Shown in pieces: positions 1 to 64,000 of a stretch of DNA of 64,000 nt (positions within the stretch are counted from its first letter, which is position 1; the number at the start of each line of letters is the position of its first letter). Location of the stretch: NCBI GenBank assembly GCA_037479115.1, contig JBBFLK010000005.1, forward strand, positions 62,001 through 126,000, read 5' to 3'. The notes beneath the pieces were generated by a model. That model made no database searches. It saw only the letters and a list, made by a program, of their open reading frames with translations, and was not told where the DNA came from. The position numbers were made by a program, and so were the translations under genes. The DNA is from Anaerohalosphaeraceae bacterium. Its GTDB lineage: Bacteria; Planctomycetota; Phycisphaerae; Sedimentisphaerales; Anaerohalosphaeraceae.

Positions 1-359
1 TACTGCGTTTTGTACTGGAAGCCGTTGTGAACCCAGCGGTTGGCCGTGGCCAGCTGACGAATCTTTACATTATGCGTCCCCTCAAAGGCACTGCTGGAGG
101 CCGTGGCCGTCAGCATCTCCTCGCTGCTCGTCTTGGCCTGATAGGTGCGCAGCTGGCTCGAATCCGACAAGGCGCTCAGCGCCGTGCGAAACGACGACAG
201 CTTGCTGCTCAAATCGCTCACCGCCGTCCGTTTTTCTTCCAGCGTCTTCAAGCTCGACTGCAGACTGCTTAGACGGCGGCGCTCAATCTTCATCAGCTGC
301 TCCACAATCGCCGCTGTATCAATCCCTGTCGAAAGACCGGTTAATTGGATGGAAGCCAT
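1..359 (-). CDS. fliD: Flagellar hook-associated protein 2 (filament cap), N-terminal part, cut by the window edge
   Basis: Only the first 119 codons are in the window. The N-terminus (MASIQLTGLSTGIDTAAIVE, then QLMKIERRRL and a Leu/Ser-rich coiled coil) is the typical FliD start, in which the conserved GLxSGxD segment precedes the D0 helix. FliD caps the growing filament and guides flagellin polymerisation outside the cell. The ATG at 357-359 is preceded by GAGG at a good distance. It follows the giant glycosyltransferase gene on the same strand but has its own sigma-28 promoter 55-80 bases upstream, as expected for a late flagellar gene. Identity is confident; completeness is unknown. Confidence 0.9.
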   Translation of the reverse strand, partial: MASIQLTGLSTGIDTAAIVEQLMKIERRRLSSLQSSLKTLEEKRTAVSDLSSKLSSFRTALSALSDSSQLRTYQAKTSSEEMLTATASSSAFEGTHNVKIRQLATANRWVHNGFQYKTQ

Positions 360-414
360 CGTTTTCCTCGTTCGAAACCGTCTTGCCGAAATCGCACAGT
401 TTTTCTCCTTTAAA

Positions 415-441
415 TTATCGGCAGCAAAACCCTTTCCTGTA
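415..441 (-). promoter_or_regulatory. Sigma-28 (FliA) promoter for fliD
   Basis: Read on the minus strand: TACA, 15 bases, GCCGATAA. The -10 element is a perfect match to the FliA consensus, the -35 matches TAAA at three of four bases and the spacer is exact. It sits about 56 bases upstream of the fliD start codon in the gap after the giant gene. A weaker GG-N10-GC (sigma-54-like) arrangement overlaps it at 424-437, but the sigma-28 match is better. The cognate sigma factor gene lies at 36926-37711. Confidence 0.75.
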
Positions 442-459
442 ATCTTTCTTCCGCCGGCT

Positions 460-3400
460 TCACATCTGAAAAACCAGTTCGCGGTCCGGACGCTCTGCTT
501 CCAGCTGGTGGAGGATTTGCTGAAGCATTTGCCGGCTGTCCTCGGACAAATTCAGTGTTTTATCGGACAGCAAATCCCGACATATTCGAACCGCTTGTCG
601 GACATTCTTCTCTTGGATTGCTTCCTGGATGAACTGGAAACCTTCTCGGACCAAAATTTCCGCCCTTTTTCGTCTGTATTTTTCGGCACATTGGGCAAAA
701 AGTTCCCCGTTTCTGTCCGCATAGGTCTCCGCATGTTTTTCAAAAATGGAAACTACATAATCCCAAAAAATCCGCCGGCGTTCATACGCATCGCGCTCCG
801 CCGCCGCAGCGGGACACAGCTGCTCCGGAGAATACCGTTCCAGCATTTCCTCCAGACAGCGAACCGTAATGGAATGACGCTGCTGAAAGCAGACCGTGTT
901 GGCATCAGATAATCTTCGATAGAAATAATCGGAAATCCCCCCGACCATTTGAAACCGTATCTGAGGTCCGCAGCGGCACAGGAAATCAAAATCCTCCACA
1001 TTGTCCAGTTCTCTCAACAGGCCGGTCTTTTCGAACAGGGCCCGCCGCTTCAGCGAGCCGGCATTCGGAATCGGCGAATTGCCCCGGGCAAACAGCAGAG
1101 TCGGAAGAACCGCGGAATTGTTGATTGGTTCATACTTCCACACAATTCCTGTCGGCTGGCCGGCCTCATTGACCAACGTCAGTTTTTCGGGATAATAATA
1201 ATCATATCCCGGATTCTGCACGGCAAAAGCGACCATCCGCTCCAGATAACTCGGCCCGATGAAATCATCCGAATCAATCATCATCACAAAATCGCCGCGG
1301 GCCTCTCGGATTGCCCGATTTGAGGCAGCCGCCGCATTCTTGTGCGGCTGGGAGAAAAATCGGATTCGTCGGTCCCGAAACGACTGCACAGTCTTCGCCG
1401 TGCCGTCTGTACTGCCGTCATCCACAATAATCAGCTCAAAGTTTTCGTAGGTTTGAGCCAAAACGGATTCAATCGCCCGCCGGATGAACCGCTCTGTATT
1501 GTACGCCGTCATACAGATACTCACCAAGGGAGTCGAATCCAGCCGGCAGCACAAGTCAGAAGCCGATGAAGACGAAAGCGGCTCTGATTCTGGTTCAGAC
1601 GCCAACGCATATTGACCGAGAACACCGTCTTTTTTCAGAACAGAGACGACCTGCTGAATCGGGGCGTCTACCGCAAGCCACAAAACGATTTCATTGACTG
1701 TCTGAGAACGAACTGTTGGAGGAACAGCAATCTTCTGAATCAGCAGTTCCCGGTTTTCCCGGAGAAGCCAAACCAAAAACTGAATATGGAAATCCTTCTG
1801 AAGGGCTTCCCGAAGCTTCTGGCCGAATACCTCATTCGGATTCCGTTTCTCCTCGGCGGCTGCCGGCTGACTTCGCCGCCAAAGGGCGTTGATTTTGGCC
1901 CGTCCCCAGTACAGCCACCCGGAAGCAGGCTGATGGCTCCCAAGACTCAGCGAGTTCGGAACCTGGCGGATCAGATACAGCGGCTCCGGAACAAACCAGA
2001 TGCCTGTCACCTCCTCCATCTTATGATAGATATCTTTGTCCTCTGCACTTTCCAGTTCGATATCGTGCAGCGGAGTCCTGAAATAATCCTTCCGTTTGTA
2101 GGTGCGAAATGCGCTGATAAACCCGCCTGCCTCCAGCGTCGTCTGACCGGGAGGAATCGGCCGGCAGAAACCGAGCCTTATCGGCTTCAGGTCCTGGTCG
2201 CAAAGAATATGCTGCGAATAAATAAAACCGCATTCGGGATGCGCCTCGTGGGCCTCGAGCATTCGTTCCAGAGCCGTCGGAAGCAGGGCGTCATCGCTGT
2301 CCAGTTCTCCGAACACCTCAGCCCGAACGGCCGCTGCACCGGTCAAAATCGCCTGCGAGGCCCCCCGCCGAACCGGATGACGAATCAGCCGGATACGCGG
2401 GTCGGACAAATAAGACTCAATGATTTCCACAGAATTGTCTGTGGAGGCATCATCTACAATAATCAATTCCCAATCCGATATCGTCTGAGTCAGAACCGAC
2501 TCGATAGCCTGACGAATATACGGCCCTTTGTTGTAATTGCGCATAATCAGAGAAAACCGAGGTCTGGAACCGTCCAACGGCTTCCGAAGGCTTTCTTTCA
2601 TGCCTGATACAGCGTGTGGGCCTTTGTCCGCTGCCGGGTTCTGAATCCCACCGGCGGTTTCCTCCGATTCCGGCACAAACGGCCGGCGAACGTATCCGCA
2701 GGCATTTGCGTACAGAGCACGAATCAGCTCATCCTCGGCTCTTCCGGCCCCGGAACTGTTTTCAATCCCGTTGGGATTCTGGTAATAGAGCCCCAAAACC
2801 TCCGGCACCAGCATCAGTTTGCGGGTCTGGGAAATCCGCAGGGCAAACTCGTAGTCGCCGGAGGATTTCAGACGGCCGTCAAAATACCCGTATTCCTCAT
2901 GCACATCCCGGCGCCACATCGGCTGCGGTCCGCAGTAATACTTCTTCAGCAGCAGCTCCCGCGAATACGGCGGAAGCTCCATTACCCGAGAGGGCGTCTT
3001 GTTCCGCCAGGTTTGATGGGGAATCTGCGTAATATAAAAATGCGAATACACATAGCTGACATCGGGATTCTGCTCCAGAACCGAGGCCAGTTTTTCCAGC
3101 ATGTCCGGCGCATGGCGGTCATCCGTATTGGCATTGGTAATGTATTTTCCCCGGGCCAGCCGGATTCCCCGATTCCACGCCGCATAAACCGTTTCCCGCT
3201 CTTCCGTACGGACATACCGAATGTTCGGATAGCGGGCCTGAAACTCCTGAACAATCGCTCGTTCGTTCTGCCGGGAACCGCTGTCCACAACAATGATTTC
3301 CATTGCCCCCTTCTGAAAAAGCGTCTGTTCAACCAGGTCCTGCAGACATCCGCGGATGAATTCCTCGCTGTTGTAGGCGGAAACAATCGCGGACACCAGA

Positions 3401-6400
3401 CAGTCCCCGCTGCGCCCGTCGGACAGAGACCGGCCCAGAACATCCTCAATATCCAGACCTTGGAAATACTCCGGCCCGTATTGTTTCAGCCAATCCCGAA
3501 CCTGCCGTTCATACCAGGGATTGGGACGCTGATACACCTTCGGGTCAAAATCGGCATAGTGCCGGAACCACTCGGGGTCCGCCGGTTCCAGATGAAGGTC
3601 CCGTTCATCCTTGCTGGGGGCATAGAGTTTGTTGATCTGGTCCACAGGCTTCTGCGGGTTGCGAATCCGCTCCAGACACCGATACCAGGCCTGCTTCCAA
3701 AGCAGATTGTCCCAGTTGACAAACTGGAAGTGCAGCACGCCATGTGAATACCCCTGGAGGGTTAATTTTCGTCCCCGCAGACTGGAAGGAACGCGCGGCG
3801 TGTGAATAAAATCGGAGGCATACGAACACTGCCCGTCGTCGCAAAAGACAAAGGGCTTGTAGTTGTTTGTCCAGACCGACCCATCCCGGCGATACTGGTG
3901 CGGACTTCGCCACAGAGCAATCCAGTTCATCCACAAGTGGTCTCCGGGCTGCATCGCCAGAATCATGTTCCGCAGACAATTGTCCGTCAGAAAATTGGAG
4001 GTAAAGGCCTCATCGGCATCCAGTACGATAAAATGGGTTCCGCCGATTTCCCGGCCCGCCAGCAGCACCCGGTTTCGGTCGCCCGGTTCATCCCGGAACC
4101 AGCAGTCTTTGGTCAAAATCCGCTCCACCCGGCAGCTTTCCGCCAGACCCCGGACAATCTCCAGCGTCCGGTCTTCGGAACAGTCATCCAGAAAAACAAT
4201 CGCATCCGTAAATTGCGACAGCAGCCGCAGGCATTGGCCGATAATCGGCTCTTCGTTCCGCGCCGTCACCAGCCCCACAATTTTGGGCCTCCGTTCCGCC
4301 GGTTTTTCCAATGCTGCCGCAGGAAGGATGCTCAGGTACGGTCTGATGCGGGGCACGTCCGCCCTGTTTTTCGGCTCCGTACGGTTTGACTTCATCCGGA
4401 AGAGTTCCTGCAGTGAAACAAACTTCAGCCCTTCAAAATAAAAATAATTCTCCGGATTGAAAACAACCTCGTCGAGCGGCTTTTGATGATACACGGCGGC
4501 CTTGTTGTAACTTTCCAGCCGGCAGGAAGCTTTTGCCGGCAGAGCCTCATATCCCACATGCAGATAATCAATATCCCGTGCCGGCCGGATTCCATAGGCC
4601 GCCATCACCGAACTTCCGTCAATGCAGAAGCACTCCGGGTCGGCACCGCTTTGCTCCAGAAGCGTCCGATATTCCTGCAGCTGACGGTGAAACGATTCAA
4701 AATACACCGTTTCCGCATGATTCAGAAAATGGAGGCTGTTCTCGTTAAAACACAGGCCCGCCAGCCGAAGGGTTTCTTCATAGGAGTCATTAATATGAAC
4801 CGCATCTTTATTCGAACCGAACAGCTCTCGAATCTCCTGCTTGCAGCTCCGAACCGCCTCCGGAGAATCCGCTTCAATCAGATACACCCGAAGCGGTCCC
4901 CTTCCGCGAAAACAGTTGACGGCCTTGTCCTGATATCCCCGAAAACCGTCGGACGGACTGCCGGTCCAGTGTTCACCCAAATAGGCATGTTTGATATAGA
5001 AAAACGGTCCGTTTTTCCTCAGAACAAGCTCTTTTCGATACACAAGCCGAGCATACCGGCACAGAATGGAAACAATCTCCTCCTCCCGACCCTCGGCACA
5101 GGGAAAGACGGATACAATGTATGTGTTTTTTTTGATTTTGCAGTATTCATAAGCCATTGCATCCGCATACTTGGGCTCCAGTCCCCGCTGCAGAAACCAT
5201 GCATAATTGTATCGGGAGGCCGGACGGTCAAAAACGGCCGTGTACACATCCTGTCCGGTCAGGTAAGCCGCCGCAACCCGATGGCTTCCGTCGATAATCG
5301 TCCCGTTCTGATCGACCGGAAGCAGCGAGCGCGTCGGGTCAAACCCCTCCGCCGCTAAAGACTCCAGCAGAGAATCATACCGTCTTAAAAAGGCCTCAGG
5401 GCCCGCCTTGCCGGACCCGTCTTCTTCCAAAAAGTTGTTGAAAACCTTCAGATGAGCCAGATAAACCCGCCGACCCCAGTCGCTTTTCAGCCGCTGCCGA
5501 TAAAACCGCCCATAAAGAATTTTGGCTGTCAGGTCAAACCGCTCGGCACAAACCAGCGCAGACGGGGAAAGACGCTGCTTTTTCACAAGCCCTTGCTCCG
5601 GAAGATATCCGATTCGAAACAGATGCGGGTTGAGCTGAGAACGAATACTTTCAATCCGGACGAAAGACTCGTCGATAGGTTTCGTCTGCACAAGCCGTTC
5701 ATTCAGCCAGAAGGCGTTGCCGCTGCCGTTTCCGAATTTATGGTCCAGCCCGATTCCGCCCAGCACAAACCCCCGCCCGGCCAGAAAACCTTCCAGGTCA
5801 ATCAGTCTGGCCTGTCCTTCATACAGTGCGGCATACAGCCACACTTCCAGAAACAAAATGCTGCAGTTGGCCAGAACCCGCCTGGCCCCGCGCAGCACCG
5901 ACAATTCCGCCCCCTGGACAGCGCACCACAGCAGGTCCACCGGCTTGTTTTTCAGCGGCTCAAACTCATCCAGCCGAATGCACTCCACCGGAAATGTTTC
6001 CTGAGAGCGAATGCCGAACTGCTCGGCTATTTCCTGTCCGAAATCTCCGCGGCAGCCGGACCGAAGCGGCAAAAGAGAACCCGTCCCCGGCAGATTGTTT
6101 TCATAAAAAACCATCGTCCCCTTCCGGTCGGAAACCGCAAAGGGATAACAGTGAACCCGCTGCTCGGAGCGGTATCGCTGCTGGAGCAGGGCAAACGTCC
6201 TCGGATTCGGCTCAAAGGCAAAGATTTCCGCACGGGGATAACGCCGCAGAAATCGCTCGATTTCCTGCCCCAGATAGGCCCCCACAATCACCATCCGCAA
6301 AGGAGCATCCTGCGGCTTGCCGATCAGAGAGCACAAATTCTCTTCGACATCCTCCTGAATTTCCTGATACGGCTCTTTCCGCTGTCCTGTATAATTTTTT

Positions 6401-7605
6401 GCGGACGCTCCGCCCTGAATCGGCTGAATGTCGGCAAAAAAAAGATCCTGCCGATTATCCCAAATCAGACTGTATCCATGCGAAGAAACATACCGAAGAA
6501 TGTCCTGCCGCTGCGAGCCGTACTCCACAACAATCAGCTGCGGCCTGTATTTCCTGAAATCCAGTCCCTGCAGCACCTCCAAGTCATGCCCTTCGGTATC
6601 GATGGAAAGCAGCGCCACATCCTCCAGCCCCTGTTCTTCCAGAATCTCCGTAAGGGTTTTGGCTTCAACCGTTTCCTTCCTCCAGCGGGCTCCATAGGCC
6701 TTCGTCCAGCGGTCCCTCTGCGAACCGTCCAGCGAAGCCACATCGCTGCCCCAGTCCGGCAGATGCGGGTACTCCGACACGTACAGCTGGGCCGTTCCGC
6801 TCCGACTGGATACGGCCGCCCGAATACACCGCACATCCCAGCCCAGCCAGGCCCGTCGAAGTTTCTCAAAATTGGCCTCTGCCGGCTCAATGCACAGCCC
6901 CGCCCAGCCGTGCCGTTCCGCCAGCCGCCGGACATTGCTGTAGTGAATGCCGTCAAATGCTCCCACCTCCACAAACACCTTGCACCGGGGCCTTCGCTCC
7001 GCAAAATACCGTTCTATCAGTTCATCCTGACCATTCTGGGCATAATAACCGCGCAGATGCTTGGGCAGTTCCCGGGCATACCAGAATTCCGGATTCAGCG
7101 CCAGCACCGTCCTGCAGGCCGCTTCTGCCGCCTCTGTCCGGCCCAGCTTTGCCGCCGCCAGCGCCATCAGCCAAAAATATCTCCAGTTCCTCGGGGATTC
7201 AGCCGCCAAATCAGAAGCCGCGCTCAGGAGATGCTCAAACAGACAGGACGGATAAACCCGCAGGCATGGGTCCTGAAGAATGCGAACGGCCTCTTCTGTG
7301 CGGTTCCGAAGGTAGTCCGAGAAATCTCCTGTCTTTCCCTGCACGGAGGACACCCAGACGTAAAAAAAAGCGATCTGGGCATTGGACGGCTCCAGCCGAG
7401 CCGCCGTCTCCAGGGCCGTCCGGGCCTCCTTTAGTTGGTTTTTGAGCAGAAAAGCCCGGCCCAGCGAAAAAAAGGCAAAGGCATCCGCGGGCTCCGCCTG
7501 CAGACGGGCCGCACACTCCCGACAGACAGAATCCGCCTCTCCCCGAGCAAGATGCTGTTCAACCTTTTCTTTCCAGTCCGTTGGAATAGACAAAGCTGTT
7601 TTCAT
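460..7605 (-). CDS. Giant multidomain protein: TPR, two FkbM-type methyltransferases, ParB/Srx-like and nucleotidyltransferase-like region, four GT2 glycosyltransferases
   Basis: A 2381-residue protein. Visible modules in order: TPR-like helices (about 15-190); FkbM-type SAM methyltransferase (about 200-400, VFVEVGAFDG); second methyltransferase-like module (about 435-630, MVIVGAYLGQE); a ParB/sulfiredoxin-like segment with DGSHR near 770; a nucleotidyltransferase-like segment near 995-1080 (GSSVMAAYGIRPARDIDYL); then four GT2 domains starting near 1106, 1402, 1682 and 2027. All four GT2 modules keep an acidic motif (LDADE, NTDDRH, DSDDALL, DSDDF). No signal peptide or membrane segment is seen, so it is probably cytoplasmic. 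Its position between flagellar chaperone-like and fliD genes suggests it builds a complex methylated glycan on flagellin or hook proteins; this is inference. The ATG has GGGA upstream. An assembly fusion is unlikely because the frame is open throughout. Confidence 0.85.
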   Translation of the reverse strand: MKTALSIPTDWKEKVEQHLARGEADSVCRECAARLQAEPADAFAFFSLGRAFLLKNQLKEARTALETAARLEPSNAQIAFFYVWVSSVQGKTGDFSDYLRNRTEEAVRILQDPCLRVYPSCLFEHLLSAASDLAAESPRNWRYFWLMALAAAKLGRTEAAEAACRTVLALNPEFWYARELPKHLRGYYAQNGQDELIERYFAERRPRCKVFVEVGAFDGIHYSNVRRLAERHGWAGLCIEPAEANFEKLRRAWLGWDVRCIRAAVSSRSGTAQLYVSEYPHLPDWGSDVASLDGSQRDRWTKAYGARWRKETVEAKTLTEILEEQGLEDVALLSIDTEGHDLEVLQGLDFRKYRPQLIVVEYGSQRQDILRYVSSHGYSLIWDNRQDLFFADIQPIQGGASAKNYTGQRKEPYQEIQEDVEENLCSLIGKPQDAPLRMVIVGAYLGQEIERFLRRYPRAEIFAFEPNPRTFALLQQRYRSEQRVHCYPFAVSDRKGTMVFYENNLPGTGSLLPLRSGCRGDFGQEIAEQFGIRSQETFPVECIRLDEFEPLKNKPVDLLWCAVQGAELSVLRGARRVLANCSILFLEVWLYAALYEGQARLIDLEGFLAGRGFVLGGIGLDHKFGNGSGNAFWLNERLVQTKPIDESFVRIESIRSQLNPHLFRIGYLPEQGLVKKQRLSPSALVCAERFDLTAKILYGRFYRQRLKSDWGRRVYLAHLKVFNNFLEEDGSGKAGPEAFLRRYDSLLESLAAEGFDPTRSLLPVDQNGTIIDGSHRVAAAYLTGQDVYTAVFDRPASRYNYAWFLQRGLEPKYADAMAYEYCKIKKNTYIVSVFPCAEGREEEIVSILCRYARLVYRKELVLRKNGPFFYIKHAYLGEHWTGSPSDGFRGYQDKAVNCFRGRGPLRVYLIEADSPEAVRSCKQEIRELFGSNKDAVHINDSYEETLRLAGLCFNENSLHFLNHAETVYFESFHRQLQEYRTLLEQSGADPECFCIDGSSVMAAYGIRPARDIDYLHVGYEALPAKASCRLESYNKAAVYHQKPLDEVVFNPENYFYFEGLKFVSLQELFRMKSNRTEPKNRADVPRIRPYLSILPAAALEKPAERRPKIVGLVTARNEEPIIGQCLRLLSQFTDAIVFLDDCSEDRTLEIVRGLAESCRVERILTKDCWFRDEPGDRNRVLLAGREIGGTHFIVLDADEAFTSNFLTDNCLRNMILAMQPGDHLWMNWIALWRSPHQYRRDGSVWTNNYKPFVFCDDGQCSYASDFIHTPRVPSSLRGRKLTLQGYSHGVLHFQFVNWDNLLWKQAWYRCLERIRNPQKPVDQINKLYAPSKDERDLHLEPADPEWFRHYADFDPKVYQRPNPWYERQVRDWLKQYGPEYFQGLDIEDVLGRSLSDGRSGDCLVSAIVSAYNSEEFIRGCLQDLVEQTLFQKGAMEIIVVDSGSRQNERAIVQEFQARYPNIRYVRTEERETVYAAWNRGIRLARGKYITNANTDDRHAPDMLEKLASVLEQNPDVSYVYSHFYITQIPHQTWRNKTPSRVMELPPYSRELLLKKYYCGPQPMWRRDVHEEYGYFDGRLKSSGDYEFALRISQTRKLMLVPEVLGLYYQNPNGIENSSGAGRAEDELIRALYANACGYVRRPFVPESEETAGGIQNPAADKGPHAVSGMKESLRKPLDGSRPRFSLIMRNYNKGPYIRQAIESVLTQTISDWELIIVDDASTDNSVEIIESYLSDPRIRLIRHPVRRGASQAILTGAAAVRAEVFGELDSDDALLPTALERMLEAHEAHPECGFIYSQHILCDQDLKPIRLGFCRPIPPGQTTLEAGGFISAFRTYKRKDYFRTPLHDIELESAEDKDIYHKMEEVTGIWFVPEPLYLIRQVPNSLSLGSHQPASGWLYWGRAKINALWRRSQPAAAEEKRNPNEVFGQKLREALQKDFHIQFLVWLLRENRELLIQKIAVPPTVRSQTVNEIVLWLAVDAPIQQVVSVLKKDGVLGQYALASEPESEPLSSSSASDLCCRLDSTPLVSICMTAYNTERFIRRAIESVLAQTYENFELIIVDDGSTDGTAKTVQSFRDRRIRFFSQPHKNAAAASNRAIREARGDFVMMIDSDDFIGPSYLERMVAFAVQNPGYDYYYPEKLTLVNEAGQPTGIVWKYEPINNSAVLPTLLFARGNSPIPNAGSLKRRALFEKTGLLRELDNVEDFDFLCRCGPQIRFQMVGGISDYFYRRLSDANTVCFQQRHSITVRCLEEMLERYSPEQLCPAAAAERDAYERRRIFWDYVVSIFEKHAETYADRNGELFAQCAEKYRRKRAEILVREGFQFIQEAIQEKNVRQAVRICRDLLSDKTLNLSEDSRQMLQQILHQLEAERPDRELVFQM

Positions 7606-7650
7606 CGGACTTTTTCCCGGCTGTTTTTCAGGTTCAATGAACTGCTGTGC

Positions 7651-7995
7651 TTATTTTCCATAAGCCGACAGCGTCCGAATCCCCTCCCGAATCTGCCGCA
7701 GTTTGTCCGCCACCTCCTGCCGTTCGGCGGCAATCACCAGACAGATGTCCTGATACAGTCCCTGGATTGTCTGCCTGCAGGCCGCATATTCAGGCCGCTC
7801 CAGAATCCCTTCTCCGGCAAGCTGTTCGGCAAACCGATGCGATTCCTCCGCCAGCTGAACCGCCCCATCCAGGTCATATCGGCGCAGCTTCTCCAGCTGC
7901 CGCTCCAGCAGCTCGGTCAAATAGGCCAGCTTTTGCCGGTCTTCTGTCGTCCCCTCGGCCGCCCGAGTCTCCGGTAACTCCGTCGTTTTGTTCAT
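7651..7995 (-). CDS. Small helical FliT/FlgN-like flagellar export chaperone (putative)
   Basis: 114 residues, almost entirely charged and helical, with a heptad-like Leu pattern (ELLERQLEKLRRYDLDGAV) and a C-terminus KLRQIREGIRTLSAYGK. That ending resembles small flagellar chaperones of the FliT/FlgN type, which bind late export substrates in the cytoplasm. No enzyme motif is present. Its ATG overlaps the stop of the TPR gene upstream (ATGA), so the two are probably translationally coupled. It lies between the glycosylation genes and fliD, and FliT normally binds FliD. A true FlgN candidate exists separately at 17707. Family assignment is by context and general pattern only. Confidence 0.5.
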   Translation of the reverse strand: MNKTTELPETRAAEGTTEDRQKLAYLTELLERQLEKLRRYDLDGAVQLAEESHRFAEQLAGEGILERPEYAACRQTIQGLYQDICLVIAAERQEVADKLRQIREGIRTLSAYGK

Positions 7996-8621
7996 CGCTC
8001 ATTCCCGCCTTTCTGTTGGGCCTTGTGCTCCAGTTCCTCCAGCAGCTGCCGGGCATCGGCATGCTCCGGTTCCAGCGCCAGAACATCCCTCAGCAGCTCC
8101 TGAGCCTGCCGTATTTGGCCTTCCTTTGCATACAGTGCCGCCAGACAGAACATCACGGATGTGTCTCCCGGATGCATCTGCAGATACACCTGCAGATAGT
8201 GGATGACCTGGCGAAACGTCCCCATCTGGCAGGACACCTGAAAGAGCCCCAGCAGCGCCGTCAGATGATTGTTGTCCAGTTCCAGACTCTTCAGATAATA
8301 CTCAAACGCCTCCTGCAGCCGTCCGCACTGCTGGGCAATCATCGCCAGTCCCGCCCAGGCCCGGCTGTTGCACGCATCCAGCCGAAGCGCCACGCGAAAC
8401 GCCAGTTCGGCATCCTCCAGCCGCCCCTGCTGCAGTTCAATCACACCGGTGCCCACATACGGCCCCGCCTCATCCGGCTCCAGCCACGAGGCCTGTTCAT
8501 AACATCGGCGGGCATTCTCATATTCGCCCACCGAGGCATAACAGTCTCCCAGTTCCTTGACAATCTCATACCGCTGCATCCATCCCTGGTCGGGATTCTG
8601 CAATGCACCCGCTAAATCCAT
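7992..8621 (-). CDS. TPR-repeat protein of the flagellar glycosylation island
   Basis: 209 residues made of about five tetratricopeptide repeats, e.g. GDCYASVGEYENARRCYEQA, then units ending in LEPDEA, LDACNSR and LEPEHAD. The open frame extends upstream to 8912, but that part overlaps the GT2 gene and has no coding character. The ATG at 8619-8621 has a strong AGGAGA site and is chosen as start. It overlaps the end of the GT2 gene by 10 bases and the next gene by four. TPRs are protein-binding scaffolds. The neighbours suggest it organises glycosyltransferases or their flagellar substrates; no catalytic motif is seen. Confidence 0.8.
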   Translation of the reverse strand: MDLAGALQNPDQGWMQRYEIVKELGDCYASVGEYENARRCYEQASWLEPDEAGPYVGTGVIELQQGRLEDAELAFRVALRLDACNSRAWAGLAMIAQQCGRLQEAFEYYLKSLELDNNHLTALLGLFQVSCQMGTFRQVIHYLQVYLQMHPGDTSVMFCLAALYAKEGQIRQAQELLRDVLALEPEHADARQLLEELEHKAQQKGGNER

Positions 8622-10267
8622 AGTCGGCTCTCCTGGCTTGACAGCACCGGCTCGTCGGCGGCCGGCTTGGCTGCTCTTCGTCGAATTGCTGAAGTCTGCG
8701 TTTTTCTCGCCTCCGTTCCATCCAAAATCCGGCAGGCGCGCTGGTAGCAGTCCATCGCCCGCCGGTAATCCTTTTGCTCCTGAAAGATGCGGGCGGCCAG
8801 CTGCAGGGTAAAAACCGTCGGCCGGGCTGTCTGCACCGGCTCGAGCACCTCCAGCGCCTGCCGAAAACGCCCCGCTTTGTACAGGGCATACGCCTGCTGG
8901 GTCCGCATCCACAGCTCATTCCCGAAATGCTCCGCCAGATAGGCATACAGGGAAGCGGCGGATTCCCATCCCCCCTCCCGCTGAAGCTGTTCTGCCGCCG
9001 CCAGCATCCGGTCAAACTGAAACGGGTAGTCCTCCGTCTTCGGCCTGCGAATCGAAAAGCCGGCCGCCTCCAGCGACGCCCGCAAAGGCAAACGGCCGTA
9101 CTGCCGACGGGCCTGCCGAAGCTCCTCTGTGCGGAAAACCGCCCCCCAGCAGTCTTCGGTCGCTTCCACCAGCTCAAACGCCTCCCGGGGCTGTCGGCTG
9201 TTCAGCAGCGGACAGAGGGAGCGTTCCAGCCATGCCGTTTCATCCATCTCCGCCGAAAGACCGGTCGGGACCACTGCGGCATACGTCCCTTCGCAAACCG
9301 ACAGCATTCGGTCCAGACGCGCTTCGAGAGAGCTGCCCGCTTCCGCCGGCACAATCGTCACATTGGGAACCAGCGTACGCCATCCGGCGGCCTCCTCCGG
9401 CGCCAGCGCTGCATAAATCCGCTGCGGATAAAAGGTATGCGACCACAAGTCCCGAAGCGTCCGATCCAGCAACTCATCCGCACGAGCCGCCAAAATCAGA
9501 ACCGACAAATCCTCCACGCACGGCCACGGCTTGGGCGGACGCGTCGTCCGGATGGTCAGCACATTTCGAAGATAATCCGAGACATTTTTCCGTCGCCGAA
9601 CGGAAATCCGGTCGCTGTCGCCGACCGGTGTATAGTACTCCCCCGTAATCGTCGGAATATGAAGGAAATCCGTATAAAAACACAGTTTTCGATGCAAATC
9701 CCAGTCTATCAGGACATTGAGATTTTCGTTGTATCCCCCCGCCCGCTCCAGCAGTTCCTTGCGATGCAGAATGCTCACATGAAGCACATGATTAAACTGA
9801 AGCATCATCATCCGGTCAAAATCCCGTGAGACCTCCACGTGCTTGGCAAGCACAATGCGCCGCCCGTCCGGCCTGACGCGGCAGTACACCTTGTACAAAT
9901 CGCTGTACACCGCCCCGCAGCGGTCCTGGCTTTCAATCGCCTCAACCAGCGTCTCCAGATGATGCGGGTAATACTTATCATCGTCATCCAGATGACACAG
10001 ATACTCTCCGCGGGCATAGCCCAGCGCCTCATTGAACGAATACCCCGGCCCGCGGTTTTCCGCACGGTTGATAAAGGTCAGCCGGCGGTCTGAAAACCGC
10101 CGCACCACCTCATCCACCGGACAGCCCCCGTCCCGAACCAGCACAATCTGAAAGTGCGGCCAGGTCTGAGCAAACACGCTTTCCAGCGCCTCGGCCAGAT
10201 AGCCGGGCCGGTTGTACGTGTTCATCAGAACCGTCACCAGCGGACCATGTGAAGAACGTCGAGCCAT
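8612..10267 (-). CDS. GT2 glycosyltransferase with C-terminal TPR repeats
   Basis: 551 residues. Residues 8-230 form a GT-A family 2 domain: VTVLMNTYNRPGYL at the start, IVLVRDGG as first acidic motif and HLDDDD near 113 as the metal/nucleotide-sugar site. A middle region (about 250-430) looks like a second, degenerate glycosyltransferase-like or linker domain. Residues 430-520 hold TPR-like repeats (AAEQLQREGGWESAASLYAYL; ALYKAGRFRQALEVLEPV). GT2 enzymes transfer sugars from NDP-donors in the cytoplasm. It lies 7 bases after the GT9-like gene in the flagellar glycosylation run, so flagellin or hook-protein glycosylation is the likely role. Confidence 0.85.
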   Translation of the reverse strand: MARRSSHGPLVTVLMNTYNRPGYLAEALESVFAQTWPHFQIVLVRDGGCPVDEVVRRFSDRRLTFINRAENRGPGYSFNEALGYARGEYLCHLDDDDKYYPHHLETLVEAIESQDRCGAVYSDLYKVYCRVRPDGRRIVLAKHVEVSRDFDRMMMLQFNHVLHVSILHRKELLERAGGYNENLNVLIDWDLHRKLCFYTDFLHIPTITGEYYTPVGDSDRISVRRRKNVSDYLRNVLTIRTTRPPKPWPCVEDLSVLILAARADELLDRTLRDLWSHTFYPQRIYAALAPEEAAGWRTLVPNVTIVPAEAGSSLEARLDRMLSVCEGTYAAVVPTGLSAEMDETAWLERSLCPLLNSRQPREAFELVEATEDCWGAVFRTEELRQARRQYGRLPLRASLEAAGFSIRRPKTEDYPFQFDRMLAAAEQLQREGGWESAASLYAYLAEHFGNELWMRTQQAYALYKAGRFRQALEVLEPVQTARPTVFTLQLAARIFQEQKDYRRAMDCYQRACRILDGTEARKTQTSAIRRRAAKPAADEPVLSSQESRLWI

Positions 10268-10274
10268 CCCTGTC

Positions 10275-11174
10275 TTACGAAACAGATTCTTCAGCGGGCT
10301 TCTCCTTCGCCCAGGAAATCTTCAGCCGTTCCGCCGCCTCCAGCACCTCCTGCGGCTGAGCCGGACAAACCGACACCATTCCGCTGCCTTCCTTCATCGG
10401 CCAGCAGTCCCAGGAATTCTTTCCCAGATACACCATCGGCAGGTGAATCGCCGCCGCCAGCGCCGCAATCTCCTCATCCTCGCTGATCAGCAGTTCACAC
10501 TGCCGAAGAACCGTTGCAATCTCACGGGCCGTCAGCTTGCCGCGAAGGTCCTTGGCCTCCGGAGCCGCCGGACCGCTGCCTCCGCCCACATACACAAGAC
10601 TGCCCCCCCATTTTTCTCTCAGCAGACGCCCCACTTCGGCTCCCTGAGACGACAGCCAGCTCGGACAGTCCGCCGAAATCGGCGCCAGCACAATACGCGG
10701 ACGGGCCAGTTTCGACAGGCCGAACCGCTGGGACCGGACAAAATCAAAACTATTTAAAAGGATTTGAGGCGTCTGCTGCTCCAGACGCACGCCCAGCTGT
10801 CCTGCCGCATCAAACATCCAGTCCATACCGGCTCCTTTCCGCGGTGCACCCCGCAGGTATATCACCTTGTCAAACGATTCCTTCAGCTCTCCGGCATCGC
10901 CGTAGGCCAGACTCCGTACCCCGGGATGCCCGATGTATAAATCCGCATATTCATGGCAGATGGTAATTTCCTGCTCCGAGGCAAACGTCTGGCCGAACAG
11001 ACGAATCGCCGGTTCAGCCAACAGGGCCGCCAGCAGCCCCGCCGGCGGCACAACCAGCACCCTGCGAAGGGCCCGCTCGGAACCCGCCGGTCCGTCTGAC
11101 CGGCTCGGCGGCTCCGCCGACAAAGCAGATGTTTCCGCTAAAAAGGGGCCGCAGAAGGACTCCTTCCCGAACAC
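10275..11174 (-). CDS. GT9/heptosyltransferase-like protein (putative)
   Basis: 299 residues. The C-terminal half resembles the ADP-heptose/GT9 acceptor fold: PRIVLAPISADCPSW, then GGSLVYVGGG, LTAREIATVLRQCELLISEDEEIAALAAAIHLPMVYLGKN, the usual pattern in which an acidic loop meets an LA...PVV..G strand. The first 30 residues are low complexity. The start is a GTG (11172-11174) lying inside the end of the preceding GT gene (37-base overlap). Ribosome-site support is weak, so an internal start such as the GTG before LVVPPAGLL is possible. It sits between two TPR-glycosyltransferases in the flagellar island. Family assignment is moderate; substrate unknown. Confidence 0.55.
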   Translation of the reverse strand: MFGKESFCGPFLAETSALSAEPPSRSDGPAGSERALRRVLVVPPAGLLAALLAEPAIRLFGQTFASEQEITICHEYADLYIGHPGVRSLAYGDAGELKESFDKVIYLRGAPRKGAGMDWMFDAAGQLGVRLEQQTPQILLNSFDFVRSQRFGLSKLARPRIVLAPISADCPSWLSSQGAEVGRLLREKWGGSLVYVGGGSGPAAPEAKDLRGKLTAREIATVLRQCELLISEDEEIAALAAAIHLPMVYLGKNSWDCWPMKEGSGMVSVCPAQPQEVLEAAERLKISWAKEKPAEESVS

Positions 11175-12820
11175 GAGCAGACCGCCTCGGTTTCTTCCGA
11201 TGAAGCCGACTTTCCCGAATTCTTCAGCCGCTGCGCCGCCTCCAGTGCCCTGTGGGCCAGTTCCTCAATCGAAGCCGAGACGGCCGGCTGCGAACCAGCC
11301 GCCGCCGGTTCCGACGGCTGCAGACGGTCGGAAATCGGAGAAGAAACAGAGACCGCCGGCTCCAGCGGTCTGGATGCAGCGGCCTGCACAGAGCCCGGCA
11401 TCGGCGAGCCGCTTCCTGCTCCGCTCGAAACAAAAAGCCGGCTGCGTTCCAGCTCCGAAAGAATCCGAACCAGCGGTAAATACGCCTGGATTGGGGAGAA
11501 GCGGTCGAGCACCCAGGTGCGGTAGCGCATCGGTTCATACGCCCCTTCCAGAATCTGCCGGCAGAAATCTTCCGCCAGAACAAATACAAACTCCTTCTCC
11601 ACATATTCGCACACACCCGGGAAATGGTGAACAACCGGACGCAGCCCCGCCGCCATCCCCTGAAGAACCGACGGCATCGACCGACCGTCCACCGACGCCG
11701 ATACGATGTAATGCTTATCCTTCAGCCACCGGGCCCAGCTGCGGGGAACTCCGTCCAGAAAAACGACATTCTCCAGCCCCATCGCCTCAATCAGCGATTC
11801 GACATAAGCCCGCACGCTCTCATCCTCAAATTCTCCGGCCAGGTGAAGCCGCATATCCGCATCCAGATAATGGAGCTTCTGCATACAATGAAGCAGAAAC
11901 ATCGGATTCTGATGAGCCGTCCACGGTCCGACGGCCGCCAGCCGTTTGCCCTTTCGGCGTTCGGCAAATACAACTGTCTCGGCATCCACACCCGGTCCCA
12001 TCGTCAAAAGCTGCACGGAGGAAGGAAAACCGCCCAAACGCAGGCGAATCTGCTCTGCCGCCGATTGGGAAGGAACCAAAACGGCACGAACCCCCGCCCA
12101 GTCTATCCGCTCCAGCGCCGGATGATTCAGGTCCTCATAGTCCAGAACCAGCACCGCCGGGATGTCCCGATGCCGTTCATCCAGAAAGGCCCGGCTGATG
12201 CCGGTGAAAATTGAAATACTCCGCGAATGCCCTCCCTCCGGCACCGCAGGCATCGTCCCGCCGGTACACACTGACAGCGGATACCGAGCCTCCAGATATC
12301 CCCGAAGGCCTTCCAGACGCCGCTGCTGCTCGGCATACAGACAAATCGAAACCCGTTTGCTGCGGATAATTTCAATCATCGGACGAAGGATTTCCTGATT
12401 CGGAGCCAGCCGCAGCGAATACAGAAGCATTTCGATCGCGGGCCCCAGCGAACCCTTATCCACGAAACAATTCGCTATCCGATTCAGTATATCCACATTC
12501 AGAATCTCTCGGTCCGCCATCTCATCCAGCAGTCCGACGGCCTTTTCCGGCTGATGCTCGGCGATATAGGCCTCACACAGATTAAAAAGAACCTGGGTGA
12601 GCATGTCACCGCTGCAAAGACTGCGAGCCTTCTGAAAGTACTCGATTGCCTCGCGGCCCCGATGCAGACAGTACAAAATCGTACCGGCGTCATTGAGGGC
12701 TTCCGCATCATTCGGCTGCTCCCTCAAAAATCCCTGCAGAAGCCCCAAAGCCTGCTCAAAACGCCCTTGTTCGGCCAGTTCTGCGGCCTGCCTGACCGCT
12801 TGTCTATCGTGTCCAGACAT
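11138..12820 (-). CDS. TPR-GT4 glycosyltransferase fusion
   Basis: 560 residues. The N-terminus (about 1-150) has TPR units (AAELAEQGRFEQALGLLQGF; EAIEYFQKARSLC; PEKAVGLLDEM). A GT-B, GT4-like domain follows (about 160-450), with AVGPWTAHQNPMFLLHCM and GENVVFLDG-type strands and the ending SASVDGRSMPSVLQGMAAGLRPVVHHF, the acceptor-proximal E/S-x7-E region in a weakened form. The last 110 residues are Ser/Ala/Pro-rich and disordered. The frame extends to a TTG at 12835, but the ATG at 12818-12820 has GAGGAG at the right distance and is chosen. It is a paralogue of the neighbour at 12973-14421. Likely adds sugars to flagellar proteins. Confidence 0.8.
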   Translation of the reverse strand: MSGHDRQAVRQAAELAEQGRFEQALGLLQGFLREQPNDAEALNDAGTILYCLHRGREAIEYFQKARSLCSGDMLTQVLFNLCEAYIAEHQPEKAVGLLDEMADREILNVDILNRIANCFVDKGSLGPAIEMLLYSLRLAPNQEILRPMIEIIRSKRVSICLYAEQQRRLEGLRGYLEARYPLSVCTGGTMPAVPEGGHSRSISIFTGISRAFLDERHRDIPAVLVLDYEDLNHPALERIDWAGVRAVLVPSQSAAEQIRLRLGGFPSSVQLLTMGPGVDAETVVFAERRKGKRLAAVGPWTAHQNPMFLLHCMQKLHYLDADMRLHLAGEFEDESVRAYVESLIEAMGLENVVFLDGVPRSWARWLKDKHYIVSASVDGRSMPSVLQGMAAGLRPVVHHFPGVCEYVEKEFVFVLAEDFCRQILEGAYEPMRYRTWVLDRFSPIQAYLPLVRILSELERSRLFVSSGAGSGSPMPGSVQAAASRPLEPAVSVSSPISDRLQPSEPAAAGSQPAVSASIEELAHRALEAAQRLKNSGKSASSEETEAVCSCSGRSPSAAPF

Positions 12821-12972
12821 CTTCAAACTCCTCAAAGAGGTTGTTAATCCGCATCCATATCACCGGTTGTGCAAATCCTATGCCCGACTTCAAAATCGCC
12901 TTTTTTGGACGAAAACAAACCCATTTCCCGCCCTTTGAACCGACCCTTTGTCAAATCTTCGAACACCCTCCT
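12821..12972 (-). other. Gap of 150 bases between the two TPR-GT4 genes
   Basis: This is the longest gap inside the flagellar run before fliD. I see no good sigma-28, sigma-54 or sigma-70 promoter and no hairpin with a T-run. The ribosome site of the downstream gene (GAGGAG) lies at its end. It could be a decayed intergenic remnant or hold a weak internal promoter. Confidence 0.4.
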
Positions 12973-14421
12973 TCAAATCAAAACAGGTTCAGCCGAAACG
13001 TCCTGTCGCTGCCCTTCAAACCGGCCCTGTTCGAAGGAGCTGAGCAATTCATCCACGAGGCGAAGCGTCCGATTTATCGGATATCGCCTCTCTACATACT
13101 CCCGATAGGTATATGGTTCATAATCGTCCGATAATATCTGCTGGCAAAACTCTTCGGGTGTCGTAAACAGACAATTCTTGTCGTAAATCTCGTCGGCCCC
13201 GGGGAAATGATAAATCACCGGTTTCAGGCCGGCCGCCATCGCCTCCAGCGCCCCCATCCCCTGACTTTCAATCACACTGGTCACCGCCAGATAATGCTTG
13301 TCGGCAAGCCAGGAAAAAATATCCTCCTGCCAGCCTTCAAAATGAACCACCCCTTCCAGACCCAAAAGCCGAATTTGATGCTCCAAATACTGTTTCAAAA
13401 GCAAATCATCCATTCGTCCGGCCATGTAGAGCTGATACTCCGGGTCGATCTCATGCAGCTGATACATACACTGGAGCAGAAACATCGGGTTCTTAACCAT
13501 TCGGAGATTCGCCACAAAGGCAATCTTTTTCCCCCGCTCCCGCCGGACAAACGGTATCTTGTCCACATCAATTCCATTGGGAATCCGGACAATCGCCACC
13601 TGTTTTCGAATATCGGGCACCCACTCTTCGAGGGCCTTTATCACATACGAATTCCCGACCGTAACCAGCACATCCACATTCGGCCAGTGAATCTGTTTGG
13701 GCCAGGGCATATAGGCTTCATAGCGATGCAGCCGAACCACAATTCGGCAGCTCTTGGGCAAATGCGTGCCGATCTGGGCCAGATTCGTCGCCCACTCAAA
13801 CCAGGAAATATCGCTCCAATTCATCAAAGCCTGCACGTCCTCCGGACGGGAACCGCTGAAAACCCGAACCGGATAACGCGGCTGGAGATAGTCCAGAAGC
13901 GGCTTGAGAAATGTCGGACCGTCCGCTCCGCAGAAGAAGGCCAGCTTGGGCCGGCAGGCCTTCAGCTGTTCAATCGGTGCCTCATAAATCAGCGGATTTT
14001 TGGATGTGCTGCGGCCCATTTGAAAGAGATCCATCGCACGAGCCGGCTGATGCTGACGGAGAAAACAGCCCGCTGCTTCCAGAACCGCCGAATCGCGCCA
14101 GACGCCCTCCTGCCGCATCCGACGAAGCAGACCGGCAGCCTGGTCCGGACGATTCAGCTTCAGCCAGACCTCCGCCAGGTCGGCCAGGGCCTCTTTCGGA
14201 CCGTCCAGCAGAGAAAGACACCGCTGAAAACACCGAACCGCCTGACGAGAATCCCCTTCCGCCATCGCCAGGCGGCCCGCCAGATGCCAGCCCGGTCCGA
14301 AGGAGGGACGCAGCCGCAAATAGGAATCCAGGCAGGAGCGGGCGGCGGAGATGTGTCCCTCCTTCGCCAGATGCACCGCCTTCTGATACAGTCGAGTCGG
14401 AGATTCTGTTTCTACTGACAC
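12973..14421 (-). CDS. TPR-GT4 glycosyltransferase fusion, paralogue of the downstream gene
   Basis: 482 residues. TPR-like repeats cover about 8-150 (KAVHLAKEGHISAARSCLDS; QAVRCFQRCLSLL). A GT4-like GT-B domain covers about 155-460: FANLRMVKNPMFLLQCMYQL, AGRMDDLLLKQYL, VVHFEGW, and VTSVIESQGMGALEAMAAGLKPVIYHFPG. The last segment contains the conserved Glu-rich E-x7-E donor site (ESQGMGALE). The start is a GTG (14419-14421) with AAAGGA upstream. It comes 14 bases after flgL on the same strand, so it is likely co-transcribed with the hook-associated proteins. Its donor site looks intact, unlike that of its paralogue at 11138-12820. Confidence 0.85.
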   Translation of the reverse strand: MSVETESPTRLYQKAVHLAKEGHISAARSCLDSYLRLRPSFGPGWHLAGRLAMAEGDSRQAVRCFQRCLSLLDGPKEALADLAEVWLKLNRPDQAAGLLRRMRQEGVWRDSAVLEAAGCFLRQHQPARAMDLFQMGRSTSKNPLIYEAPIEQLKACRPKLAFFCGADGPTFLKPLLDYLQPRYPVRVFSGSRPEDVQALMNWSDISWFEWATNLAQIGTHLPKSCRIVVRLHRYEAYMPWPKQIHWPNVDVLVTVGNSYVIKALEEWVPDIRKQVAIVRIPNGIDVDKIPFVRRERGKKIAFVANLRMVKNPMFLLQCMYQLHEIDPEYQLYMAGRMDDLLLKQYLEHQIRLLGLEGVVHFEGWQEDIFSWLADKHYLAVTSVIESQGMGALEAMAAGLKPVIYHFPGADEIYDKNCLFTTPEEFCQQILSDDYEPYTYREYVERRYPINRTLRLVDELLSSFEQGRFEGQRQDVSAEPVLI

Positions 14422-14435
14422 CGCCGAAATCCTTT

Positions 14436-15623
14436 CTATTTCAGAAAATCCAGCAAAGAGGTCGAGAAAATCTTGGAAGCCGCCGTCAGCGACATCTCAT
14501 ACAAAAGCTGATGACGCGCCAAATCTATCGACAGCTGCGTTATATCTGCATCCAGCAGGCGGCTGATTTCATCCTCCGAATTGACTTTCATATCCTCCAT
14601 ACTGTCTTTGAGGTTCGTGAGCGTTTCAATCCGCCCTCCGATAATCGGAAACGAGCGAACCAGCTTCTCTTCCACCTCCTGCATCGAAACCAGCGTCGCC
14701 CCCAGCAGATTCTCCAGCGTTTTGTCGTCCAGGTTCTGCGAATTGTTCAGCAAATCGCGGGCGGAAATCAGAATATTGAAAATGTCATAGGTACCGGGGA
14801 CACGAACCGGCTCTGTTCCTGTCTGCCGAATTTCGCTGACATCCACATACAGAACCTCTCCGGTCCGGGAATGAATGACCGCCGCATTGGTTTCCGTTCC
14901 GCTGACCGTCACCCAGGAAGCCCCTCCGTCAATGGAGAGCTGCCAGCTGCCCGGCCCTCCCTCCACCGTCAGATACAAATCCCCGCGGACGCTCGACGTG
15001 CCGCTGCCCGCCTTGGCGCCGGTGGACCCGTAAAAAACGGGTGTCTGGCGGCTGTCATCCCGAAACAGGCGATCCCCCACCAGCAGGGCCGAAATCTCCA
15101 TCCCGTCAATCACCTCCACCTTCTGCTCCTCCTGGCTGCCCTGATAAATCACCCGGACAATCCGGCCGTTTCCGTCCCGTTCGACAGCATACGGCGCCTG
15201 CTCGGCCTTTGCCCCTCCGAACAGATACTGACTGAGTCGGGTGGAGTTGGCGAACGAAATGACCTGTTCGAGTGCGTTGTTGATTTCGGCCGCCAGCGTG
15301 CGCCGAACCTGGGAACTCGTCGTGCCCGACATCGTGGACGCCAGCGAAGCACGAGCGTTGGCCATCTCCTTCATCATACTCTGCACCACGGAGGAGCTCA
15401 GGTCCAGAATGCTGATGGCCTCCCCCATGGTTTTGACATACACCTCTTTCTTCCGTTTGTCGGTCTGAAAACCGAGAATCTGGTTGGCCCGGCTCGGGTC
15501 ATCCGATATCCGGTTCAAATCCTGACCCGTGGCGGCCTTCTGCTGAAGAATATTCAGCTTTTCTGAATGCCGCGTGACGGCCCAATAGGTTGTCTTGAAT
15601 ATCGATTCGAGGGAATAACTCAT
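14436..15623 (-). CDS. flgL: Flagellar hook-associated protein 3 (hook-filament junction)
   Basis: 395 residues with the FlgL/flagellin-type N-terminal D0 helix: YWAVTRHSEKLNILQQKAATGQ, then RISDDPSRANQ. This is the conserved S..kl..l..q.asG..i...sDdP segment. The C-terminal helix (DLARHQLLYEMSLTAASKIFSTSLLDFLK) is the matching D0 partner. FlgL and FlgK form the junction between hook and filament and are exported by the flagellar type III system. It lies 26 bases after flgK and leads directly into the glycosylation genes. Length is at the upper end for the family because of a variable middle domain (about 150-290). Confidence 0.92.
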   Translation of the reverse strand: MSYSLESIFKTTYWAVTRHSEKLNILQQKAATGQDLNRISDDPSRANQILGFQTDKRKKEVYVKTMGEAISILDLSSSVVQSMMKEMANARASLASTMSGTTSSQVRRTLAAEINNALEQVISFANSTRLSQYLFGGAKAEQAPYAVERDGNGRIVRVIYQGSQEEQKVEVIDGMEISALLVGDRLFRDDSRQTPVFYGSTGAKAGSGTSSVRGDLYLTVEGGPGSWQLSIDGGASWVTVSGTETNAAVIHSRTGEVLYVDVSEIRQTGTEPVRVPGTYDIFNILISARDLLNNSQNLDDKTLENLLGATLVSMQEVEEKLVRSFPIIGGRIETLTNLKDSMEDMKVNSEDEISRLLDADITQLSIDLARHQLLYEMSLTAASKIFSTSLLDFLK

Positions 15624-15649
15624 CCGGACATCTCCTCTGTCAGGCCCTT

Positions 15650-17677
15650 TCAGGTCAGCAGGCCCATAATCGTATCAATCGACGAATTGACGCTGTTCAT
15701 GTATTTGGCCATTGCCTGAAACAGCCGCTCAAACATAATCATCAGGCCGGCCTGTTCATTGACATCCACGCTGCTGACAATATCCCGCTGCTCCTCCAGA
15801 CTGCGGACAATCTCCTGCGTATTGTTCGACTGCATCTGGAGAATCGAAATCTTCTGTCCGATATCCACGGCAATCTGGCGGTAATATTCCTTGGTCGTCA
15901 GCCCGTTCAAAGACAGCAGCCCCTGGTCCCCCAGCTGCGCCATCGCAGCACAGTTGCGATTGTCAGCCCCTTCCACTCCGGTCGCAACGGCAATTCGCGA
16001 GACATTCCGCCGAATGTCATCCGACACATCAATCGAAGCGGCATCCCGCCCGCTGAAAAAGCAGTTGATGCCCACCGCCGCCAGAAACCCCGATGTATCC
16101 GAGTTCGCCAGGGCCTCGAACGCGATCACTTCCCCGTCATTCAGATAGCCCGGGCTGATGCCGTTGGTCCCCAGCGTGATGGAAATGCCGTGCTCCAGCA
16201 AAATCGCTGTTCCCGGCACATACTCCTGCCCCAGCTGAACGGTGGCCACAACGGTGCCCGAGCCGTCCCGGACTTCCAGCGACATTGTTCCGTTTCCGAC
16301 GGCCAGGGTCTGTCCGGGCGGATTCGTCCGAACGGTGCAGGTATAAACCTGATTGACCGACCCGGTATATTGACCGGAAAGGGTGATTGTCGGCGGCTTC
16401 TGGTCGTCCCCCGAACCGGCTCCGGCCAGCACCGGCGGCACGGTATAGGTCGGTGTGCTCAGCACACCCGGCAGAAAGTCAAACCGGTAACCCGTATTGG
16501 CCACAATCTGCAGCCGTCCGGCATAAACCCCCGTCGCTCCATCCAGCCCCGGAATCGACGCCAAATCCGCCGCCACGCTTTCCAGCGTGCTGGTTTCATC
16601 AATACTGACTGCATACCGCCGGGCCGTCCCATCCGGGTCAATCACCCGAACATACAGCGTCCCGGCCGACACCGGCGGCTGAAAATCCGCCGCACGGCTT
16701 TCCGTTATTGTCCAGCCGGTCAGGCTCGTAAAGGAACCCCCGGACCCGATTCCCTGAACATGCAGCCGGTTTATCTGAGAAATCAGCGTCACGGCCAGCG
16801 TATCCAGTTTGTCCATAAAGTCCGCCAGGGTTTCATTCCGCAGCTCCAAAACCGCCCCCAGCGTGCCGTTCTGAAAACGGGTCTCGTAATTCTCCGTTCC
16901 CTCCGCTGCAATTCCCAGACGGCTCTTTCCCCCTTCTTCAACCACCCCCAGTCGAATCGCACTGATATTTGACCCGATGACAATCGGAATCGACGCTACG
17001 GACACATCCACCACTCCGTACTCCCGACGATGGGTCCGAATATCGATGTAGCTGCCCAGCTGTCCAATCAGGGCATCCCGCTGGTCCATCAGATTGCCGC
17101 ACTCCTGCCCCTGAACCCCCAGCGTAAAGATCTCCAAATTCATCTGGGCGATCTGCGAGGCCAGCTGATTGACTTTGGACACAACTTCCTGGGCTTCCGT
17201 ATAAAGAGCATCCTGAAGATTGTTCACAATGGACGCCAGATTGCGGAACTGGCTGGTGAGTGTTTCCGCCGACGCCAGAACCGACGTCTGATAGTTCACA
17301 TCCTGCGGACGCAGAGACAGACTGTGCAGAGACGCGTAAAAATTGTCCAGACTCTCACTGATGCTGCTCAGCGACAGCTCGCCCATCGCACTTTCCACAA
17401 TCCGCAGGGCATCCAGCTTGCGGGACATCGAAGACAGCGAGGAATTGTACTGAAGAATCTGCGACTCCAGAAACACATCAATCTGCCGCTGAATCCCGAC
17501 GAAATCCACCCCCTGACCGGTCATCACCCCGTTCATATACGAATCCCGCGCCGGACGCAAATCGACCCGCTGACGGTGATAGCCCGGTGTAGCGGCATTG
17601 GCCAGATTGTTGCCGATGACATTCAGCGCCTTCTGCGCTGCGCTGATTCCGCTCATTCCGATATTATAGCCGGCCAT
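15650..17677 (-). CDS. flgK: Flagellar hook-associated protein 1
   Basis: 675 residues. The N-terminus (MAGYNIGMSGISAAQKALNV, then IGNNLANAATPGYHRQRVDL) holds the classic rod/hook signature NNLANAxTPGY. The C-terminus (SVDVNEQAGLMIMFERLFQA, then MAKYMNSVNSSIDTIMGLLT) is the paired D0 helix. The protein is longer than enterobacterial FlgK (about 550), with a Thr/Gly-rich insertion around 330-520 that would face outward. It forms the first junction ring between hook and filament. It lies 29 bases after flgN, whose product is its export chaperone in other bacteria. Confidence 0.93.
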   Translation of the reverse strand: MAGYNIGMSGISAAQKALNVIGNNLANAATPGYHRQRVDLRPARDSYMNGVMTGQGVDFVGIQRQIDVFLESQILQYNSSLSSMSRKLDALRIVESAMGELSLSSISESLDNFYASLHSLSLRPQDVNYQTSVLASAETLTSQFRNLASIVNNLQDALYTEAQEVVSKVNQLASQIAQMNLEIFTLGVQGQECGNLMDQRDALIGQLGSYIDIRTHRREYGVVDVSVASIPIVIGSNISAIRLGVVEEGGKSRLGIAAEGTENYETRFQNGTLGAVLELRNETLADFMDKLDTLAVTLISQINRLHVQGIGSGGSFTSLTGWTITESRAADFQPPVSAGTLYVRVIDPDGTARRYAVSIDETSTLESVAADLASIPGLDGATGVYAGRLQIVANTGYRFDFLPGVLSTPTYTVPPVLAGAGSGDDQKPPTITLSGQYTGSVNQVYTCTVRTNPPGQTLAVGNGTMSLEVRDGSGTVVATVQLGQEYVPGTAILLEHGISITLGTNGISPGYLNDGEVIAFEALANSDTSGFLAAVGINCFFSGRDAASIDVSDDIRRNVSRIAVATGVEGADNRNCAAMAQLGDQGLLSLNGLTTKEYYRQIAVDIGQKISILQMQSNNTQEIVRSLEEQRDIVSSVDVNEQAGLMIMFERLFQAMAKYMNSVNSSIDTIMGLLT

Positions 17678-17706
17678 AGGTTCCGTCCCTTTCGGTGTCT
17701 GTCTGG

Positions 17707-18216
17707 TTATCCCTGGGCACTCATCAGCCCCGACGAAATGACTCCGCCTGAACGGCCGTGCGCATCATACAGACGGCCCTGCCCCCGAGAGCCGGTCAGA
17801 ACTTCCAGCATCTGCCGATTCAGCCGGGCGTACTCCCGCACCAGCAGCTCCGTCGCCAGATGCTGCCGGCGAAGCCGCTCTGTCAGGTCCTTCAGGCGAC
17901 TCTGCCGCTCCTGCAGCTGTTTCCGCTGCATCGGTTCCGCCCGCTGCCCAATCGCCGACAGACAGACTTCCTCCGCCCGGCATCCGAGCACAGCGGCAAA
18001 CCGTTCCGTCAGCCGGCGGCGGTGCCTTTCCATCTCCGCCCATAGCCGTCCTTCCTCCTCCAGCTGTCCCTGCATCCGCTCCAGCGCCGCCGTGTCCCGG
18101 CGTATCAGGCAACTGCGAAACGCATCCAGAAACGCCAGAACCCGCTCCAGCACCTGTTCCTGACGGTCCAGATAGGCCAGCAGCTCATCGATCCACTCTG
18201 GGCTGATTGTGTTCAT
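17707..18216 (-). CDS. flgN: FlgN-type flagellar export chaperone
   Basis: 169 residues, nearly all alpha-helical with long charged heptads (ERVLAFLDAFRSCLIRRDTA; LKDLTERLRRQHLATELLV). The C-terminal 30 residues are Gly-rich and flexible. This is the FlgN family pattern; FlgN keeps FlgK and FlgL unfolded in the cytoplasm before export. The ATG overlaps the stop of flgJ (ATGA), and flgK follows after 29 bases, the usual flgN-flgK-flgL order. Sequence similarity in this family is weak, so the call leans on the gene order. Confidence 0.75.
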   Translation of the reverse strand: MNTISPEWIDELLAYLDRQEQVLERVLAFLDAFRSCLIRRDTAALERMQGQLEEEGRLWAEMERHRRRLTERFAAVLGCRAEEVCLSAIGQRAEPMQRKQLQERQSRLKDLTERLRRQHLATELLVREYARLNRQMLEVLTGSRGQGRLYDAHGRSGGVISSGLMSAQG

Positions 18217-18608
18217 AGTCTCTCATCCAATCGCATCACGCCGGCGGCATCCGAAGCGGCCTGAGCAGACGCCGGCCCAGTCCACTGGCGAACCATTTCT
18301 TTCCAGTAGCCCACCCCGCCTTCGCGTGTAATCTGCTCTCCCAGAAACATCCAAAACAGGCTTTGAATCTGCTCCCCGAAAGCGGCTTCTTCGCCTTCGT
18401 CTTCCTCGTCGGCCTTCAGGGCTTCCGTGGCCTCTTTCATCTGCTTGAAAATCTGCTGGAGCAGAATTCCTTCAAACTGTTTGGCCGCCTCCTGGATCTC
18501 TCGGGTTTGTCCGGCGGATTCCTGCCGTGTTCCCAGACGCTCCGCCGCCGTCAGGGACGGCAAGGAAGCAGACGGCATCAGGGGCTCGAGGGGAAGGTCC
18601 GCCGCCAT
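18213..18608 (-). CDS. flgJ: Rod-binding (rod-capping) protein, FlgJ N-terminal domain type
   Basis: 131 residues. The core EAAKQFEGILLQQIFKQMKE is the conserved rod-binding motif of FlgJ, followed by a short acidic stretch and QIQSLFWMFLGEQITREGG. It lacks the C-terminal muramidase domain of enterobacterial FlgJ, as is common outside gammaproteobacteria, so peptidoglycan cutting would need another enzyme. The ATG at 18606-18608 has GGAG eight bases upstream and overlaps the flgI stop (TGATG); a GTG one codon earlier is an alternative. It acts in the periplasm as cap for rod assembly. Confidence 0.85.
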   Translation of the reverse strand: MAADLPLEPLMPSASLPSLTAAERLGTRQESAGQTREIQEAAKQFEGILLQQIFKQMKEATEALKADEEDEGEEAAFGEQIQSLFWMFLGEQITREGGVGYWKEMVRQWTGPASAQAASDAAGVMRLDERL

Positions 18609-19750
18609 CACATCATCTCCAGTCTGGCCTGCAGGGCGCCGGCCCGATTCAGCGAATCGAAAATGGAAATCAGGTCCCGCGGCGACGCCCCGATGGCATT
18701 CAGCGCCCTCGCCAGCTCCTCGACCGTTACCGCTCGCGGAACGGGAATCAGATATCCCTGACGCTCCTCCACCGAAAGGGCCGAATCATCAATAACCACC
18801 GTCGTAGCCGAATCCGTAAACGGCGTGGTCGGCTGTGAAACATACTGCTGCTCTTTGATTTTCACCACCAGGTCTCCCTGCGCGACGGCCGTTTCCGAAA
18901 TGCTCACCGTCCCGCCGACCACAATCGTCCCCGTGCGCTCATTGATTACCACAATCCCCGGCAGATCCACCTCCACCTCCAGCTGCAGCAATGAATCCAC
19001 AAATTTCAGAATGTCCGCATCCGGCACTGCATCCGGAATCCGCACCCGAATTGTGCCCGGGTCCTCCGCAAAGGCACAGTCCGGATACAGCCGGTCGATG
19101 GCCGCCCGAATCCGCTGGGCCGTCGTAAAGTTGTGATGCCGAAGCGACAGCGTAATATACCGCTGATTGCCGATCAGCTGGACAAACCGTGACGTTTCCG
19201 CCCGCTCCACATACGCTCCGTTCGGAATCCGCCCGACCGTCGGATGATTCTTGGCCACCCTGCTGCCGGTTTTGCCCTCCACCGTCCACGAACTGGTCGA
19301 AACCGCCGCCACGCGGGCCACGGCATACACCTCTCCATCCAGACCTTTGAGCTCCGTCGCCAGCAGCGTGCCGCCCTGCAGACTCTTGGCCGGCCCCAGT
19401 GCCGAAATGTGAATGTCAATCAGCGCCCCTTCCCGGTCCCACGGCCCCAGCTCCGCCGTGACCATCACCAGTGCAATATTCTCCGACCGCAGCATCTCCG
19501 GCGACAGACTCACCTGCCCTTCCCGCTGCAGCAGACTCGTGAGCATCTGCGCACTGGGCAGCGAACCGTCCCCCGTTCCGTTCAGCCCCACCACCAGCCC
19601 GGTGCCGAACAGCGGGTTGCCCCGAATCCCGTGCACCTGCACGATGTCCGCCACCCGCGCCGAAAAGGCCGCCGCCGTCCATCCCGCCAGACAAACCGCC
19701 GCCGCCAGATTCTGTATTCCGCTCCGTCTTTTCATCCTTTGAATCCTCAT
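18608..19750 (-). CDS. flgI: Flagellar P-ring protein
   Basis: 380 residues starting with a basic N-terminus and a hydrophobic signal peptide (about 11-31, cleavage near AFSA). FlgI signatures follow: VHGIRGNPLFGTGLVVGLNG, then GDG near 63, and VVVNERTGTIVVGG-like strand IVVINERTGTIVVGGTVSIS. The C-terminus (VEELARALNAIGASPRDLIS) is typical. FlgI assembles the bushing ring in the peptidoglycan layer. The first ATG overlaps the flgH stop. A second ATG five codons in (MKRRSG) also suits the signal peptide. The presence of FlgH and FlgI means a diderm envelope. Confidence 0.95.
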   Translation of the reverse strand: MRIQRMKRRSGIQNLAAAVCLAGWTAAAFSARVADIVQVHGIRGNPLFGTGLVVGLNGTGDGSLPSAQMLTSLLQREGQVSLSPEMLRSENIALVMVTAELGPWDREGALIDIHISALGPAKSLQGGTLLATELKGLDGEVYAVARVAAVSTSSWTVEGKTGSRVAKNHPTVGRIPNGAYVERAETSRFVQLIGNQRYITLSLRHHNFTTAQRIRAAIDRLYPDCAFAEDPGTIRVRIPDAVPDADILKFVDSLLQLEVEVDLPGIVVINERTGTIVVGGTVSISETAVAQGDLVVKIKEQQYVSQPTTPFTDSATTVVIDDSALSVEERQGYLIPVPRAVTVEELARALNAIGASPRDLISIFDSLNRAGALQARLEMM

Positions 19751-20391
19751 CAGAACGGCCAGATTTTATCCAAAAACTTCCCCAGCCAGCCGGGCTTGGT
19801 GAAATCCTTCGTGACGCCTTCGTTGACGGCCACCATCTGGAAATTCGCCACCTGCTCGCTGCGAACGGTATTGTCAAACCGAATATCCCGCGGACGAACA
19901 ATTCCGCTGACCTGAATCGTCTGCATATCCCCGTTGACCTCGCGCGTCCGCGTTCCCATCACCACCAGATTGCCGTTCGGGTGGATGTCCATCACCACCA
20001 CCGTAATCCGGTCTTCAATCTTCCGTTCATCCTTGTAGTCCGACTTGCCGCTTAAACTTTTCTTGGAATCCAAATCGACCTTCACCTTGCTGACGCTCGG
20101 AAGCACATGCCCAATGGAGATGTCATCGCCGCCGACTTCAAAACTTCGTTCGCTGCTGCGGCTTAAATCCTGCTTGACCTTGTTGTCCACTTTATGGCTT
20201 TCGCTGATGACAATCGTCAGCACATCGCCGATTTGGTTGGCCTTGTCATCCGCATACAGCGGCTTGGCATTCGCTGCCCGCTTGGCCCAGATTGACCCGG
20301 CCTGAACCGGCAGGCAAAGCAGACAGGCAAGTCCCGCCGCCGCCAAAAACCACCATTCCCATCCATACTTTTGCTGCCGACCTGTCTTCAT
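19750..20391 (-). CDS. flgH: Flagellar L-ring protein, apparently without a lipobox
   Basis: 213 residues. FlgH motifs are present: YADDKANQIGDVLTIVISES, then a beta-rich core ending VSGIVRPRDIRFDNTVRSEQ. The start at 20389-20391 (MKTGRQQ) overlaps the flgA stop (ATGA) and has GGGAG upstream; the longer frame to 20409 is less likely. The signal peptide (GLACLLCLPVQAGS) has two Cys residues, but neither sits in a standard L-[AS]-[GA]-C lipobox. The protein therefore may be cleaved by signal peptidase I at VQA-GS instead of being a lipoprotein as in enterobacteria. It forms the outer-membrane ring of the basal body. Confidence 0.92.
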   Translation of the reverse strand: MKTGRQQKYGWEWWFLAAAGLACLLCLPVQAGSIWAKRAANAKPLYADDKANQIGDVLTIVISESHKVDNKVKQDLSRSSERSFEVGGDDISIGHVLPSVSKVKVDLDSKKSLSGKSDYKDERKIEDRITVVVMDIHPNGNLVVMGTRTREVNGDMQTIQVSGIVRPRDIRFDNTVRSEQVANFQMVAVNEGVTKDFTKPGWLGKFLDKIWPF

Positions 20392-21362
20392 TGATTCTCC
20401 CTTTCCCAAATGGGCTGAACGGTTCCGTCCGCCATCACCCGCCCCAGCACAATCCGCTCCTCCGGCCGCTGCCCGCGCCGGACGCGAATGATTTGTCCTT
20501 CCGCACCGTCATCGAGCGCCTCGCCGACGGCGGTAATCTGCATCAGGCCTGTGTCAATTTTCAAGACCACTTTCTGACGCCGCTGAACCAGAATCGGCGG
20601 CGCCGGCTTCTGAAGCCACGACGGCTGAATCGCCGTGCCGGCCGAAATCGCCCGACGGGCCGTCATCCCCACCACCTCCGACAGCTCGACCGTCTGCGGT
20701 TCCGGCGTTTCAGAAACCTCCGCTCGCACCGCCTGAGCGGAAATCACCTGGCCGACGGCGATGTCCAAAGCCGCAATCACCCGGCGGCTGCGAAACCGAA
20801 CTTCGAAAGGAATCTGAATCCGGCTGATTTCCCGCCCCTCCCGGCGAAACGACAGAATCACAGTCCGCCGGCCCGGCGTTCGGTCGCTTGCGAGCATCGG
20901 AACAACCTGGCAGCCGGACTCCGATTCGAGCACACGTCCGGACGGGGTCGTAAGGGCCTGCCCGATAATCACATCCTGTCCGGCCAGCTGAGACTGAAGA
21001 TACGCCCGGGCCGTCTCCATCAGCTCGGAACCGCTCAGCGTTTGTCCTTTGCGGCTGACGACAACCCGCTCCGCCCCCATCAGACGAATCTTTTCGGAGG
21101 GAATCTTCCCGTCCGCAAGACAGCTGCGAATGGTCGCCTGGTCCAGTGTAATCTGCTGACCCGGCATCGAAAAACGCCCCAGCGGAACCCTTCGAACCGC
21201 CTCGGCCAGCTCGGCAGAACCCTGCAGCAGGCCGATTTGCCCCAGTTCAATCACCTCCGTGTCCACCTGAGCGGTTCGCGGCAGATAAATCTCCAGTCCG
21301 GCCTCTTTCGACACCGCTCCCAGCCAAACCGCACTGCACAAAAGCACCCAAAGTCTCATCAT
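20388..21362 (-). CDS. flgA: P-ring assembly chaperone FlgA with SAF domain
   Basis: 324 residues with a short signal peptide (MMRLWVLLCSAVWLGAVS). The C-terminal part (about 195-320) is the SAF/FlgA domain: DIAVGQVISAQAVRAEVSET, then VVGMTARRAISAGTAI and the ending QKVVLKIDTGLMQITAVGEA, DGAEGQIIRVR. FlgA is the periplasmic chaperone needed for FlgI polymerisation. The N-terminal 190 residues are longer than in E. coli FlgA (about 220 in total) and may form an extra beta domain. It lies between flgG and flgH. Confidence 0.88.
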   Translation of the reverse strand: MMRLWVLLCSAVWLGAVSKEAGLEIYLPRTAQVDTEVIELGQIGLLQGSAELAEAVRRVPLGRFSMPGQQITLDQATIRSCLADGKIPSEKIRLMGAERVVVSRKGQTLSGSELMETARAYLQSQLAGQDVIIGQALTTPSGRVLESESGCQVVPMLASDRTPGRRTVILSFRREGREISRIQIPFEVRFRSRRVIAALDIAVGQVISAQAVRAEVSETPEPQTVELSEVVGMTARRAISAGTAIQPSWLQKPAPPILVQRRQKVVLKIDTGLMQITAVGEALDDGAEGQIIRVRRGQRPEERIVLGRVMADGTVQPIWERENQ

Positions 21363-21377
21363 CTCACCTGTTTGCGA

Positions 21378-22160
21378 TTACCGAATCAGCTGACTGAGCT
21401 GCTGGAGCATATTGTCCCCTGTGCGAATGCAGCGGGAATTGATTTCATAGCCCCGCTGTGCCGTAATCAGGTTCACCAGCTCCTGCACCATTTCCACATT
21501 CGATTTTTCCAGATACATCGACAGAATCGTTCCGTAGCCGTTCTGGCCGGCCTGACCGGCCACCGCCGCCCCGCTGGCCTCGGTTTCCCGGTACAGATTG
21601 TCCCCTTCCGCACTCAGCCCGGCCGGGTTCGGAAAGCGGTACAGTTCAATCATTCCGACCACCTGCACCCCCGACGGCGTCTGGACCGTCACCGTCCCGT
21701 CCGTCCCAATATCCACCGCCATCGCATCCGACGGAATGGTAATCCCGGGACTGAGCTGGTAGCCGTTGGCCGTCACCAGATAGCCGTTGGCGTCCTTCTG
21801 AAAGGCACCGTCTCGAGTGTACCGCAGCTCCCCGTTCGGCAGCGTCACCTGGAAAAACCCTTCTCCCTGGATTGCCATATCCAGCTCGTTGCCGGTATTT
21901 TCCAGGGTTCCCGGTGTAAACACCCGGCTGGTGGAGGCAATTTTGACGCCGCTGCCGACCTCCAGTCCGCTGGGGGCCGTCACACCGGACGTCACCTCGC
22001 GGTCGGCCTGACGCAGCTTCAGATACAGCAAATCCTGAAAATTCACACACGACCGCTTGAACCCGTTCGTATTGACGTTGGCCAGATTGTGCGCAATGAT
22101 GTCCACCATCGTCTGCTGGGCATCCATGCCGGTGGCCGCCGTGGAAAAAGCACGAAGCAT
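21378..22160 (-). CDS. flgG: Flagellar distal rod protein
   Basis: 260 residues. The N-terminus (MLRAFSTAATGMDAQQTMVD, then IIAHNLANVNTNGFKRS) has the NLANxNTxGFK signature. GNELDMAIQGEGFFQVTLPNGELRYTRDGAF is the standard D1 region, split here only in this description. The C-terminus (SNVEMVQELVNLITAQRGYE) completes the D0 coil. FlgG forms the distal rod that spans the periplasm to the L/P rings. Length equals the family norm. AAAGGAG precedes the ATG. Confidence 0.96.
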   Translation of the reverse strand: MLRAFSTAATGMDAQQTMVDIIAHNLANVNTNGFKRSCVNFQDLLYLKLRQADREVTSGVTAPSGLEVGSGVKIASTSRVFTPGTLENTGNELDMAIQGEGFFQVTLPNGELRYTRDGAFQKDANGYLVTANGYQLSPGITIPSDAMAVDIGTDGTVTVQTPSGVQVVGMIELYRFPNPAGLSAEGDNLYRETEASGAAVAGQAGQNGYGTILSMYLEKSNVEMVQELVNLITAQRGYEINSRCIRTGDNMLQQLSQLIR

Positions 22161-22174
22161 AATTGATTCTCCTT

Positions 22175-22915
22175 TCAGGTATTGACTGCTGACAACACCG
22201 CCTGTGAGTTCTCCCGCTGCCGGCGGAGCACATTCATATTCGCCTCATACAGCCGCGAGAGGGTCAACATATTGACCATTTCCTGAACCAGCTGAACATT
22301 GGACCCTTCCTGATAGCCCTGGCGAACCTTCACACCGGCCGCCGGAGCCGGCTCCAGCCCCGCCGGAGCGGCAAAAACCCCGAATCCGGAAGGAATCAGC
22401 TGCCCTTCCTTGTCTCCGAAATCCGCCAGACGAAGCCGGCCCGCCTCCACCCCGCCGACGCGAACAACCCCGTCCAGCGAAATCTGAATGTCCGCTCCGA
22501 AGGCGTCCGCGGGCACATGAATCGGCCCGTTTTCGCCGGCTACAATCCGTCCCTGGCTGTCCGTCAGCTGCCCGAGGGCGTTGATTTGCAGACAGCCGTT
22601 GCGGGTGTACATCGGACCGTCCGGCGTCTGCACCGTCAGAAAACCCCGTCCTTCCAGCGCCACATCCAGCGGATTGCCCGTCTGAATCAGCCGTCCCTGG
22701 GAAAAATCAATCTCCTGGCGAGTCTGAATTGGGTTGCTGCGCAGCGAACGCTCGCCCGAAAGGGCCTCCAGCGTCTTTTGGTACTCCTGCTCAAAGGTCA
22801 GCACGCGGCGCTTAAAGCCCGCCGTCTGCGCATTGGCGGCGTTGTGCGCCGTCACCTCCAGCTGCCGAGCCAGACTGTTCAACCCCGATGCAATGCGTTC
22901 CGCTCCGTCTATCAT
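22175..22915 (-). CDS. flgF: Flagellar proximal rod protein FlgF
   Basis: 246 residues, a second FlgF/FlgG-type rod protein. The N-terminus (LEVTAHNAANAQTAGFKRRV) has a modified NNxANxxTxGFK signature, and the middle (GNPLDVALEGRGFLTVQTPD) and C-terminus (GSNVQLVQEMVNMLTLSRLY) are standard. FlgF lies below FlgG in the rod. Its ATG overlaps the stop of the PilZ gene (ATGA) and flgG follows after 14 bases, the usual FlgF-FlgG pairing. It is more divergent than FlgG. Confidence 0.9.
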   Translation of the reverse strand: MIDGAERIASGLNSLARQLEVTAHNAANAQTAGFKRRVLTFEQEYQKTLEALSGERSLRSNPIQTRQEIDFSQGRLIQTGNPLDVALEGRGFLTVQTPDGPMYTRNGCLQINALGQLTDSQGRIVAGENGPIHVPADAFGADIQISLDGVVRVGGVEAGRLRLADFGDKEGQLIPSGFGVFAAPAGLEPAPAAGVKVRQGYQEGSNVQLVQEMVNMLTLSRLYEANMNVLRRQRENSQAVLSAVNT

Positions 22916-24117
22916 CCGACAGAAACCTCCGTCTGAGTTTCCGCTTTCTCTTCGTCCATAACATCCTCTTCTCCAGCTCCCTCCAGACCCTGTTCAATCG
23001 CCGCCTGATTGGTCAGACGAATCATTTCATCCTCGCTGCGGGCATCCAGTCCAATCAGCTCCGCCACACAGAACGGTCCGGTTCCGCTGCGTCCGACCCG
23101 CTGAATTTCCGCAATATCCTGCACCACACGCCCCGGCTCCACCTCGAAAATCACCAGAACCCGCTCCCGTCTATTGACATTCAGCCCGCCGCGAATCCGA
23201 AGCGTAGGCCCCGAAAACTCCACCACCTCCGCCTGCTGAAAGACCGGCATAGCGGGCTTGTCCGTCTGAACAAACACCGGAAACTTTGCCACCCAAATCG
23301 GCTGATGCAGCGGCACCCGGACAAACCGCCGGCGGTTGAGATACCGCGCATGGTCCACATGACAGACCTTCAGACGGGCCCCTTCACAGCTGATGACCAC
23401 CACATCAAATCCCCACAGAACCGACCCAATCATGTATTGAAGCGTGCAGGCGTCTCCCGCCTTCAGCGGAAACGGAACCGTCCCGTCCAGTACAAGCCCT
23501 GTCACTTCGTTGGACACCACTTTGGCCCGGTACTCCCGATTCTCCAGAGACAGGGCAGGAACCACGGCGATTTCCGCCTCCAACGGAATCTGCCGGCTGG
23601 TCAGATACTGACTGCGTCGGGTTCGGCTTCGGGTCGTGCCGCCGGTCTTGACAAACCCGATTTTGTGCTTGATCGACTCAATCACGGCCACCTGTCGTTT
23701 CCGCTGCTCCTCATCGGCGGCCGCCGCCAGCGTCCGCCGCAGCAGCCGCGCCATCCCCGCCTCAAACTCCTGCGGACGGAAATAGATATTCACCAGCTGC
23801 CGGACATGAGCCTGACGGGCAATCAGCAGCAGCACTTCCCGCTCCTCCGGCGTCAGCCCGAACAGGACGGCTTTTTCTTCAAACAGACGAAGCTGCTTTT
23901 GCCGCTCCCGCTCCCGCTGCTGCAGACGAATCGCCGCCAGAATCAGCAGCAGAACCGCAATCATCGACCAGCCCAGGATAATAAACCACTTGTTGGTCAG
24001 CAGAGCCGTCAGCCCCGACTGGCCGCCGCGCTCCATCTGGCGCATCGCCTCAAACCGCTCATACGGCGACAGACCCGCCAGAAACAGCACCATCGGTTGA
24101 AGACAGCCCCAAACCAT
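22912..24117 (-). CDS. Membrane-anchored PilZ-like protein in the hook-basal body operon
   Basis: 401 residues. A transmembrane helix lies near 43-64 (KWFIILGWSMIAVLLLILAA), followed by a charged helical linker to about 150. The C-terminal half reads as a YcgR-N-like plus PilZ pair: an RRFVRVPL segment near 258-266 gives the RxxxR c-di-GMP motif, and a later VVEFSGPTLRIRGG is a degenerate D/N-x-S-x-x-G. PilZ proteins bind c-di-GMP and, like YcgR, can brake flagellar rotation. Its place between flgE and flgF and the GGDEF protein at 33542 fit such a role. Binding ability is uncertain because the second motif is altered. Confidence 0.65.
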   Translation of the reverse strand: MVWGCLQPMVLFLAGLSPYERFEAMRQMERGGQSGLTALLTNKWFIILGWSMIAVLLLILAAIRLQQRERERQKQLRLFEEKAVLFGLTPEEREVLLLIARQAHVRQLVNIYFRPQEFEAGMARLLRRTLAAAADEEQRKRQVAVIESIKHKIGFVKTGGTTRSRTRRSQYLTSRQIPLEAEIAVVPALSLENREYRAKVVSNEVTGLVLDGTVPFPLKAGDACTLQYMIGSVLWGFDVVVISCEGARLKVCHVDHARYLNRRRFVRVPLHQPIWVAKFPVFVQTDKPAMPVFQQAEVVEFSGPTLRIRGGLNVNRRERVLVIFEVEPGRVVQDIAEIQRVGRSGTGPFCVAELIGLDARSEDEMIRLTNQAAIEQGLEGAGEEDVMDEEKAETQTEVSVG

Positions 24118-24134
24118 TAGGCCTTTTTCCTTTT

Positions 24135-25859
24135 TTACCGAATCAAATTGGTCAGTTCACGCAGCACATCGTTGGCCACCCGAATCGTCCGGGCGTTCGC
24201 CTGATAGCCGTTCTGGGCCTGCATCAGCGTCACAAACTCCGTCGCAATATCCACATTCGACTGCTCCAGACTCTGGCCGGTCAGCTTTCCCGCCCCGCCT
24301 GTTGCCGCCATCGTGGCAATCGGTTCCCCGGAGTTGGCCGTCGGCATAAAGTAGCCGTTGCCGATCGCTTCCAGACCGCCCGGGTTCTGGAAAATTCCGA
24401 TTTGAATCGCTGCAATGTTCACCCGCACCCCGTTGGTAAACGTCCCGACAATCATCCCCGTCTGGTCAATTGTAATGTTCGAAAGGGCTCCGGCTGCATA
24501 ACCGTCCTGCGTCAGGGCCGCTGCACTCGACTGCTGGGAGGCAAACTGCGTCAGACCGGTAAACTCCCCCGGGGTTCCCAGAATCAGACGAATCGTCTGA
24601 ATCGATGACGGATTGCTGGTAAACTGCACTCCGATGACCGCCTCCTCCCCGGGCCGTGAAATTCCCTTAAACGAACCGTCCGGATTGAACTCAATCCCGG
24701 ATATCCGACGGTTCAGCGCGCTGGAGTTATGGATGTCATAGGTATCCCACGACCCCCTCAGTTCACCGGTAATTGAATCAATCACCAAATCCCAAGTATT
24801 GGTCGTGTTGGTCTTGACAAACGTGCCGCTGAGCACGTGCTGCTCGCCCATGTTGTCATAGACCGTAATCTTGAAGTTCTTGGTATCGTTGCCGCCGATG
24901 GACACATAATCAAAAAACGTCGGCAGCTGGAACGCATCCGCACCGGCCGGCTCATACGTCATCCCGGTAATCATCGCCAGGTTATACCCCGCCTGATTGG
25001 CCGTAATGACTATCTTTCCGTCTGAATTCAGCGTCGCCGTCGAATTGCTGAACATCGCTGTAATCTGGTCCAGCAAATCCTGCACGGTAGGCCCGGAGCC
25101 GGGGTCCGCCCCCTCTATCGTGATGTAATCCGTAAAAGGCGTACCATCCTCCAGAGTCCCCGTTACGGCAATTCGGCTGGTCTGTCCGGCCGGCAGCGGC
25201 ACAGTCCACTGGTCCAGGTCCGACAAGAAAGTATTCGCCGTCGCCACCCGCTCGCCGCCGCCGGTGGTAAAGGCCGTGTTGGCCATAATCTTATTCACCG
25301 TCGCCGCCGTGCTTTCCGCCGACGCACGCAGGTTGCCGTTGAGCGTAATTTCCGTCGTCGCCCGGGCCGGCATCGAAGCATCCCACGGGATGCGGATATT
25401 CGAGTCGCCTACTGTCTGAAAGCCCTCCGCCTCCCCGTAGTTGCCGATCCGCTGCACCCGGTATCCCGTCGCCGGGTCCACCAGCATATTTCTTGCATCC
25501 ACGGCAAAGGACCCGATGCGGGTATAGACATTCTGCAGCCCGTTGTTCAGAACAAAATAACCCGAGCCGTCGATTGCCACATCCAAATCCTGACCGGTCG
25601 AGACGATATTCCCCTGGGTCGTGTTCACCCGAATCGAGGCAATCCCCACGCCGCTGCCCATCTGCTGCGGATTCACCCCGCCCAGACTGTTTGACGGACC
25701 GCTGGCACGCTTGAGGGTCTGACTGAGCAGCTCCGCAAATGTCACCGAACTGCTCTTAAACCCGATGGTGTTCACATTCGCCAGGTTGTTGCCCGCCACA
25801 TCCAGCATCGCCTGATGGGCCTTCAATCCCGATACCCCTGCTGATAGCGCCGAACCCAT
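24135..25859 (-). CDS. flgE: Flagellar hook protein
   Basis: 574 residues. The N-terminus (MGSALSAGVSGLKAHQAMLD, then VAGNNLANVNTIGFKSS) has the NNLANxNTxGFK signature. GQDLDVAIDGSGYFVLNNGL marks D1 and the C-terminus (QSNVDIATEFVTLMQAQNGY) closes the D0 domain. It is longer than E. coli FlgE (about 400) because of a Thr/Asn-rich surface region (about 190-330). The hook is the flexible joint outside the outer membrane. It lies 18 bases after flgD, whose product is the hook cap. Confidence 0.95.
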   Translation of the reverse strand: MGSALSAGVSGLKAHQAMLDVAGNNLANVNTIGFKSSSVTFAELLSQTLKRASGPSNSLGGVNPQQMGSGVGIASIRVNTTQGNIVSTGQDLDVAIDGSGYFVLNNGLQNVYTRIGSFAVDARNMLVDPATGYRVQRIGNYGEAEGFQTVGDSNIRIPWDASMPARATTEITLNGNLRASAESTAATVNKIMANTAFTTGGGERVATANTFLSDLDQWTVPLPAGQTSRIAVTGTLEDGTPFTDYITIEGADPGSGPTVQDLLDQITAMFSNSTATLNSDGKIVITANQAGYNLAMITGMTYEPAGADAFQLPTFFDYVSIGGNDTKNFKITVYDNMGEQHVLSGTFVKTNTTNTWDLVIDSITGELRGSWDTYDIHNSSALNRRISGIEFNPDGSFKGISRPGEEAVIGVQFTSNPSSIQTIRLILGTPGEFTGLTQFASQQSSAAALTQDGYAAGALSNITIDQTGMIVGTFTNGVRVNIAAIQIGIFQNPGGLEAIGNGYFMPTANSGEPIATMAATGGAGKLTGQSLEQSNVDIATEFVTLMQAQNGYQANARTIRVANDVLRELTNLIR

Positions 25860-25877
25860 ATGAGTACTCCTTGTGGA

Positions 25878-26312
25878 TTATTGAATGCTGTTAACCTGAT
25901 CCAGAGTCACGTTGACAGTCTCCAGTGCCGAACCGTTCAGAGGATTTTTTGCCTCCACCTGCAAAACCGGCTCGCCGCTGACAAACCGAATCCCCTTGAC
26001 ACTTCCCTCCAGGGATTGCTGATAAGTATCGCTGAAAAACGTAATTGTATGCCCCAGCAGCGAACGGGCATATTCAATCTCCGCCATCAGCATCGCTCCG
26101 GCAAATCCGACATTCATCCGGCTGATGGTCTGGTTGATGGTTTCCAGATTGCTGTTCATCTTTTCCGTCAGTTCCAACTGGGTAAACTGGGCAAGCTGCG
26201 CCGCCATCTGATGGTTGTCCATTGGTTCCAGCGGATTCTGATACTGAAGTTCCGTCACCAGCAGCTTCATAAAATCCAGTTTTTGTTCTGCCGCAGACTG
26301 AATCGAGGGCAT
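25878..26312 (-). CDS. flgD: Flagellar hook capping protein, short form
   Basis: 144 residues from the ATG at 26310-26312, which has GGAAG upstream; the frame runs on to 26360 without support. The N-terminal core (FMKLLVTELQYQNPLEPMDN, then HQMAAQLAQFTQLE) is the diagnostic FlgD motif. The remaining 70 residues form a small beta region (GHTITFFSDTYQQSLEGSVK). FlgD is usually about 220 residues, so the FnIII-like insertion is probably missing here. It is the first gene of the hook operon, about 60 bases downstream of a sigma-54 promoter. Confidence 0.9.
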   Translation of the reverse strand: MPSIQSAAEQKLDFMKLLVTELQYQNPLEPMDNHQMAAQLAQFTQLELTEKMNSNLETINQTISRMNVGFAGAMLMAEIEYARSLLGHTITFFSDTYQQSLEGSVKGIRFVSGEPVLQVEAKNPLNGSALETVNVTLDQVNSIQ

Positions 26313-26746
26313 TTGGTTTCCTTCCCAAAAAAAATCCGTCAAAAGGTCTTCACGTTCCAAAGAAGATTTCCTTGCAACATCTATGCCAGATGCCCGACTG
26401 CTGAATCCGTAAAAGTTCTAACCTTCTCAAAAAAAGAAACTTAAATATTTTCTTCACGAAACGACGCCGGTCTCTCCACCCGCTTTAGCAAGGCAAAAAT
26501 TTTCGCACCTGTCGGAAAATTATTCCTCCTGTTCTGCTCCAATCAACGCCGCATCATTCTTCCATACCTTCCGGAATAAGTCCGATAACTTTGCCACAGA
26601 ACCCCTTTCATCCGCCTGCCGCCGCGCGGGTTTTGAATTATTGGACCGTCCCATAATTTATTAAAGTTTCCTATTTCCGCCTGCCGATGGTAGCAGTACG
26701 CTGATTTGAACAAACTGAGGATGAACCGTTCCGTGAGTAAGTGCAT
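26313..26746. other. Divergent regulatory region between flgD and the sigma-54 activator gene
   Basis: This 434-base gap holds the sigma-54 promoter for flgD (26372-26388) and presumably the promoter of the plus-strand activator gene. On the plus strand TAAAGTTT (26662-26669) and GCCGATGG (26683-26690) look like sigma-28 elements, but the spacer is two bases too long. No reading frame here has coding character. Binding sites for the activator would be expected between about 26400 and 26560, but I cannot define one. Confidence 0.5.
26372..26388 (-). promoter_or_regulatory. Sigma-54 promoter for the flgD hook-basal body operon
   Basis: Minus strand reads TGGCATAGATGTTGCAA. The -24 TGGCA and -12 TTGCA elements have the exact spacing of the sigma-54 consensus (TGGCACG-N4-TTGCW), with two mismatches in the less conserved part of the -24 box. 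Transcription would start near 26362, about 50 bases before the flgD ATG. A sigma-54 activator gene lies next to it. Confidence 0.8.
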
Positions 26747-28141
26747 ATGACTTTGGAAAAGATTCTGGTCGTCGGCAGACAGCCGAACACACAGCAGGCA
26801 GCCAGACCTTTTGCAAAGAAACTTTATGCCGCCGATGAAACAGACGACGTGTGGGAACTTCTGGAGGCCGTCGAACCCAACCTCATCATTTTCGGCGAAG
26901 ACATTGAACGAACCGAGATTCTGCGAACCCTCCGGGCCTTCCGGCAGAGCAGCCTCCAACGACCCGTTCTGATTGCCGGCTCCATTAATTGCCCGGCGCT
27001 GGAAACCTATCTGAGCGAATACCAACACGCCGAGTGCGTTCTCAATATTGAAAATGCCGATGACTTCAGCCGGGCGGTCCAGCGGCTCCTTCTCCACCAG
27101 CAGGAATCCGCCTCCGACGCCCGCTTCTTCATGGAAGACTGTCCTTCCTCCGTTTCCATTGTCGGCAAAAGCCGGGCCATGATGCAGACCCTTCGGATGA
27201 TTCGGCTGGTGGCCCAGAGCAGCTGCAATCCGGTGCTGATTGTCGGCGAAACCGGCACCGGCAAGGAGCTGGCCGCCCGCGCCGTCCATATCCTCCGCAA
27301 CGGCAGCCAGCAGAAATTTGTCGCTATCAACTGTGCCGCCCTGACCGCCAACCTGCTCGAAAGCGAGCTTTTCGGACACACCAAGGGCTCCTTTACCAGC
27401 GCAGACCGTGATAAAATCGGCCTGCTCGAGCTGGCCGGAACCGGAACCGTTTTTCTCGATGAAATCAGCGAAATGCCCCTGGACCTGCAGGCCAAACTCC
27501 TGCGCGTCCTTCAGGAGCGCAAATTCCGCAAAGTCGGCGGTCTGGAGGAAATCGACTGCCGGGCAACCATCATCGCATCCAGCAATCGAAACCTGCTTCA
27601 GGAAGTAGAGGCCGGGCGATTCCGAAAAGACCTCTACTACCGGTTATGCGTCTGCCCCATCCCTCTGGCGCCGCTTCGGGCTGAATCGCGAAAAGACGAC
27701 ATCCTGCTCCTGGCCGAATACTTCATCCAGACCTCGACCATCTGCCCGGAAAAGAAAGGAAAAATCAAAGGCCTGACCTCCATGGCCGCCGAAATGCTCA
27801 CTCGATACCACTGGCCCGGCAATGTGCGGGAACTGAAAAACGTCATCGAACGAGCCATTCTCCTCGAATCCGCAGACCGAATCGGAACCAGCAGCCTCTG
27901 GCTGAATCCGGCCTTCTATTTCGACGCCGAACAGACGCAGGAAACATCCCCCGCTGTTCCCATCAAGGATTTTTCCCTCGAAAAAGCCGAGCGGGAACTG
28001 GTCAAAAAGGCTCTCGAAGAAGCGGGCTGGCAGAAAAGCCGGGCGGCCTCTCTGCTCGGCATCACCCGGGCTACCCTTTATGCAAAGGTCAAGCAGTACA
28101 ATCTTCAGGAACCGGAGAAAAAAACCCAGCCCGTCTCCTGA
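26747..28141 (+). CDS. FleQ-like sigma-54-dependent flagellar activator with degenerate receiver domain
   Basis: 464 residues: receiver-like domain (about 1-115), AAA+ domain (about 140-380) and Fis-type helix-turn-helix (GWQKSRAASLLGITRATLYA). Walker A is GETGTGKE near 167 and Walker B is GTVFLDEISEM. The receiver lacks the acidic pocket and the phosphoacceptor Asp (ILVVGRQP; LIIFGED), as in FleQ/FlrA, so phosphorylation is unlikely. The sigma-54-contacting loop reads GSFTSA near 213, not GAFTGA. It is divergent to the sigma-54-driven flgD operon and is its likely activator. The ATG at 26747 is preferred over a GTG two codons earlier. c-di-GMP control is possible by analogy with FleQ only. 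Confidence 0.85.
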   Translation: MTLEKILVVGRQPNTQQAARPFAKKLYAADETDDVWELLEAVEPNLIIFGEDIERTEILRTLRAFRQSSLQRPVLIAGSINCPALETYLSEYQHAECVLNIENADDFSRAVQRLLLHQQESASDARFFMEDCPSSVSIVGKSRAMMQTLRMIRLVAQSSCNPVLIVGETGTGKELAARAVHILRNGSQQKFVAINCAALTANLLESELFGHTKGSFTSADRDKIGLLELAGTGTVFLDEISEMPLDLQAKLLRVLQERKFRKVGGLEEIDCRATIIASSNRNLLQEVEAGRFRKDLYYRLCVCPIPLAPLRAESRKDDILLLAEYFIQTSTICPEKKGKIKGLTSMAAEMLTRYHWPGNVRELKNVIERAILLESADRIGTSSLWLNPAFYFDAEQTQETSPAVPIKDFSLEKAERELVKKALEEAGWQKSRAASLLGITRATLYAKVKQYNLQEPEKKTQPVS

Positions 28142-28174
28142 ACACACCGGCCGTCCGATTGCTCCGTCAAAAAA

Positions 28175-28630
28175 TCACTCTTCCTTCATCACTGACCACT
28201 GGATATCCGTAGCCGTGCTGCGGGCAATCCCCTCCAGGGCATACCGGGCTGTGCCGAAAGGAATCTGCCGGTCGCATCGAAGCCGAACAATCTTTCGGAC
28301 GTCTGCTTTTTGAGCCGCACGCCGGTCAATCATCTCCGCAATTACGGAAGGCAACCCCCGAAGGTCCGCGGCGTCGGCAGGCACCCCATCGACCTGGAAA
28401 AACACTTTTCCTTCTTTGTCTTGCCCCACAGTAACGGTGGCCAGTACCTCCTCCGCCGCCGGTTGAGCCGAACGAATCGACTCCGGTACCTGAACATCCG
28501 TTTTTTCAATACTGATAAACTGAAACACCAGCAGAAAAAAGATAATCAGCAGAAACACCACATCAATTATTGGTGTCAGGTCAGGCACACCAGACGGCTC
28601 GAATCGGTCGCTCTGCCAGGGACGGCTCAT
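28175..28630 (-). CDS. exbD: ExbD/TolR-family proton-channel subunit
   Basis: 151 residues with one N-terminal membrane helix containing the key Asp (DLTPIIDVVFLLIIFFLLVF) and a periplasmic C-terminal domain. ExbD/TolR pairs with ExbB/TolQ to convert proton flow into mechanical energy for TonB- or Tol-like partners. It is the last gene of a six-gene operon; its start overlaps the exbB stop (ATGA). No TonB or TolA gene is adjacent; the nearby membrane von Willebrand protein may be the energised partner. Confidence 0.88.
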   Translation of the reverse strand: MSRPWQSDRFEPSGVPDLTPIIDVVFLLIIFFLLVFQFISIEKTDVQVPESIRSAQPAAEEVLATVTVGQDKEGKVFFQVDGVPADAADLRGLPSVIAEMIDRRAAQKADVRKIVRLRCDRQIPFGTARYALEGIARSTATDIQWSVMKEE

Positions 28631-29406
28631 TCCTCCGCCTCAAACTCCAGTTCTACAGGCGATTCTTCCTCTTCTTCCGCACGGGGGCTGTCTTGGGGAA
28701 CAGGCGCCGCCGGACTTTTTCGGTGAATCCCGTCAGAAAGACCCCGGAAACATCCCATTTCCGCCAGCCGATCCAGCAGTCCTTCCATTTCCACACAGGC
28801 CTGACTGACCAGGGTTTCAATTCGGTTCCGGAAAAACCCATGCAGGAGCAGCGCCGGAATCGCCGTCAAAAGCCCCCAGAACGTGGTCACCAGCGCCACC
28901 GAGATAGACTCCGCCAGCTGGTCCGGACGCGGCTGTCCTCCCGACGAGCCCAATAGGGTAAACGCCTGAATCATCCCGAAAACCGTCCCGAAAAGCCCAA
29001 CCATCGGCGCTGCCGTGCCGATTAAATGGCATCCCTCCGCCCGCCGCAGCAGCGACAGTCCCTGCTGACGCAGACTGTCCGACGCCGCCTCGCGCATCAG
29101 ACTCATCTCAAAACCCTTCCGACGCCCGGCGGACAGAGCCCGAACCACGGCACAGCCGAGAAAATCCGAAGCATGTTTCAGCCGGCTTTCCAGCCCAGAG
29201 AGTCCGTACCGCCCTGCCAGGGCGGCAATCTGAGCGGCACGACCGGCCGGCAGCAGACTCTTTCGGCGAACACGAATCCCCAAATCCAGCCCGAGGGCCG
29301 CCATCGCCGCCGACATCGGCAGCAGCACAAACCACACAATCGGCCCGCCGGCCAGAAAAAAACGCTCAAACCATGAACTGCCTGTTATCCCGATTTCCGC
29401 CGTCAT
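28627..29406 (-). CDS. exbB: ExbB/TolQ-family proton-channel subunit
   Basis: 259 residues with three predicted membrane helices: near 19-40 (GGPIVWFVLLPMSAAMAALG), near 130-155 (IGTAAPMVGLFGTVFGMIQA) and near 175-195 (LVTTFWGLLTAIPALLLHGF). The GTAAPxxGLxGTV motif and TTxxGLxxAIPA are the MotA/TolQ/ExbB signature. The C-terminal 40 residues are acidic and probably cytoplasmic. It forms the inner-membrane channel with the ExbD encoded next. It lies 9 bases after the von Willebrand gene. Confidence 0.92.
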   Translation of the reverse strand: MTAEIGITGSSWFERFFLAGGPIVWFVLLPMSAAMAALGLDLGIRVRRKSLLPAGRAAQIAALAGRYGLSGLESRLKHASDFLGCAVVRALSAGRRKGFEMSLMREAASDSLRQQGLSLLRRAEGCHLIGTAAPMVGLFGTVFGMIQAFTLLGSSGGQPRPDQLAESISVALVTTFWGLLTAIPALLLHGFFRNRIETLVSQACVEMEGLLDRLAEMGCFRGLSDGIHRKSPAAPVPQDSPRAEEEEESPVELEFEAEE

Positions 29407-29415
29407 CCTGATTTC

Positions 29416-30339
29416 CTAATCCGCCCCTTCCGGTTCATAGTCCACACACGTAAAAGAGCCCCCGCTTTGCGCCGCAATCGTCCGAAGGACCTCTCGGTCC
29501 GCAGCAGATGCCCAGAATGCAATCGTATGAATCACTGACTGCGGGGCCAGTTTCGTTCGAAGCTCTTGAACCCGCTCCGCCAGATGAGCCGTTCCTTCCG
29601 GGGTCAAGTCGAACCCATCTGTCAGGAAATAAATCAAATCCGGACCCCGCCCGTCCGCCGTTTTCAGCATCATCGCACGGGCCAGGGCAGGCAAGGCGTC
29701 CGCCCGCCCCTCCGGACGAATCGACTCCACCAGCCGAAACGCCTCCTGCTTAAAGGCCGGAACAGCCCGACGAAGCTCTCCCGCACCGGTTTCCCACATC
29801 CGGCCGCCGCCCCCGAAAAAAAGCACCGAAAAAAACTGGTCCGGCGTCAGACGGGATACGGCCTCCGTCAGCTGCCGACGCACCAGACCCATCCGCCCGA
29901 ACATACTTCCGGAGCAGTCCACGACAAAACAGATACGCTCCGCCGAACAGCGGGCCCCAAAAAATGTAACGGATGGTCCCGTCAACTCCTCTGAAAGACG
30001 GGAGGGAATACTCGCAGCAGGCAGTTCCAGCCCCGACGAATGAACCGACGGGGCTTCCATCCGCTCCAAAGACGGCCGTACCCGCTCCGTCATCAGCGGC
30101 TTGATTTGGGGCTTGGGAAAAGTCGGCTCCGGCATCCGCAGCCGGGCAGCCGTTTCCGATACCGAAAAACTTTCGCTCGCAGAGTCCGCCGTCCCGCCGC
30201 CGGAGGGGAAATGAACAAAGGCCAAAGCCCCCAGACAGACCGCATGAAGCGCCGCCGAAAGAAGCCAGCATCCCAGTCCACCCAACCGACCAGCGGCCCC
30301 AACGCTCTTTCCGGTTTTTTCACCCACCGTACCGCTCAA
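29416..30339 (-). CDS. Membrane-anchored von Willebrand factor type A protein, TonB-like layout
   Basis: 307 residues. An N-terminal membrane helix (near 22-43, CWLLSAALHAVCLGALAFVH) is followed by a Pro-rich segment with PEPTFPKPQIKP, then a VWA domain (about 130-300). The MIDAS site is intact: FVVDCSGSM (DxSxS) and YFLTDGFD. Anchor, Pro-rich spacer and C-terminal periplasmic domain mimic TonB, and the next genes are exbB and exbD, so it may transmit proton-driven force to the envelope. That is inference. The start is a TTG overlapping the upstream stop, with GGAGG very close; a GTG four codons later is possible. Confidence 0.75.
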   Translation of the reverse strand: MSGTVGEKTGKSVGAAGRLGGLGCWLLSAALHAVCLGALAFVHFPSGGGTADSASESFSVSETAARLRMPEPTFPKPQIKPLMTERVRPSLERMEAPSVHSSGLELPAASIPSRLSEELTGPSVTFFGARCSAERICFVVDCSGSMFGRMGLVRRQLTEAVSRLTPDQFFSVLFFGGGGRMWETGAGELRRAVPAFKQEAFRLVESIRPEGRADALPALARAMMLKTADGRGPDLIYFLTDGFDLTPEGTAHLAERVQELRTKLAPQSVIHTIAFWASAADREVLRTIAAQSGGSFTCVDYEPEGAD

Positions 30340-31457
30340 TCCTCCACACGCACCAGCGACTGGCCGGCAAACAGAAGATTATACACCTCAATCACATCTC
30401 CGTTATGCAGACGAATACACCCCCGAGACGACTGGGTCCCGATCGTTTCCGGCTCTTTGGTCCCGTGAATCGCAAACCCGGTTCGCCCCTTCGCTTCGCC
30501 TTCCAGCCCCTCCAGACCAATCCATCGGGAGCCCAGCGGATAATCCGGGTCCGTCGCCACATACCGACGGCCTGTATCCGGGTCCGTCCAGGGCGGCTGA
30601 ATCATCTTGTCATTCGGTTTAACCCGCCAAAGCCCCCGCGGCGTCTCATGGCCGGGCGTCCCCAGCCCTACCCGATAGGTTTTGATGTACTGATTTTGGA
30701 GAAACAAATCCATTGTGTACCGTTTGCGGCTGATGACTGCATGAAACGGACCCCGAATCACCTTAATCCGCTGACCCGCCTGAAGACTTTCCGCCCTGCG
30801 AATCCCGTTTATCTCCATCAAAATCTCATACGGAACCTTATAGGTATTGGCTATCCTGGTCAGCAAATCCCCCGGCTGGACCTGGTACCACTCGGTCAGA
30901 GTATCCCCTTCCAGCACTTCGCGGCTGAAGAGCCATCGGCCGGCCAGCAGAGACAGCTGACGCTTAATTTCATCCCGAAGCACCTCACTCATCGGTTTCT
31001 GGAGGGCCTCATTCAGAAAATCCCGAGCCGCTATAATTTTCCCGGTTTTTCGGGCCTCCACGGCCTTCTCAATCAAAGCTTGAATTTCCGGACTGGCGGC
31101 CTGTGCTACCGCAGCAGCCCCGACAGAACCGCCCGTTTCCGCCTGTTCGGGCTGCGGCTGCGGTTTCTCCGCCGGCGAAGAAGACGGCGCCGAAGCCGAA
31201 GAAGGGGCTGAAGACGGGGCAGATGGAATCTCTACCGCCGGCGGCTCCGGACGCGACGGGGCCGACGGGGCTATCTCCGACAAGGAAACCTTCGGGATTT
31301 CTCCCTCCGAAACCCCGGAGGCTGACGCCTTTTTCTTGCGGAGCTGAATCAGAATGACCAGCCCGGCAATCAAAAGCATCAGAACAATCGCAATCAGACG
31401 ATTCCGGCGGGCAGCCTCGCTGCCCGTCCCATACGGTCGATATTTTCCTTTAGCCAA
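30336..31457 (-). CDS. Membrane-anchored LysM L,D-transpeptidase
   Basis: 373 residues. A membrane helix lies at 21-38, a Ser/Pro/Ala-rich linker at 44-125, a helical hairpin at about 122-180, a LysM domain at about 189-234 (YQVQPGDLLTRIANTYKVPY) and a YkuD catalytic domain at about 237-372. The active-site motif is complete: HGT at 331 and SSRGCIRLHNGD with Cys347. Such enzymes form 3-3 peptidoglycan crosslinks or attach proteins to the wall from the periplasm. The start is TTG with GGGAGGA seven bases upstream. It overlaps both neighbours, in operon with the ExbB/ExbD/VWA genes. Confidence 0.92.
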   Translation of the reverse strand: MAKGKYRPYGTGSEAARRNRLIAIVLMLLIAGLVILIQLRKKKASASGVSEGEIPKVSLSEIAPSAPSRPEPPAVEIPSAPSSAPSSASAPSSSPAEKPQPQPEQAETGGSVGAAAVAQAASPEIQALIEKAVEARKTGKIIAARDFLNEALQKPMSEVLRDEIKRQLSLLAGRWLFSREVLEGDTLTEWYQVQPGDLLTRIANTYKVPYEILMEINGIRRAESLQAGQRIKVIRGPFHAVISRKRYTMDLFLQNQYIKTYRVGLGTPGHETPRGLWRVKPNDKMIQPPWTDPDTGRRYVATDPDYPLGSRWIGLEGLEGEAKGRTGFAIHGTKEPETIGTQSSRGCIRLHNGDVIEVYNLLFAGQSLVRVED

Positions 31458-32049
31458 ATGATTGTCCTCCCGATTGGGTTCGCTTCCGACACAAAAGAAT
31501 TCCTGTTTCTGTTACTACGGCATCCACCGGCTCATCGTCCGGGCCGGCTGGAACCGCCTCGACAACCTGAAAAGAAAAAGCCAGCGCCCATCGAACCGCT
31601 GACAGCCCCGGGCTCTTGAAAAACCGGTCATAATACGCCCCGCCCCGTCCCAGCCGATTCCCCTGCGCATCAAACGCCAGCCCCGGCGTCAACACCAAAT
31701 CAATCTCCTCATACGGCACCGGTACCCCGCCCGTCGGATTCCGAAGCCCTTTCTGCCCCGTCTCCAACCCGCTGTCCAGCGACTGAATCTCCACGGGAAT
31801 CATATGCCGCTGGGCCCAGGAGATTTTCGGCACAGCCACCGATTTGCCCTGACGCCAGGCCCCGAGAATAATCGGCGTCGTATCCACCTCATGCGGCATC
31901 GATAAAAACGCCATCACAACCGATGCCTTCCGAAACACATCCGACTCCATTACCCATCGGCAGACCAGGCGGCTTTTCTCCATTCGTTCCTCATCCGACA
32001 AGGCGGCCAGACGCCGTCGTATCTGTTCCCGAAGCTCTGATTTAGTCAT
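31450..32049 (-). CDS. 5-formyltetrahydrofolate cyclo-ligase
   Basis: 199 residues from the ATG at 32047-32049 (MTKSELREQIRRRLAALSDE); the frame to 32109 overlaps rarA and is rejected. The signature VLTPGLAFDAQGNRLGRGGA, followed by YYDRF, is the ATP/folate-binding region of the family. The enzyme converts 5-formyl-THF to 5,10-methenyl-THF with ATP in the cytosol. It overlaps the end of rarA by 8 bases and the L,D-transpeptidase start by 8. Confidence 0.93.
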   Translation of the reverse strand: MTKSELREQIRRRLAALSDEERMEKSRLVCRWVMESDVFRKASVVMAFLSMPHEVDTTPIILGAWRQGKSVAVPKISWAQRHMIPVEIQSLDSGLETGQKGLRNPTGGVPVPYEEIDLVLTPGLAFDAQGNRLGRGGAYYDRFFKSPGLSAVRWALAFSFQVVEAVPAGPDDEPVDAVVTETGILLCRKRTQSGGQSFG

Positions 32050-33445
32050 CCGCTTTCCGCTCGGCTTTTTCCGGATTCCCTTTTTTACCGTCCTTTTGCA
32101 TACGGGCAACTGATTTTTTCAGCTTTTCCAGATACTCTTTGATGCTTTTTTCCCGTCCGATATCCTTCGGAACATAATAAGGTTTCTCCAGCGGTCGGCC
32201 CAAATAATCCTGCTCGACATACCCCGACGGACTGTCGTGCGGATATCGATACCCAATCCCAAATCCGAGTTTTTTGGCTCCTTCATAGTGCGAATCCCGC
32301 AAATGCATCGGAACCGGAATCGTCTGCCCCGACTGGACATCCGAAACCGCTGACCAAATCGCCTTCGCACAGGCATTCGATTTGGGGGCGCAGGCAATAT
32401 AAATCGCCGCCTGAGCCAGGGCCAGCTGGGCCTCCGGCATCCCCACAAACTCCGCTATCTGCAGCGCCGAAGCTGCCAAAACCGTCGCCAGGGGGTCCGC
32501 ATTCCCGACATCCTCCGCCGCACAAACCGCAATCCGACGGGCGATAAACCGCGGGTCTTCCCCGCCTGCTATCATCCGAGCCAGCCAGTACACCGTCGCA
32601 TCCGGGTCTGACCCTCGCATCGACTTCTGCAAAGCACTGGCCAAATCATAGTGCGTATCTCCGGTCCCGTCATAAACCATCGACTTGCCGGGCATCGATT
32701 CCCGAACGGTTTGGTAATCTATACGAATCCGTCCCTGTGCGTTCTGCTTTTTTTGCGACAAAACCGCCACTTCAAGCGCCGTCAGAGCCTTTCGGGCATC
32801 TCCATCGCTCATTACGGCCAAGAACTCCAGCGCCGCCGGTTCGACCTCCAGCGGCAGGGCTCCATAGCCCCTCTGTTCATCCTTCAGAGCCCGCGTTAAA
32901 ATAGATAAAATATCCTCCTTCTTCAGCGGCTCAAAGGTGAAAATTGTACTGCGGCTGATTAACGGAGAATTCACAGAAAAAAACGGATTTTCCGTCGTGG
33001 CCCCTATCAGCGTCAAAACCCCGTTTTCAACATCATCCAGAAGGACATCCTGTTGAGCCCGGTTAAAACGGTGAATTTCGTCGATAAACAGAAGGGTTTT
33101 CTGCCGCTTTTCAATCAGCCGGTCTTTGGCTTTCTCGATAATCTCCCGAACATCCTTTACAGAAGCCGCCGGCGCACTGAGATAATGAAAAGCCGCTTCA
33201 ATCCGTCCGGCAATAATCTGGGCCAGCGTCGTCTTGCCGCAGCCGGGAGGCCCGTAAAATATCAAACTCGTAATCGTCCCGCCCTCGAGCATCCGGCGAA
33301 GCAATTTTCCGGGTCCTACAAAATGTTCCTGGCCGGCAAACTCCTCTAAGGTCCTCGGCCGCATCCGGACCGCAAGCGGCGCATGAGCACTCAAAGCTTC
33401 CTTCTCTGAGCCGGAAAATAAGGATTCCGCCTGTCCCTTTCTCAT
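32042..33445 (-). CDS. rarA: RarA/MgsA replication-associated recombination AAA ATPase
   Basis: 467 residues. Walker A is YGPPGCGKTTLAQIIAG near 65, Walker [11 protein letters not shown], sensor 1 GATTENPFFSVNSPL. The MgsA C-terminal tetramerisation domain follows (DPDATVYWLARMIAGGEDPR; CAAEDVGNADPLA; KSNACAKAIWSA). It acts at stalled replication forks with clamp loader and RecA. A short basic tail (KKSVARMQKDGKKGNPEKAE) ends the protein. It is the first gene of the six-gene operon; a palindrome lies directly before its start codon. Confidence 0.95.
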   Translation of the reverse strand: MRKGQAESLFSGSEKEALSAHAPLAVRMRPRTLEEFAGQEHFVGPGKLLRRMLEGGTITSLIFYGPPGCGKTTLAQIIAGRIEAAFHYLSAPAASVKDVREIIEKAKDRLIEKRQKTLLFIDEIHRFNRAQQDVLLDDVENGVLTLIGATTENPFFSVNSPLISRSTIFTFEPLKKEDILSILTRALKDEQRGYGALPLEVEPAALEFLAVMSDGDARKALTALEVAVLSQKKQNAQGRIRIDYQTVRESMPGKSMVYDGTGDTHYDLASALQKSMRGSDPDATVYWLARMIAGGEDPRFIARRIAVCAAEDVGNADPLATVLAASALQIAEFVGMPEAQLALAQAAIYIACAPKSNACAKAIWSAVSDVQSGQTIPVPMHLRDSHYEGAKKLGFGIGYRYPHDSPSGYVEQDYLGRPLEKPYYVPKDIGREKSIKEYLEKLKKSVARMQKDGKKGNPEKAERKADD

Positions 33446-33448
33446 AGC

Positions 33449-33465
33449 TTCCGATTATATCGGAA
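33449..33465 (-). promoter_or_regulatory. Palindrome overlapping a -10 box directly upstream of rarA
   Basis: TTCCGATTATATCGGAA is a perfect 7-3-7 palindrome 3 bases from the rarA ATG. On the minus strand it contains TATAAT, with TAGACT 16 bases upstream as a weak -35. Transcription would then start within a few bases of the ATG, giving a nearly leaderless message. It may equally be an operator or a hairpin that hides the ribosome site. Confidence 0.45.
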
Positions 33466-33478
33466 ACAGAGAAAAAGT

Positions 33479-33527
33479 CTATTTTCTTTCATCCGAACGG
33501 GCAAGGAGAACCTGAAAGAAAAAATAG
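33479..33527. terminator. AT-rich inverted repeat between rarA and the GGDEF gene
   Basis: CTATTTTCTTTCA (33479-33491) pairs with TGAAAGAAAAAATAG (33513-33527) apart from a two-base bulge. It lies 15 bases after the stop of the minus-strand GGDEF gene. It could act as its terminator, although the stem is AT-rich. Confidence 0.4.
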
Positions 33528-33541
33528 AGAACTTGGGTTAT

Positions 33542-34615
33542 TTAGGCGGTTGCAGCGGAAGCAAAAACTTTCACGCGTCCTTTCCCGGCCTGTTTGGCGG
33601 CATACAGCGCCTGGTCAGTCGCTTTGGTTACATCACTCATGCAGCTGTCCGGGGAATACTGCCCGACGCCGACACTGATGGAAAGACTGATACGATGCCC
33701 CTCCCAGACCATTGGGGTGCTCTTGACCATCTCCACCATTCGTTCCGCCACAACCACCGCGTCTTCCAGCGACGTATTCGGCAAAATCACAGCAAACTCA
33801 TCACCCCCATAGCGAGCCGCAATATCGATTTGGCGAATGCAGGCACTGATTCGCCGGGCAATCTGTTTGATGGCCATATCCCCTGCTTTATGACCGTAAT
33901 TGTCATTTATCGGCTTCAGATTGTCCACATCCGCCATAATGATGGACAGGTTTGTGCTGTACCGCTGCGCCCGGCGAAGCTCGATTTCCAGCTGTTCATA
34001 AAACGTCCGGTGATTCAGCATTCCCGTCAGACCGTCCGTTTTGGCCTGCCGCTGTGTCTTCTCAAACAAATGAATATTCCCAATCGAGGCGCCAATCAAA
34101 TGACGAAACAGCTCCACAATGGCAATATCATCCGAAGTAAAACTGCCGCCCCCGATTTTTTCGCTGAAATTCAAAACCCCCACCACTCGGCCGTGGCAGA
34201 CCAGCGGGGCTATGATGCAGCTTCGCCCCTTGTAATTGCCGGAAAACTGACGAAGCGTACCGCTGATTTGAGGTCCCCGAAGCGATTCCTCCCCGTCCAC
34301 CACCAGCAATTCCCGGCTCCGAATCGCCGCCACCATCGGCGAAGGCGGATTTTGATTCAGCGATACAATATTATTAATCAGAAACGGATGATTATTCTTT
34401 TCCAGATGCAGAATATCGCTGCTTTCATCCAGAATATACAAGGAAGCCAGTTTGGCCCCTATCAGACGGGGAATTTCCGTCACACACAAATCGGCAATTC
34501 GTTTGACATCCAGACAGTTTATCTGTTTGGCAAGAGGGGTAATCGTCACCAAACGGCATTCCCCGGCTGAACACAAACGCTCCGACGGTTTGGGTTGTTC
34601 CTGCTCTTTGGTCAT
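33542..34615 (-). CDS. GAF-GGDEF diguanylate cyclase
   Basis: 357 residues. A GAF sensor domain spans about 33-185 and a GGDEF domain about 190-355. The active site YGGDEF at 269-274 is intact, and an RxxD inhibitory site (RQID, 261-264) has the standard spacing, so product inhibition is expected. There are no membrane segments. The enzyme makes c-di-GMP from two GTP. A sigma-28-like promoter upstream and the flagellar regulators next door suggest a link to motility, perhaps through the PilZ protein at 22912. The ligand of the GAF domain is unknown. Confidence 0.93.
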   Translation of the reverse strand: MTKEQEQPKPSERLCSAGECRLVTITPLAKQINCLDVKRIADLCVTEIPRLIGAKLASLYILDESSDILHLEKNNHPFLINNIVSLNQNPPSPMVAAIRSRELLVVDGEESLRGPQISGTLRQFSGNYKGRSCIIAPLVCHGRVVGVLNFSEKIGGGSFTSDDIAIVELFRHLIGASIGNIHLFEKTQRQAKTDGLTGMLNHRTFYEQLEIELRRAQRYSTNLSIIMADVDNLKPINDNYGHKAGDMAIKQIARRISACIRQIDIAARYGGDEFAVILPNTSLEDAVVVAERMVEMVKSTPMVWEGHRISLSISVGVGQYSPDSCMSDVTKATDQALYAAKQAGKGRVKVFASAATA

Positions 34616-34672
34616 AGGTCCTTTTCTTGCCTTCTCCGAAAAAAACTTCCCGTTGCAAAAGTTGTCGTTTTT

Positions 34673-34699
34673 ATATCGGTACTCCCGGACGGCAGGTTA
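34673..34699 (-). promoter_or_regulatory. Sigma-28-like promoter for the GGDEF gene
   Basis: Minus strand: TAAC, 15 bases, ACCGATAT. Compared with TAAA-N15-GCCGATAA this is three of four and six of eight matches with the exact spacer. It lies about 58 bases upstream of the diguanylate cyclase ATG. It is weaker than the fliD and fliA sites. Confidence 0.45.
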
Positions 34700-34948
34700 A
34701 CCACAGACAAAAAAGAAAATTCGAAGGATATCCGCAGAGCATACTCGCGAAACCGCAAATATTATCGGCCCTTCCCAAAAAGGCCTAAACTTTCTTTGCC
34801 GGATGAACTAAACCGGGAAGAACCTGAGCCGTTCTTCGAAATCACTGAAATTTTTTCCGCTCGCAACTCCATTGCCGAAACAGAGTTATCATTCCCGCAA
34901 AAAAAATCTTTAAAAATTTTCATTTTTTTCTCGACAATAAGAAAGAAA

Positions 34949-34980
34949 TGTATTTTACATTTTGTAAAACGTAAAATGCA
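34949..34980. promoter_or_regulatory. Inverted repeat upstream of the MerR-type gene, likely operator
   Basis: TGTATTTTAC and GTAAAATGCA form a 10-base inverted repeat with one mismatch around a 12-base spacer, which itself contains TTTTGTAAAA. The site is about 90 bases upstream of the MerR-type start. MerR proteins bind such dyads in their own promoters, so autoregulation is a fair guess. Confidence 0.45.
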
Positions 34981-35067
34981 TTGAGCCGCCTGGCCCGTCG
35001 GCGATGGGTCAGGAAAAAACAAAGAAACCGGAACCGTAAGCACAGACTGATACTAATACAGCTTGAT

Positions 35068-35343
35068 ATGAACAATCCGCAGCGACAAACTTTTAAAGTG
35101 CCGGCCAAACTGTTCCGAATCGGCGAAATCGTTCGATACACCCCCTTCACCCGACAAACCATTCACAATTATACCATAATGGGATTGATCCGGGAGTCCG
35201 GATGGACCGAGGGAGGGCATCGACTCTATGACGAATCGGTCTTTGAACGCCTGCAAAAAATCGCAGAATTGAAGCGAACAAAAAGCTTAACGGAAATCCG
35301 AAAACTGCTCAACGAGGAATCTGCTGCTTCGGTGCATAACTGA
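35068..35343 (+). CDS. Short MerR-family DNA-binding regulator
   Basis: 91 residues from the ATG at 35068. The MerR-type winged helix is clear: FRIGEIVRYTPFTRQTIHNY, then TIMGLIRESGWTEGGHRLYD and ESVFERLQKIAELKR, followed by a short helix. There is no ligand-binding C-terminal domain, so dimerisation would depend on the last helix. The ribosome site is weak; the open frame continues to 34981 (TTG) across the inverted repeat. It heads a cluster with an FlgB-like gene, flhG and fliA, so a flagellar regulatory role is likely but unproven. Confidence 0.8.
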   Translation: MNNPQRQTFKVPAKLFRIGEIVRYTPFTRQTIHNYTIMGLIRESGWTEGGHRLYDESVFERLQKIAELKRTKSLTEIRKLLNEESAASVHN

Positions 35344-35380
35344 CCGGCAGCCCCAAAGGCGCCGCAAGCAAGGGACGGAT

Positions 35381-35797
35381 ATGGATATCACAGCCGTAAA
35401 AACCGATAACATCACCGAACTGCTGACACAAATCCTCGACTTTACGGAACAGCGGAAAGAAATCCTCTTTCGGAACATTCTGGACCGCGGCAACCCTGGT
35501 TTTGTGCCCCAGGATTTGCCGGCGGCTGAATTCGCTCAGTGCCTCACGCAGGCGCTCTGCGAGCATCTCTGCAGAAACCGGCTGCTGTTTTGCGACAGCA
35601 GACATATACGATTTGAGCCCAACGGAAATCTGAAGATTGAGCCCATGACGGACCCGGAAGCGCACCGTCTGCTGACCTCCAACCCGTCGCTCTATCTTCA
35701 GTCGCAGATGCAAAAACTGTCCGAAAACCTGTTGAATAACCGAATTGCGGCGGAACTGCTTGCTCATGTCAGGAGCAAATCCGCCGCCGCCAGATAA
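35381..35797 (+). CDS. Divergent FlgB-like rod protein (putative)
   Basis: 138 residues, the usual FlgB length. LLTQILDFTEQRKEILFRNI, then LDRGNPGFVPQDLPAAEF aligns by eye with the FlgB start (...R..vLa.NiAN.dTPGy...dl...F), but the hallmark NxANxxTPGY has become NILDRGNPGF. The C-terminal helix LYLQSQMQKLSENLLNNRIA resembles the FlgB D0 end (e..km.ena..yn.a). It could be the working proximal rod protein in a divergent form or a FlgB paralogue with a new role. No flgC or fliE is beside it, which is unusual. It sits between the MerR gene and flhG. Confidence 0.55.
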   Translation: MDITAVKTDNITELLTQILDFTEQRKEILFRNILDRGNPGFVPQDLPAAEFAQCLTQALCEHLCRNRLLFCDSRHIRFEPNGNLKIEPMTDPEAHRLLTSNPSLYLQSQMQKLSENLLNNRIAAELLAHVRSKSAAAR

Positions 35798-35806
35798 GAC
35801 CGCCCC

Positions 35807-35893
35807 TCGAGCCGCCGGCTCGATGAATACGAAAGGGAGACCTTTGGAGTCTCCCAAAACCGACGGGAGCGGAGCGGCCCGGTTTGTTTTTTT
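35807..35893 (+). terminator. Three tandem hairpins ending in a T-run (terminator or structured leader)
   Basis: Hairpins: TCGAGCC-GCC-GGCTCGA (35807-35823), GGGAGAC-CTTTGGA-GTCTCCC (35835-35855) and AAACCG...CGGTTT (35857-35885), the last followed by G and seven T (35887-35893). The third hairpin plus T-run looks like a Rho-independent terminator for the MerR/FlgB-like unit. The preceding hairpins raise the possibility of an attenuator upstream of flhG. Confidence 0.6.
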
Positions 35894-35951
35894 CAGAAAA
35901 CCGTGCCCCGCTGCACAACCGGATGGATGACAACGTCGAAGGCAGGGCAGA

Positions 35952-36776
35952 ATGACGCAGATTAGGAATGAGGAGAAAAGCCGAGCCGCTGTGATGGCTG
36001 TGGCCAGCGGCAAAGGCGGAGTGGGAAAAACGAATATCTCATTAAACCTGGCGATTTGCCTGGCCGAGGCCGGTCAGCGGATCGTTCTGATGGATGCCGA
36101 CCTCGGATTGGGAAATTTGGACGTGATGATGAACCTCAGCAGCCGCTACAACTTGTCGCATGTCATCGACGGCCGAAAGACCCTCGAGCAGATTACGCAC
36201 ATCGGTCCGGCGGGGATTGAGGTCATCTGCGGCGGCTCCGGCCTGGACAATATCGCCAATCTGACCCCCTTTCAGCAGCATCGGCTCATCAGCCAGTTTA
36301 ACCGCCTTCAGAACAGAGCAGATATGATTGTCATCGATACCGGAGCAGGCATCGGTCAAAATGTCATCGGCTTCTGTCTGGCCGCCGACCACACCCTGGT
36401 CGTAACAACACCGGAACCTACCGCCATGACCGATGCCTATGCCGTCATCAAAGTGCTGACGGCCAAAAAATACACCGGACGAATCAGTCTTTTGGTCAAT
36501 ATGGCCTCCTCTATCGAAGAAGGCAAAAAAATATGCCGGCAGATTGCCCATGTAGCAGCCCGGTTCCTCGGAACCGCCATCTACGAAGCCGGCATCCTCT
36601 GCCGAGACGAATATCTTCAAACAGCGGTCCGCATGCAGAAGCCTGTGGTGCAGGCGTTTCCAAAATCTCCCTTTTCGAGAGGAATCCGAACCCTCAGCCA
36701 CCGGCTTACCAATACTATCCCCATGCAGACCGAATCAGAAGGGTTCTTTCGAAAAGTGGTCAATTGGTTTTTCTAA
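35952..36776 (+). CDS. flhG: FlhG/FleN (MinD-like) ATPase controlling flagellar number
   Basis: 274 residues. The deviant Walker A is ASGKGGVGKTNISLNLA near 18-30, followed by LMDADLGLGNLDVMMNL and MIVIDTGAGIG (switch regions), all typical of the FlhG/YlxH branch of the ParA/MinD family. The C-terminus ends in an amphipathic stretch (GFFRKVVNWFF), as in membrane-targeting MinD-like proteins. FlhG limits flagellar number and placement, often with FlhF; no flhF is in the window. In Pseudomonas FleN binds FleQ, and a FleQ-like protein is encoded at 26747. fliA follows. Confidence 0.92.
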   Translation: MTQIRNEEKSRAAVMAVASGKGGVGKTNISLNLAICLAEAGQRIVLMDADLGLGNLDVMMNLSSRYNLSHVIDGRKTLEQITHIGPAGIEVICGGSGLDNIANLTPFQQHRLISQFNRLQNRADMIVIDTGAGIGQNVIGFCLAADHTLVVTTPEPTAMTDAYAVIKVLTAKKYTGRISLLVNMASSIEEGKKICRQIAHVAARFLGTAIYEAGILCRDEYLQTAVRMQKPVVQAFPKSPFSRGIRTLSHRLTNTIPMQTESEGFFRKVVNWFF

Positions 36777-36801
36777 AGATGCACGGCCTTTTTGCCGATA
36801 C
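36774..36801 (+). promoter_or_regulatory. Sigma-28 promoter upstream of fliA, overlapping the flhG stop codon
   Basis: TAAA at 36774-36777 (including the flhG stop), 16 bases, then GCCGATAC at 36794-36801. The -35 is perfect and the -10 has one mismatch at the last base. The start of transcription would be near 36808, about 118 bases before the fliA ATG. It implies that FliA activates its own gene. Confidence 0.65.
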
Positions 36802-36925
36802 CTTAACGCTCGGGCCAAGCGACTGCGCCCAGCGCACAGAAAGGAAAAAAGGATTGAACGGAAAGGTTATCGGACGCGGCTGTGAAGAATGCGGAAATGA
36901 ATGTGTCAGACATGGAGGTTGAAGC

Positions 36926-37711
36926 ATGAAAACCGCCCGTATCCAAAATGTCGAGCAGGTTTGGGAAGAATTCTTCAGAACGCGTTCCAACGAAGCCCGA
37001 AACCAGCTGCTCGAACATTACCTGCCTTTGGCGAAATACACCGCCGAGCGAATCTGGGCAAAACTCCCCGACAAAGTGGAAATTGATGACCTCATCAGTG
37101 CCGGCATTTTCGGGCTTAAAGACGCCATCGATGCCTTTGACCCGTCGCGAGGGGTCAAATTTGAAACCTACTGCACCCCCCGGATACGCGGAAGCATCTT
37201 AGACGAACTGCGCAGCATGGACTGGGTCCCCCGCCTGGTCCGCGCCAGGGCCCACCAGCTCGACCGGGCTATGCAGACCCTCGAAGCCCACCTCGGACGG
37301 CTTCCCACCGAAGAAGAGCTGGCCGAAGAACTTGAACTGGAAAAACACGAGTTTCACCGCCTTCAGCGGGATGCCAATGCCGTCGGCGTTGTCTCCCTCA
37401 ATACCAAATTCAATGAATCAGACGGCGACAAAGACATCCGCGAAATCGATGTCATCGAAGACCAGCGCAGCAAAAACCCCGTCATTGAAGCCCAGAAAAG
37501 GGACCTCAAGAACCTCCTGACCAAGGGGCTTACTCGGGCGGAGAAACTCATCATCATCCTCTATTACTATGAAGAAATGACGATGAAAGAAATCGGGGCC
37601 ACCCTCGACCTGTCCGAATCCCGCGTTTCCCAGATGCACTCCTCCATCATCGCCCGCCTGAAGGCCCAGCTCAACAGCCGAAAAAAGGAATTTGCTGTAG
37701 CAGCGGACTGA
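36926..37711 (+). CDS. fliA: RNA polymerase sigma factor FliA (sigma-28)
   Basis: 261 residues of the FliA/WhiG type. Region 2 reads HYLPLAKYTAERIWAKLP, DLISAGIFGLKDAIDAFDPS and VKFETYCTPRIRGSILDELR, then MDWVPR, the strictly conserved FliA segment. Region 4 (YYYEEMTMKEIGATLDLSES, then RVSQMHSS) is complete. It directs transcription of late flagellar genes, here probably fliD, itself and perhaps the GGDEF gene. GGAGG precedes the ATG by eight bases. A strong terminator follows at 37738. Confidence 0.95.
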   Translation: MKTARIQNVEQVWEEFFRTRSNEARNQLLEHYLPLAKYTAERIWAKLPDKVEIDDLISAGIFGLKDAIDAFDPSRGVKFETYCTPRIRGSILDELRSMDWVPRLVRARAHQLDRAMQTLEAHLGRLPTEEELAEELELEKHEFHRLQRDANAVGVVSLNTKFNESDGDKDIREIDVIEDQRSKNPVIEAQKRDLKNLLTKGLTRAEKLIIILYYYEEMTMKEIGATLDLSESRVSQMHSSIIARLKAQLNSRKKEFAVAAD

Positions 37712-37737
37712 CGGATTGCCTTTTTCAAACCTCCCCG

Positions 37738-37763
37738 GCGTGCTGTTTGGCACGCTTTTTTTT
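37738..37763 (+). terminator. Rho-independent terminator after fliA
   Basis: GCGTGC-TGTTTG-GCACGC followed by eight T. It lies 27 bases after the fliA stop and separates it from the convergent lipoprotein gene. Confidence 0.9.
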
Positions 37764-37788
37764 GCGCAACTCCTGAGCCCAAGCCCCC

Positions 37789-38907
37789 TTACCGCTCCAG
37801 CAGATTGTCATCATAGCGGGCCCGGTTGACCTTCCACCACTGAACCGCCTGGTTGTAGCCGGCAAATTCCTGGTCCAGCAGCAGCCGCAGGACCTCCCTG
37901 ACCTGGTCGCGAAACTCCGGACTGGGGTCTTTGAGCCCCTCCAGCATCACCTCCACCGCCGCTTTATCCCCCCGCAGCTCCAGCAGCGATAGAACCTCCA
38001 GCTTCACATCGTCCGATGACAGCCCCATCGCCCGTTTCAGCGAAAGAATCTGAATATCGGGGGGCTGTACCCGGATAATATCCAACGCCCGTCCGCGAAC
38101 CGCATCCGACGGGTCGCTGAGTGCCAATACCAACAGGGCGGCACTTCGGGGGTCGGCTATCTTCTCCAGCGGCTCCAGGGCACTTAACCGAACCTGCTCA
38201 TCCCGCGAGTGAAGGGCCTTTTCCAGCAGCGGCAGCACTGACGAAGTCTGATACAGCTCCAGCATCTGGGCGGCGGTGCGAACCACCTCCGGGTCCGGGT
38301 CCTCCAGCGCCTTTTCCAGCAGCCCCAGCAGCTCCGGCTTTTGCTCCATCGCCATCTCCGCCGTCGATTCGAGGGCCGCCAGCCGTTCCGAAGACGCCCT
38401 CTCGTCCGAAAACGCCTCATAGGCTTCCCGGAGTTTCTGATTCTCCGAAGGTTCTACCGTATAAACCTCGACCGCAGTCTGCCGGGGCCGGCTCTGTGCC
38501 GCAGGGGCACCGGCGGATTGGGAAGACTGCATTGATACAAGACGTCTGTTTTGTTCTCGGAGCCGCTCGACGGCTTCCGTCAATTCCTGTACCTTTCTCA
38601 AAAGCTGCTGCTGTTCATTGCTCTCCCCTGGGGCGGCGGGGAAGACTCCTTCGGAGGAGACTACCTGAGCCTGCCCGCCCCCTTCCCGACAGCGCCGCAG
38701 AAGCCCCGCCAGCTCCAGAGAGAGTTTTCGTTCGGCCGCCAATTCATTACGAACCGACTCCAGCTCAGCCCGAAGCGTCTGAATCTGCTCTTCCAGGGCC
38801 TGCTTTGAATCGTCCGTCGAAACAGCCTTTCCCTTTCGGGCACATCCGGCCAGCAAAAGAATCACCAATCCCCCCCAGCAGACAGATTGAATGGCTCGCT
38901 TTGTCAT
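37789..38907 (-). CDS. Lipoprotein with coiled coil and HEAT-like repeats
   Basis: 372 residues. A lipoprotein signal is clear (GGLVILLLAGC, Cys at about 22). A coiled coil spans about 33-120 (LEEQIQTLRAELESVRNELA), then a Ser/Ala/Gln-rich linker and five or so HEAT-like repeats from about 175 to 350 (EKALEDPDPEVVRTAAQMLE; ALSDPSDAVRGRALDIIRVQ; EGLKDPSPEFRDQVREVLRL). This suggests a periplasmic scaffold anchored to a membrane. No enzymatic motif is visible. The gene stands alone, convergent to fliA. Function unknown. Confidence 0.8.
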   Translation of the reverse strand: MTKRAIQSVCWGGLVILLLAGCARKGKAVSTDDSKQALEEQIQTLRAELESVRNELAAERKLSLELAGLLRRCREGGGQAQVVSSEGVFPAAPGESNEQQQLLRKVQELTEAVERLREQNRRLVSMQSSQSAGAPAAQSRPRQTAVEVYTVEPSENQKLREAYEAFSDERASSERLAALESTAEMAMEQKPELLGLLEKALEDPDPEVVRTAAQMLELYQTSSVLPLLEKALHSRDEQVRLSALEPLEKIADPRSAALLVLALSDPSDAVRGRALDIIRVQPPDIQILSLKRAMGLSSDDVKLEVLSLLELRGDKAAVEVMLEGLKDPSPEFRDQVREVLRLLLDQEFAGYNQAVQWWKVNRARYDDNLLER

Positions 38908-39137
38908 TGACGAATCCTGTTAATCCGTAGGGCACTCTTCCAGCATTCCTCTCTTTTTTCGTCAATAAACCTCGCATCCTTAAGTAATTATGGCAAATAA
39001 GAATCCGAAATCGAAGCCGAAAATCCCCCAAAAACCAAAAAGAATCACGTCAAAACATAATAGATACAAATAGTCTTTTTGTTAGACAAAAACCATGCAA
39101 TCCCGGGAATATATCTATTTTCTTGCCATTTAAGAAC
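38908..39137. other. 230-base intergenic region upstream of the HEAT lipoprotein gene
   Basis: It is AT-rich and contains a 7-base inverted repeat TTTTTGT-TAG-ACAAAAA (39076-39092) and a short piece (AATCCTGTTAATCCGTAG, near 38924) related to the ATCCGTG-type repeat seen at 44315. On the minus strand TTGACG near 38960 may serve as a -35 for the lipoprotein gene. No gene is seen. Confidence 0.4.
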
Positions 39138-39359
39138 TTACATCAACCCGGAATGAGGGCAGGATTGATTCGGACAAGACATGCAGCCTGGTTTGGCGGG
39201 AGAAACGGACTCTTTCACTTGGGCGGAAAACGTGGAAAACTGCTTTTGGGTCTTTTTCGACCCGCAATGTTCACAAACAGGCTTTTGGGCCTCCGAAGAC
39301 CGAACCAAGACCTCTGTAATCTTCCCGCAGTCCAAACATTTATATTCAAAAATCGGCAT
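39138..39359 (-). CDS. FmdB-type zinc ribbon protein
   Basis: 73 residues from the ATG at 39357-39359 (MPIFEYKCLDCGKITEVLVR), which has AAAGGA upstream; the longer frame to 39419 lacks support. The two CxxC pairs (CLDCG and CEHCGS) form the FmdB/CxxC regulatory zinc ribbon. The C-terminal tail adds CMSCPNQSCPHSG, which is common in these proteins. The family is linked by name to formamidase regulation, but most members have no known function. It is a single gene, divergent from rex. Confidence 0.88.
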   Translation of the reverse strand: MPIFEYKCLDCGKITEVLVRSSEAQKPVCEHCGSKKTQKQFSTFSAQVKESVSPAKPGCMSCPNQSCPHSGLM

Positions 39360-39544
39360 TGGCAGTCCTTTCTTTTTGGATAAGGCATTTACTCTATTCT
39401 TTCGCGGCAGGTTCGTCAAGAAACTCCCCGCCGGAACGGCTGAATCCCGGATTCATCCTGTTTAAAGTAGGCCTTTTTGTGATGCACGACAGATTATTTC
39501 CTTTGATTGTTGTGAAAAACTTTTGATTTATTGAGACAAAGTGA

Positions 39545-39573
39545 TTGACGAATTGTTTTTTTTACGCTATATT
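39545..39573 (+). promoter_or_regulatory. Sigma-70 promoter of the rex-hydrogenase operon
   Basis: TTGACG (39545-39550), 17-base spacer, TATATT (39568-39573). Spacing is ideal. Transcription should begin near 39580, immediately before the Rex operator. Confidence 0.75.
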
Positions 39574-39584
39574 GCGGCTGTCGT

Positions 39585-39602
39585 TTGTGAATGTGAGCAC
39601 AA
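39585..39602 (+). promoter_or_regulatory. Rex operator (redox box)
   Basis: TTGTGAATGTGAGCACAA matches the Rex consensus TTGTGAA-N4-TTCACAA except for two bases in the right arm. It lies at about +5 to +22 of the predicted promoter and 20 bases before the rex ATG, a position suited to repression when NADH is low. A second half-site (TTGTGAA) lies near 39508. Confidence 0.75.
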
Positions 39603-39621
39603 ATAAAATTCCGTAGGGAAG

Positions 39622-40236
39622 ATGAAGTACCGCAGGATTCCAGACGAAACCATTCAGCGGCTGCCCATGTATCTGCGGGCTTTCTCACTACTGGAAGGCG
39701 AAAAAGAGCTCACTGTCTGCAGCCGGCAGCTGGCTGTGCGGCTCGGACTGAACCCCCATCAGATTCGCAAAGACCTGTCTTACTTCGGAAACTTCGGAAG
39801 ACGCGGCGTCGGCTATCCCGTCCAGACTACCGCCCAGCGCATTCGGCACATTCTCAAACTGGACAAAACCCAGAAGACGGCTCTCGTGGGCGCCGGACGG
39901 CTCGGAACCGCGCTGGTAGCCTATCCGGGCTTTTCCTCCTTCAACCTCGAAATCGCCGCCGTCTTTGACAATGACCCCAAAAAAATCGGAAAGAAAATCG
40001 GTCATCTGACCATTGAAAGCGCCGCCCGTCTGGCCGGACTGAAAAAACGAAATATCCATCTGGCCATCCTGGCCGTGCCGGCCGATGCCGCTCAGTCTGT
40101 CACAGAAAAACTCGTCAAGGCCGGGGTTCGCGGACTGCTGAATTTTTCGCCCGGACGCCTGAAAGTCCCGGCCTCCGTCAAAAAAATCGACATCGACCTG
40201 GCTTCCCAGCTGAGTATATTGCCTTATTATTTGTAA
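39622..40236 (+). CDS. rex: Redox-sensing transcriptional repressor Rex
   Basis: 204 residues. The N-terminal winged helix (LTVCSRQLAVRLGLNPHQIR, then KDLSYFGNFGRRGVGY) is the Rex hallmark. The Rossmann domain follows with ALVGAGRLGTAL (GxGxxG) and AAVFDNDPKKIG. Rex senses the NADH/NAD+ ratio: NADH binding releases it from DNA. It is the first gene of the hydrogenase operon, with its own operator upstream, so autorepression and control of the hydrogenase are likely. Slightly shorter than Gram-positive Rex (about 210-215). Confidence 0.95.
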   Translation: MKYRRIPDETIQRLPMYLRAFSLLEGEKELTVCSRQLAVRLGLNPHQIRKDLSYFGNFGRRGVGYPVQTTAQRIRHILKLDKTQKTALVGAGRLGTALVAYPGFSSFNLEIAAVFDNDPKKIGKKIGHLTIESAARLAGLKKRNIHLAILAVPADAAQSVTEKLVKAGVRGLLNFSPGRLKVPASVKKIDIDLASQLSILPYYL

Positions 40237-40270
40237 ACAGGAACATGCAGAACAACAGGAACCCAAAACC

Positions 40271-41314
40271 ATGAGCGTACTGAAATTCACCCCCAAGCAG
40301 TTCGATGACTTCGTTTCGACCCTGCTCAAAACCGGTCGACCCGTCATGGCTCCCCAGGCCAAAAACGGCCGCTTTGCCTTCGGCCCTCTGGCCTCCGCCG
40401 CCGACCTGCGGCTCGATTACGACGTGACTATCCTTCCCCCGAAAAAATACGTTCTTCCGCAGGTGGAAACACTTCTTGAATTTGAAGTCTGCGGCCCCTG
40501 CCGTTCTGTTCAGGAAGGCGAGCCGATGATTTTGCTCGGCGTGCACCCCTACGACCTGGCCGCCATCCTTCAGATGGATGAACTGTTCCGTCAGGGACAA
40601 TACGACAAACACTATATGGACCGGCGCTGTCAGATTACCATTATCGCCCTCGATGTTGTCACCCCCAGCGCCAACGTCTTTGCCTCTTCCATGGGCACCG
40701 CCACCGTCACCAGCGGCTATGATATCCTTCTGACCGTCCTCAAAGACGGCTCGATTCTGGCCGATGCCGCCACCGCCAAAGGGCAGGAGCTCATCCGGCT
40801 GGCCGGTTCAGCCGTCCCCGCCTCCGAGGCCGATTTGCTGGCCCGCAAGGCTGTTTGGGAACACAACAACGCCGTGCTGAACAAACATATTCTGCTGTGC
40901 AAACCCTCCCTGCTCCCCAAAGTCCTTGAACAAAGCTACAACCATCCCGTCTGGGAGGAAAAAGCACGGCTGTGCTATTCCTGCGGCTCCTGCAATCAGG
41001 TTTGTCCGACGTGCTACTGCTTTGATGTGCAGGACCGCGTAAACTGGGACCTGAAAACCGGATACCGCTTCCGAGCCTGGGACGGCTGCCTGCTGGAAAA
41101 TTTCGCCACGGTCGCAGGCAATCACAACTTCCGCAAAGACAGGGCCGCCCGCTACCGTCACCGGCTCTATCGAAAAGGCAAATACGTGCCCGAAAAAATC
41201 GGCGGGCAAATCGCCTGTGTCGGCTGCGGGCGATGCATCTCCGCCTGTACGGCCAAAATCGCCAACCCCGTCGAAGTGTACAATCGTCTTCTGCAGGATA
41301 CAAAACTCGGCTGA
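40271..41314 (+). CDS. hydB: Group 3b NiFe (sulf)hydrogenase beta subunit, iron-sulfur protein
   Basis: 347 residues of the HydB/AsrA type. The C-terminal third carries two Fe4S4 motifs: CYSCGSCNQVCPTCYCFD (near 236-253) and CVGCGRCISACTAK (near 317-330). Earlier Cys residues occur in EVCGPCRSV. The subunit passes electrons between the flavin subunit and the hydrogenase module in the cytoplasm. It lies 34 bases after rex and 36 before the gamma subunit. AsrA of anaerobic sulfite reductase is related, but the NiFe subunits downstream decide the assignment. Confidence 0.88.
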   Translation: MSVLKFTPKQFDDFVSTLLKTGRPVMAPQAKNGRFAFGPLASAADLRLDYDVTILPPKKYVLPQVETLLEFEVCGPCRSVQEGEPMILLGVHPYDLAAILQMDELFRQGQYDKHYMDRRCQITIIALDVVTPSANVFASSMGTATVTSGYDILLTVLKDGSILADAATAKGQELIRLAGSAVPASEADLLARKAVWEHNNAVLNKHILLCKPSLLPKVLEQSYNHPVWEEKARLCYSCGSCNQVCPTCYCFDVQDRVNWDLKTGYRFRAWDGCLLENFATVAGNHNFRKDRAARYRHRLYRKGKYVPEKIGGQIACVGCGRCISACTAKIANPVEVYNRLLQDTKLG

Positions 41315-41350
41315 CAGTGCCGAATGCTGAATCATTAAGGAGAAACAGAT

Positions 41351-42187
41351 ATGTGTGAATGCTGCAGCGGCCATCCGGACATCTACCTGCCCCAGATGGC
41401 CACCATTACCAAACGCCGGATGCTCAACGGAACCGAACTGTTCCTGCATCTGGAAATGGATTCCGGAGAAGACCTCCAATACAAACCCGGACAATTCGTC
41501 GAAGTCTCTCTGGCCGGCATCGGAGAGGCGCCGATTTCCATCTCCTCCTCGCCCACCCAGAAAGGACTCGAATTGGTCGTCCGCAACGTCGGCAGTCTCA
41601 CCAAAGCCATCCACAAACTTCAGGTCGGCGATAAACTGGGCATCCGGGGCCCTTACGGAACAACCTACCCCATCGAAGAAGCCAAAGGCAAAGATTTGGT
41701 CTTTATCTGCGGCGGCATCGGGTTGGTTCCCCAGCGCTCGTTCATCCGCTACGCCCTCGACCACCGGAGCGACTACGGAAAAATCATCGTCCTGATCGGC
41801 ACCAAGTGCTATTCCATGCGGCTGTTCCGCGAGGAAATCGCCCTCTGGCAGGAACGCAGGGACATGACTGTGCTGGAAACCATCGATGAGGCCCACGACT
41901 GCTGGGACGGCAACGTCGGCGTCGTCACCACCCTGATCCCCAAGATTGAAAACGAACTGCCCGGCAGTCTGGTGCTGATCTGCGGACCGCCGATTATGTA
42001 CAAATTTGTCCTGATTTCCCTGGCCGAAGCGCAAGTCCCCGAGGAAAACATCTATGTCAACCTCGAACGCCGGATGAAATGCGGCGTCGGCAAGTGCGGC
42101 CATTGTCAGATTAACGATAAATACGTCTGTCAGGATGGGCCGGTGTTCCGCTACAGCGACCTGGCCCTCGTACCGGAGGCCATCTAA
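41351..42187 (+). CDS. hydG: Group 3b NiFe (sulf)hydrogenase gamma subunit, FAD/NAD(P)-binding
   Basis: 278 residues. The FAD-binding beta barrel spans about 10-105 (PISISSSP as the flavin motif; GIRGPYGTTYP). The NAD(P)-binding domain follows (DLVFICGGIGLVPQRSFIRY; LVLICGPPIMYKFV). The C-terminus carries a Fe2S2 site (CGVGKCGHCQINDKYVCQDG). This subunit exchanges electrons with NAD(P)H. The N-terminus has MCECCSGH. AAGGAGA precedes the ATG. The stop overlaps the delta start (TAATG). Confidence 0.92.
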   Translation: MCECCSGHPDIYLPQMATITKRRMLNGTELFLHLEMDSGEDLQYKPGQFVEVSLAGIGEAPISISSSPTQKGLELVVRNVGSLTKAIHKLQVGDKLGIRGPYGTTYPIEEAKGKDLVFICGGIGLVPQRSFIRYALDHRSDYGKIIVLIGTKCYSMRLFREEIALWQERRDMTVLETIDEAHDCWDGNVGVVTTLIPKIENELPGSLVLICGPPIMYKFVLISLAEAQVPEENIYVNLERRMKCGVGKCGHCQINDKYVCQDGPVFRYSDLALVPEAI

Positions 42188-42933
42188 TGAGCAAACCGCG
42201 CGTAGCTATTTTCGATTTCGCCTGCTGTGAAGGCTGCCAGCTGCAGATTGTCAACCTCGAAGAAGAAATTCTGGATTTGATTAACGTCGTGGACGTCGTG
42301 GAATGGCGGGAAGCCATGAGCGAGCAGAGCCACGACTACGACATCGCCATTGTGGAGGGCTCCATTACCCGGCATGAAGATGAGCTCCGCCTGCAGGTCA
42401 TCCGCAGCCGCTGCAAGATTCTCATTGCCCTCGGCTCCTGCGCCACCATCGGCGGTGTCAACAAAATCAAAAACAATTTCGACCTCAACGACGTCAAAGA
42501 GTGCGTGTACGGCAAAGACGCCAAGATGCCGCACTTGAATACCGACATGACCAAAGCCGTCGACGAAGTGGTGCCCGTCGATGCCTATATCCACGGCTGT
42601 CCCATCGACCGCAAAGAGTTCGGCACCGTCATTCGCGCCCTGCTGCTGGGCAAGCGCCCGCCGATTCCGGACTATCCCGTCTGCGTCGAATGCAAGGCCA
42701 AAGAAAACGTCTGCCGATACGAGTACAACGAAATCTGTCTGGGACCGATTATCCGGGCCGGCTGCGGCGCCCGATGTCCGTCCTTCAATTTCCGCTGCTT
42801 CGGATGCCGCGGGTATGTGGACCATCCCAATGTCGAAGCGGCCAAAGAAGTCATGGACAAATACGGTCTGACCGTTGAAGACCTCAAACAAAAAATGACC
42901 CTCTTCGGAAGCAAACAAGGACATACACTATGA
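42187..42933 (+). CDS. hydD: Group 3b NiFe hydrogenase delta (small) subunit
   Basis: 248 residues. Cluster ligands typical of the small subunit are seen: FACCEGCQLQI (Cys14, Cys17), ALGSCATIGG, HGCPIDRKEF and a Cys-rich C-terminal part (CVECKAKENVCRYEYNEICL, then GPIIRAGCGARCPSFNFRCF). There is no Tat signal, so the enzyme is cytoplasmic. It carries the Fe-S relay to the NiFe site. The stop overlaps the alpha start (ATGA). Confidence 0.93.
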   Translation: MSKPRVAIFDFACCEGCQLQIVNLEEEILDLINVVDVVEWREAMSEQSHDYDIAIVEGSITRHEDELRLQVIRSRCKILIALGSCATIGGVNKIKNNFDLNDVKECVYGKDAKMPHLNTDMTKAVDEVVPVDAYIHGCPIDRKEFGTVIRALLLGKRPPIPDYPVCVECKAKENVCRYEYNEICLGPIIRAGCGARCPSFNFRCFGCRGYVDHPNVEAAKEVMDKYGLTVEDLKQKMTLFGSKQGHTL

Positions 42934-44237
42934 GCGCCAATATCCAGATTAACGTTCATCACGTCACCCGCCTTGAAGGGCACGGCAATATCGTCGTCAA
43001 CATCCGAAACGGCACCATCGAAAAGTGCCAGTGGCAGGTCCCGGAGGCCCCGCGCTTCTTCGAAGCCATGGTCCGCGGACGACGCTGGGATGATATTCAA
43101 ACCATCGTCAGCCGAATCTGCGGCATCTGCTCGATCACCCACTCGCTGGCCTCCACCAAGGCCGTCGAAGATGCCCTCGGGCTGCAGGTCTCCGAACAGA
43201 CCGACATGCTCCGCATCCTGATGCACTACTCCGAACAGCTCCAGAGCCATACGCTTCACGTCGGCTATCTGGTCGCCCCGGACCTGTTCGGCGAAAAATC
43301 CGTTGTGCCGCTGGTCGGCAAGGCCCCTGACGCCGTCAAAAAAATCATCAAGGCCCACCGCATCGCCAACCAGTGGTCGGACCTGCTGGCCGGCCGAACT
43401 ACCCACCCGGTTACACTCACGCCGGGGGGGATGACCAAAATCCCCACCGCTCAGGAGCTAAAAGACCTCCAGAAAACCCTCAAAGAGGCCGTTCCGGATT
43501 TGGTCGCCATCTGCGAAGTAGTCCACAGCGTCGCCGACCGGATGCCCGCCTTTGAGCGGCCCACCGAATACATCTCGCTCCGGCAGGACAATCCGCCGAC
43601 CTATACCTTCTATCACGGCGATATCGTCTCCAGCGACGGCTACGGCCCTGTTCATATTCGCGACTGGGAAAGCGTCGCCAACGAATATGTCAGCCCCCAG
43701 TCCACGGCCAAATGGTGCCGCTGGCACCGCGATTCCTACGCCGTCGGCGCCCTGGCACGCTTCAACAACAACGGCCATCTGCTCAGTCCGCTGGGCAAAA
43801 AAGTCGCCGACATGTTCGGCCTTAAAAAAGGCTGCTGCAACCCGTTTATGAACAACGTCGCCCAGCTGGCCGAGGCCGCCCACGTCGTCGAGGCAAGCAT
43901 TGAGCTGATTGACAAACTCCTGACCAAGGGCCTCAAAGAGGAAAAGGTCAAGGTTACGCCGCGAGCCGGACGCGGCAGCGGCTGCGTTGAAGCCCCGCGC
44001 GGCATCCTCTTCCACACCTACGAATTCAACAAAAAAGGCGAATGCATTGCGGCCAATATCTGCATTCCGACCAACCAGAACCACGCGAACATCCAGAAGG
44101 ATTTCGAAAAATTCGTGCCTGAATACATGCATCTGGGCGAAGACGGCCTTCGGCACGGGATGGAAATGCTTGTCCGCTCCTACGACCCCTGCATCTCCTG
44201 TTCAACCCACATGCTCAATGTCACCTTCGTCAAATAA
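42930..44237 (+). CDS. hydA: Group 3b NiFe hydrogenase alpha (large, catalytic) subunit
   Basis: 435 residues. The NiFe site ligands are intact: RICGICSITH (Cys64, Cys67) and DPCISCSTH (Cys421, Cys424). After the last His there are eight residues (MLNVTFVK), the tail expected to be removed by the protease encoded at 44382. The enzyme interconverts H2 and protons with NAD(P)H; group 3b enzymes can also reduce polysulfide. In an anaerobe with Rex control it most likely disposes of excess NADH/NADPH as H2. A terminator follows. Confidence 0.95.
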   Translation: MSANIQINVHHVTRLEGHGNIVVNIRNGTIEKCQWQVPEAPRFFEAMVRGRRWDDIQTIVSRICGICSITHSLASTKAVEDALGLQVSEQTDMLRILMHYSEQLQSHTLHVGYLVAPDLFGEKSVVPLVGKAPDAVKKIIKAHRIANQWSDLLAGRTTHPVTLTPGGMTKIPTAQELKDLQKTLKEAVPDLVAICEVVHSVADRMPAFERPTEYISLRQDNPPTYTFYHGDIVSSDGYGPVHIRDWESVANEYVSPQSTAKWCRWHRDSYAVGALARFNNNGHLLSPLGKKVADMFGLKKGCCNPFMNNVAQLAEAAHVVEASIELIDKLLTKGLKEEKVKVTPRAGRGSGCVEAPRGILFHTYEFNKKGECIAANICIPTNQNHANIQKDFEKFVPEYMHLGEDGLRHGMEMLVRSYDPCISCSTHMLNVTFVK

Positions 44238-44262
44238 CTGTTTTGGACAGTCTGGAAAAAAG

Positions 44263-44287
44263 AGCCCCGCATGCCGGGGCTTTTTTA
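44263..44287 (+). terminator. Rho-independent terminator after hydA
   Basis: AGCCCCG-CATGC-CGGGGCT followed by six T in all. It lies 26 bases after the stop of the large subunit, so the maturation protease gene may depend on read-through or its own promoter. Confidence 0.9.
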
Positions 44288-44314
44288 TTGCGCAGCTCCC
44301 TTTTTATCGTCTAT

Positions 44315-44381
44315 AATCCGTGAAATCCTTGTAATCTGTGGTTAAATAAAATCAAACCCGTGTTCATCCGTGGTTAAATAT
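44315..44381 (+). repeat. ATCCGTG/ATCTGTGGTTAAAT-type short tandem repeat
   Basis: The stretch contains AATCCGTGAA, AATCTGTGGTTAAATAAA and TTCATCCGTGGTTAAATA, i.e. degenerate 9-12 base units ending twice in GTGGTTAAATA. Related fragments occur near 38924 (AATCCTGTTAATCCGTAG) and 39450 (TTCATCCTGTTTAAA). It looks like an interspersed intergenic repeat. It fills the gap between the hydrogenase terminator and the protease gene. Confidence 0.55.
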
Positions 44382-44864
44382 ATGGCAAAAGAAACCATCG
44401 TTATCGGGCTGGGCAATCCGCTGATGGCCGACGAAGGCATCGGGGTGGTCCTGATTGAACGGCTGGAGGCCCTTGCCCGCGAAGGCAAAATCCCGGGCGC
44501 CGACCGCATCCAGTTTTATGACGGAGGCACCGGCGGAATGAACCTGCTCCATGTTCTGGCCGGCCGCCGGAAAGCCGTCCTTATCGACTGTGCCCGGATG
44601 GGAACTGAACCCGGCACTATCCGACGCTTCACCCCCGACCAGGTTCAGACCATAAAACAGCTGGCGCACCTGTCTCTTCACGAAGTCGATATCCTGAAGG
44701 TCCTCGACATCTCCCGGCAATTGGGCGAATGTCCTGAGGAAGTCGTCTTCTTCGGCATTGAACCGCTGGAAATCTGCCAACGCATCGGTTTGTCACCGCT
44801 CCTGGAAAAACAAATCCCGTACTGCCTGCACTCTATCCTCCGCGACATTGCTCCTGCCTTGTAA
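44382..44864 (+). CDS. NiFe hydrogenase maturation endopeptidase (HybD/HycI type)
   Basis: 160 residues from the ATG at 44382 (MAKETIVIGLGNPLMADEGI); a GTG four codons earlier is possible. The three nickel-binding residues of the family are visible: Glu in MADEGIGV, Asp in VLIDCARMG and His in LSLHEVDIL. The enzyme cuts the C-terminal tail of the large subunit after NiFe insertion, here probably MLNVTFVK of HydA. It follows hydA after a terminator and a repeat. A decayed paralogue lies at 45537-45890. Confidence 0.92.
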   Translation: MAKETIVIGLGNPLMADEGIGVVLIERLEALAREGKIPGADRIQFYDGGTGGMNLLHVLAGRRKAVLIDCARMGTEPGTIRRFTPDQVQTIKQLAHLSLHEVDILKVLDISRQLGECPEEVVFFGIEPLEICQRIGLSPLLEKQIPYCLHSILRDIAPAL

Positions 44865-45187
44865 AAGCACTCTGCTGCTGCTCCTGCCCCTTCTGAAACC
44901 GGTGATTTCACGTCCCTTCTCTCCGCCGTCCCCCTTCCCCTGGGCCGCCGTTTCCAGTCTTTATCCTGCAGGTTCTTGTCCCTCCCGTGCAGGCGGGAAC
45001 CCAGGCCTTTTTACAGCTCGTTTGCCGGATTAGAAACGCGGTTTTCGTTCTTATGAAATAGGCTGGAAATGCTTTAATTCTTAAAAATTCTGAGATGTCT
45101 GATTATTGATTTGACTTTGCCGAGACTGGATTTTATCCTGCTTGTACTTCGCAGCCGAAAACCGTGTATAATGGAAAGGGTTGCTCC
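44865..45187. other. 323-base intergenic region
   Basis: No gene is seen. The first half is CT-rich and contains CCCGTGCAGGCGGGAACCCAGG near 44985, which resembles widespread REP-like CCCGC-N-GCGGGAA hairpins. At the end TATAAT (45167-45172) serves as a -10 for the lipoprotein gene, with TTGTAC 19 bases upstream as a poor -35. Confidence 0.45.
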
Positions 45188-45547
45188 ATGAAAACAAATC
45201 GGTTACACCTTCTCCTTGCCGCAGCCTCAATCTTGCTTCTCAATGGCTGTCAAACATTCCAGACTGCCTCCACGGAAAAATTCGGAGCGGGAGGAATCCC
45301 CGGAGAAAAGTATCGAGTCGGCGGCGGTTACCAGATCCGCTACGTCGCTCCCGAAGCCGGGGTGGTCTATCTGGTCGAACATCGAACCGGAACCTTGCTG
45401 GGTACAGAATCTCTTCGGCGAGGGGATGCCTTTGAATTCTTTCCCACCCCAGAAGTTGTGGAAGGATTCAGACGGGTCGGCATCGAACTGGCCAGAGGAG
45501 AATTTGTGATTTATTTTGTACCCGCCTCTGTCTTGTACCATCGCTGA
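45188..45547 (+). CDS. Small lipoprotein of unknown function
   Basis: 119 residues from the ATG at 45188, with AAAGGG upstream. The signal peptide ends in a lipobox (ILLLNGC, Cys at about 22). The mature part is a small beta-rich domain (KYRVGGGYQIRYVAPEAGVV; ELARGEFVIYFVPAS). It matches no family that I recognise. A TATAAT box lies 16 bases before the ATG. Its 3' end overlaps, in another frame, the start of the maturation-protease remnant. Confidence 0.75.
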   Translation: MKTNRLHLLLAAASILLLNGCQTFQTASTEKFGAGGIPGEKYRVGGGYQIRYVAPEAGVVYLVEHRTGTLLGTESLRRGDAFEFFPTPEVVEGFRRVGIELARGEFVIYFVPASVLYHR

Positions 45548-45890
45548 TGCGGTCCGTCTGATGCCGGACCCCGGTATTCGGCTTTTTTCGGAACGGAAAT
45601 CGCAACTTCCTGTTTTTCCTCTCTCCGTACAGACCGACAATTTGGCAGAGATGGAAGGGGAAACCGGCTTTTCCTCAATCCGCTTCCGCCGCTCCGTTAT
45701 CCTGCTCTGAATCAAAAATCTCTCTCGCCTTCTTCGGCTGGAGGAATACCATAACAAAGTCATCTACTCAGGGATTGAATCTCTGGAAATCCGTAAGCAA
45801 ATGTCCCTGTCAGCCCTGCTGGAAAAGCAAATTTCCTGTTTCCTTGAAACCATCCTTCATGAAATCTCTTCGCCCGCCGCCTCCCAATAA
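45537..45890 (+). pseudogene. Remnant of a second hydrogenase maturation protease
   Basis: One frame reads TIADAVRLMPDPGIRLF, a stop at 45708-45710, then IKNLSRLLRLEEYHNKVIY, SGIESLEIRKQMSLSALLEK, QISCFLETILHEISS and a final stop. This follows the intact protease at 44382: IDCARMGTEPGTIRRF, ECPEEVVFFGIEPLEI, IGLSPLLEKQIPYCLHSILR. Only the last two thirds remain and the N-terminal part with the first metal ligand is missing. The copies are diverged, so it is an old paralogue, not a recent duplication. No matching hydrogenase is in the window. Confidence 0.75.
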
Positions 45891-46082
45891 ATTCGCCGCT
45901 CAAACCGGAGCGGGAATCTCTTTTGCGGCCCGCTATATCCTGACCCTGATACTGGAAACTGGAGTCTGGCGGCTGGCGGCTGGATATTCCTGTTTTCCCT
46001 TCCAAAAAAGAGAAAAATGAATACAATATTCGAACAATGTGTACAAATAGAAAAACCCTACAATCTAACAGGAGATAAACAC
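45891..46082. other. Gap between the protease remnant and the DUF1080 gene
   Basis: No coding character. A ribosome site AGGAGA near 46072 belongs to the next gene. ACTGGAGTCTGGCGGCTGGC near 45957 is a local direct repeat (GGCGGCTGGC-like). Confidence 0.4.
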
Positions 46083-46865
46083 ATGCGAACAGTCTGGACA
46101 ATTTCATCCGTTTTGTCTGTCCTTTGGCTCGGCAGCACTGCCATTCAAACGGCAAACCCCACCATAAACTTTGAAAATCCGGATGCCAACTATGCCTGGC
46201 CGGTACACGACCCGCAGCGTCCGCTTCCGCCGGTCGTCAAACCCGGCGCCGAAAATCACCTGCCGCCCTCCGATGCCGTTATTCTCTTTGACGGCAAGGA
46301 CTTATCGGCCTGGAAAAGTGCCAAAAATCCTGACAAGCCCGCCCCTTGGAAAGTGGAAAACGGCTATTTCGAAGTCGTTCCGGGCTCCGGCGACATCGTC
46401 ACCAAAGACAGTTTCGGCTCCTGCCAGCTTCATATCGAATGGGCCAGCCCCGAAGTTGTCAAAGGCGACAGCCAGGGCCGCGGCAACAGCGGCGTCTTTC
46501 TGATGGGCCTCTACGAAATCCAAATCCTCGATTCCTATGACAATCTCACCTACGCCGACGGAATGGCCGCCGCCGTGTACAGCCAGAATCCGCCGCTGGT
46601 CAACGCCTGCCGGGCCCCCGGGCAGTGGCAGACCTACGACATCATCTTTCATGCCCCCAAGTTCGAGGACGGCAAACTCGTCCGCCCAGCAGATGTTACG
46701 GTGTTTCACAACGGCGTCCTTGTGCAGGATCGCTGGATTCTGACCGGCCCGACCGCCTGGAAGCAGCGGCCCCCGTACTCCCCTCATCCGGAAAAACTCC
46801 CGCTGTCCCTGCAGGACCACGGCAACCCCGTCCGCTTCCGCAACATCTGGATTCGCCCGCTGTAG
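46083..46865 (+). CDS. Secreted DUF1080 (3-keto-disaccharide hydrolase-like) protein
   Basis: 260 residues from the ATG at 46083 with AGGAGA upstream; the frame to 46017 is not supported. A signal peptide (about 1-24) precedes a DUF1080 domain (about 65-258): AVILFDGKDLSAWKSAKNPD, GNSGVFLMGLYEIQILDSYD and the end VRFRNIWIRPL are all typical. The fold is concanavalin-like; characterised members cleave 3-keto-glycosides. The protein is probably periplasmic. DUF1080 families are greatly expanded in Planctomycetota. No partner enzymes are adjacent. Confidence 0.88.
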   Translation: MRTVWTISSVLSVLWLGSTAIQTANPTINFENPDANYAWPVHDPQRPLPPVVKPGAENHLPPSDAVILFDGKDLSAWKSAKNPDKPAPWKVENGYFEVVPGSGDIVTKDSFGSCQLHIEWASPEVVKGDSQGRGNSGVFLMGLYEIQILDSYDNLTYADGMAAAVYSQNPPLVNACRAPGQWQTYDIIFHAPKFEDGKLVRPADVTVFHNGVLVQDRWILTGPTAWKQRPPYSPHPEKLPLSLQDHGNPVRFRNIWIRPL

Positions 46866-46908
46866 GAACCGTGGGGTAATACGCATCAACCAGAGCCAAA
46901 GGAGCGAA

Positions 46909-47709
46909 ATGACTTCTGTTTTTGCCAACAGCAAAGATTACTTCGTTGACGAAGCAGGAGATCTGACATTCTTCAACAGCAAAGGACAAATCATCATTGG
47001 CCCGGAAGGGGTCTCTCGTTTTTTTCTGGTAGGTGTCGCCTGCCTGCCGAATCCGCAAGAAGCTGACCAAAAACTGTCCGCGTTGCGAAAGCAGCTGCTG
47101 GAAGACCCTTATTTCTCAGGCGTACCATCTATGCATCCGGACGCAGGAAAAACAGCCTTGCTATTCCACGCCAGCAAAGACCTGCCTGAGGTATGCAGAG
47201 AGGTTTTTCGAATGCTCGCATCTCAAATTGAGGCAAAGGTGCTGGTCGTTGTCCGAAGGAAAAGAGTGCTTGCAGAAGAAGCTAAAAAATTTTTTGAAAA
47301 ATTCGGCATAAAAATATCGTCAAATGACATCTACGATGACCTTATTAAACGGCTCTTTCGAAATTTGCTGCATAAATCTGATAAAAACAGAATATTCATT
47401 TCACGACGTGGTCGTCATGACCGGTTGGACGCTCTGAAAAAAGCAGTCGAGAAGGCAAAGAAAAACTTTACTCACAAATACGGTATAAAATCTGACAAAG
47501 ATGTAGAAATCAAAATATCCCATTCACATGAACACGCGGGACTGCAAATCATCGATTACTATTTGTGGGCCTTGCAGCGTCTCTATGAACGAGAGGAGGA
47601 CCGTTTTTTTCGCTTGCTAAAATCCAATTATCGATTGATTATTGATCTGGTGATAAAAGGAACAAACCTTACGGTGAATATTATACAGACCAGAACCCTT
47701 TGGATTTGA
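46909..47709 (+). CDS. DUF3800 protein, probably horizontally acquired
   Basis: 266 residues. DYFVDEAGDLTFF at the N-terminus and HEHAGLQIIDYYLWALQRLY near 205-225 are the two conserved acidic motifs of DUF3800, a predicted RNase H-like fold. Members occur in mobile elements and defence-rich regions; no activity is known to me. The second half of the gene is visibly richer in A and T than its neighbours, with many AAA and ATA codons, which suggests recent transfer. It stands alone between the DUF1080 gene and the helicase gene. No toxin-antitoxin partner is seen. Confidence 0.75.
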   Translation: MTSVFANSKDYFVDEAGDLTFFNSKGQIIIGPEGVSRFFLVGVACLPNPQEADQKLSALRKQLLEDPYFSGVPSMHPDAGKTALLFHASKDLPEVCREVFRMLASQIEAKVLVVVRRKRVLAEEAKKFFEKFGIKISSNDIYDDLIKRLFRNLLHKSDKNRIFISRRGRHDRLDALKKAVEKAKKNFTHKYGIKSDKDVEIKISHSHEHAGLQIIDYYLWALQRLYEREEDRFFRLLKSNYRLIIDLVIKGTNLTVNIIQTRTLWI

Positions 47710-47735
47710 ACAGAATTTGCAAAGAAACAAGCTAG

Positions 47736-47757
47736 GTTTCAGGTCTGCTCCTGAAAC
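47736..47757 (+). terminator. Perfect hairpin after the DUF3800 gene
   Basis: GTTTCAGG-TCTGCT-CCTGAAAC, an 8-base perfect stem, 27 bases after the stop. There is no T-run, so termination strength is uncertain. Confidence 0.45.
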
Positions 47758-47888
47758 ACACGGCATGAAGCCGACATTCGCTTGTTTCCTTTAATATAAA
47801 ATACATCCTAAATGGATGAAAGTCAATTAAAATAACATAAGATTGCAATATCAAGACCAACCCCGTCTTGTTATAGGAAAAAGTGCCT

Positions 47889-49124
47889 ATGAAGTGCAGC
47901 GAACTGAATCTACAGCCGGCAATCATCAAAGGCCTTCAGAAAGTCGGATACGAAGAGCTTACGCCCATTCAGCAGCAGACGCTCGAGCCGATTCTGGCCG
48001 GACGCGACCTGATCGCCAAGGCCGAGACCGGCTCCGGCAAGACCGCCGCCTGCGCCATTCCTATTTTGGAGAAAATTGACCCCCATCTGAAAGAAGTCCA
48101 GGCCCTCATTCTCGTGCCCACCCGGGAGCTGGCTCTTCAGTATGTCGAGGAAATCAGCAAGATTGCCCAGTTTACCTCCATCCAAGCCTTTGCCGTTTAC
48201 GGCGGCTTTTCGATGGATATCCAAAAAGGCAAGCTCGCCGACGGCGTCCACGTCCTTGTGGCCACACCCGGGCGGCTCATCGACCTGCTCTACAACAGCC
48301 CGCTGACCCTTTCTCATGTCCGCACCCTCGTGCTCGACGAAGCCGATGAGATGCTCGATATGGGCTTTCTGCCCGATGTGGAGTTTGTCTTTTCGTGTCT
48401 GGTTCACGAACACCAGACGCTGCTGTTCAGCGCCACCATGCCGCCGGAAATTAAAACGCTTGCCCAGCGGTATTTGAAAAACCCGGTCATCATTGAACTG
48501 AATGTCGAAAAGGTCGCTCCGGAATCGCTCACCCATACCTTCTGCCAGGTTCGACCGCATCATCGGCTTCAGGCCCTGCTGGAGTATCTGAAAACCGAAA
48601 ACCCCCGTCAGGCTATTCTGTTCTGCAACAGCCGCCGCAGCAGTGAGCAATTATACAATCATCTCAAAAAAGAGCTGGACTCCGTCGAAATCATCCACGG
48701 CGGCCTCGAACAGGCACGCCGGACCAGTCTGTTTCGTCGATTCAAGCGGCTGGACATCCGGTATATGATTGCTACGGACATTGCCAGCCGCGGCCTGGAT
48801 TTCAGCCATACCACCCACGTGATTAACTACGATTTCCCGACGCATCCGGAATCCTACACACACCGAACCGGACGCACCGCCCGAATGGGACGGCAGGGGG
48901 TAGCCCTGACGTTTTACACCCCGCAGGACCTTCGAAAACTGCGAACCCTCATTCGGGTCAACCGCATCCAGCCCGTCTGGATTGGTCCTGAACCGGACCT
49001 GAATCTCAAACCGTCCAAATCCAAATCTTCGACGCAGACGCACGCTGAACACAAAAAACGGCAGCCGACCCACCGCCGGCGCAGGCGTTCTCGTTCCAAA
49101 GGCAGCCGGCCGGAGGAAAAGTGA
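47889..49124 (+). CDS. DEAD-box ATP-dependent RNA helicase (RhlE-like)
   Basis: 411 residues from the ATG at 47889 (AGGA ten bases upstream); a GTG two codons earlier is too close to it. All core motifs are present: Q motif (GYEELTPIQQQT), AETGSGKT, PTRELALQ, TPGRL, DEAD, SAT, and in domain 2 ATDIASRGLD and HRTGRTARMG. A basic, Arg/Lys-rich tail (RRRRRSRSKGSRPEEK) likely binds RNA. It remodels structured RNA such as ribosome precursors. RhlE versus RhlB or CsdA cannot be settled by eye. Confidence 0.93.
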   Translation: MKCSELNLQPAIIKGLQKVGYEELTPIQQQTLEPILAGRDLIAKAETGSGKTAACAIPILEKIDPHLKEVQALILVPTRELALQYVEEISKIAQFTSIQAFAVYGGFSMDIQKGKLADGVHVLVATPGRLIDLLYNSPLTLSHVRTLVLDEADEMLDMGFLPDVEFVFSCLVHEHQTLLFSATMPPEIKTLAQRYLKNPVIIELNVEKVAPESLTHTFCQVRPHHRLQALLEYLKTENPRQAILFCNSRRSSEQLYNHLKKELDSVEIIHGGLEQARRTSLFRRFKRLDIRYMIATDIASRGLDFSHTTHVINYDFPTHPESYTHRTGRTARMGRQGVALTFYTPQDLRKLRTLIRVNRIQPVWIGPEPDLNLKPSKSKSSTQTHAEHKKRQPTHRRRRRSRSKGSRPEEK

Positions 49125-49162
49125 TTGCTCTTCGGCAGGGGAATCGGTAGGATTTGGAAACC

Positions 49163-49762
49163 ATGAGTCAGTCATCCAAGAAAAACGAGTTCTGCCGTGT
49201 GTTTGCCGAAGCCGCCGCCGTTCACAAACAATTGCTGGCGGTCTTCGAAAAGGAATGCATCGGTCCGCTCAAAAAGGCCGGACAAATGCTGATTGATTGT
49301 CTGGAAGCGGGCGGCTGCATCTACACCTGCGGGAACGGGGGTTCGGCCGCCGATGCCCAGCATGTCGCCGCCGAACTGGTCGGACGTTTCCGGCGCAACC
49401 GAAAGGGGCTGCCCGCCGTCGCTCTGACCACCGATACCTCCATTCTCACCTCCGTCGGGAATGATTACGGCTTTGAAGAGATTTTCAGCCGCCAGACGGA
49501 AGCCCTCGTCCGCAAAGGCGATATCCTCTGGGCATTTTCCACCAGCGGAAAATCTCCCAATATCCTCAAGGCCGCTCAAACCGCCAAAGCCCAAGGGGCC
49601 CTTGTCTTAAGCTTTACCGGACGCAAAAACTCCCCCCTCGAAGTCCTTTCCGACGTCTGCCTGTGCCTCGAAGGGCCCACTGCCTCCGTGCAGGAAATCC
49701 ACCAGCTGGCTTATCATATCCTCTGCGACTGGGTGGAGGCCCATTTCGCAGAACGGTCATAG
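49163..49762 (+). CDS. gmhA: Sedoheptulose 7-phosphate isomerase (SIS domain)
   Basis: 199 residues from the ATG at 49163. The SIS-domain signature of GmhA is strong: CGNGGSAADAQHVAAELVGR, ALTTDTSILTSVGNDYGFEE and the C-terminal EGPTASVQEIHQLAYHILCD. GmhA makes D-glycero-D-manno-heptose 7-phosphate, the first step to ADP- or GDP-heptose for LPS or glycoproteins. The related DiaA cannot be fully excluded. The GT9-like protein at 10275 could use such a heptose. It is convergent with the DUF1080 lipoprotein gene. Confidence 0.88.
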   Translation: MSQSSKKNEFCRVFAEAAAVHKQLLAVFEKECIGPLKKAGQMLIDCLEAGGCIYTCGNGGSAADAQHVAAELVGRFRRNRKGLPAVALTTDTSILTSVGNDYGFEEIFSRQTEALVRKGDILWAFSTSGKSPNILKAAQTAKAQGALVLSFTGRKNSPLEVLSDVCLCLEGPTASVQEIHQLAYHILCDWVEAHFAERS

Positions 49763-49773
49763 CGTCGGCTTAC

Positions 49774-50577
49774 TTACTCATTCAGAACAAGCAGCTCAAT
49801 GTTGCGAAATTCTACGGGATGGCTTTCCGCCTGCAGGCTGATATAACCGCCCGTCACCCGTCGAGATGCCCCGGCCTCAATCAGTTTGCGGGCATCCGCA
49901 TCGCCGTCATCCAGTTCCGGACGGCTGTATTCGAGAACGACCTGCCCGTTAATCAAATGCCGAATCAGCCGGTCGCCGTGCACCTCCACCTCCGCCGTCA
50001 CCCACTGGTCGCCGTGAAAGGTCGGCGAGGAGGAAGGAATACAGTGCTCCGTTCGGCGGCGGTCCTGGATAACCACATGCGTTCCCGGTGTGCACAGGTT
50101 GCCGGTCGTCCGCTCATTCTGGCCATCGCCTCCCAGCAGCTGCACCTCCAGACAGACCGGAAAGTTCTGCTCCAGTCCCATCGTCTCCGGCTTTTGACAG
50201 TGAATCATAATGCCGCTGTTGCGGAAGGCCCAGGACGGTCCGCCCTTTACCTGCTCCCCGACAAACCGATATTCGAGGCGAATCCGATAGTGCGAAAACG
50301 GCACCGCATAAAACAGATGCCCGAACCGCCCTTCAAACTGTTCATACTGGTCATAGGAAACCTTTAAAACGCCGTTTTCGGCCCGGAAGGTATTTTTGTA
50401 ATTTTCTCCCAGCGGACGGCCGGCAAACTTCGGCGTCCATCCTTCCAGATTCTGGCCGTTAAACAGAGAAATCCACCGCTCCTGGACAACAGGTTCCGTT
50501 TGATGACGGCGGCATCCTACGAAAATCACCCCAGCGGCCAATACACCCAGAACGATTCTCTGCATTCCTTGTGTCAT
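49774..50577 (-). CDS. DUF1080 lipoprotein
   Basis: 267 residues from the ATG at 50575-50577, which has AAAGGAG upstream; the frame to 50817 overlaps the cupin gene and is rejected. The lipobox is IFVGC (Cys near 21). The DUF1080 domain shows ERWISLFNGQNLEGWTPKFA, then NSGIMIHCQKPETMG, FPVCLEVQLLGGDG and the C-terminal VEFRNIELLVLNE. It is a second, distinct DUF1080 protein, perhaps a carbohydrate-active enzyme at the periplasmic face. It lies 2 bases after the cupin stop, so the two are co-transcribed. Confidence 0.88.
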   Translation of the reverse strand: MTQGMQRIVLGVLAAGVIFVGCRRHQTEPVVQERWISLFNGQNLEGWTPKFAGRPLGENYKNTFRAENGVLKVSYDQYEQFEGRFGHLFYAVPFSHYRIRLEYRFVGEQVKGGPSWAFRNSGIMIHCQKPETMGLEQNFPVCLEVQLLGGDGQNERTTGNLCTPGTHVVIQDRRRTEHCIPSSSPTFHGDQWVTAEVEVHGDRLIRHLINGQVVLEYSRPELDDGDADARKLIEAGASRRVTGGYISLQAESHPVEFRNIELLVLNE

Positions 50578-50579
50578 TT

Positions 50580-50915
50580 TCAGTCTCCTTTCCTGACCGG
50601 CTGAACGGGGGCCACACAAAAGATATACACCAGCGGCTCCCGACCGGTATTGATGATATTGTGTTCCGTATAGGGCGGAATATAACAAACCCTGCCTTCT
50701 CCGACAGGGTAATCCTTTCCGGCGATTTGGGCCGTCCCCTGTCCGGATAGAAACACCAGCGCCTCTTCGTGACCTTCCGTCGAATGAACTCCGCAGTCGC
50801 CCCCGGGTTCCAGCCAAACTCTTCCGGCCTTCATTCCGCAGGTGAACGCCGGATCAATCACCCGCTGATAGGCCCGCTGGTTATTCAGCTCCGTCACAAA
50901 CGCCTGATTGGCCAT
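50580..50915 (-). CDS. Single-domain cupin
   Basis: 111 residues, a single conserved beta barrel. Motif 1 is PGGDCGVHSTEGHEEALVFL (G...H...E with HxxExxxV-type spacing) and motif 2 is PVGEGRVCYIPPYTEHNIIN (G...P...H). Metal ligands His and Glu are therefore present. Substrate unknown; its pairing with DUF1080 suggests sugar metabolism. A TTGCGA-N16-TATAGT promoter lies upstream. Confidence 0.85.
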   Translation of the reverse strand: MANQAFVTELNNQRAYQRVIDPAFTCGMKAGRVWLEPGGDCGVHSTEGHEEALVFLSGQGTAQIAGKDYPVGEGRVCYIPPYTEHNIINTGREPLVYIFCVAPVQPVRKGD

Positions 50916-50953
50916 AAATCTCTCCCAAAATATTGCCCGGAATTGCCAAAGAT

Positions 50954-50981
50954 ACTATAAAGAAAAACGGCGGAATCGCAA
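50954..50981 (-). promoter_or_regulatory. Sigma-70-like promoter for the cupin-DUF1080 pair
   Basis: Minus strand: TTGCGA (50981-50976), 16 bases, TATAGT (50959-50954). The -35 box overlaps one arm of the inverted repeat at 50968-51024. Confidence 0.5.
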
Positions 50982-51024
50982 TCCTAAATATACACAAATA
51001 AAAACCAAACTTTCGATTCCGCCG
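50968..51024. repeat. Perfect 11-base inverted repeat with 35-base AT-rich loop
   Basis: CGGCGGAATCG (50968-50978) and CGATTCCGCCG (51014-51024) are exact reverse complements. The loop is AT-rich. It overlaps the cupin promoter region and could be an operator, an attenuator hairpin or the scar of a small element. Confidence 0.8.
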
Positions 51025-51210
51025 ACAGCCGGATATCCTTCTGTGGTAAACGGCACAAACCGGGCTTATGAGCATGCATCAGCCTGATGCGATATGAGTG
51101 CCCTCCGGATAAAATTTTCTGTTTTGACCCGAAATATGCCGATATAGTAAGTCGATAGTTTTCGATATGGCGAACGAAGCGTTTCAAAAATCCAAAGATA
51201 AAAAGGAACT

Positions 51211-53766
51211 ATGGCAACAGAGTATTCTGCCGAGATAATCCATCGACTGGAGGAGGCCTTCGGCCGGCTGGGACTGCATCGCCCGATGAACGTCAGCCGG
51301 TATGAGCCGGGTACCCAGCTGCAGTATGCAGTCACCCCCCTGCCGGCCCGCGGCACGGCCCATGTGAGGGTTCAGATTGAGCGGTTTGTCGGCGGCGGCT
51401 TTGCCGGACAGGTCTATCAGATTCGCCTGCTGGAAATTGTCAAAGACGGGCAGGTTGTCCAGGAATTCGCCGGTCTCCGGCAGAACAATCTTTACGCGAT
51501 GAAAATCTTAATTCCGCCTTCCGGGACGGGTCGTTTGTTTAGAGATTTGCTGTATGCGGTGGGGTTTCAGGGGCCGTTTCAGCCGCAGGTCAATCCGGCG
51601 GCGGCCCGGGCCGGTGCTCTCTGGCAGACCTTCATCCGTCAGGCAGCCGCCGAACGGTTTGGAGATACCGAATGCGTCAACGAGATTTATGCCACCTTCG
51701 CGGACCCTGTGCTGGGCAGCTGCGGCGAGATCAGCCGCTGGATAGACGGGCGGACCTGGCGGCTGGAGGTGGACGACCGACTGGACCTGTTGCGGCTGTG
51801 GCGCAAGGGACGACCGGTCCCGACTGAACAGCTCGGTTCACCGGAGTATCGGGCCAAGTATGTCTTTATGCATGATTTTGTGCGGCTGCTCTACGAGCTG
51901 GGGGCCTACGAATTTGCACGCCAATACGAATGGAGCACCTGCAAAAGCCAGCCGAATTGCCTCAAACGCCTCGACACCAACAACGACCCGCAGGCCGGTC
52001 TGGTCGCAGTGGACTTTCGCGCGGGGTTGACCCTTTTGCCCTTCCTGCCGATGAGCCCGGGGGATTTTAAACTCATCGCCAAAGGCATCGCCCGCGGCTC
52101 GCTGGTTCAATTTGACCGGGGAGATTTGGCCAAACTGGAACGGTATATCCGGGAACATCCGCAAGCATTTGCCTCCATGCCTTACAAAGACCAGATGCTG
52201 CGGGAACTGAAGGAATGTGAAGAGATTTACCGCAATTCGATTCCGGATATTACACACAATCATATTCGGCTTCTGACAGACGGCCGACTGTGGAGCACCC
52301 TTTTATCCAGTGCCGTAACCAGCTGGCGGGTCTGCGGCCAGATTGATGCGCAGCACGAAACGGTCTTGCGCGGCTGTGCGGGCAAGACGCTTTTGTTTTG
52401 GATGCTCGGGCTTGTGCCGCTGCTGGGACGCGTTTTGCGCAAGGCCTGGGGGCGGCCGGACTGGCGCTCGCACTATCTCGAACTTTTAAGCAGTCCGTCA
52501 TACTTTGGACGGACAATTGTCGGCAAAATCTATGAAATTCTCATCGGCTGGCATCGCAAAGGGCGTCTGGGCGAAAAACAAGTCGAGGCCATTCTGAGAA
52601 GCCCCTGGCGGTTTTGGCTGCACCTGCCGCTGGCGATTCTTCCGGCCGGGCTCCATCGCTTTTTGACGGACAAACAAGTCTTTCTCGCCCGGCTCCACTC
52701 CCTGTTTGTCCGGCCGTTCCAGTTGTACTTTAAGCCCGACCTGCGGGAACAGTGGCTGCGGGATATGGTGCAGGAGGGGCAGAAAAAACAGATTCTCAGC
52801 GAGGAGGATGCAGCAACAATTCTTTCCCAAATCAAAGAGCCGTTTATTCAGCGCTATTTGATGTGCCTGGTGCTGCACCTGCTGACCCTGCCGGTTACCC
52901 AGCTGGTCGGACTGCTGATTGCTGTCGTGTACTGGATTTACCACCCGGAATTGACCTTCTGGGAAGCCTTTGCGTTTGCCGGAATTGTGCTGGGAGTGCT
53001 GGCTTTTGTCCCGATTTCCCCGGGTTCCTTTACCCGGGGTTTGATTACAACGATTATGGCCATCCGGGACCGTACCGTGAAAGAATACAACATCGCACTC
53101 TATCTGAGTTATTTCAAATATGTAGGGTATCTGGCATTCCCGATTCAGATGACGTATCGGTATCCGGCCCTGGCACGCTTTATGGCGGCCCACTGGGCGA
53201 CGGATGCCGTACACATCGTGCCGGTATTCGGGGAGCGGGGGGCTCTGCTGGAACACGGCATCTTTCGGCTCTTTTACAACTGGCCGCTGACGATTCGGCG
53301 CCGAATGCCCCAAATCGCTCAGATGCGTCTTGGGCTCAGACCCCGCCTTTGGCCCGCCGCAGCCGCATTTCTCGGAGCCGCCGCGACCATGACGATTTGC
53401 CATGTCCTGTACTATGAATCGACCCAAACTCCCCCGACCAAAGAAAACCTTTGGTATCTGAAACCTCTGTTGTGTCTGGCCTTACTCGTACCGGCGGCCG
53501 CCGGGTGGATTGGGGCCCGATTCGCCGGCGGCCTGGTTCGAAGCAAACGAATCGCCGCCGCCGCACTCGGTGGGCCGGCCGCAGCGGCACTCTATACACT
53601 CGGAACCTTTCTGGTCGAACAGAGCTGGGACACTCCGACAAAACCAGCCCTGCTGATTCCGCTTCTCTGGCGGGGGTTTCTCTTTCCGCTTGCCGCTGTC
53701 CTGGGGGCTCTCACCGCAGAAATCACCGAACCGTCCCCCGATGTAAAATCTTTCCAAAAAAAATGA
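51211..53766 (+). CDS. Large membrane protein with N-terminal kinase-like (AarF/UbiB-like) region
   Basis: 851 residues. Residues 55-300 resemble a kinase N- and C-lobe: a Gly-rich loop GGGFAGQVY (61-69), NNLYAMKI with Lys98 as in VAIK, ISRWIDGRTW, QPNCLKR aligning with the HPGN segment of AarF/UbiB, and VAVDFRAGL with Asp268-Phe-Arg in place of DFG. The catalytic-loop Asp appears replaced, so it may be a pseudokinase. Residues 300-850 have about eight membrane helices (near 392, 470, 550, 570, 590, 710, 750, 820) with a cytoplasmic-looking helical part between. I recognise no named family. The gene stands alone between regulatory and housekeeping genes. Confidence 0.75.
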   Translation: MATEYSAEIIHRLEEAFGRLGLHRPMNVSRYEPGTQLQYAVTPLPARGTAHVRVQIERFVGGGFAGQVYQIRLLEIVKDGQVVQEFAGLRQNNLYAMKILIPPSGTGRLFRDLLYAVGFQGPFQPQVNPAAARAGALWQTFIRQAAAERFGDTECVNEIYATFADPVLGSCGEISRWIDGRTWRLEVDDRLDLLRLWRKGRPVPTEQLGSPEYRAKYVFMHDFVRLLYELGAYEFARQYEWSTCKSQPNCLKRLDTNNDPQAGLVAVDFRAGLTLLPFLPMSPGDFKLIAKGIARGSLVQFDRGDLAKLERYIREHPQAFASMPYKDQMLRELKECEEIYRNSIPDITHNHIRLLTDGRLWSTLLSSAVTSWRVCGQIDAQHETVLRGCAGKTLLFWMLGLVPLLGRVLRKAWGRPDWRSHYLELLSSPSYFGRTIVGKIYEILIGWHRKGRLGEKQVEAILRSPWRFWLHLPLAILPAGLHRFLTDKQVFLARLHSLFVRPFQLYFKPDLREQWLRDMVQEGQKKQILSEEDAATILSQIKEPFIQRYLMCLVLHLLTLPVTQLVGLLIAVVYWIYHPELTFWEAFAFAGIVLGVLAFVPISPGSFTRGLITTIMAIRDRTVKEYNIALYLSYFKYVGYLAFPIQMTYRYPALARFMAAHWATDAVHIVPVFGERGALLEHGIFRLFYNWPLTIRRRMPQIAQMRLGLRPRLWPAAAAFLGAAATMTICHVLYYESTQTPPTKENLWYLKPLLCLALLVPAAAGWIGARFAGGLVRSKRIAAAALGGPAAAALYTLGTFLVEQSWDTPTKPALLIPLLWRGFLFPLAAVLGALTAEITEPSPDVKSFQKK

Positions 53767-53916
53767 TTAAAACACATCCAGAAAAACCGTCCGGTTTTGT
53801 CCGGTTTCCTCTTTTTTCATCTGGATTTATTGGACGAACGCTTGTAAAATGCCGGTGTTTGTGAGAAAATCGCTTTTGGACGAAAAACCAAATTGCGTTT
53901 TTGGAGTTGAAAGAGA

Positions 53917-54666
53917 ATGAAAAATCCTTTTGGGTCGTTTTGTGACGGCCTGTTTTTGGACATGTGCATCACAACGCAGTTGAAACTGCCGCGCCAGCGG
54001 GAAACCGTCCTGGCGTTTTTTGAGCGGATTCAAAAACGCTTCCCCACCCTGCATCAGTTTTCCCGACGGGAACAGGGGGAACTGATTTTGGAAGAAGAAA
54101 TTGAGGGACGCCGGTTCCGCTGGGTGGCGATGGAAACCCAGCGTCTGTCCGCCGGGTGCGCAGACCCGGACGATTTTGAGCAGGCCTACGAACTCCAGCG
54201 GGAAGTCATCGAGATTATGCCGTATATGCTGGGCATCAGCCCGCTGGACATCGAATCTCTGGATGTAACCTTTACCATGGATTTTGACTATCAGGGCAAT
54301 CACGATGAAGTGATTGCCGAGGCCCTGCTGGGCAATTCGAGTTTAAGCAGCTTTTTCGAAATTCCGGGGGCCAAAGTGGTCAGCTGCTGCCCCACCCTGA
54401 TTGCAGCCCTGACGCCGGACGGTTCCCTGCAGGCACGGATAGCCATGGAGTCCCGCAGCGGGCTTCTGGAGCGCAGCGACAAAGGAAAAATGGAAGAGCC
54501 CATCAGTCTCTATTTTACCGTTCGCCGCTATCCTTCCGGACAGGCGGAATGGACAACCGCAGAGGCCTTTGCCAAACAATGCCGCATCGCCGAGCATCTG
54601 ATGTTTGAGCGGATTATTCCCCATTTTGCCCGGCCGCTGAGCAATGCCATATCTCAGAGACGTTAA
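53917..54666 (+). CDS. Conserved-looking protein of unknown function
   Basis: 249 residues, soluble, without signal peptide or membrane helix. It starts MKNPFGSFCDGLFLDMCITT and has an even mix of helix and strand, including EGRRFRWVAMETQRLSAGCA and SLDVTFTMDFDYQGNHDEVI. The end (AEHLMFERIIPHFARPLSNA) is helical. Codon use is like the neighbours, so it is a real gene. I do not recognise the family. It is the first gene of the plus-strand run leading to purA, 32 bases before the next gene. Confidence 0.75.
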   Translation: MKNPFGSFCDGLFLDMCITTQLKLPRQRETVLAFFERIQKRFPTLHQFSRREQGELILEEEIEGRRFRWVAMETQRLSAGCADPDDFEQAYELQREVIEIMPYMLGISPLDIESLDVTFTMDFDYQGNHDEVIAEALLGNSSLSSFFEIPGAKVVSCCPTLIAALTPDGSLQARIAMESRSGLLERSDKGKMEEPISLYFTVRRYPSGQAEWTTAEAFAKQCRIAEHLMFERIIPHFARPLSNAISQRR

Positions 54667-54698
54667 CAGGTTCTTCATCCGAAAGCGAGGTGTCATCC

Positions 54699-55181
54699 AT
54701 GGCGGTGATTGAGGCTCCCTTCAGTCAGTATAAACTGAAAAATTATCTGATTGTGATGTGGATTCTGCTCGGGGCGGCGGCCATGTTTGCCTATGACGGT
54801 TATCTGAGCCGCTATGAATGGTCGGGCCGCTATTCGTTCTACAAAAAGCACGTCGTAGACAACGGCGGCGTGCCGGATTCGGATATGAAGTTCAATATGT
54901 ACAGTCCGCCGTTTCTTCTGGCGGGCGCTGCTGTGGCTGCCTTTTTCTATATCCGCTCCAAAAACAGAAAACTGACAGCGGATGAAACCGCCCTCCGGAC
55001 GGAAACAGCCGTCATCCCCTATGAAGCCATTGAAAGCATCGACAAAACCCATTTCGACAAGAAGGGGTTTTTCACAATCACTTATCAGGAAAACGCTCAG
55101 AAGCGGCAGTTGACGCTCTCGGACCGCAATTATGACAATCTGGGAGCCCTGCTGGACCTTCTGGTCAGCAAACTCACATAA
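54699..55181 (+). CDS. Small two-helix membrane protein of unknown function
   Basis: 160 residues from the ATG at 54699 (GAGG upstream). Two membrane helices (near 16-34, YLIVMWILLGAAAMFAYDGY, and near 68-86, PPFLLAGAAVAAFFYI) flank a short loop, then a cytoplasmic PH-like C-terminal part (TAVIPYEAIESIDKTHFDKK, then GFFTITYQENAQKRQLTLSD). The pattern resembles bacterial PH-domain membrane proteins. No function can be given. It precedes purA by 28 bases. Confidence 0.75.
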   Translation: MAVIEAPFSQYKLKNYLIVMWILLGAAAMFAYDGYLSRYEWSGRYSFYKKHVVDNGGVPDSDMKFNMYSPPFLLAGAAVAAFFYIRSKNRKLTADETALRTETAVIPYEAIESIDKTHFDKKGFFTITYQENAQKRQLTLSDRNYDNLGALLDLLVSKLT

Positions 55182-55209
55182 AGGAAATCTGGAAAGGAAG
55201 ACTGGGCGG

Positions 55210-56493
55210 ATGAATTGCTGTATTGCAGGCTTGCAGTGGGGCGATGAGGGCAAAGGAAAGGTTGTCGATATTCTTGCCGAGCAGTGCGAGTGGGTCGTCC
55301 GCTACAACGGAGGCGCCAATGCAGGCCACACGGTGATCATCGGCGACCAGCGGTTCGCCCTGCATCTGCTGCCCAGCGGTGCGGTCCGACCGGGCTGCCG
55401 CTGTGTGATTGCCAACGGTGTCGTCGTGGACCCGTCCGTACTGATGGAGGAAATTCGCGGCCTGCAGGAGCGGGGAATTTCCCTTGAAGGACGGCTGTTT
55501 ATCAGCGAAAACGCCCACGTCGTTTTGGACTATCACAAACTTGAAGACCGGCTCCGGGAGGAGGCCCTGGGCAAAAACAAAATCGGAACAACCGCCCGGG
55601 GCATCGGCCCCTGCTATGCCGACAAAGTCGGACGCAGTTATGCCGTCCGGATGGCCGACTTCCGCAGACCGGAAGAGCTGAAGGAAAAACTGCGGAAAAT
55701 CATCTCTTACAAAAACAAACTGTTCAGCACGCTGTACAACGCCCCGCCGCTGGAAGCAGACGCCGTTTTTGAAAAATGCATGAGCTGGCGGGCTGCCGTT
55801 CTGCCCTGCATTACCAACACCACCCAGCTGCTGTTCGAAGCCATCGACAAGCGGCAATCCATCCTGTTCGAAGGGGCGCAGGGGGCCCTGCTGGATTTAG
55901 ACCACGGAACCTTTCCTTATGTTACCAGTTCCAATGCCAGCCCGCTTGGGCTGGGCCCCGGCTGCGGAATACCCGCCCGCTATGTGGACCGATTCATCGG
56001 AGTCGCCAAGGCCTACTCCACGCGTGTCGGCGGCGGCCCGTTTCCGACCGAACAAGACAACGAAATCGGCCAATACATCCGGGAAAAAGGGCACGAATAC
56101 GGCACCACGACCGGTCGGCCCCGCCGATGCGGCTGGTTCGATGCCGTGGCGGTCTCCTACACAGCCCGGCTGGGGGGCATGACGGAAGCGGCGATGATGC
56201 ATCTGGACACACTGGCGGGTCTGGACGAGCTGAAAATCTGCCGGGCTTATCGAATCGGCGGCCGGGAAATCACGTTCTTTCCCGGCGACAGTCGCGACCT
56301 GGAGGCCGCCGAATGCGTTTATGAAACCCTCGAGGGCTGGAAGGAGGATTTATCCGGAATTGAAGACTATTCAGACCTGCCGGTTCCCGCCCGCCGCTAT
56401 GTGGAAACCGTTGAAAAACGAATTGGGATTCCGATTACGATGCTCGGTGTCGGACCCCAGCGAAGCCAGGTTATTTACCGCAAACCTCTATGA
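55210..56493 (+). CDS. purA: Adenylosuccinate synthetase
   Basis: 427 residues from the ATG at 55210 (MNCCIAGLQWGDEGKGKVVD). The catalytic Asp12 and His40 (NGGANAGHTV) are in place, as are GTTARGIGPCY, EGAQGALLDLDHGTFPYVTS and the C-terminal TTTGRPRRCGWFD. The enzyme makes adenylosuccinate from IMP, Asp and GTP, the first committed step to AMP. The frame upstream to 55132 is not part of the protein. uppS overlaps its stop by four bases. Confidence 0.96.
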   Translation: MNCCIAGLQWGDEGKGKVVDILAEQCEWVVRYNGGANAGHTVIIGDQRFALHLLPSGAVRPGCRCVIANGVVVDPSVLMEEIRGLQERGISLEGRLFISENAHVVLDYHKLEDRLREEALGKNKIGTTARGIGPCYADKVGRSYAVRMADFRRPEELKEKLRKIISYKNKLFSTLYNAPPLEADAVFEKCMSWRAAVLPCITNTTQLLFEAIDKRQSILFEGAQGALLDLDHGTFPYVTSSNASPLGLGPGCGIPARYVDRFIGVAKAYSTRVGGGPFPTEQDNEIGQYIREKGHEYGTTTGRPRRCGWFDAVAVSYTARLGGMTEAAMMHLDTLAGLDELKICRAYRIGGREITFFPGDSRDLEAAECVYETLEGWKEDLSGIEDYSDLPVPARRYVETVEKRIGIPITMLGVGPQRSQVIYRKPL

Positions 56494-57263
56494 CGACGGA
56501 TTTTGAAAACAAACGCCGTCAAACGGCCCTTCGGCTGGGGCTGAAGCCGGAGTCTTTGCCCCGTCATATCGCCATCATTATGGACGGCAACGGACGATGG
56601 GCGACCCAGCGGGGTCTGCCTCGCTTCCGCGGACATGAACAAGGCGGCAAGACCGTCGAAACCATTGCCAAATACTGCGTCGATATCGGTTTGGAGGTCC
56701 TGACGATTTACTCCTTCAGCATGCAGAACTGGAAACGGCCGAAAGAGGAAATCGACTTTCTGATGTATCTGTACGCGGCTTATCTGGAGGGAATCCGGCC
56801 GATGCTGATGGAAAACAATGTACGGCTGGTGCATCTGGGCACCCTTCGCCAGCTGCCGCAGAAAGTTGTGGACGCCCTGGAAGAAACCAAGCGGCTGACC
56901 GCTAACAATACAGGGATGGTCTTGTGTCTGGCTCTCAATTACGGGGGACGGGAGGAAATCGTCCAGGCCGTTCAGCAGATTGCCGAAAAATGCCGCCAAA
57001 ATCTTTTGGAACCCGATAAGATTGACGAAGCGTGCATCTCCGATCACCTTTACACGGCGGGCTGTCCGGACCCGGATTTGGTCATCCGCACCTCCGGGGA
57101 ACTTCGCATCAGCAATTTTCTGCTCTGGCAGATTTCGTATGCGGAATTTTACGTAACAGAAACATTCTGGCCGGATTTCACACCGGCGGATTTGGACAAA
57201 GCCCTGACGGCCTTTGCAGGACGTTCCAGACGATTCGGAGATATTCGCCCTTCAATTCCCTGA
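56490..57263 (+). CDS. uppS: Undecaprenyl diphosphate synthase
   Basis: 257 residues. The cis-prenyltransferase signature is complete: HIAIIMDGNGRWATQRGLPR with catalytic Asp32, then GLEVLTIYSFSMQNWKRP and the C-terminal DPDLVIRTSGELRISNFLLW, then QISYAEFYVTETFWPDF. It condenses isopentenyl diphosphate units to the C55 lipid carrier for peptidoglycan. It lies between purA (ATGA overlap) and cdsA (15-base gap), the common uppS-cdsA pair. Confidence 0.96.
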   Translation: MTTDFENKRRQTALRLGLKPESLPRHIAIIMDGNGRWATQRGLPRFRGHEQGGKTVETIAKYCVDIGLEVLTIYSFSMQNWKRPKEEIDFLMYLYAAYLEGIRPMLMENNVRLVHLGTLRQLPQKVVDALEETKRLTANNTGMVLCLALNYGGREEIVQAVQQIAEKCRQNLLEPDKIDEACISDHLYTAGCPDPDLVIRTSGELRISNFLLWQISYAEFYVTETFWPDFTPADLDKALTAFAGRSRRFGDIRPSIP

Positions 57264-57278
57264 TTTGAGGTACGAAGG

Positions 57279-58139
57279 ATGCTTAAGCAGCGATTGATTT
57301 TTGGAACGCTGATGACGGCGGCTTTTGTCGGGCTGATTCTGCTGGACGGCCGGCTGGACGGGTCTCTTTCGGGCACCCCTGCCAAGGGAAAACCCCAAGG
57401 CACCATTTTTCTGATTCTGCTGTGCATTCTCGCCGTGCCCGCCCAAATGGAACTGGCTGCTTTAGCCCGCAGCGGCGGTCAGAAAATATTCCTCCCGGAA
57501 GCAATCTTCGGTTCGTTCTTATTGGCCGGCAGCTTTTTCTGGGCCAATCTTTCAGACAATCCGGAGCGATTTTTGCTCTATTATTTCCTTTTTTCCCTGT
57601 TTTTCATCTTTGCCGGTCTTTTTCCGGCCCAGCTTCTGCGGGAAGGGGTTGTCGGAACCCTGAAAAACTGCTCCGCCACGCTCTTTTCGATTCTTTATCT
57701 GGGTTTTTTGTCCAGCTTTGTCGTCGGGATACGGGTCAGCAGCGGGCCTTGGGCTCTTCTGATGTATATTTTTACCATAAAGTCTTCTGACACAGGAGCT
57801 TATACTTTCGGCAAGATGTTCGGCACTCACAAATTAGCCCCGGTAGTCAGCCCCAAAAAAACCTGGGAGGGACTTGTGGGTGCTGTTTTCGGCGGGGCGT
57901 TATGCGCCTATCTTTTTTCGGTGTTTTCAGGTATAATGTCCCCGCTTCAGTCGGTGTTCTTTGGAGCCGTTTCGGCCGTACTTGGACAAATGAGCGATTT
58001 GTGTGAATCGATGCTCAAGCGGGATGCCAGTCAAAAGGACGCCTCCGCATCCATTCCGGGATTCGGGGGGATTCTGGATGTGATTGATTCGCTGCTGCTG
58101 CCGGCCCCGCTTGCTTATCTGTTCTTTCTGTGGAAATAA
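57279..58139 (+). CDS. cdsA: Phosphatidate cytidylyltransferase
   Basis: 286 residues with about seven membrane helices. The CdsA signature is present: KSSDTGAYTFGKMFGTHKLA, PVVSPKKTWEG, and near the end KDASASIPGFGGILDVIDSL, matching the KD...PGHGGxLDRxDS pattern with His replaced by Phe and Arg by Val. It makes CDP-diacylglycerol from phosphatidic acid and CTP at the inner membrane. The stop lies 24 bases after the phoH start region begins, see next gene. Confidence 0.92.
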   Translation: MLKQRLIFGTLMTAAFVGLILLDGRLDGSLSGTPAKGKPQGTIFLILLCILAVPAQMELAALARSGGQKIFLPEAIFGSFLLAGSFFWANLSDNPERFLLYYFLFSLFFIFAGLFPAQLLREGVVGTLKNCSATLFSILYLGFLSSFVVGIRVSSGPWALLMYIFTIKSSDTGAYTFGKMFGTHKLAPVVSPKKTWEGLVGAVFGGALCAYLFSVFSGIMSPLQSVFFGAVSAVLGQMSDLCESMLKRDASQKDASASIPGFGGILDVIDSLLLPAPLAYLFFLWK

Positions 58140-58162
58140 AAAGTCTGACGAAGGAAAAGACG

Positions 58163-59140
58163 TTGGAACTGAAATTAATCATTCAATCCGACCAGCAGCG
58201 TCTGGAATTGTTCGGCCCGACCGACGGGCACCTGCGGATGCTGCAGAATGAACTGCACGTGCGAATCACGGCCCGCGGAGAGATGGTCATCATCAGCGGA
58301 GGAGAGCCGGAGGTGCGCCGCACAGCGGATGTGCTGGACCGAATGCAGAAACGGCTGCTCAAACGCGGTTCTCTCAATCCCAAAGATGTGCTGGAAATTC
58401 TCGACCAATCAAAAAATCAGATTCGTCCGGAACGGGATGAGGTCATTGAAGTCTTTTCCAGCAAGGGCATTATTGAACCCTTCACCAAGGGACAGCTGGA
58501 ATACATCAAGACGATGCACCGCAACGACCTGACCTTCTGCACCGGTCCGGCAGGCACAGGCAAAACTTACCTGGCTGTGGCCGTGGCCGTTTCGATGCTG
58601 CGGAAAAAGCAAATCCGCAAAATCGTCCTGGCCCGACCGGCTGTCGAGGCGGGCGAACGGCTCGGTTTTCTCCCCGGAGACCTTCAGGCCAAGGTCAACC
58701 CGTATCTGCGCCCCCTGCTGGACAGTCTGGAAGACATGATGGAATTCGGCCAGATGCGGAAACTGATGGAAATGGATGTGATTGAGATTATCCCGCTGGC
58801 CTTCATGCGGGGGCGAACTCTCAATGAAGCCGTGATTATCTGCGACGAGGCCCAGAATACCTCCCCCTCGCAGATGCTGATGTTTCTGACGCGGCTGGGA
58901 CGCGGCTCCAAAATGATTATCACCGGCGACATCACCCAGATTGACCTCGAACGCGGACAAACCAGCGGAATGGTGGATGCCATTCGGACCCTTTCCAACA
59001 TTGAAAACATCGGGTTTGTGGAACTGACCGAAGCGGACATCGTCCGCCACAGTCTGGTCCAGCGAATCGTCCAGGCCTACGACCAGAAACGCCAGGGAAT
59101 TCGACCCAATCGAGATGGAACAAATGGGATGGCTTCGTAA
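58163..59140 (+). CDS. phoH: PhoH-family ATPase (YbeZ type)
   Basis: 325 residues from the TTG at 58163, which has AAGGAAAA upstream; a GTG at 58130 inside cdsA lacks a ribosome site. Walker A is GPAGTGKTYLAVAVAV near 128 and Walker B AVIICDEAQNTSPSQMLMFL; the signature GMVDAIRTLSNIENIGFVEL and RHSLVQRIVQAY complete the PhoH core. The N-terminal KH-like part (to 90) is short. The family is linked to RNA metabolism with YbeY, encoded two genes on. It overlaps the next gene by 26 bases. Confidence 0.93.
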   Translation: MELKLIIQSDQQRLELFGPTDGHLRMLQNELHVRITARGEMVIISGGEPEVRRTADVLDRMQKRLLKRGSLNPKDVLEILDQSKNQIRPERDEVIEVFSSKGIIEPFTKGQLEYIKTMHRNDLTFCTGPAGTGKTYLAVAVAVSMLRKKQIRKIVLARPAVEAGERLGFLPGDLQAKVNPYLRPLLDSLEDMMEFGQMRKLMEMDVIEIIPLAFMRGRTLNEAVIICDEAQNTSPSQMLMFLTRLGRGSKMIITGDITQIDLERGQTSGMVDAIRTLSNIENIGFVELTEADIVRHSLVQRIVQAYDQKRQGIRPNRDGTNGMAS

Positions 59141-60695
59141 AAAAATCAGCGTACGCCGTCCGGCCGGGCGAGCCGCTCTGTCTGCAGAGCGCAGCCGGAA
59201 ATGGCCCGAGTCTTTTAACAAATCCAGGGCTCTGCTCCTCGTTCTTTTTGTGGTTTATCTGGCAGCGCTGGTCTTTCTGCTGTCGCTGGATACGGAACAC
59301 CCGGAGTTTCTGACCGGCGGGATGCGGCATTTCAAGCCCTGGTCTCAAATCGTCGCACTGACCGTCGTGACCGCGCTGGTGCTGCTGGGAACCGTCTTTT
59401 ATATTCATCACTGCCGGCCCCAGTTTTTCAACCGGGCCAATCGGGCGTTCACCATGGCCCTGTTGTTCTGGCTGCTGCTGGCGGTCAACCGGTTCTTTTC
59501 AATCTGGCAGGGAGGGGTGATTTATCTGGCGACCGGAACCACCATCGCCGCCGCCGTTATCCTCACCATGGTCTTCGACCAGCGTTTTGCCATCGGAATG
59601 ACTGTGTTTTACTCCGTGCTGGCCTGCTTTTCCGTCAGTCGGCTGGCCACACTGGAGCTGTTTTTGACGATGATGGCCGGCGGACTGACCTGCTGCGGCT
59701 TCCTGAAGGAAATCCGCACCCGAATGAAACTCATTGAAGTGTGTGCGTATGCCTCCGTGGCCGTCTTTCTGATGGCCTTCTGCTTTGGAATGCTTCAGGA
59801 GAAAACGCACGACCAGACGCTGCTGAACGCCGGGTTTGCCGCCGGAGCAGCTTTTTTGATGGGGGTCTTTCTGCAGGCCTTTCTGCCGTTCATCGAAAAA
59901 ATGTTCGGAATCGCTACCAGCATGACGCTGATGGACTACAGCGACGCCAACCAGCCCCTGCTGAAACGGCTGGCGATGGAAGCGCCGGGCACATTCAGCC
60001 ACAGTCTGCTGATCGGCTCGATTGCGGAAACGGCGGCGGATGCCATCGGGGCCAACGGGCTTTTGTGCCGCGTGGGGGCTTACTACCACGACATCGGGAA
60101 AATCAACAAACCTTCGTATTTTGTGGAAAACCAGATGGGTTCGGCCAGCCGGCACGAGCAGCTCTCTCCGGCCATGAGCAAACTGGTGATTGCCGGCCAT
60201 GTCAACGACGGAATGGAAATTGCAAAAGAATACGGGCTTCCGTCGGTGCTGCGGCAGTTTATCGAAACCCATCACGGCACCACCCTGATGGAATACTTCT
60301 ACAACGAGGCCCGCAAGAAAAAAGGAGAACACGAAAACGAGGTTTCCGAAATCGAGTTTCGCTATCCGGGCCCCAAGCCCCGCACACGGGAGGCAGCCAT
60401 CGTCATGCTCGCGGATGCGGTGGAAAGCGCCGCCCGCTCCCTGACGGACCCCAGCCCCACCAAAATCGAAACCCTGGTCCATACCATTGCCATGAAGCGC
60501 CTTCAGGACGGTCAGTTTGACGACTGCGACCTGACGCTGCGGGAATTGAGCCAGATTGAAGCCAGCATGTCCAAGTTTTTGGCGGCGCATTATCACGGAC
60601 GAATTGCGTATCCAAAACTCGAGGAGAAATCGAACCGTGAAGAAAAAACCGACTCCGCCGCCGCTGAGAAATCTCAAAACGGTTCGAATGTATGA
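59115..60695 (+). CDS. 7TM-HD phosphodiesterase (PgpH/YqfF type), shortened ectodomain
   Basis: 526 residues. Seven membrane helices (about 38-250) precede an HD domain (about 290-470): TFSHSLLIGSIAETAADAIG, VGAYYHDIGKINKP and EAAIVMLADAVESAARSLTD provide the metal ligands. PgpH proteins degrade c-di-AMP. The usual N-terminal extracellular domain (about 250 residues in Listeria PgpH) is nearly absent: only about 25 residues separate the first two helices. It lies between phoH and ybeY, as in many bacteria. The start overlaps phoH; a later start is possible. Confidence 0.9.
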   Translation: MEQMGWLRKKISVRRPAGRAALSAERSRKWPESFNKSRALLLVLFVVYLAALVFLLSLDTEHPEFLTGGMRHFKPWSQIVALTVVTALVLLGTVFYIHHCRPQFFNRANRAFTMALLFWLLLAVNRFFSIWQGGVIYLATGTTIAAAVILTMVFDQRFAIGMTVFYSVLACFSVSRLATLELFLTMMAGGLTCCGFLKEIRTRMKLIEVCAYASVAVFLMAFCFGMLQEKTHDQTLLNAGFAAGAAFLMGVFLQAFLPFIEKMFGIATSMTLMDYSDANQPLLKRLAMEAPGTFSHSLLIGSIAETAADAIGANGLLCRVGAYYHDIGKINKPSYFVENQMGSASRHEQLSPAMSKLVIAGHVNDGMEIAKEYGLPSVLRQFIETHHGTTLMEYFYNEARKKKGEHENEVSEIEFRYPGPKPRTREAAIVMLADAVESAARSLTDPSPTKIETLVHTIAMKRLQDGQFDDCDLTLRELSQIEASMSKFLAAHYHGRIAYPKLEEKSNREEKTDSAAAEKSQNGSNV

Positions 60696-61195
60696 CTGCA
60701 TTGAAACGGGTCAGACAAACCATTCATATCCGGCTTGACGCGGAACCGTTCCCTGTTGAGCCGAGGAAGCTCCGCACGCTGGTGCGGGAGGTGCTGCGCC
60801 GGCACGGAGTATCCAGCGCACGTGTCGATGTGGTTCTGACGGACGATGCACAGATGCGAAAAATGCATCAGACGTTCCTGCAGGACCCGCGGACAACGGA
60901 TGTCATCAGTTTTGACTTAAGCGGGCCGGAAACTCCGCAGCCGTGTTTTCAGATTCTGGTCAATGCCGCGATGGCCCTTCGGGAAGCACGCCGGCGGGGC
61001 CACAGCCCGCAGGCCGAACTGAGTCTGTATCTCATCCACGGCCTGCTGCACAATCTGGGGTTTGATGACAGCCGGCCCGAGTCAGCCGAACAGATGCACA
61101 AACGGGAAGAAGAACTGCTCCGGCTGTTCGGGTATCCGCCCGTTTACTATTCGTCTCCGCAGAAAAAGACTGGAAGGAGAAACCGCCGTGAGTGA
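60692..61195 (+). CDS. ybeY: YbeY endoribonuclease-like protein with altered metal site
   Basis: 167 residues. The fold is evident from TTDVISFDLS (the conserved T.DVLSFP-like strand) and the metal-site helix LYLIHGLLHNLGFDDS. In YbeY the motif is HGxLHLxGYDH; here the first two His (116, 120) remain but the third position is Asp126. Zinc binding may be changed or use Asp. YbeY works in 16S rRNA 3'-end maturation and ribosome quality control. It starts inside the end of the pgpH gene (4-base overlap). Confidence 0.9.
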   Translation: MTALKRVRQTIHIRLDAEPFPVEPRKLRTLVREVLRRHGVSSARVDVVLTDDAQMRKMHQTFLQDPRTTDVISFDLSGPETPQPCFQILVNAAMALREARRRGHSPQAELSLYLIHGLLHNLGFDDSRPESAEQMHKREEELLRLFGYPPVYYSSPQKKTGRRNRRE

Positions 61196-62441
61196 AACAG
61201 CCGCTTTGGTTCTGCTGCTTGCTTGTCTGACAGGGCTGTCCCTGTTTTTTTCCTTAAACACCCTGGCCCTGCAGAACTTCTCCGTTCTGAAACTTCAGGA
61301 ACGGTTTAAATCCGCCGGCCGGGAAGAGCGGTTTGATGAATTCCTCAAAATCGCCGACCGGCTTACACTCACCTGCTCTTTCCTGCGAATGCTCACCAAC
61401 GCCTCCATCCTGCTGACGCTGGTTCATCTGATGCAGGGGCATCACTATCTGCTGACCTTTCTGGCAGCGCTGGTTATTCTGGAAATTTTCGCGGTCATTA
61501 TCCCTCATTCGTGGGCCAAACATGCCGGAGAAATGATTCTGCCCAGGACCTTTGTCCTGCTGAAGGCCCTGATGTATTTAATCCGTCCTTTCCTGGCGGT
61601 GGCAGACCTGCATGACCGGCTGGTGAGGCGGCTGACGGGCAGTTCGCCGGAACCTTCCGAAGAGGCTGAAGAAGAAATCCTCGGAGCTGTAGAGCAGGGC
61701 AAAATTGAAGGCGTTGTCGATGAAGAAGAAATGGAAATGATTGAAAACGTCCTTGAGCTGGACGAAACGACGGCGGCGGAGATTATGACTCCGCGGACCG
61801 CCCTGGTGGCGGTGCCGGTCGGGGCGGACCTCCAGACGGTCCTCAAAGCCCTCGAACGGGGACATTCGAGAGTCCCGGTTTATGACGGCACCATCGACAA
61901 CATTGTCGGACTGCTGTATGCCAAAGACCTGCTTTCTTGGGTGGGCAAAGACCCAAAGGATTTCGATTTGAGGGCCATAATGCGCCCGCCCTATTTTGTG
62001 CCGGAAAGCAAAACCCTGCGGGATTTGCTGCACGAGTTCCAGAGCCAGAAACTGCATATCGCTATTATTCTCGATGAATACGGCGGCACGGCAGGACTGA
62101 TTACCATTGAGGATATTCTGGAGGAACTGGTTGGTGAAATTGCCGATGAGTACGAAGATACCCCGTCTGAACATCTCCGCAAGATTGACGAAAACACCTA
62201 TGAAATCGATGCACGAATGAATATCGGAGATGTCAACAGCGAACTGGAAATCCGTCTGCCGGAGGAAGAGGACTACGACACGCTGGGCGGGTTTGTCTTT
62301 TCGCATCTGGGCTATATCCCCAAAGCGGGGGAATCGTTTGAATATCAGGACTTAAAACTGACCATTGTGCAGGCGGAGCCCCGGCGGGTGCGTCGAGTGC
62401 GAATTCAGAAACCCGCCAAAACAGCCCGCAGCGGCCAGTAA
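61188..62441 (+). CDS. CNNM/CorC (TlyC-like) membrane protein with CBS pair
   Basis: 417 residues from a GTG at 61188 with AAGGAGA upstream, overlapping ybeY by 8 bases. The DUF21 membrane part (about 1-150, three or four helices) is followed by a CBS pair (ETTAAEIMTPRTALVAVPVG; YAKDLLSWVGKDPKDFDLRA) and a CorC/HlyC C-terminal domain (DEYGGTAGLITIEDILEELV, then GEIADEYED). CNNM proteins export Mg2+ or Na+. The older name haemolysin is misleading. It is part of the phoH-pgpH-ybeY-corC run. Confidence 0.93.
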   Translation: MSETAALVLLLACLTGLSLFFSLNTLALQNFSVLKLQERFKSAGREERFDEFLKIADRLTLTCSFLRMLTNASILLTLVHLMQGHHYLLTFLAALVILEIFAVIIPHSWAKHAGEMILPRTFVLLKALMYLIRPFLAVADLHDRLVRRLTGSSPEPSEEAEEEILGAVEQGKIEGVVDEEEMEMIENVLELDETTAAEIMTPRTALVAVPVGADLQTVLKALERGHSRVPVYDGTIDNIVGLLYAKDLLSWVGKDPKDFDLRAIMRPPYFVPESKTLRDLLHEFQSQKLHIAIILDEYGGTAGLITIEDILEELVGEIADEYEDTPSEHLRKIDENTYEIDARMNIGDVNSELEIRLPEEEDYDTLGGFVFSHLGYIPKAGESFEYQDLKLTIVQAEPRRVRRVRIQKPAKTARSGQ

Positions 62442-62443
62442 TC

Positions 62444-63169
62444 ATGCAAAAGAAGGACCAAGCCATTTGTCTGCGGACGGCTGCCTATTCAGACAGCTCA
62501 CAGATTGCCGTTTTTTTCACGGAAACCGGAGGCAAGATTTCGGCAATCGCCAAAGGGGCCCGTCGCCCCAAAAATCCGTTTGACGGTCCCATCGAGGTCT
62601 TTTCTTATGGAACCATTGTCTATGTCCCCGGCCGACAGGAGGGGCTGGCTGTCCTGTCGGAATTTGCTCAGCAGCCGCTGTTTCTGGGGCTTCGGAGGCG
62701 GCTGGAAACGCTCAATGCCGCCCTGCCGGCGGCGGAACTGACCGAAAAACTGACTCAGCCGCAGGACCCCCACCCCCGGCTTTTTGAAGGCCTGCGTCAG
62801 TTTCTGCTGGACGTACAGGAAGCCGCAGATGCACGGCAGATTCGGATACGGCTGATTTTGTATCAGATGCTGCTGCTGGCGGAAATCGGCCTGGCACCGG
62901 TGCTGGACCGGTGTGTGAACGGACCGCATCCCTTCGGACGGCACTGGAAATGGATTTATTTTTCCAGTCATCAGAACGGCCTGCTTTGTCCGGACTGCGA
63001 AGGGGCGTTTGCCGAAAAAAAACGAATCAGTCCGCCGGCGGCCGCCGCCCTGGCTGATTTGAAACAGCTGAAAAACGCCGATGAGAAAACCGTTCAGGAA
63101 ATCGAGGGGCTTCTGCTTTACCACTTCCGGGAACTGACAGGCCGTCCGCTGAAATCCAAGCCGGACTAA
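62444..63169 (+). CDS. recO: DNA repair protein RecO
   Basis: 241 residues. The N-terminal OB fold ([20 protein letters not shown], then [15 protein letters not shown]) is typical. A zinc-binding part keeps CVNG, H...H and LLCPDC near 160-180. The C-terminus is helical ([20 protein letters not shown]). RecO loads RecA onto SSB-coated DNA in the RecFOR pathway. It starts 2 bases after the CNNM gene, with which it may be co-translated. Its stop overlaps that of the convergent ruvB gene by three bases. Confidence 0.93.
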
Positions 63170-64000
63170 ACGTCTTCTTCAAACAACTCTTTCTGCGGGA
63201 CCGTCCCTTTCGGGGAGGAGATTTTCAGCCCCAAATGCCTGCACGCCTCCGGGGTAATTTCCCGCCCGCGTTTGGTGCGTCGGACAAAACCGATTTGAAG
63301 CAGATAGGGCTCCACAACATCCTCGAGCGTATCGCGTTCCTCCCCGAGCGTAGCCGCCAGGGCTTCAATGCCCGCCGGCCCCCCTCCATAGACAGTCGCC
63401 AGCGCCCGCAGAAAGGCCCGGTCCAGCTCATCCAGTCCTAATTCGTCGATTTGTTCCATCCGCAGGGCATCCGAAACGATTTTTGCGGTCAGCCGCCCGG
63501 CCCCCTTGACCTGGGCATAATCCCGCACGCGTTTGAGAAGCCGGTTGGCAATACGGGGGGTGCCGCGGCTGCGCTGGGCAATTAATTCGAGGGTGCCGTC
63601 GTCGGCCTGAAGATTCAAAAGCACCGCTGAACGCCGGAGAATCTGCGTCAGCTCCTGCGGGCTGTAAAATTCGAGATGATGCAGAATCCCGAAACGCCCG
63701 CGCAGGGGGGCACTTAAAAGCCCGGCCCGCGTCGTTGCACCAATCAGCGTAAAGCGTTTGAGGGGGAAATTGATGGTCTTCGCGTGCAGACCGCTGTCCA
63801 CGGTAAAATCGACCTTGAAATCCTCCATAGCCGGATACAGAAACTCCTCAACCGGCGTACTGAGCCGATGAATTTCATCAATAAAGAGAATATCACCGGT
63901 GCCGATGTTGGACAGAAGCCCCATTACATCGCCCTGTTTGGTCAGAGCCGGGCCCGAAGTGACGCGAATGGCCGCCCCCATTTCGTTGGCAATCACATGG
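63166..64000 (-). CDS. ruvB: Holliday junction DNA helicase RuvB, C-terminal part, cut by the window edge
   Basis: About 278 residues remain; the Walker A motif lies just outside. [20 protein letters not shown], then [20 protein letters not shown] and [19 protein letters not shown] are strictly RuvB. Sensor 1 is [20 protein letters not shown], with the arginine finger in this stretch, and the winged helix ends [20 protein letters not shown]. RuvB drives branch migration with RuvA. Apparent internal ATG codons are not starts. The gene is convergent with recO. Confidence 0.95.

Follow-up and report, generated by a model that had tools for sequence, protein, structure and literature searches.

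Beside fliD, the flagellar cap gene, an uncultured planctomycete encodes a 2381-residue protein that probably, as a single piece, both assembles and decorates a sugar chain of the flagellum. One open reading frame joins an N-terminal TPR region, two FkbM methyltransferases, a central module that we call M and four GT2 domains, and M is apparently an enzyme family so far undescribed. In the window, by which we mean the whole stretch of 64,000 nucleotides analysed, the frame occupies 460..7605 on the minus strand, the strand of all features whose window coordinates are written below with two dots, with its ATG at 7605, its stop at 460 and no internal stop. An earlier note on this DNA had described this uninterrupted frame and placed it in a flagellar locus, and both readings are borne out: the 5' part of fliD (1..359; Pfam FliD_N; 42-94% identity in relatives) lies immediately downstream, about 100 bp from the end of the giant gene, and flgL, flgK and flgN (14436..18216) lie upstream. 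Along the gene strand, the order is flgN, flgK, flgL, two TPR proteins with GT4-type glycosyltransferases (11138..14421), an ORF without a Pfam match, a GT2-TPR protein (8612..10267), a TPR protein (7992..8609), a 110-aa ORF (7651..7983), the giant gene and fliD. A 299-aa ORF at 10275-11174, with no Pfam or NCBIfam match, adjoins the GT2-TPR gene in the genus, where its identity is 68-98%. Farther along, positions 18608-34615 hold more flagellar genes, for FlgI, FlgA and a hook protein of FlgE type, followed by genes for a RarA-like AAA ATPase and a diguanylate cyclase.

A second species of the genus (G004, an uncultured Phycisphaerae, contig CALEDR010000030.1) encodes an alignable 2381-residue protein, again without a stop, at 87% identity, and its counterpart of the 110-aa ORF is 96% identical. 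For the giant proteins of the two species, dS is 0.37, dN is 0.071 and dN/dS is 0.19 over the whole alignment, and each module taken separately gives a dN/dS of 0.10-0.43. In relatives, two or three ORFs, some with an overlap of about 15 nt, often cover the equivalent region, which would suit the idea, raised in the earlier note as a way to be proved wrong, that the frame is an assembly join of several genes, or else a decaying fusion of them. We give that idea almost no weight; because a fusion of the same length and architecture is intact in two species and every module is under purifying selection, an assembly join is ruled out and the reading as a whole is refuted.

The domains on either side of M are conventional, and Pfam and local HMMs agree on their borders. 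The TPR region (aa 1-205; 6991..7605) matches TPR_2, TPR_1 and TPR_8, with TPR_2 at aa 42-75 and in a second stretch. PF05050 (Methyltransf_21/FkbM) scores 125.9 bits against a cut-off of 22.7 in two stretches, which correspond to methyltransferase 1 (MT1; aa 210-382; 6460..6978; PF05050 at aa 213-379) and methyltransferase 2 (MT2; aa 437-616; 5758..6297; TIGR01444 at aa 441-589), each of which is also found by our own HMM. PF00535 (Glycos_transf_2) scores 357.9 bits over the whole protein against a curated cut-off of 23.3, in four stretches that begin near aa 1111, 1405, 1685 and 2029. The translation retains an acidic motif in all four copies: VLDADE in GT2a (aa 1105-1400; 3406..4293; PF00535/PF13704), NANTDD in GT2b (aa 1401-1650; 2656..3405), ELDSDD in GT2c (aa 1675-1915; 1861..2583) and MIDSDD in GT2d (aa 2021-2320; 646..1545). 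The TPRs, paired methyltransferases and four GT2 domains that the earlier note had read directly from the letters are thus all found by Pfam. A C-terminal tail (aa 2321-2381; 463..645) ends the protein. The Pfam matches of the whole protein include neither a Maf domain nor a TagF-like glycerophosphotransferase domain.

Comparison with relatives places the giant protein in a class of large, variable, multi-glycosyltransferase proteins encoded directly upstream of fliD. We mapped the locus by blastp of each domain against 20 relative loci, which were chosen by GT2 similarity. Relatives' proteins upstream of fliD contain counterparts of GT2b, GT2c, the linker, GT2d and the tail: besides G004, GT2b is 53-72% identical in six relatives and GT2c 47-65% in four, GT2d is 45-71% identical in many relatives, and the conserved end that includes the tail (aa 2280-2381) reaches up to 61% besides G004. 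Weak TPR and FkbM matches aside, these 20 loci contain nothing close by blastp to the TPR region, MT1, MT2, M or GT2a outside G004, and GT2a has no match at E 1e-3 in the 19 besides G004. In their place relatives carry GT9, NKWYS, other methyltransferase families, GT4 and TPR, on proteins of 638 to 2657 aa directly upstream of fliD and adjoining ORFs of up to 3085 aa. The same order beside fliD in other genomes, which the earlier note had suggested looking for, is present in G004, and the fronts of other relatives differ; we found the exact order in two species only, and M itself in 2 of the 118 relatives searched. At the fliD locus, by these comparisons, the first ~1400 residues are exchangeable and the GT2b-d tail is conserved among relatives.

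The ORF adjoining fliD bears at least one GT2 in all 20 of these GT2-selected loci and in one further genome (G028). A search that started instead from fliD, which was found in 45 of 59 genomes, revealed ten newly examined relatives with no GT2 at fliD (G050, G054, G010, G044, G025, G011, G035, G049, G053 and G057); their loci hold only ORFs sized like FlgN, FlgK, FlgL, a TPR protein and a small ORF. A similar locus lies on a short contig of G008, and four distant genomes also have no GT2 there. ORFs sized like the 110-aa ORF adjoin fliD in relatives without glycosyltransferase genes. Since compact loci without GT2 occur in at least ten relatives, the glycosylation genes are an optional, variable insertion in the flagellar cluster.

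M spans aa 664-1101 (4303..5616) and is a three-domain family without a database name. It has no confident match in Pfam, NCBIfam, PHROG or PDB sequences; the middle 470 residues match no Pfam or NCBIfam family and gave only weak, chance-level matches elsewhere, and weak matches to Spt5-NGN and phrog_21990 were set aside. An AlphaFold2 model built from 54 sequences has a pLDDT of 93.3 and a pTM of 0.92, against a pLDDT of 37 for a model from two sequences. The earlier note had seen in this region two segments, one like ParB/sulfiredoxin and one like a nucleotidyltransferase. Both belong to a single colinear module of three domains; a domain with a nucleoside diphosphate kinase (NDK) fold, which the note had missed, lies between them.

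The ParB/Srx-like domain (aa ~688-803; 5197..5544) is indicated by profile-profile comparison, invariant residues and weak structural matches. In hhalign, M against ParB_N gives E 8.7e-5 and a probability of 60, compared with at most 3.4 for column shuffles, and the P-motif G773-S-H775-R776 (GxxR), part of DGSHR at aa 772-776, aligns on GERR of ParB. Within this motif, G773 is conserved in 53 of 54 sequences and H775 and R776 in all 54. The model's BFVD matches to phage ParB/Srx proteins have probabilities of 0.96-0.99 with weak E values of 0.05-0.15, and none of six members of the M family matches Pfam ParB_N at E 10. In ParB-fold proteins the P-motif arginine is required for nucleotide binding, and in domain fusions the fold recurs as a module that binds nucleotide (Kaljevic et al. 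2025, PMC12704722). These fusions include the free-serine kinase SerK and have the GxxR P-motif in common with M; M is not assignable to SerK, the likeness drawn in the earlier note.

The NDK-fold domain (aa ~824-955; 4741..5136) emerged from structure. Over model residues 163-291 the structure is closest, among PDB entries, to nucleoside diphosphate kinases (VIA Z 12.0, rmsd 2.7, 117 aligned); the VIA matches listed are of NDK type only and cover aa 824-955, and the absence of ParB or NTase folds among them does not count against those domains. Model His274 (aa 937) and Asp277 (D940) are invariant in 54 of 54 sequences, and by the start and end offsets of the matches His274 falls on His117 of E. 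coli NDK and His118 of human NDK-B, the catalytic-histidine positions of these enzymes. The surrounding motif, VHINDS/T, is like the IHGSDS of NDKs, and model Pro172 falls at the position of NDK Pro13. The lysine of the NDK KPD motif has no equivalent, its Lys12 position being Phe in 52 of 54 sequences, and the alignment contains no Kpn loop between the K/R helix and the histidine. Pfam NDK (PF00334) matches no M family member, and profile-profile comparison of this part with the NDK family (probability 0.2) is no better than shuffles, so it is the fold and the position of the histidine that support the NDK claim. Because the Lys12 equivalent and the Kpn loop are missing, the domain is not a normal NDK and might serve as a scaffold only.

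The NTase-like domain (aa ~963-1093; 4327..4719) carries G997-S998-x12-D1011-I-D1013, in keeping with the signature hG[GS]x(9-13)Dh[DE]h: S998, D1011 and D1013 are invariant in all 54 sequences, and position 997 is G or A in 50. No third carboxylate was found in M, the candidate strand reading S-H-N in most members. The region also has a C-terminal K..R.E.KD..D motif. A weak hhalign match to AbiEii (probability 1.8, against at most 0.4 for shuffles) is suggestive of a resemblance at the profile level.

Most of the homologues of M that we found are viral: about 70 distinct viral proteins (71 counted), besides three on plasmids and one in a planctomycete. The M profile covered one scan of genome contigs and part of one phylum. 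Searching GenBank phages by tblastn returned no homologue, and a nucleotide search with two viral M loci gave no useful relative. By tblastn, colinear relatives occur on plasmids of Ilyobacter and Jannaschia as separate genes of ~490 aa within exopolysaccharide clusters, and Paracoccus has a shorter relative in such a cluster; a profile made from these and the planctomycete homologue led to the many environmental viral contigs. Among the 71 viral proteins, 15 are fused behind a GT2 and another 15 have a GT2 gene immediately upstream; further neighbours encode an RXYLT1-like protein, a sulfotransferase and a GT10-like protein. Over its full length, the M model matches BFVD structures of three giant-virus proteins, A0A1V0SAX2, A0A5K0UAL1 and A0A481Z0W0 (Catovirus, Yasminevirus and Mimivirus LCMiAC01), of which two are annotated as glycosyltransferases. 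Judged from these sequences, the ParB-like, NDK-fold and NTase-like domains travel together as one mobile module. In the viral proteins L104-L115, which are ~180-230 aa long, the likeness to M is limited to its ParB-like front, and the four tested have no Pfam match. In L153 (6001-8106), a 702-aa viral protein matches the M profile twice (1-413 and 403-698), perhaps through a partial second copy.

Four clusters with M also bear aminoethylphosphonate genes. In the distant planctomycete G157, whose single homologue came from the profile search, M follows genes for a PEP mutase with cytidylyltransferase, a TPP enzyme and an NTP_transf_3 with class V aminotransferase, a set that amounts to a CMP-aminoethylphosphonate-type pathway. 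The GT2-M fusions of the viral loci L147, L161 and L164 have genes homologous to those for PEP mutase, phosphonopyruvate decarboxylase and AEP transaminase in their vicinity, with a cytidylyltransferase adjoining these in L147 and L164. The decarboxylase is split in all three viral sets. A family at 14 viral loci that had been taken for a cytidylyltransferase is for the most part a cupin, which L147 has fused to a cytidylyltransferase. Published phosphonate clusters of the CMP-AEP kind encode LicD-like phosphotransferases or glycosyltransferases (PMC6697681). Phosphonyl tailoring (PntC, LicD-like transferases; PMC6697681) is among the closest known systems: M occurs in four CMP-AEP-type clusters that need a glycan-transfer step, but it is not LicD by Pfam, and the window genome has no match to the G157 PEP-mutase protein. 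A phosphonate is therefore not a general substrate of M. From this gene association, a role for M in phospho- or phosphono-transfer is plausible.

The account that we favour, and hold to be somewhat more probable than its negation, is that the giant protein is a swappable fused glycan assembly enzyme in which M activates or transfers a phospho- or phosphono-group. The four GT2 sites would add sugars sequentially, the two FkbM sites would O-methylate them and M would place a phosphate-linked group on the chain. Within M, the ParB/Srx-like part may bind nucleotide through its GxHR P-motif, the NDK-fold part may move a phosphoryl group through its invariant histidine and the NTase-like part (GS...DxD) may activate or transfer a phospho- or phosphono-compound. 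The acceptor would most likely be a protein of the filament or cap, or a hook-associated one, handled at the fliD locus, and the exchangeable front could give each species its own glycan. Modules and context agree with the general idea, already voiced in the earlier note, of a single chain that builds and methylates a glycan, and its guess at phospho-decoration has gained from the NDK fold between the ParB and NTase signals and from the four aminoethylphosphonate clusters. The acceptor and the chemistry of M, which we infer, are the weakest links. The window genome has flagellin-type genes on contigs C29, C8 and C16 (open frames of 276, 297 and 276 aa), and as these lie apart from the giant gene, position alone does not settle the acceptor.

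The same fused enzyme could also work differently. M might only make or regulate a donor: a ParB/SerK-like kinase plus nucleotidyltransferase would yield a free nucleotide-activated small molecule for use by a GT2, with the NDK fold as a nucleotide-binding scaffold devoid of phospho-histidine chemistry. Such a role would fit the way M is fused or closely linked to one GT2, the kinship of all three domains to nucleotide-binding folds and the loss of Lys12 and the Kpn loop; strict invariance of His937 and Asp940, however, is hard to explain in a mere scaffold, and we consider this alternative unlikely. Alternatively, the protein might build a cell-surface polysaccharide or other glycoconjugate and sit beside fliD by chance of insertion, a view that draws on the exopolysaccharide clusters in which M is found elsewhere and on the ten or more relatives whose fliD has no adjoining GT2 gene. 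Yet a same-strand, GT2-bearing gene lies directly upstream of fliD in 21 genomes including that of the window, and the window and close relatives have further glycosyltransferase genes in the interval from flgL to fliD, which makes this view quite improbable.

We found nothing in the literature on this module combination or on planctomycete flagellin glycosylation. Some O-antigen enzymes of ABC-transporter-dependent systems carry several catalytic modules (PMC11231755), and we know of no M module among them. Their glycan-building modules are combined in varied arrangements, several per polypeptide, as in the giant protein, but for O-antigen and not at a flagellar locus. In C. difficile (Type A) and P. 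aeruginosa PAO1 (b-type), flagellin is known to be glycosylated through GT2, methyl and phospho steps (PMC10714395, PMC11833859). Like the giant protein's set, C. difficile 630 CD0240-CD0244 and PAO1 PA1088-PA1091 combine glycosyltransferase, methyltransferase and phospho-transfer for flagellin, and FgtA (PA1091) of PAO1 even has GT2 and phosphotransferase on one protein (PMC11833859, PMC10714395). Their phospho step, however, uses a TagF-like CDP-glycerophosphotransferase and separate PSP-like and nucleotidyltransferase proteins, whereas the giant protein has no such Pfam domain, has a different domain set in M and places six catalytic domains plus M on one chain. It goes much further than the two-step sharing of PAO1. 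The main text of the survey of ParB-CTPase-fold fusions (Kaljevic et al. 2025, PMC12704722) mentions neither glycosyltransferases, FkbM nor flagella, and M scores nothing in Pfam ParB_N.

If the favoured account of a fused assembly enzyme is true, a single chain would embody a large part of the plan by which a flagellar glycan is built, and setting species side by side would show such plans being rearranged by module swaps inside a reading frame. More tentatively, and with less than even confidence, we suggest that M represents an undescribed class of glycan phospho- or phosphono-transferase, composed of three folds that handle nucleotides (ParB/Srx, NDK and NTase), in bacteria and in environmental and giant viruses, and that the fliD locus of these planctomycetes is a hot spot where module swaps in giant frames alter the flagellar glycan. 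On the favoured account, too, the M family offers a candidate, open to test, for a glycan-modifying step that is missing from viral and bacterial clusters, several of them for aminoethylphosphonate, and would explain what is done by a gene that occurs in dozens of environmental viruses and is nameless in the libraries consulted.

Follow-up and report, generated by a model that had tools for sequence, protein, structure and literature searches.

Why a run of glycosyltransferase (GT) genes should lie among the genes for the flagellar hook and filament cap, and what its products would modify, was examined in a 64,000-nucleotide stretch of DNA (the window) from a 3.0 Mb MAG of the class Phycisphaerae, phylum Planctomycetota. 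On the minus strand, flgE, an unnamed gene, flgF, flgG, flgA, flgH, flgI, an flgJ-like gene, flgN, flgK, and flgL are followed by the genes for TPR-GT4a, TPR-GT4b, a GT9-like protein, GT2-TPR, TPR2, a FliT-like chaperone, and a giant protein, and then by fliD, which encodes a 693-aa protein and extends beyond the window (Table 1). The giant gene forms the variable segment of this island and is included in the finding. The genes, their order, and their strand are as the first-pass annotation had them, and the same order recurs in relatives at 65–98% protein identity, which argues against chance. All data were genomic, mostly from MAGs, with ORF-based gene calls. The unnamed gene between flgE and flgF (window 22912-24117, minus strand) encodes a 401-aa protein with no Pfam family above cut-off.

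Table 1. Features of the flgK–fliD region, in window coordinates.
Feature	Position	Strand	Basis or remark
flgK	15650..17677	-	TIGR02492, 273.6 bits, above cut-off
flgL	14436..15623	-	TIGR02550, 156.8 bits, above cut-off
TPR-GT4a	12973..14421	-	intact GT4 domain, diverged TPR
Palindrome TGTTCGAAGATTTGACA, probable activator (UAS) site	12949..12965	-	TGTTTGATATTTATACA identical in 7 relatives
Sigma-54-type -24/-12 promoter GGCATAGGATTTGCA	12870..12884	-	conservation before TPR1-type genes
TPR-GT4b	11138..12835	-	conserved TPR1 domain and catalytically degenerate GT4 domain (pseudo-GT)
GT9-like protein	10275..11174	-	degenerate (pseudo-GT); without TPR
GT2-TPR	8612..10267	-	Pfam; N-terminal GT-A domain, C-terminal TPRs; catalytic motifs kept
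TPR2	7992..8621	-	209-aa TPR protein; most conserved and most widespread cassette member
FliT-like chaperone	7651..7995	-	FliT Pfam below cut-off; FliT entries among the top four structure matches
Giant 2381-aa protein	460..7605	-	Pfam; N-terminal TPRs, two FkbM methyltransferase domains, several GT2 domains
fliD, 5' part	1..359	-	PF02465 at G000:C5:62042-62329; ORF -1722..359

The conservation of this slot was assessed by a class-wide search of 298 genomes with GT4b, after which about 40–50 related loci were read. The nearest named relatives were Phycisphaerae/Planctomycetota MAGs with 66–91% identity in GT4b, and the cassette was found repeatedly between flgL and fliD. The first-pass annotation had held that its interpretation would fall if the same genes lay with LPS or capsule genes, away from flagella, in related genomes; instead, 30 of the 31 full-length or near-full-length GT2-TPR homologues (E < 1e-50) are located in the flgL–fliD slot or beside TPR2. 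The sole outlier, from G088, is only 29% identical and comes from a genome without a detected FliD. GT genes are thus inserted among flagellar genes, with presence or absence and variable content between conserved flanks, and the proposal of a flagellar glycosylation island is well supported by this slot conservation. When the GT2-TPR search was extended to the phylum, only the GT2 half found matches beyond the class; another planctomycete family (f68; G344, G364, G381, and others) encodes proteins of ~1200–1700 aa that contain this half.

Part of the slot persists regardless of the GTs. TPR2 was identified in 66 genomes of the class at E < 1e-40, 59 of which also have FliD, and its dN/dS is 0.06–0.10; translation probably begins with the ATG at 8621, which overlaps the stop of GT2-TPR, the 306-aa ORF being over-extended. 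Five genomes (G116, G146, G265, G087, and G286) have only TPR2 between flgL and fliD, accompanied in four of them by a gene recognised as FliT-like, and roughly ten genomes have a stand-alone TPR1 (~160 aa; a homologue of the GT4b TPR) before TPR2 and no GT. Because they are retained by flgL and fliD in genomes without a GT there, TPR2 and the FliT-like protein, often joined by TPR1, are flagellar constants. The FliT-like protein scored 15.6 bits against Pfam FliT, below the cut-off of 29.5, and of its 28 homologues, four matched FliT (E ≤ 0.01) and four FlgN. FliT entries were among the top four matches to its structure model, with Z 9.3–10.1 (3a7m, Z 10.1; 3h3m, Z 9.5), but SNARE-type helical bundles also reached 8–9. 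Two loci have peculiarities of their own: in G292 a gene for a NarL/FixJ-type response regulator is inserted between flgL and TPR1 (L046 7788-9047), and G087 (L112) is classed in the family of the window while its flagellar proteins group with those of G146 and G158, which suggests transfer of the flagellar operon.

The GTs, on the other hand, come and go together. A GT domain on TPR1 and GT2-TPR are both present in 23 loci and both absent from nine, with exceptions in G241 (TPR-GT4 without GT2-TPR and without an island) and G179 (GT2-TPR without TPR1). In G093, TPR1 carries a stump of the GT N-lobe, and the GT domain was therefore lost in at least this genome. The gap between the FliT-like gene and fliD measures ~0.1–0.4 kb in GT-less genomes and from several to ~40 kb (G105) in others, and in GT-bearing relatives it is filled with GTs, methyltransferases, and sugar genes. 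For the giant protein, a full-length homologue was found only in G042 among the loci read, other relatives having different island genes at this position; its residues ~640–1095, between the FkbM and GT2 domains, had no Pfam match. NeuB/PseI-type synthases are encoded inside the islands of G194 (PseI and PseF above cut-off, with a LegC-type aminotransferase), G105 (NeuC above cut-off, with a NeuB-like protein), and G210. The suggestion that the system is built from different parts than Maf-type modification holds for the window genome, but these relatives have pseudaminic- and sialic-acid genes in the corresponding island. Maf (PF01973) is absent from the window genome and from 32 of the 35 genomes searched, and NeuB/PseI in the window genome gave only partial matches of at most 48 bits, of a kind seen in nearly all genomes and probably representing DAHP synthase. 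Maf-dependent or nonulosonic-acid modification was rejected for the window genome, the glycan probably being of another kind in this species, because neither Maf nor a true NeuB is encoded.

The strongest hint as to the substrate is flagellin length. Flagellins were searched in 34 genomes, and association was tested on 33 genomes, leaving out G134 (L048), in which TPR-GT4 is split across contigs. All 20 cassette-bearing genomes encode short flagellins only (256–324 aa, mostly 269–273), whereas of the 12 genomes that have no GTs at this locus and whose flagellin gene is complete, 11 encode flagellins of 411–438 aa, in which the N and C domains are intact and ~150 extra residues lie in the center. 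The exception, G169, has no GTs and yet a 274-aa flagellin; in G206 the flagellin is interrupted by a contig end. Fisher's test, which ignores relatedness, gave p = 9e-8. On the tree, GT state changes five times and three to five independent contrasts are available, nearly always concordant but too small a number to reach significance (sign test, median p 0.25); the five changes counted from the 23 and nine loci above had G134 among the TPR-only loci.

The flagellin genes themselves sit elsewhere in the genome, away from the cassette, and the substrate could for this reason be a hook-associated protein or FliD. FliT has FliD as its known client. A cassette that glycosylates FlgK, FlgL, and FliD in place of flagellin would fit its position among their genes, in a slot that also includes a FliT-like chaperone, but we regard this as unlikely since it is flagellin, the protein compared systematically for length, whose architecture changes with the cassette. 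In addition, islands near flgL or fliD in Clostridium, Geobacillus, and P. aeruginosa serve flagellin (PMC13317340, PMC5109656, PMC8306008). Flagellin is accordingly kept here as the preferred, if provisional, substrate.

With flagellin as the candidate substrate, the question becomes which members could act as catalysts. The first-pass annotation had taken the GTs to be enzymes and saw TPRs joined to three distinct GT folds. GT4 and GT9 are both of the GT-B fold and GT2 is GT-A, so only two folds occur at the locus, and the GT9-like protein is without a TPR. GT4 is duplicated in the family of the window, and the two copies have diverged reciprocally. Every GT4a orthologue read keeps the EX7E, LHRYEA, PNG, and K-NP motifs, all of which are lost in 10 of 10 GT4b orthologues: both EX7E glutamates (the position reads GRSMPSVLQ in the window), the PNG loop, the donor-site K, and LHRYEA are gone, with replacements that differ between species. 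Relative to single-copy homologues, the GT domain is 48–52% identical in GT4a versus 28–39% in GT4b, and the TPR is 21–32% identical in GT4a versus 41–47% in GT4b. In a TPR1 tree, the GT4b TPR clusters with the single-copy and the free TPR1 sequences and is separated from the window-family GT4a (99/98 support). The GT domain of GT4b nonetheless has a dN/dS of 0.18–0.23, indicative of purifying selection despite motif loss. GT4b is thus probably a conserved pseudo-glycosyltransferase that retains the ancestral TPR along with a sigma-54-type promoter. Separately, the single-copy TPR-GT4 of G262, G174, G214, and G274 (L043, L067, L068, and L075) is half degenerate, having lost the second EX7E glutamate; three of these four genomes keep GT2-TPR, and their flagellins are short where examined.

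The GT9-like protein likewise looks inactive. The window copy has no Pfam match itself, PF01075 being matched by six of 10 aligned homologues, and a Foldseek search with its model recovered GT9 entries (3tov, E 1.8e-11, TMq 0.65; also WaaF 1psw), in agreement with a GT9 fold. The C-terminal D-x-G-x-x-H motif is lost, with SEDEEIAALAAA in the window versus DTGLAHLAAA in L058; the relatives at L057 and L058 keep the GT9 motif, and the window copy retains the fold only. GT2-TPR (551 aa; GT2 at 12–128, TPR at 430–515) has conserved DDD at 95–97 and D188-W-D190. Could GT4b and the GT9-like protein still be catalytic, with active sites of an unusual kind? Purifying selection acts on both, and textbook motifs are dispensable in some GTs; the complete loss among GT4b orthologues with species-specific replacements, and the absence from the GT9-like protein of a motif that its relatives retain, make this quite improbable. 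Activity of all cassette members was ruled out by the same motif losses. With the usual catalytic motifs missing, neither GT4b nor the GT9-like protein is likely to be an active transferase, which leaves GT4a and GT2-TPR as the candidate catalysts.

The cassette had also been described as a single uninterrupted run in which all genes overlap or are closely spaced. This did not hold between GT4a and GT4b, which are separated by 137 nt containing, directly before GT4b, a conserved sigma-54-type -24/-12 element and an upstream palindrome. An element of this type precedes 30 of 37 TPR1-type genes of relatives (TPR-only, single-copy, or GT4b), in addition to the window, and three of five minimal loci beginning with TPR2 (L109, L110, and L112); it was found before none of the 10 GT4a genes of the window family. 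The pattern is not significant by count within the window (two matches versus 0.54 expected), and the evidence for a promoter is its conservation amid otherwise diverged sequence, from which we infer its function. The window genome has an RpoN gene. Because the element precedes TPR1-type genes and never GT4a of the window family, GT4b occupies the ancestral position; GT4a is probably co-transcribed with flgL, and the conserved promoter makes a single uninterrupted operon doubtful. A second sigma-54-type -24/-12 site, GGCATAGATGTTGCA, is located just upstream of the ORF preceding flgE (window 26373-26387, minus strand), and sigma-54 may drive the hook operon as well.

An LPS or capsule locus placed by chance in a flagellar operon is very hard to credit, even though polysaccharide loci often include GT4, GT9, and FkbM families and the island content varies, and was rejected because of the slot conservation; the GT domains are moreover joined to TPR domains that occur by themselves next to flgL as well, and flagellin length follows the cassette. 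On balance we favor, with reasonable though incomplete confidence, a flagellin O-glycosylation cassette built on a conserved flagellar chaperone module, predicted to act in the cytoplasm and to be TPR-guided in the manner of FlmG and GmaR. TPR1, TPR2, and the FliT-like protein would handle flagellar export substrates in the cytoplasm, and the TPR parts would hold flagellin there, by analogy with FlmG (PMC7591256) and GmaR (PMC9638930), while GT4a and GT2-TPR, as the putative catalytic units, would add sugars before export. For GT4b, with its ancestral TPR and promoter retained and its catalytic motifs gone, the most likely role is that of a non-catalytic adaptor presenting the substrate to GT4a or GT2-TPR, and the degenerate GT9-like protein may be a further scaffold. 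The giant FkbM/GT2 protein, whose segment is exchanged between species, would extend and methylate the glycan. As judged from the conserved sites, transcription from the sigma-54 promoter would begin at GT4b and extend through fliD as a second unit. At the sequence level, this reading is based on the order and co-distribution of the genes, on motifs lost while purifying selection continued, on the reciprocal divergence of the two GT4 copies, and on the conserved promoter and the link with flagellin length. That TPRs recruit the enzymes to a flagellar substrate, as had been suggested, is supported indirectly by the survival of TPR1 and TPR2 at loci without GTs and by the binding of flagellins by the FlmG TPR (PMC7591256), if not by way of three folds; as TPR families cross-match, binding partners cannot be read from sequence.

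Several characterized systems resemble the cassette in part. FlmG of Caulobacter crescentus, in which the TPR domain alone binds flagellins and the GT-B domain does not (PMC7591256), shares with TPR-GT4a and TPR-GT4b an N-terminal TPR and C-terminal GT-B architecture (Pfam TPR and GT4-type), as well as the cytoplasmic flagellin O-glycosylation proposed for the cassette. FlmG is one protein, compared here by domain architecture, whereas TPR-GT4 matches Pfam GT4-type models and is a duplicated pair with a dead copy. GmaR of Listeria monocytogenes, which transfers GlcNAc to flagellin (PMC9638930), has an N-terminal GT2 domain followed by TPRs, like GT2-TPR, but is 637 aa in length with an antirepressor domain that binds MogR, compared to 551 aa. 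Searched against the PDB with phmmer, GT2-TPR matched GT2 enzymes and no GmaR chain, the solved GmaR construct being without the GT domain. In Maf-2 systems, a non-catalytic factor, GlfM, is needed for the transferase–flagellin complex (PMC13317340), as proposed for GT4b; GlfM is a separate co-encoded factor, whereas GT4b is a dead GT paralogue in a genome without Maf. Flagellin glycosylation islands or hypervariable regions beside flgL/fliD are already well known from Clostridium, Geobacillus, Enterobacteriaceae, and P. aeruginosa (PMC13317340, PMC5109656, PMC4875605, PMC8306008). Like the cassette, they are variable, flanked by flagellar genes, often near flgL/fliD, and strain-dependent in presence, and they contain GT2, GT4, FkbM, and pseudaminic or legionaminic acid genes. 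The cassette differs in its occurrence in Planctomycetota, the TPR2/FliT-like flank that stays when the island goes, the absence of Maf, the pseudo-GT, and the shift in flagellin length.

Why flagellin glycosylation is so widespread in bacteria is unsettled. We tentatively propose, at somewhat less than even confidence, that glycan and outer domain are interchangeable filament coats in the Phycisphaerae that have been exchanged several times, with sugar-coated, core-only (D0–D1) flagellins in the cassette lineages and flagellins bearing an outer domain of ~150 additional residues in the others, and that reciprocal degeneration of one TPR-GT4 gene yielded a live copy for catalysis and a dead one as adaptor. 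A literature search returned no prior account of flagellin glycosylation loci from Planctomycetota, of a live/dead GT split, or of an exchange of glycan machinery with the outer flagellin domain, and the latter two appear to be new. In H. pylori, flagellin glycans are carried on the outer D2/D3 domains (PMC12880188); here, in contrast, the apparent glycosylators are the genomes whose flagellin has no outer domain. GT4a and GT4b offer a clear example from nature in which a fused enzyme divides into catalyst and adaptor, and because machinery and flagellin length have repeatedly changed together, the substitution of a glycan for an outer domain would be testable among close relatives.
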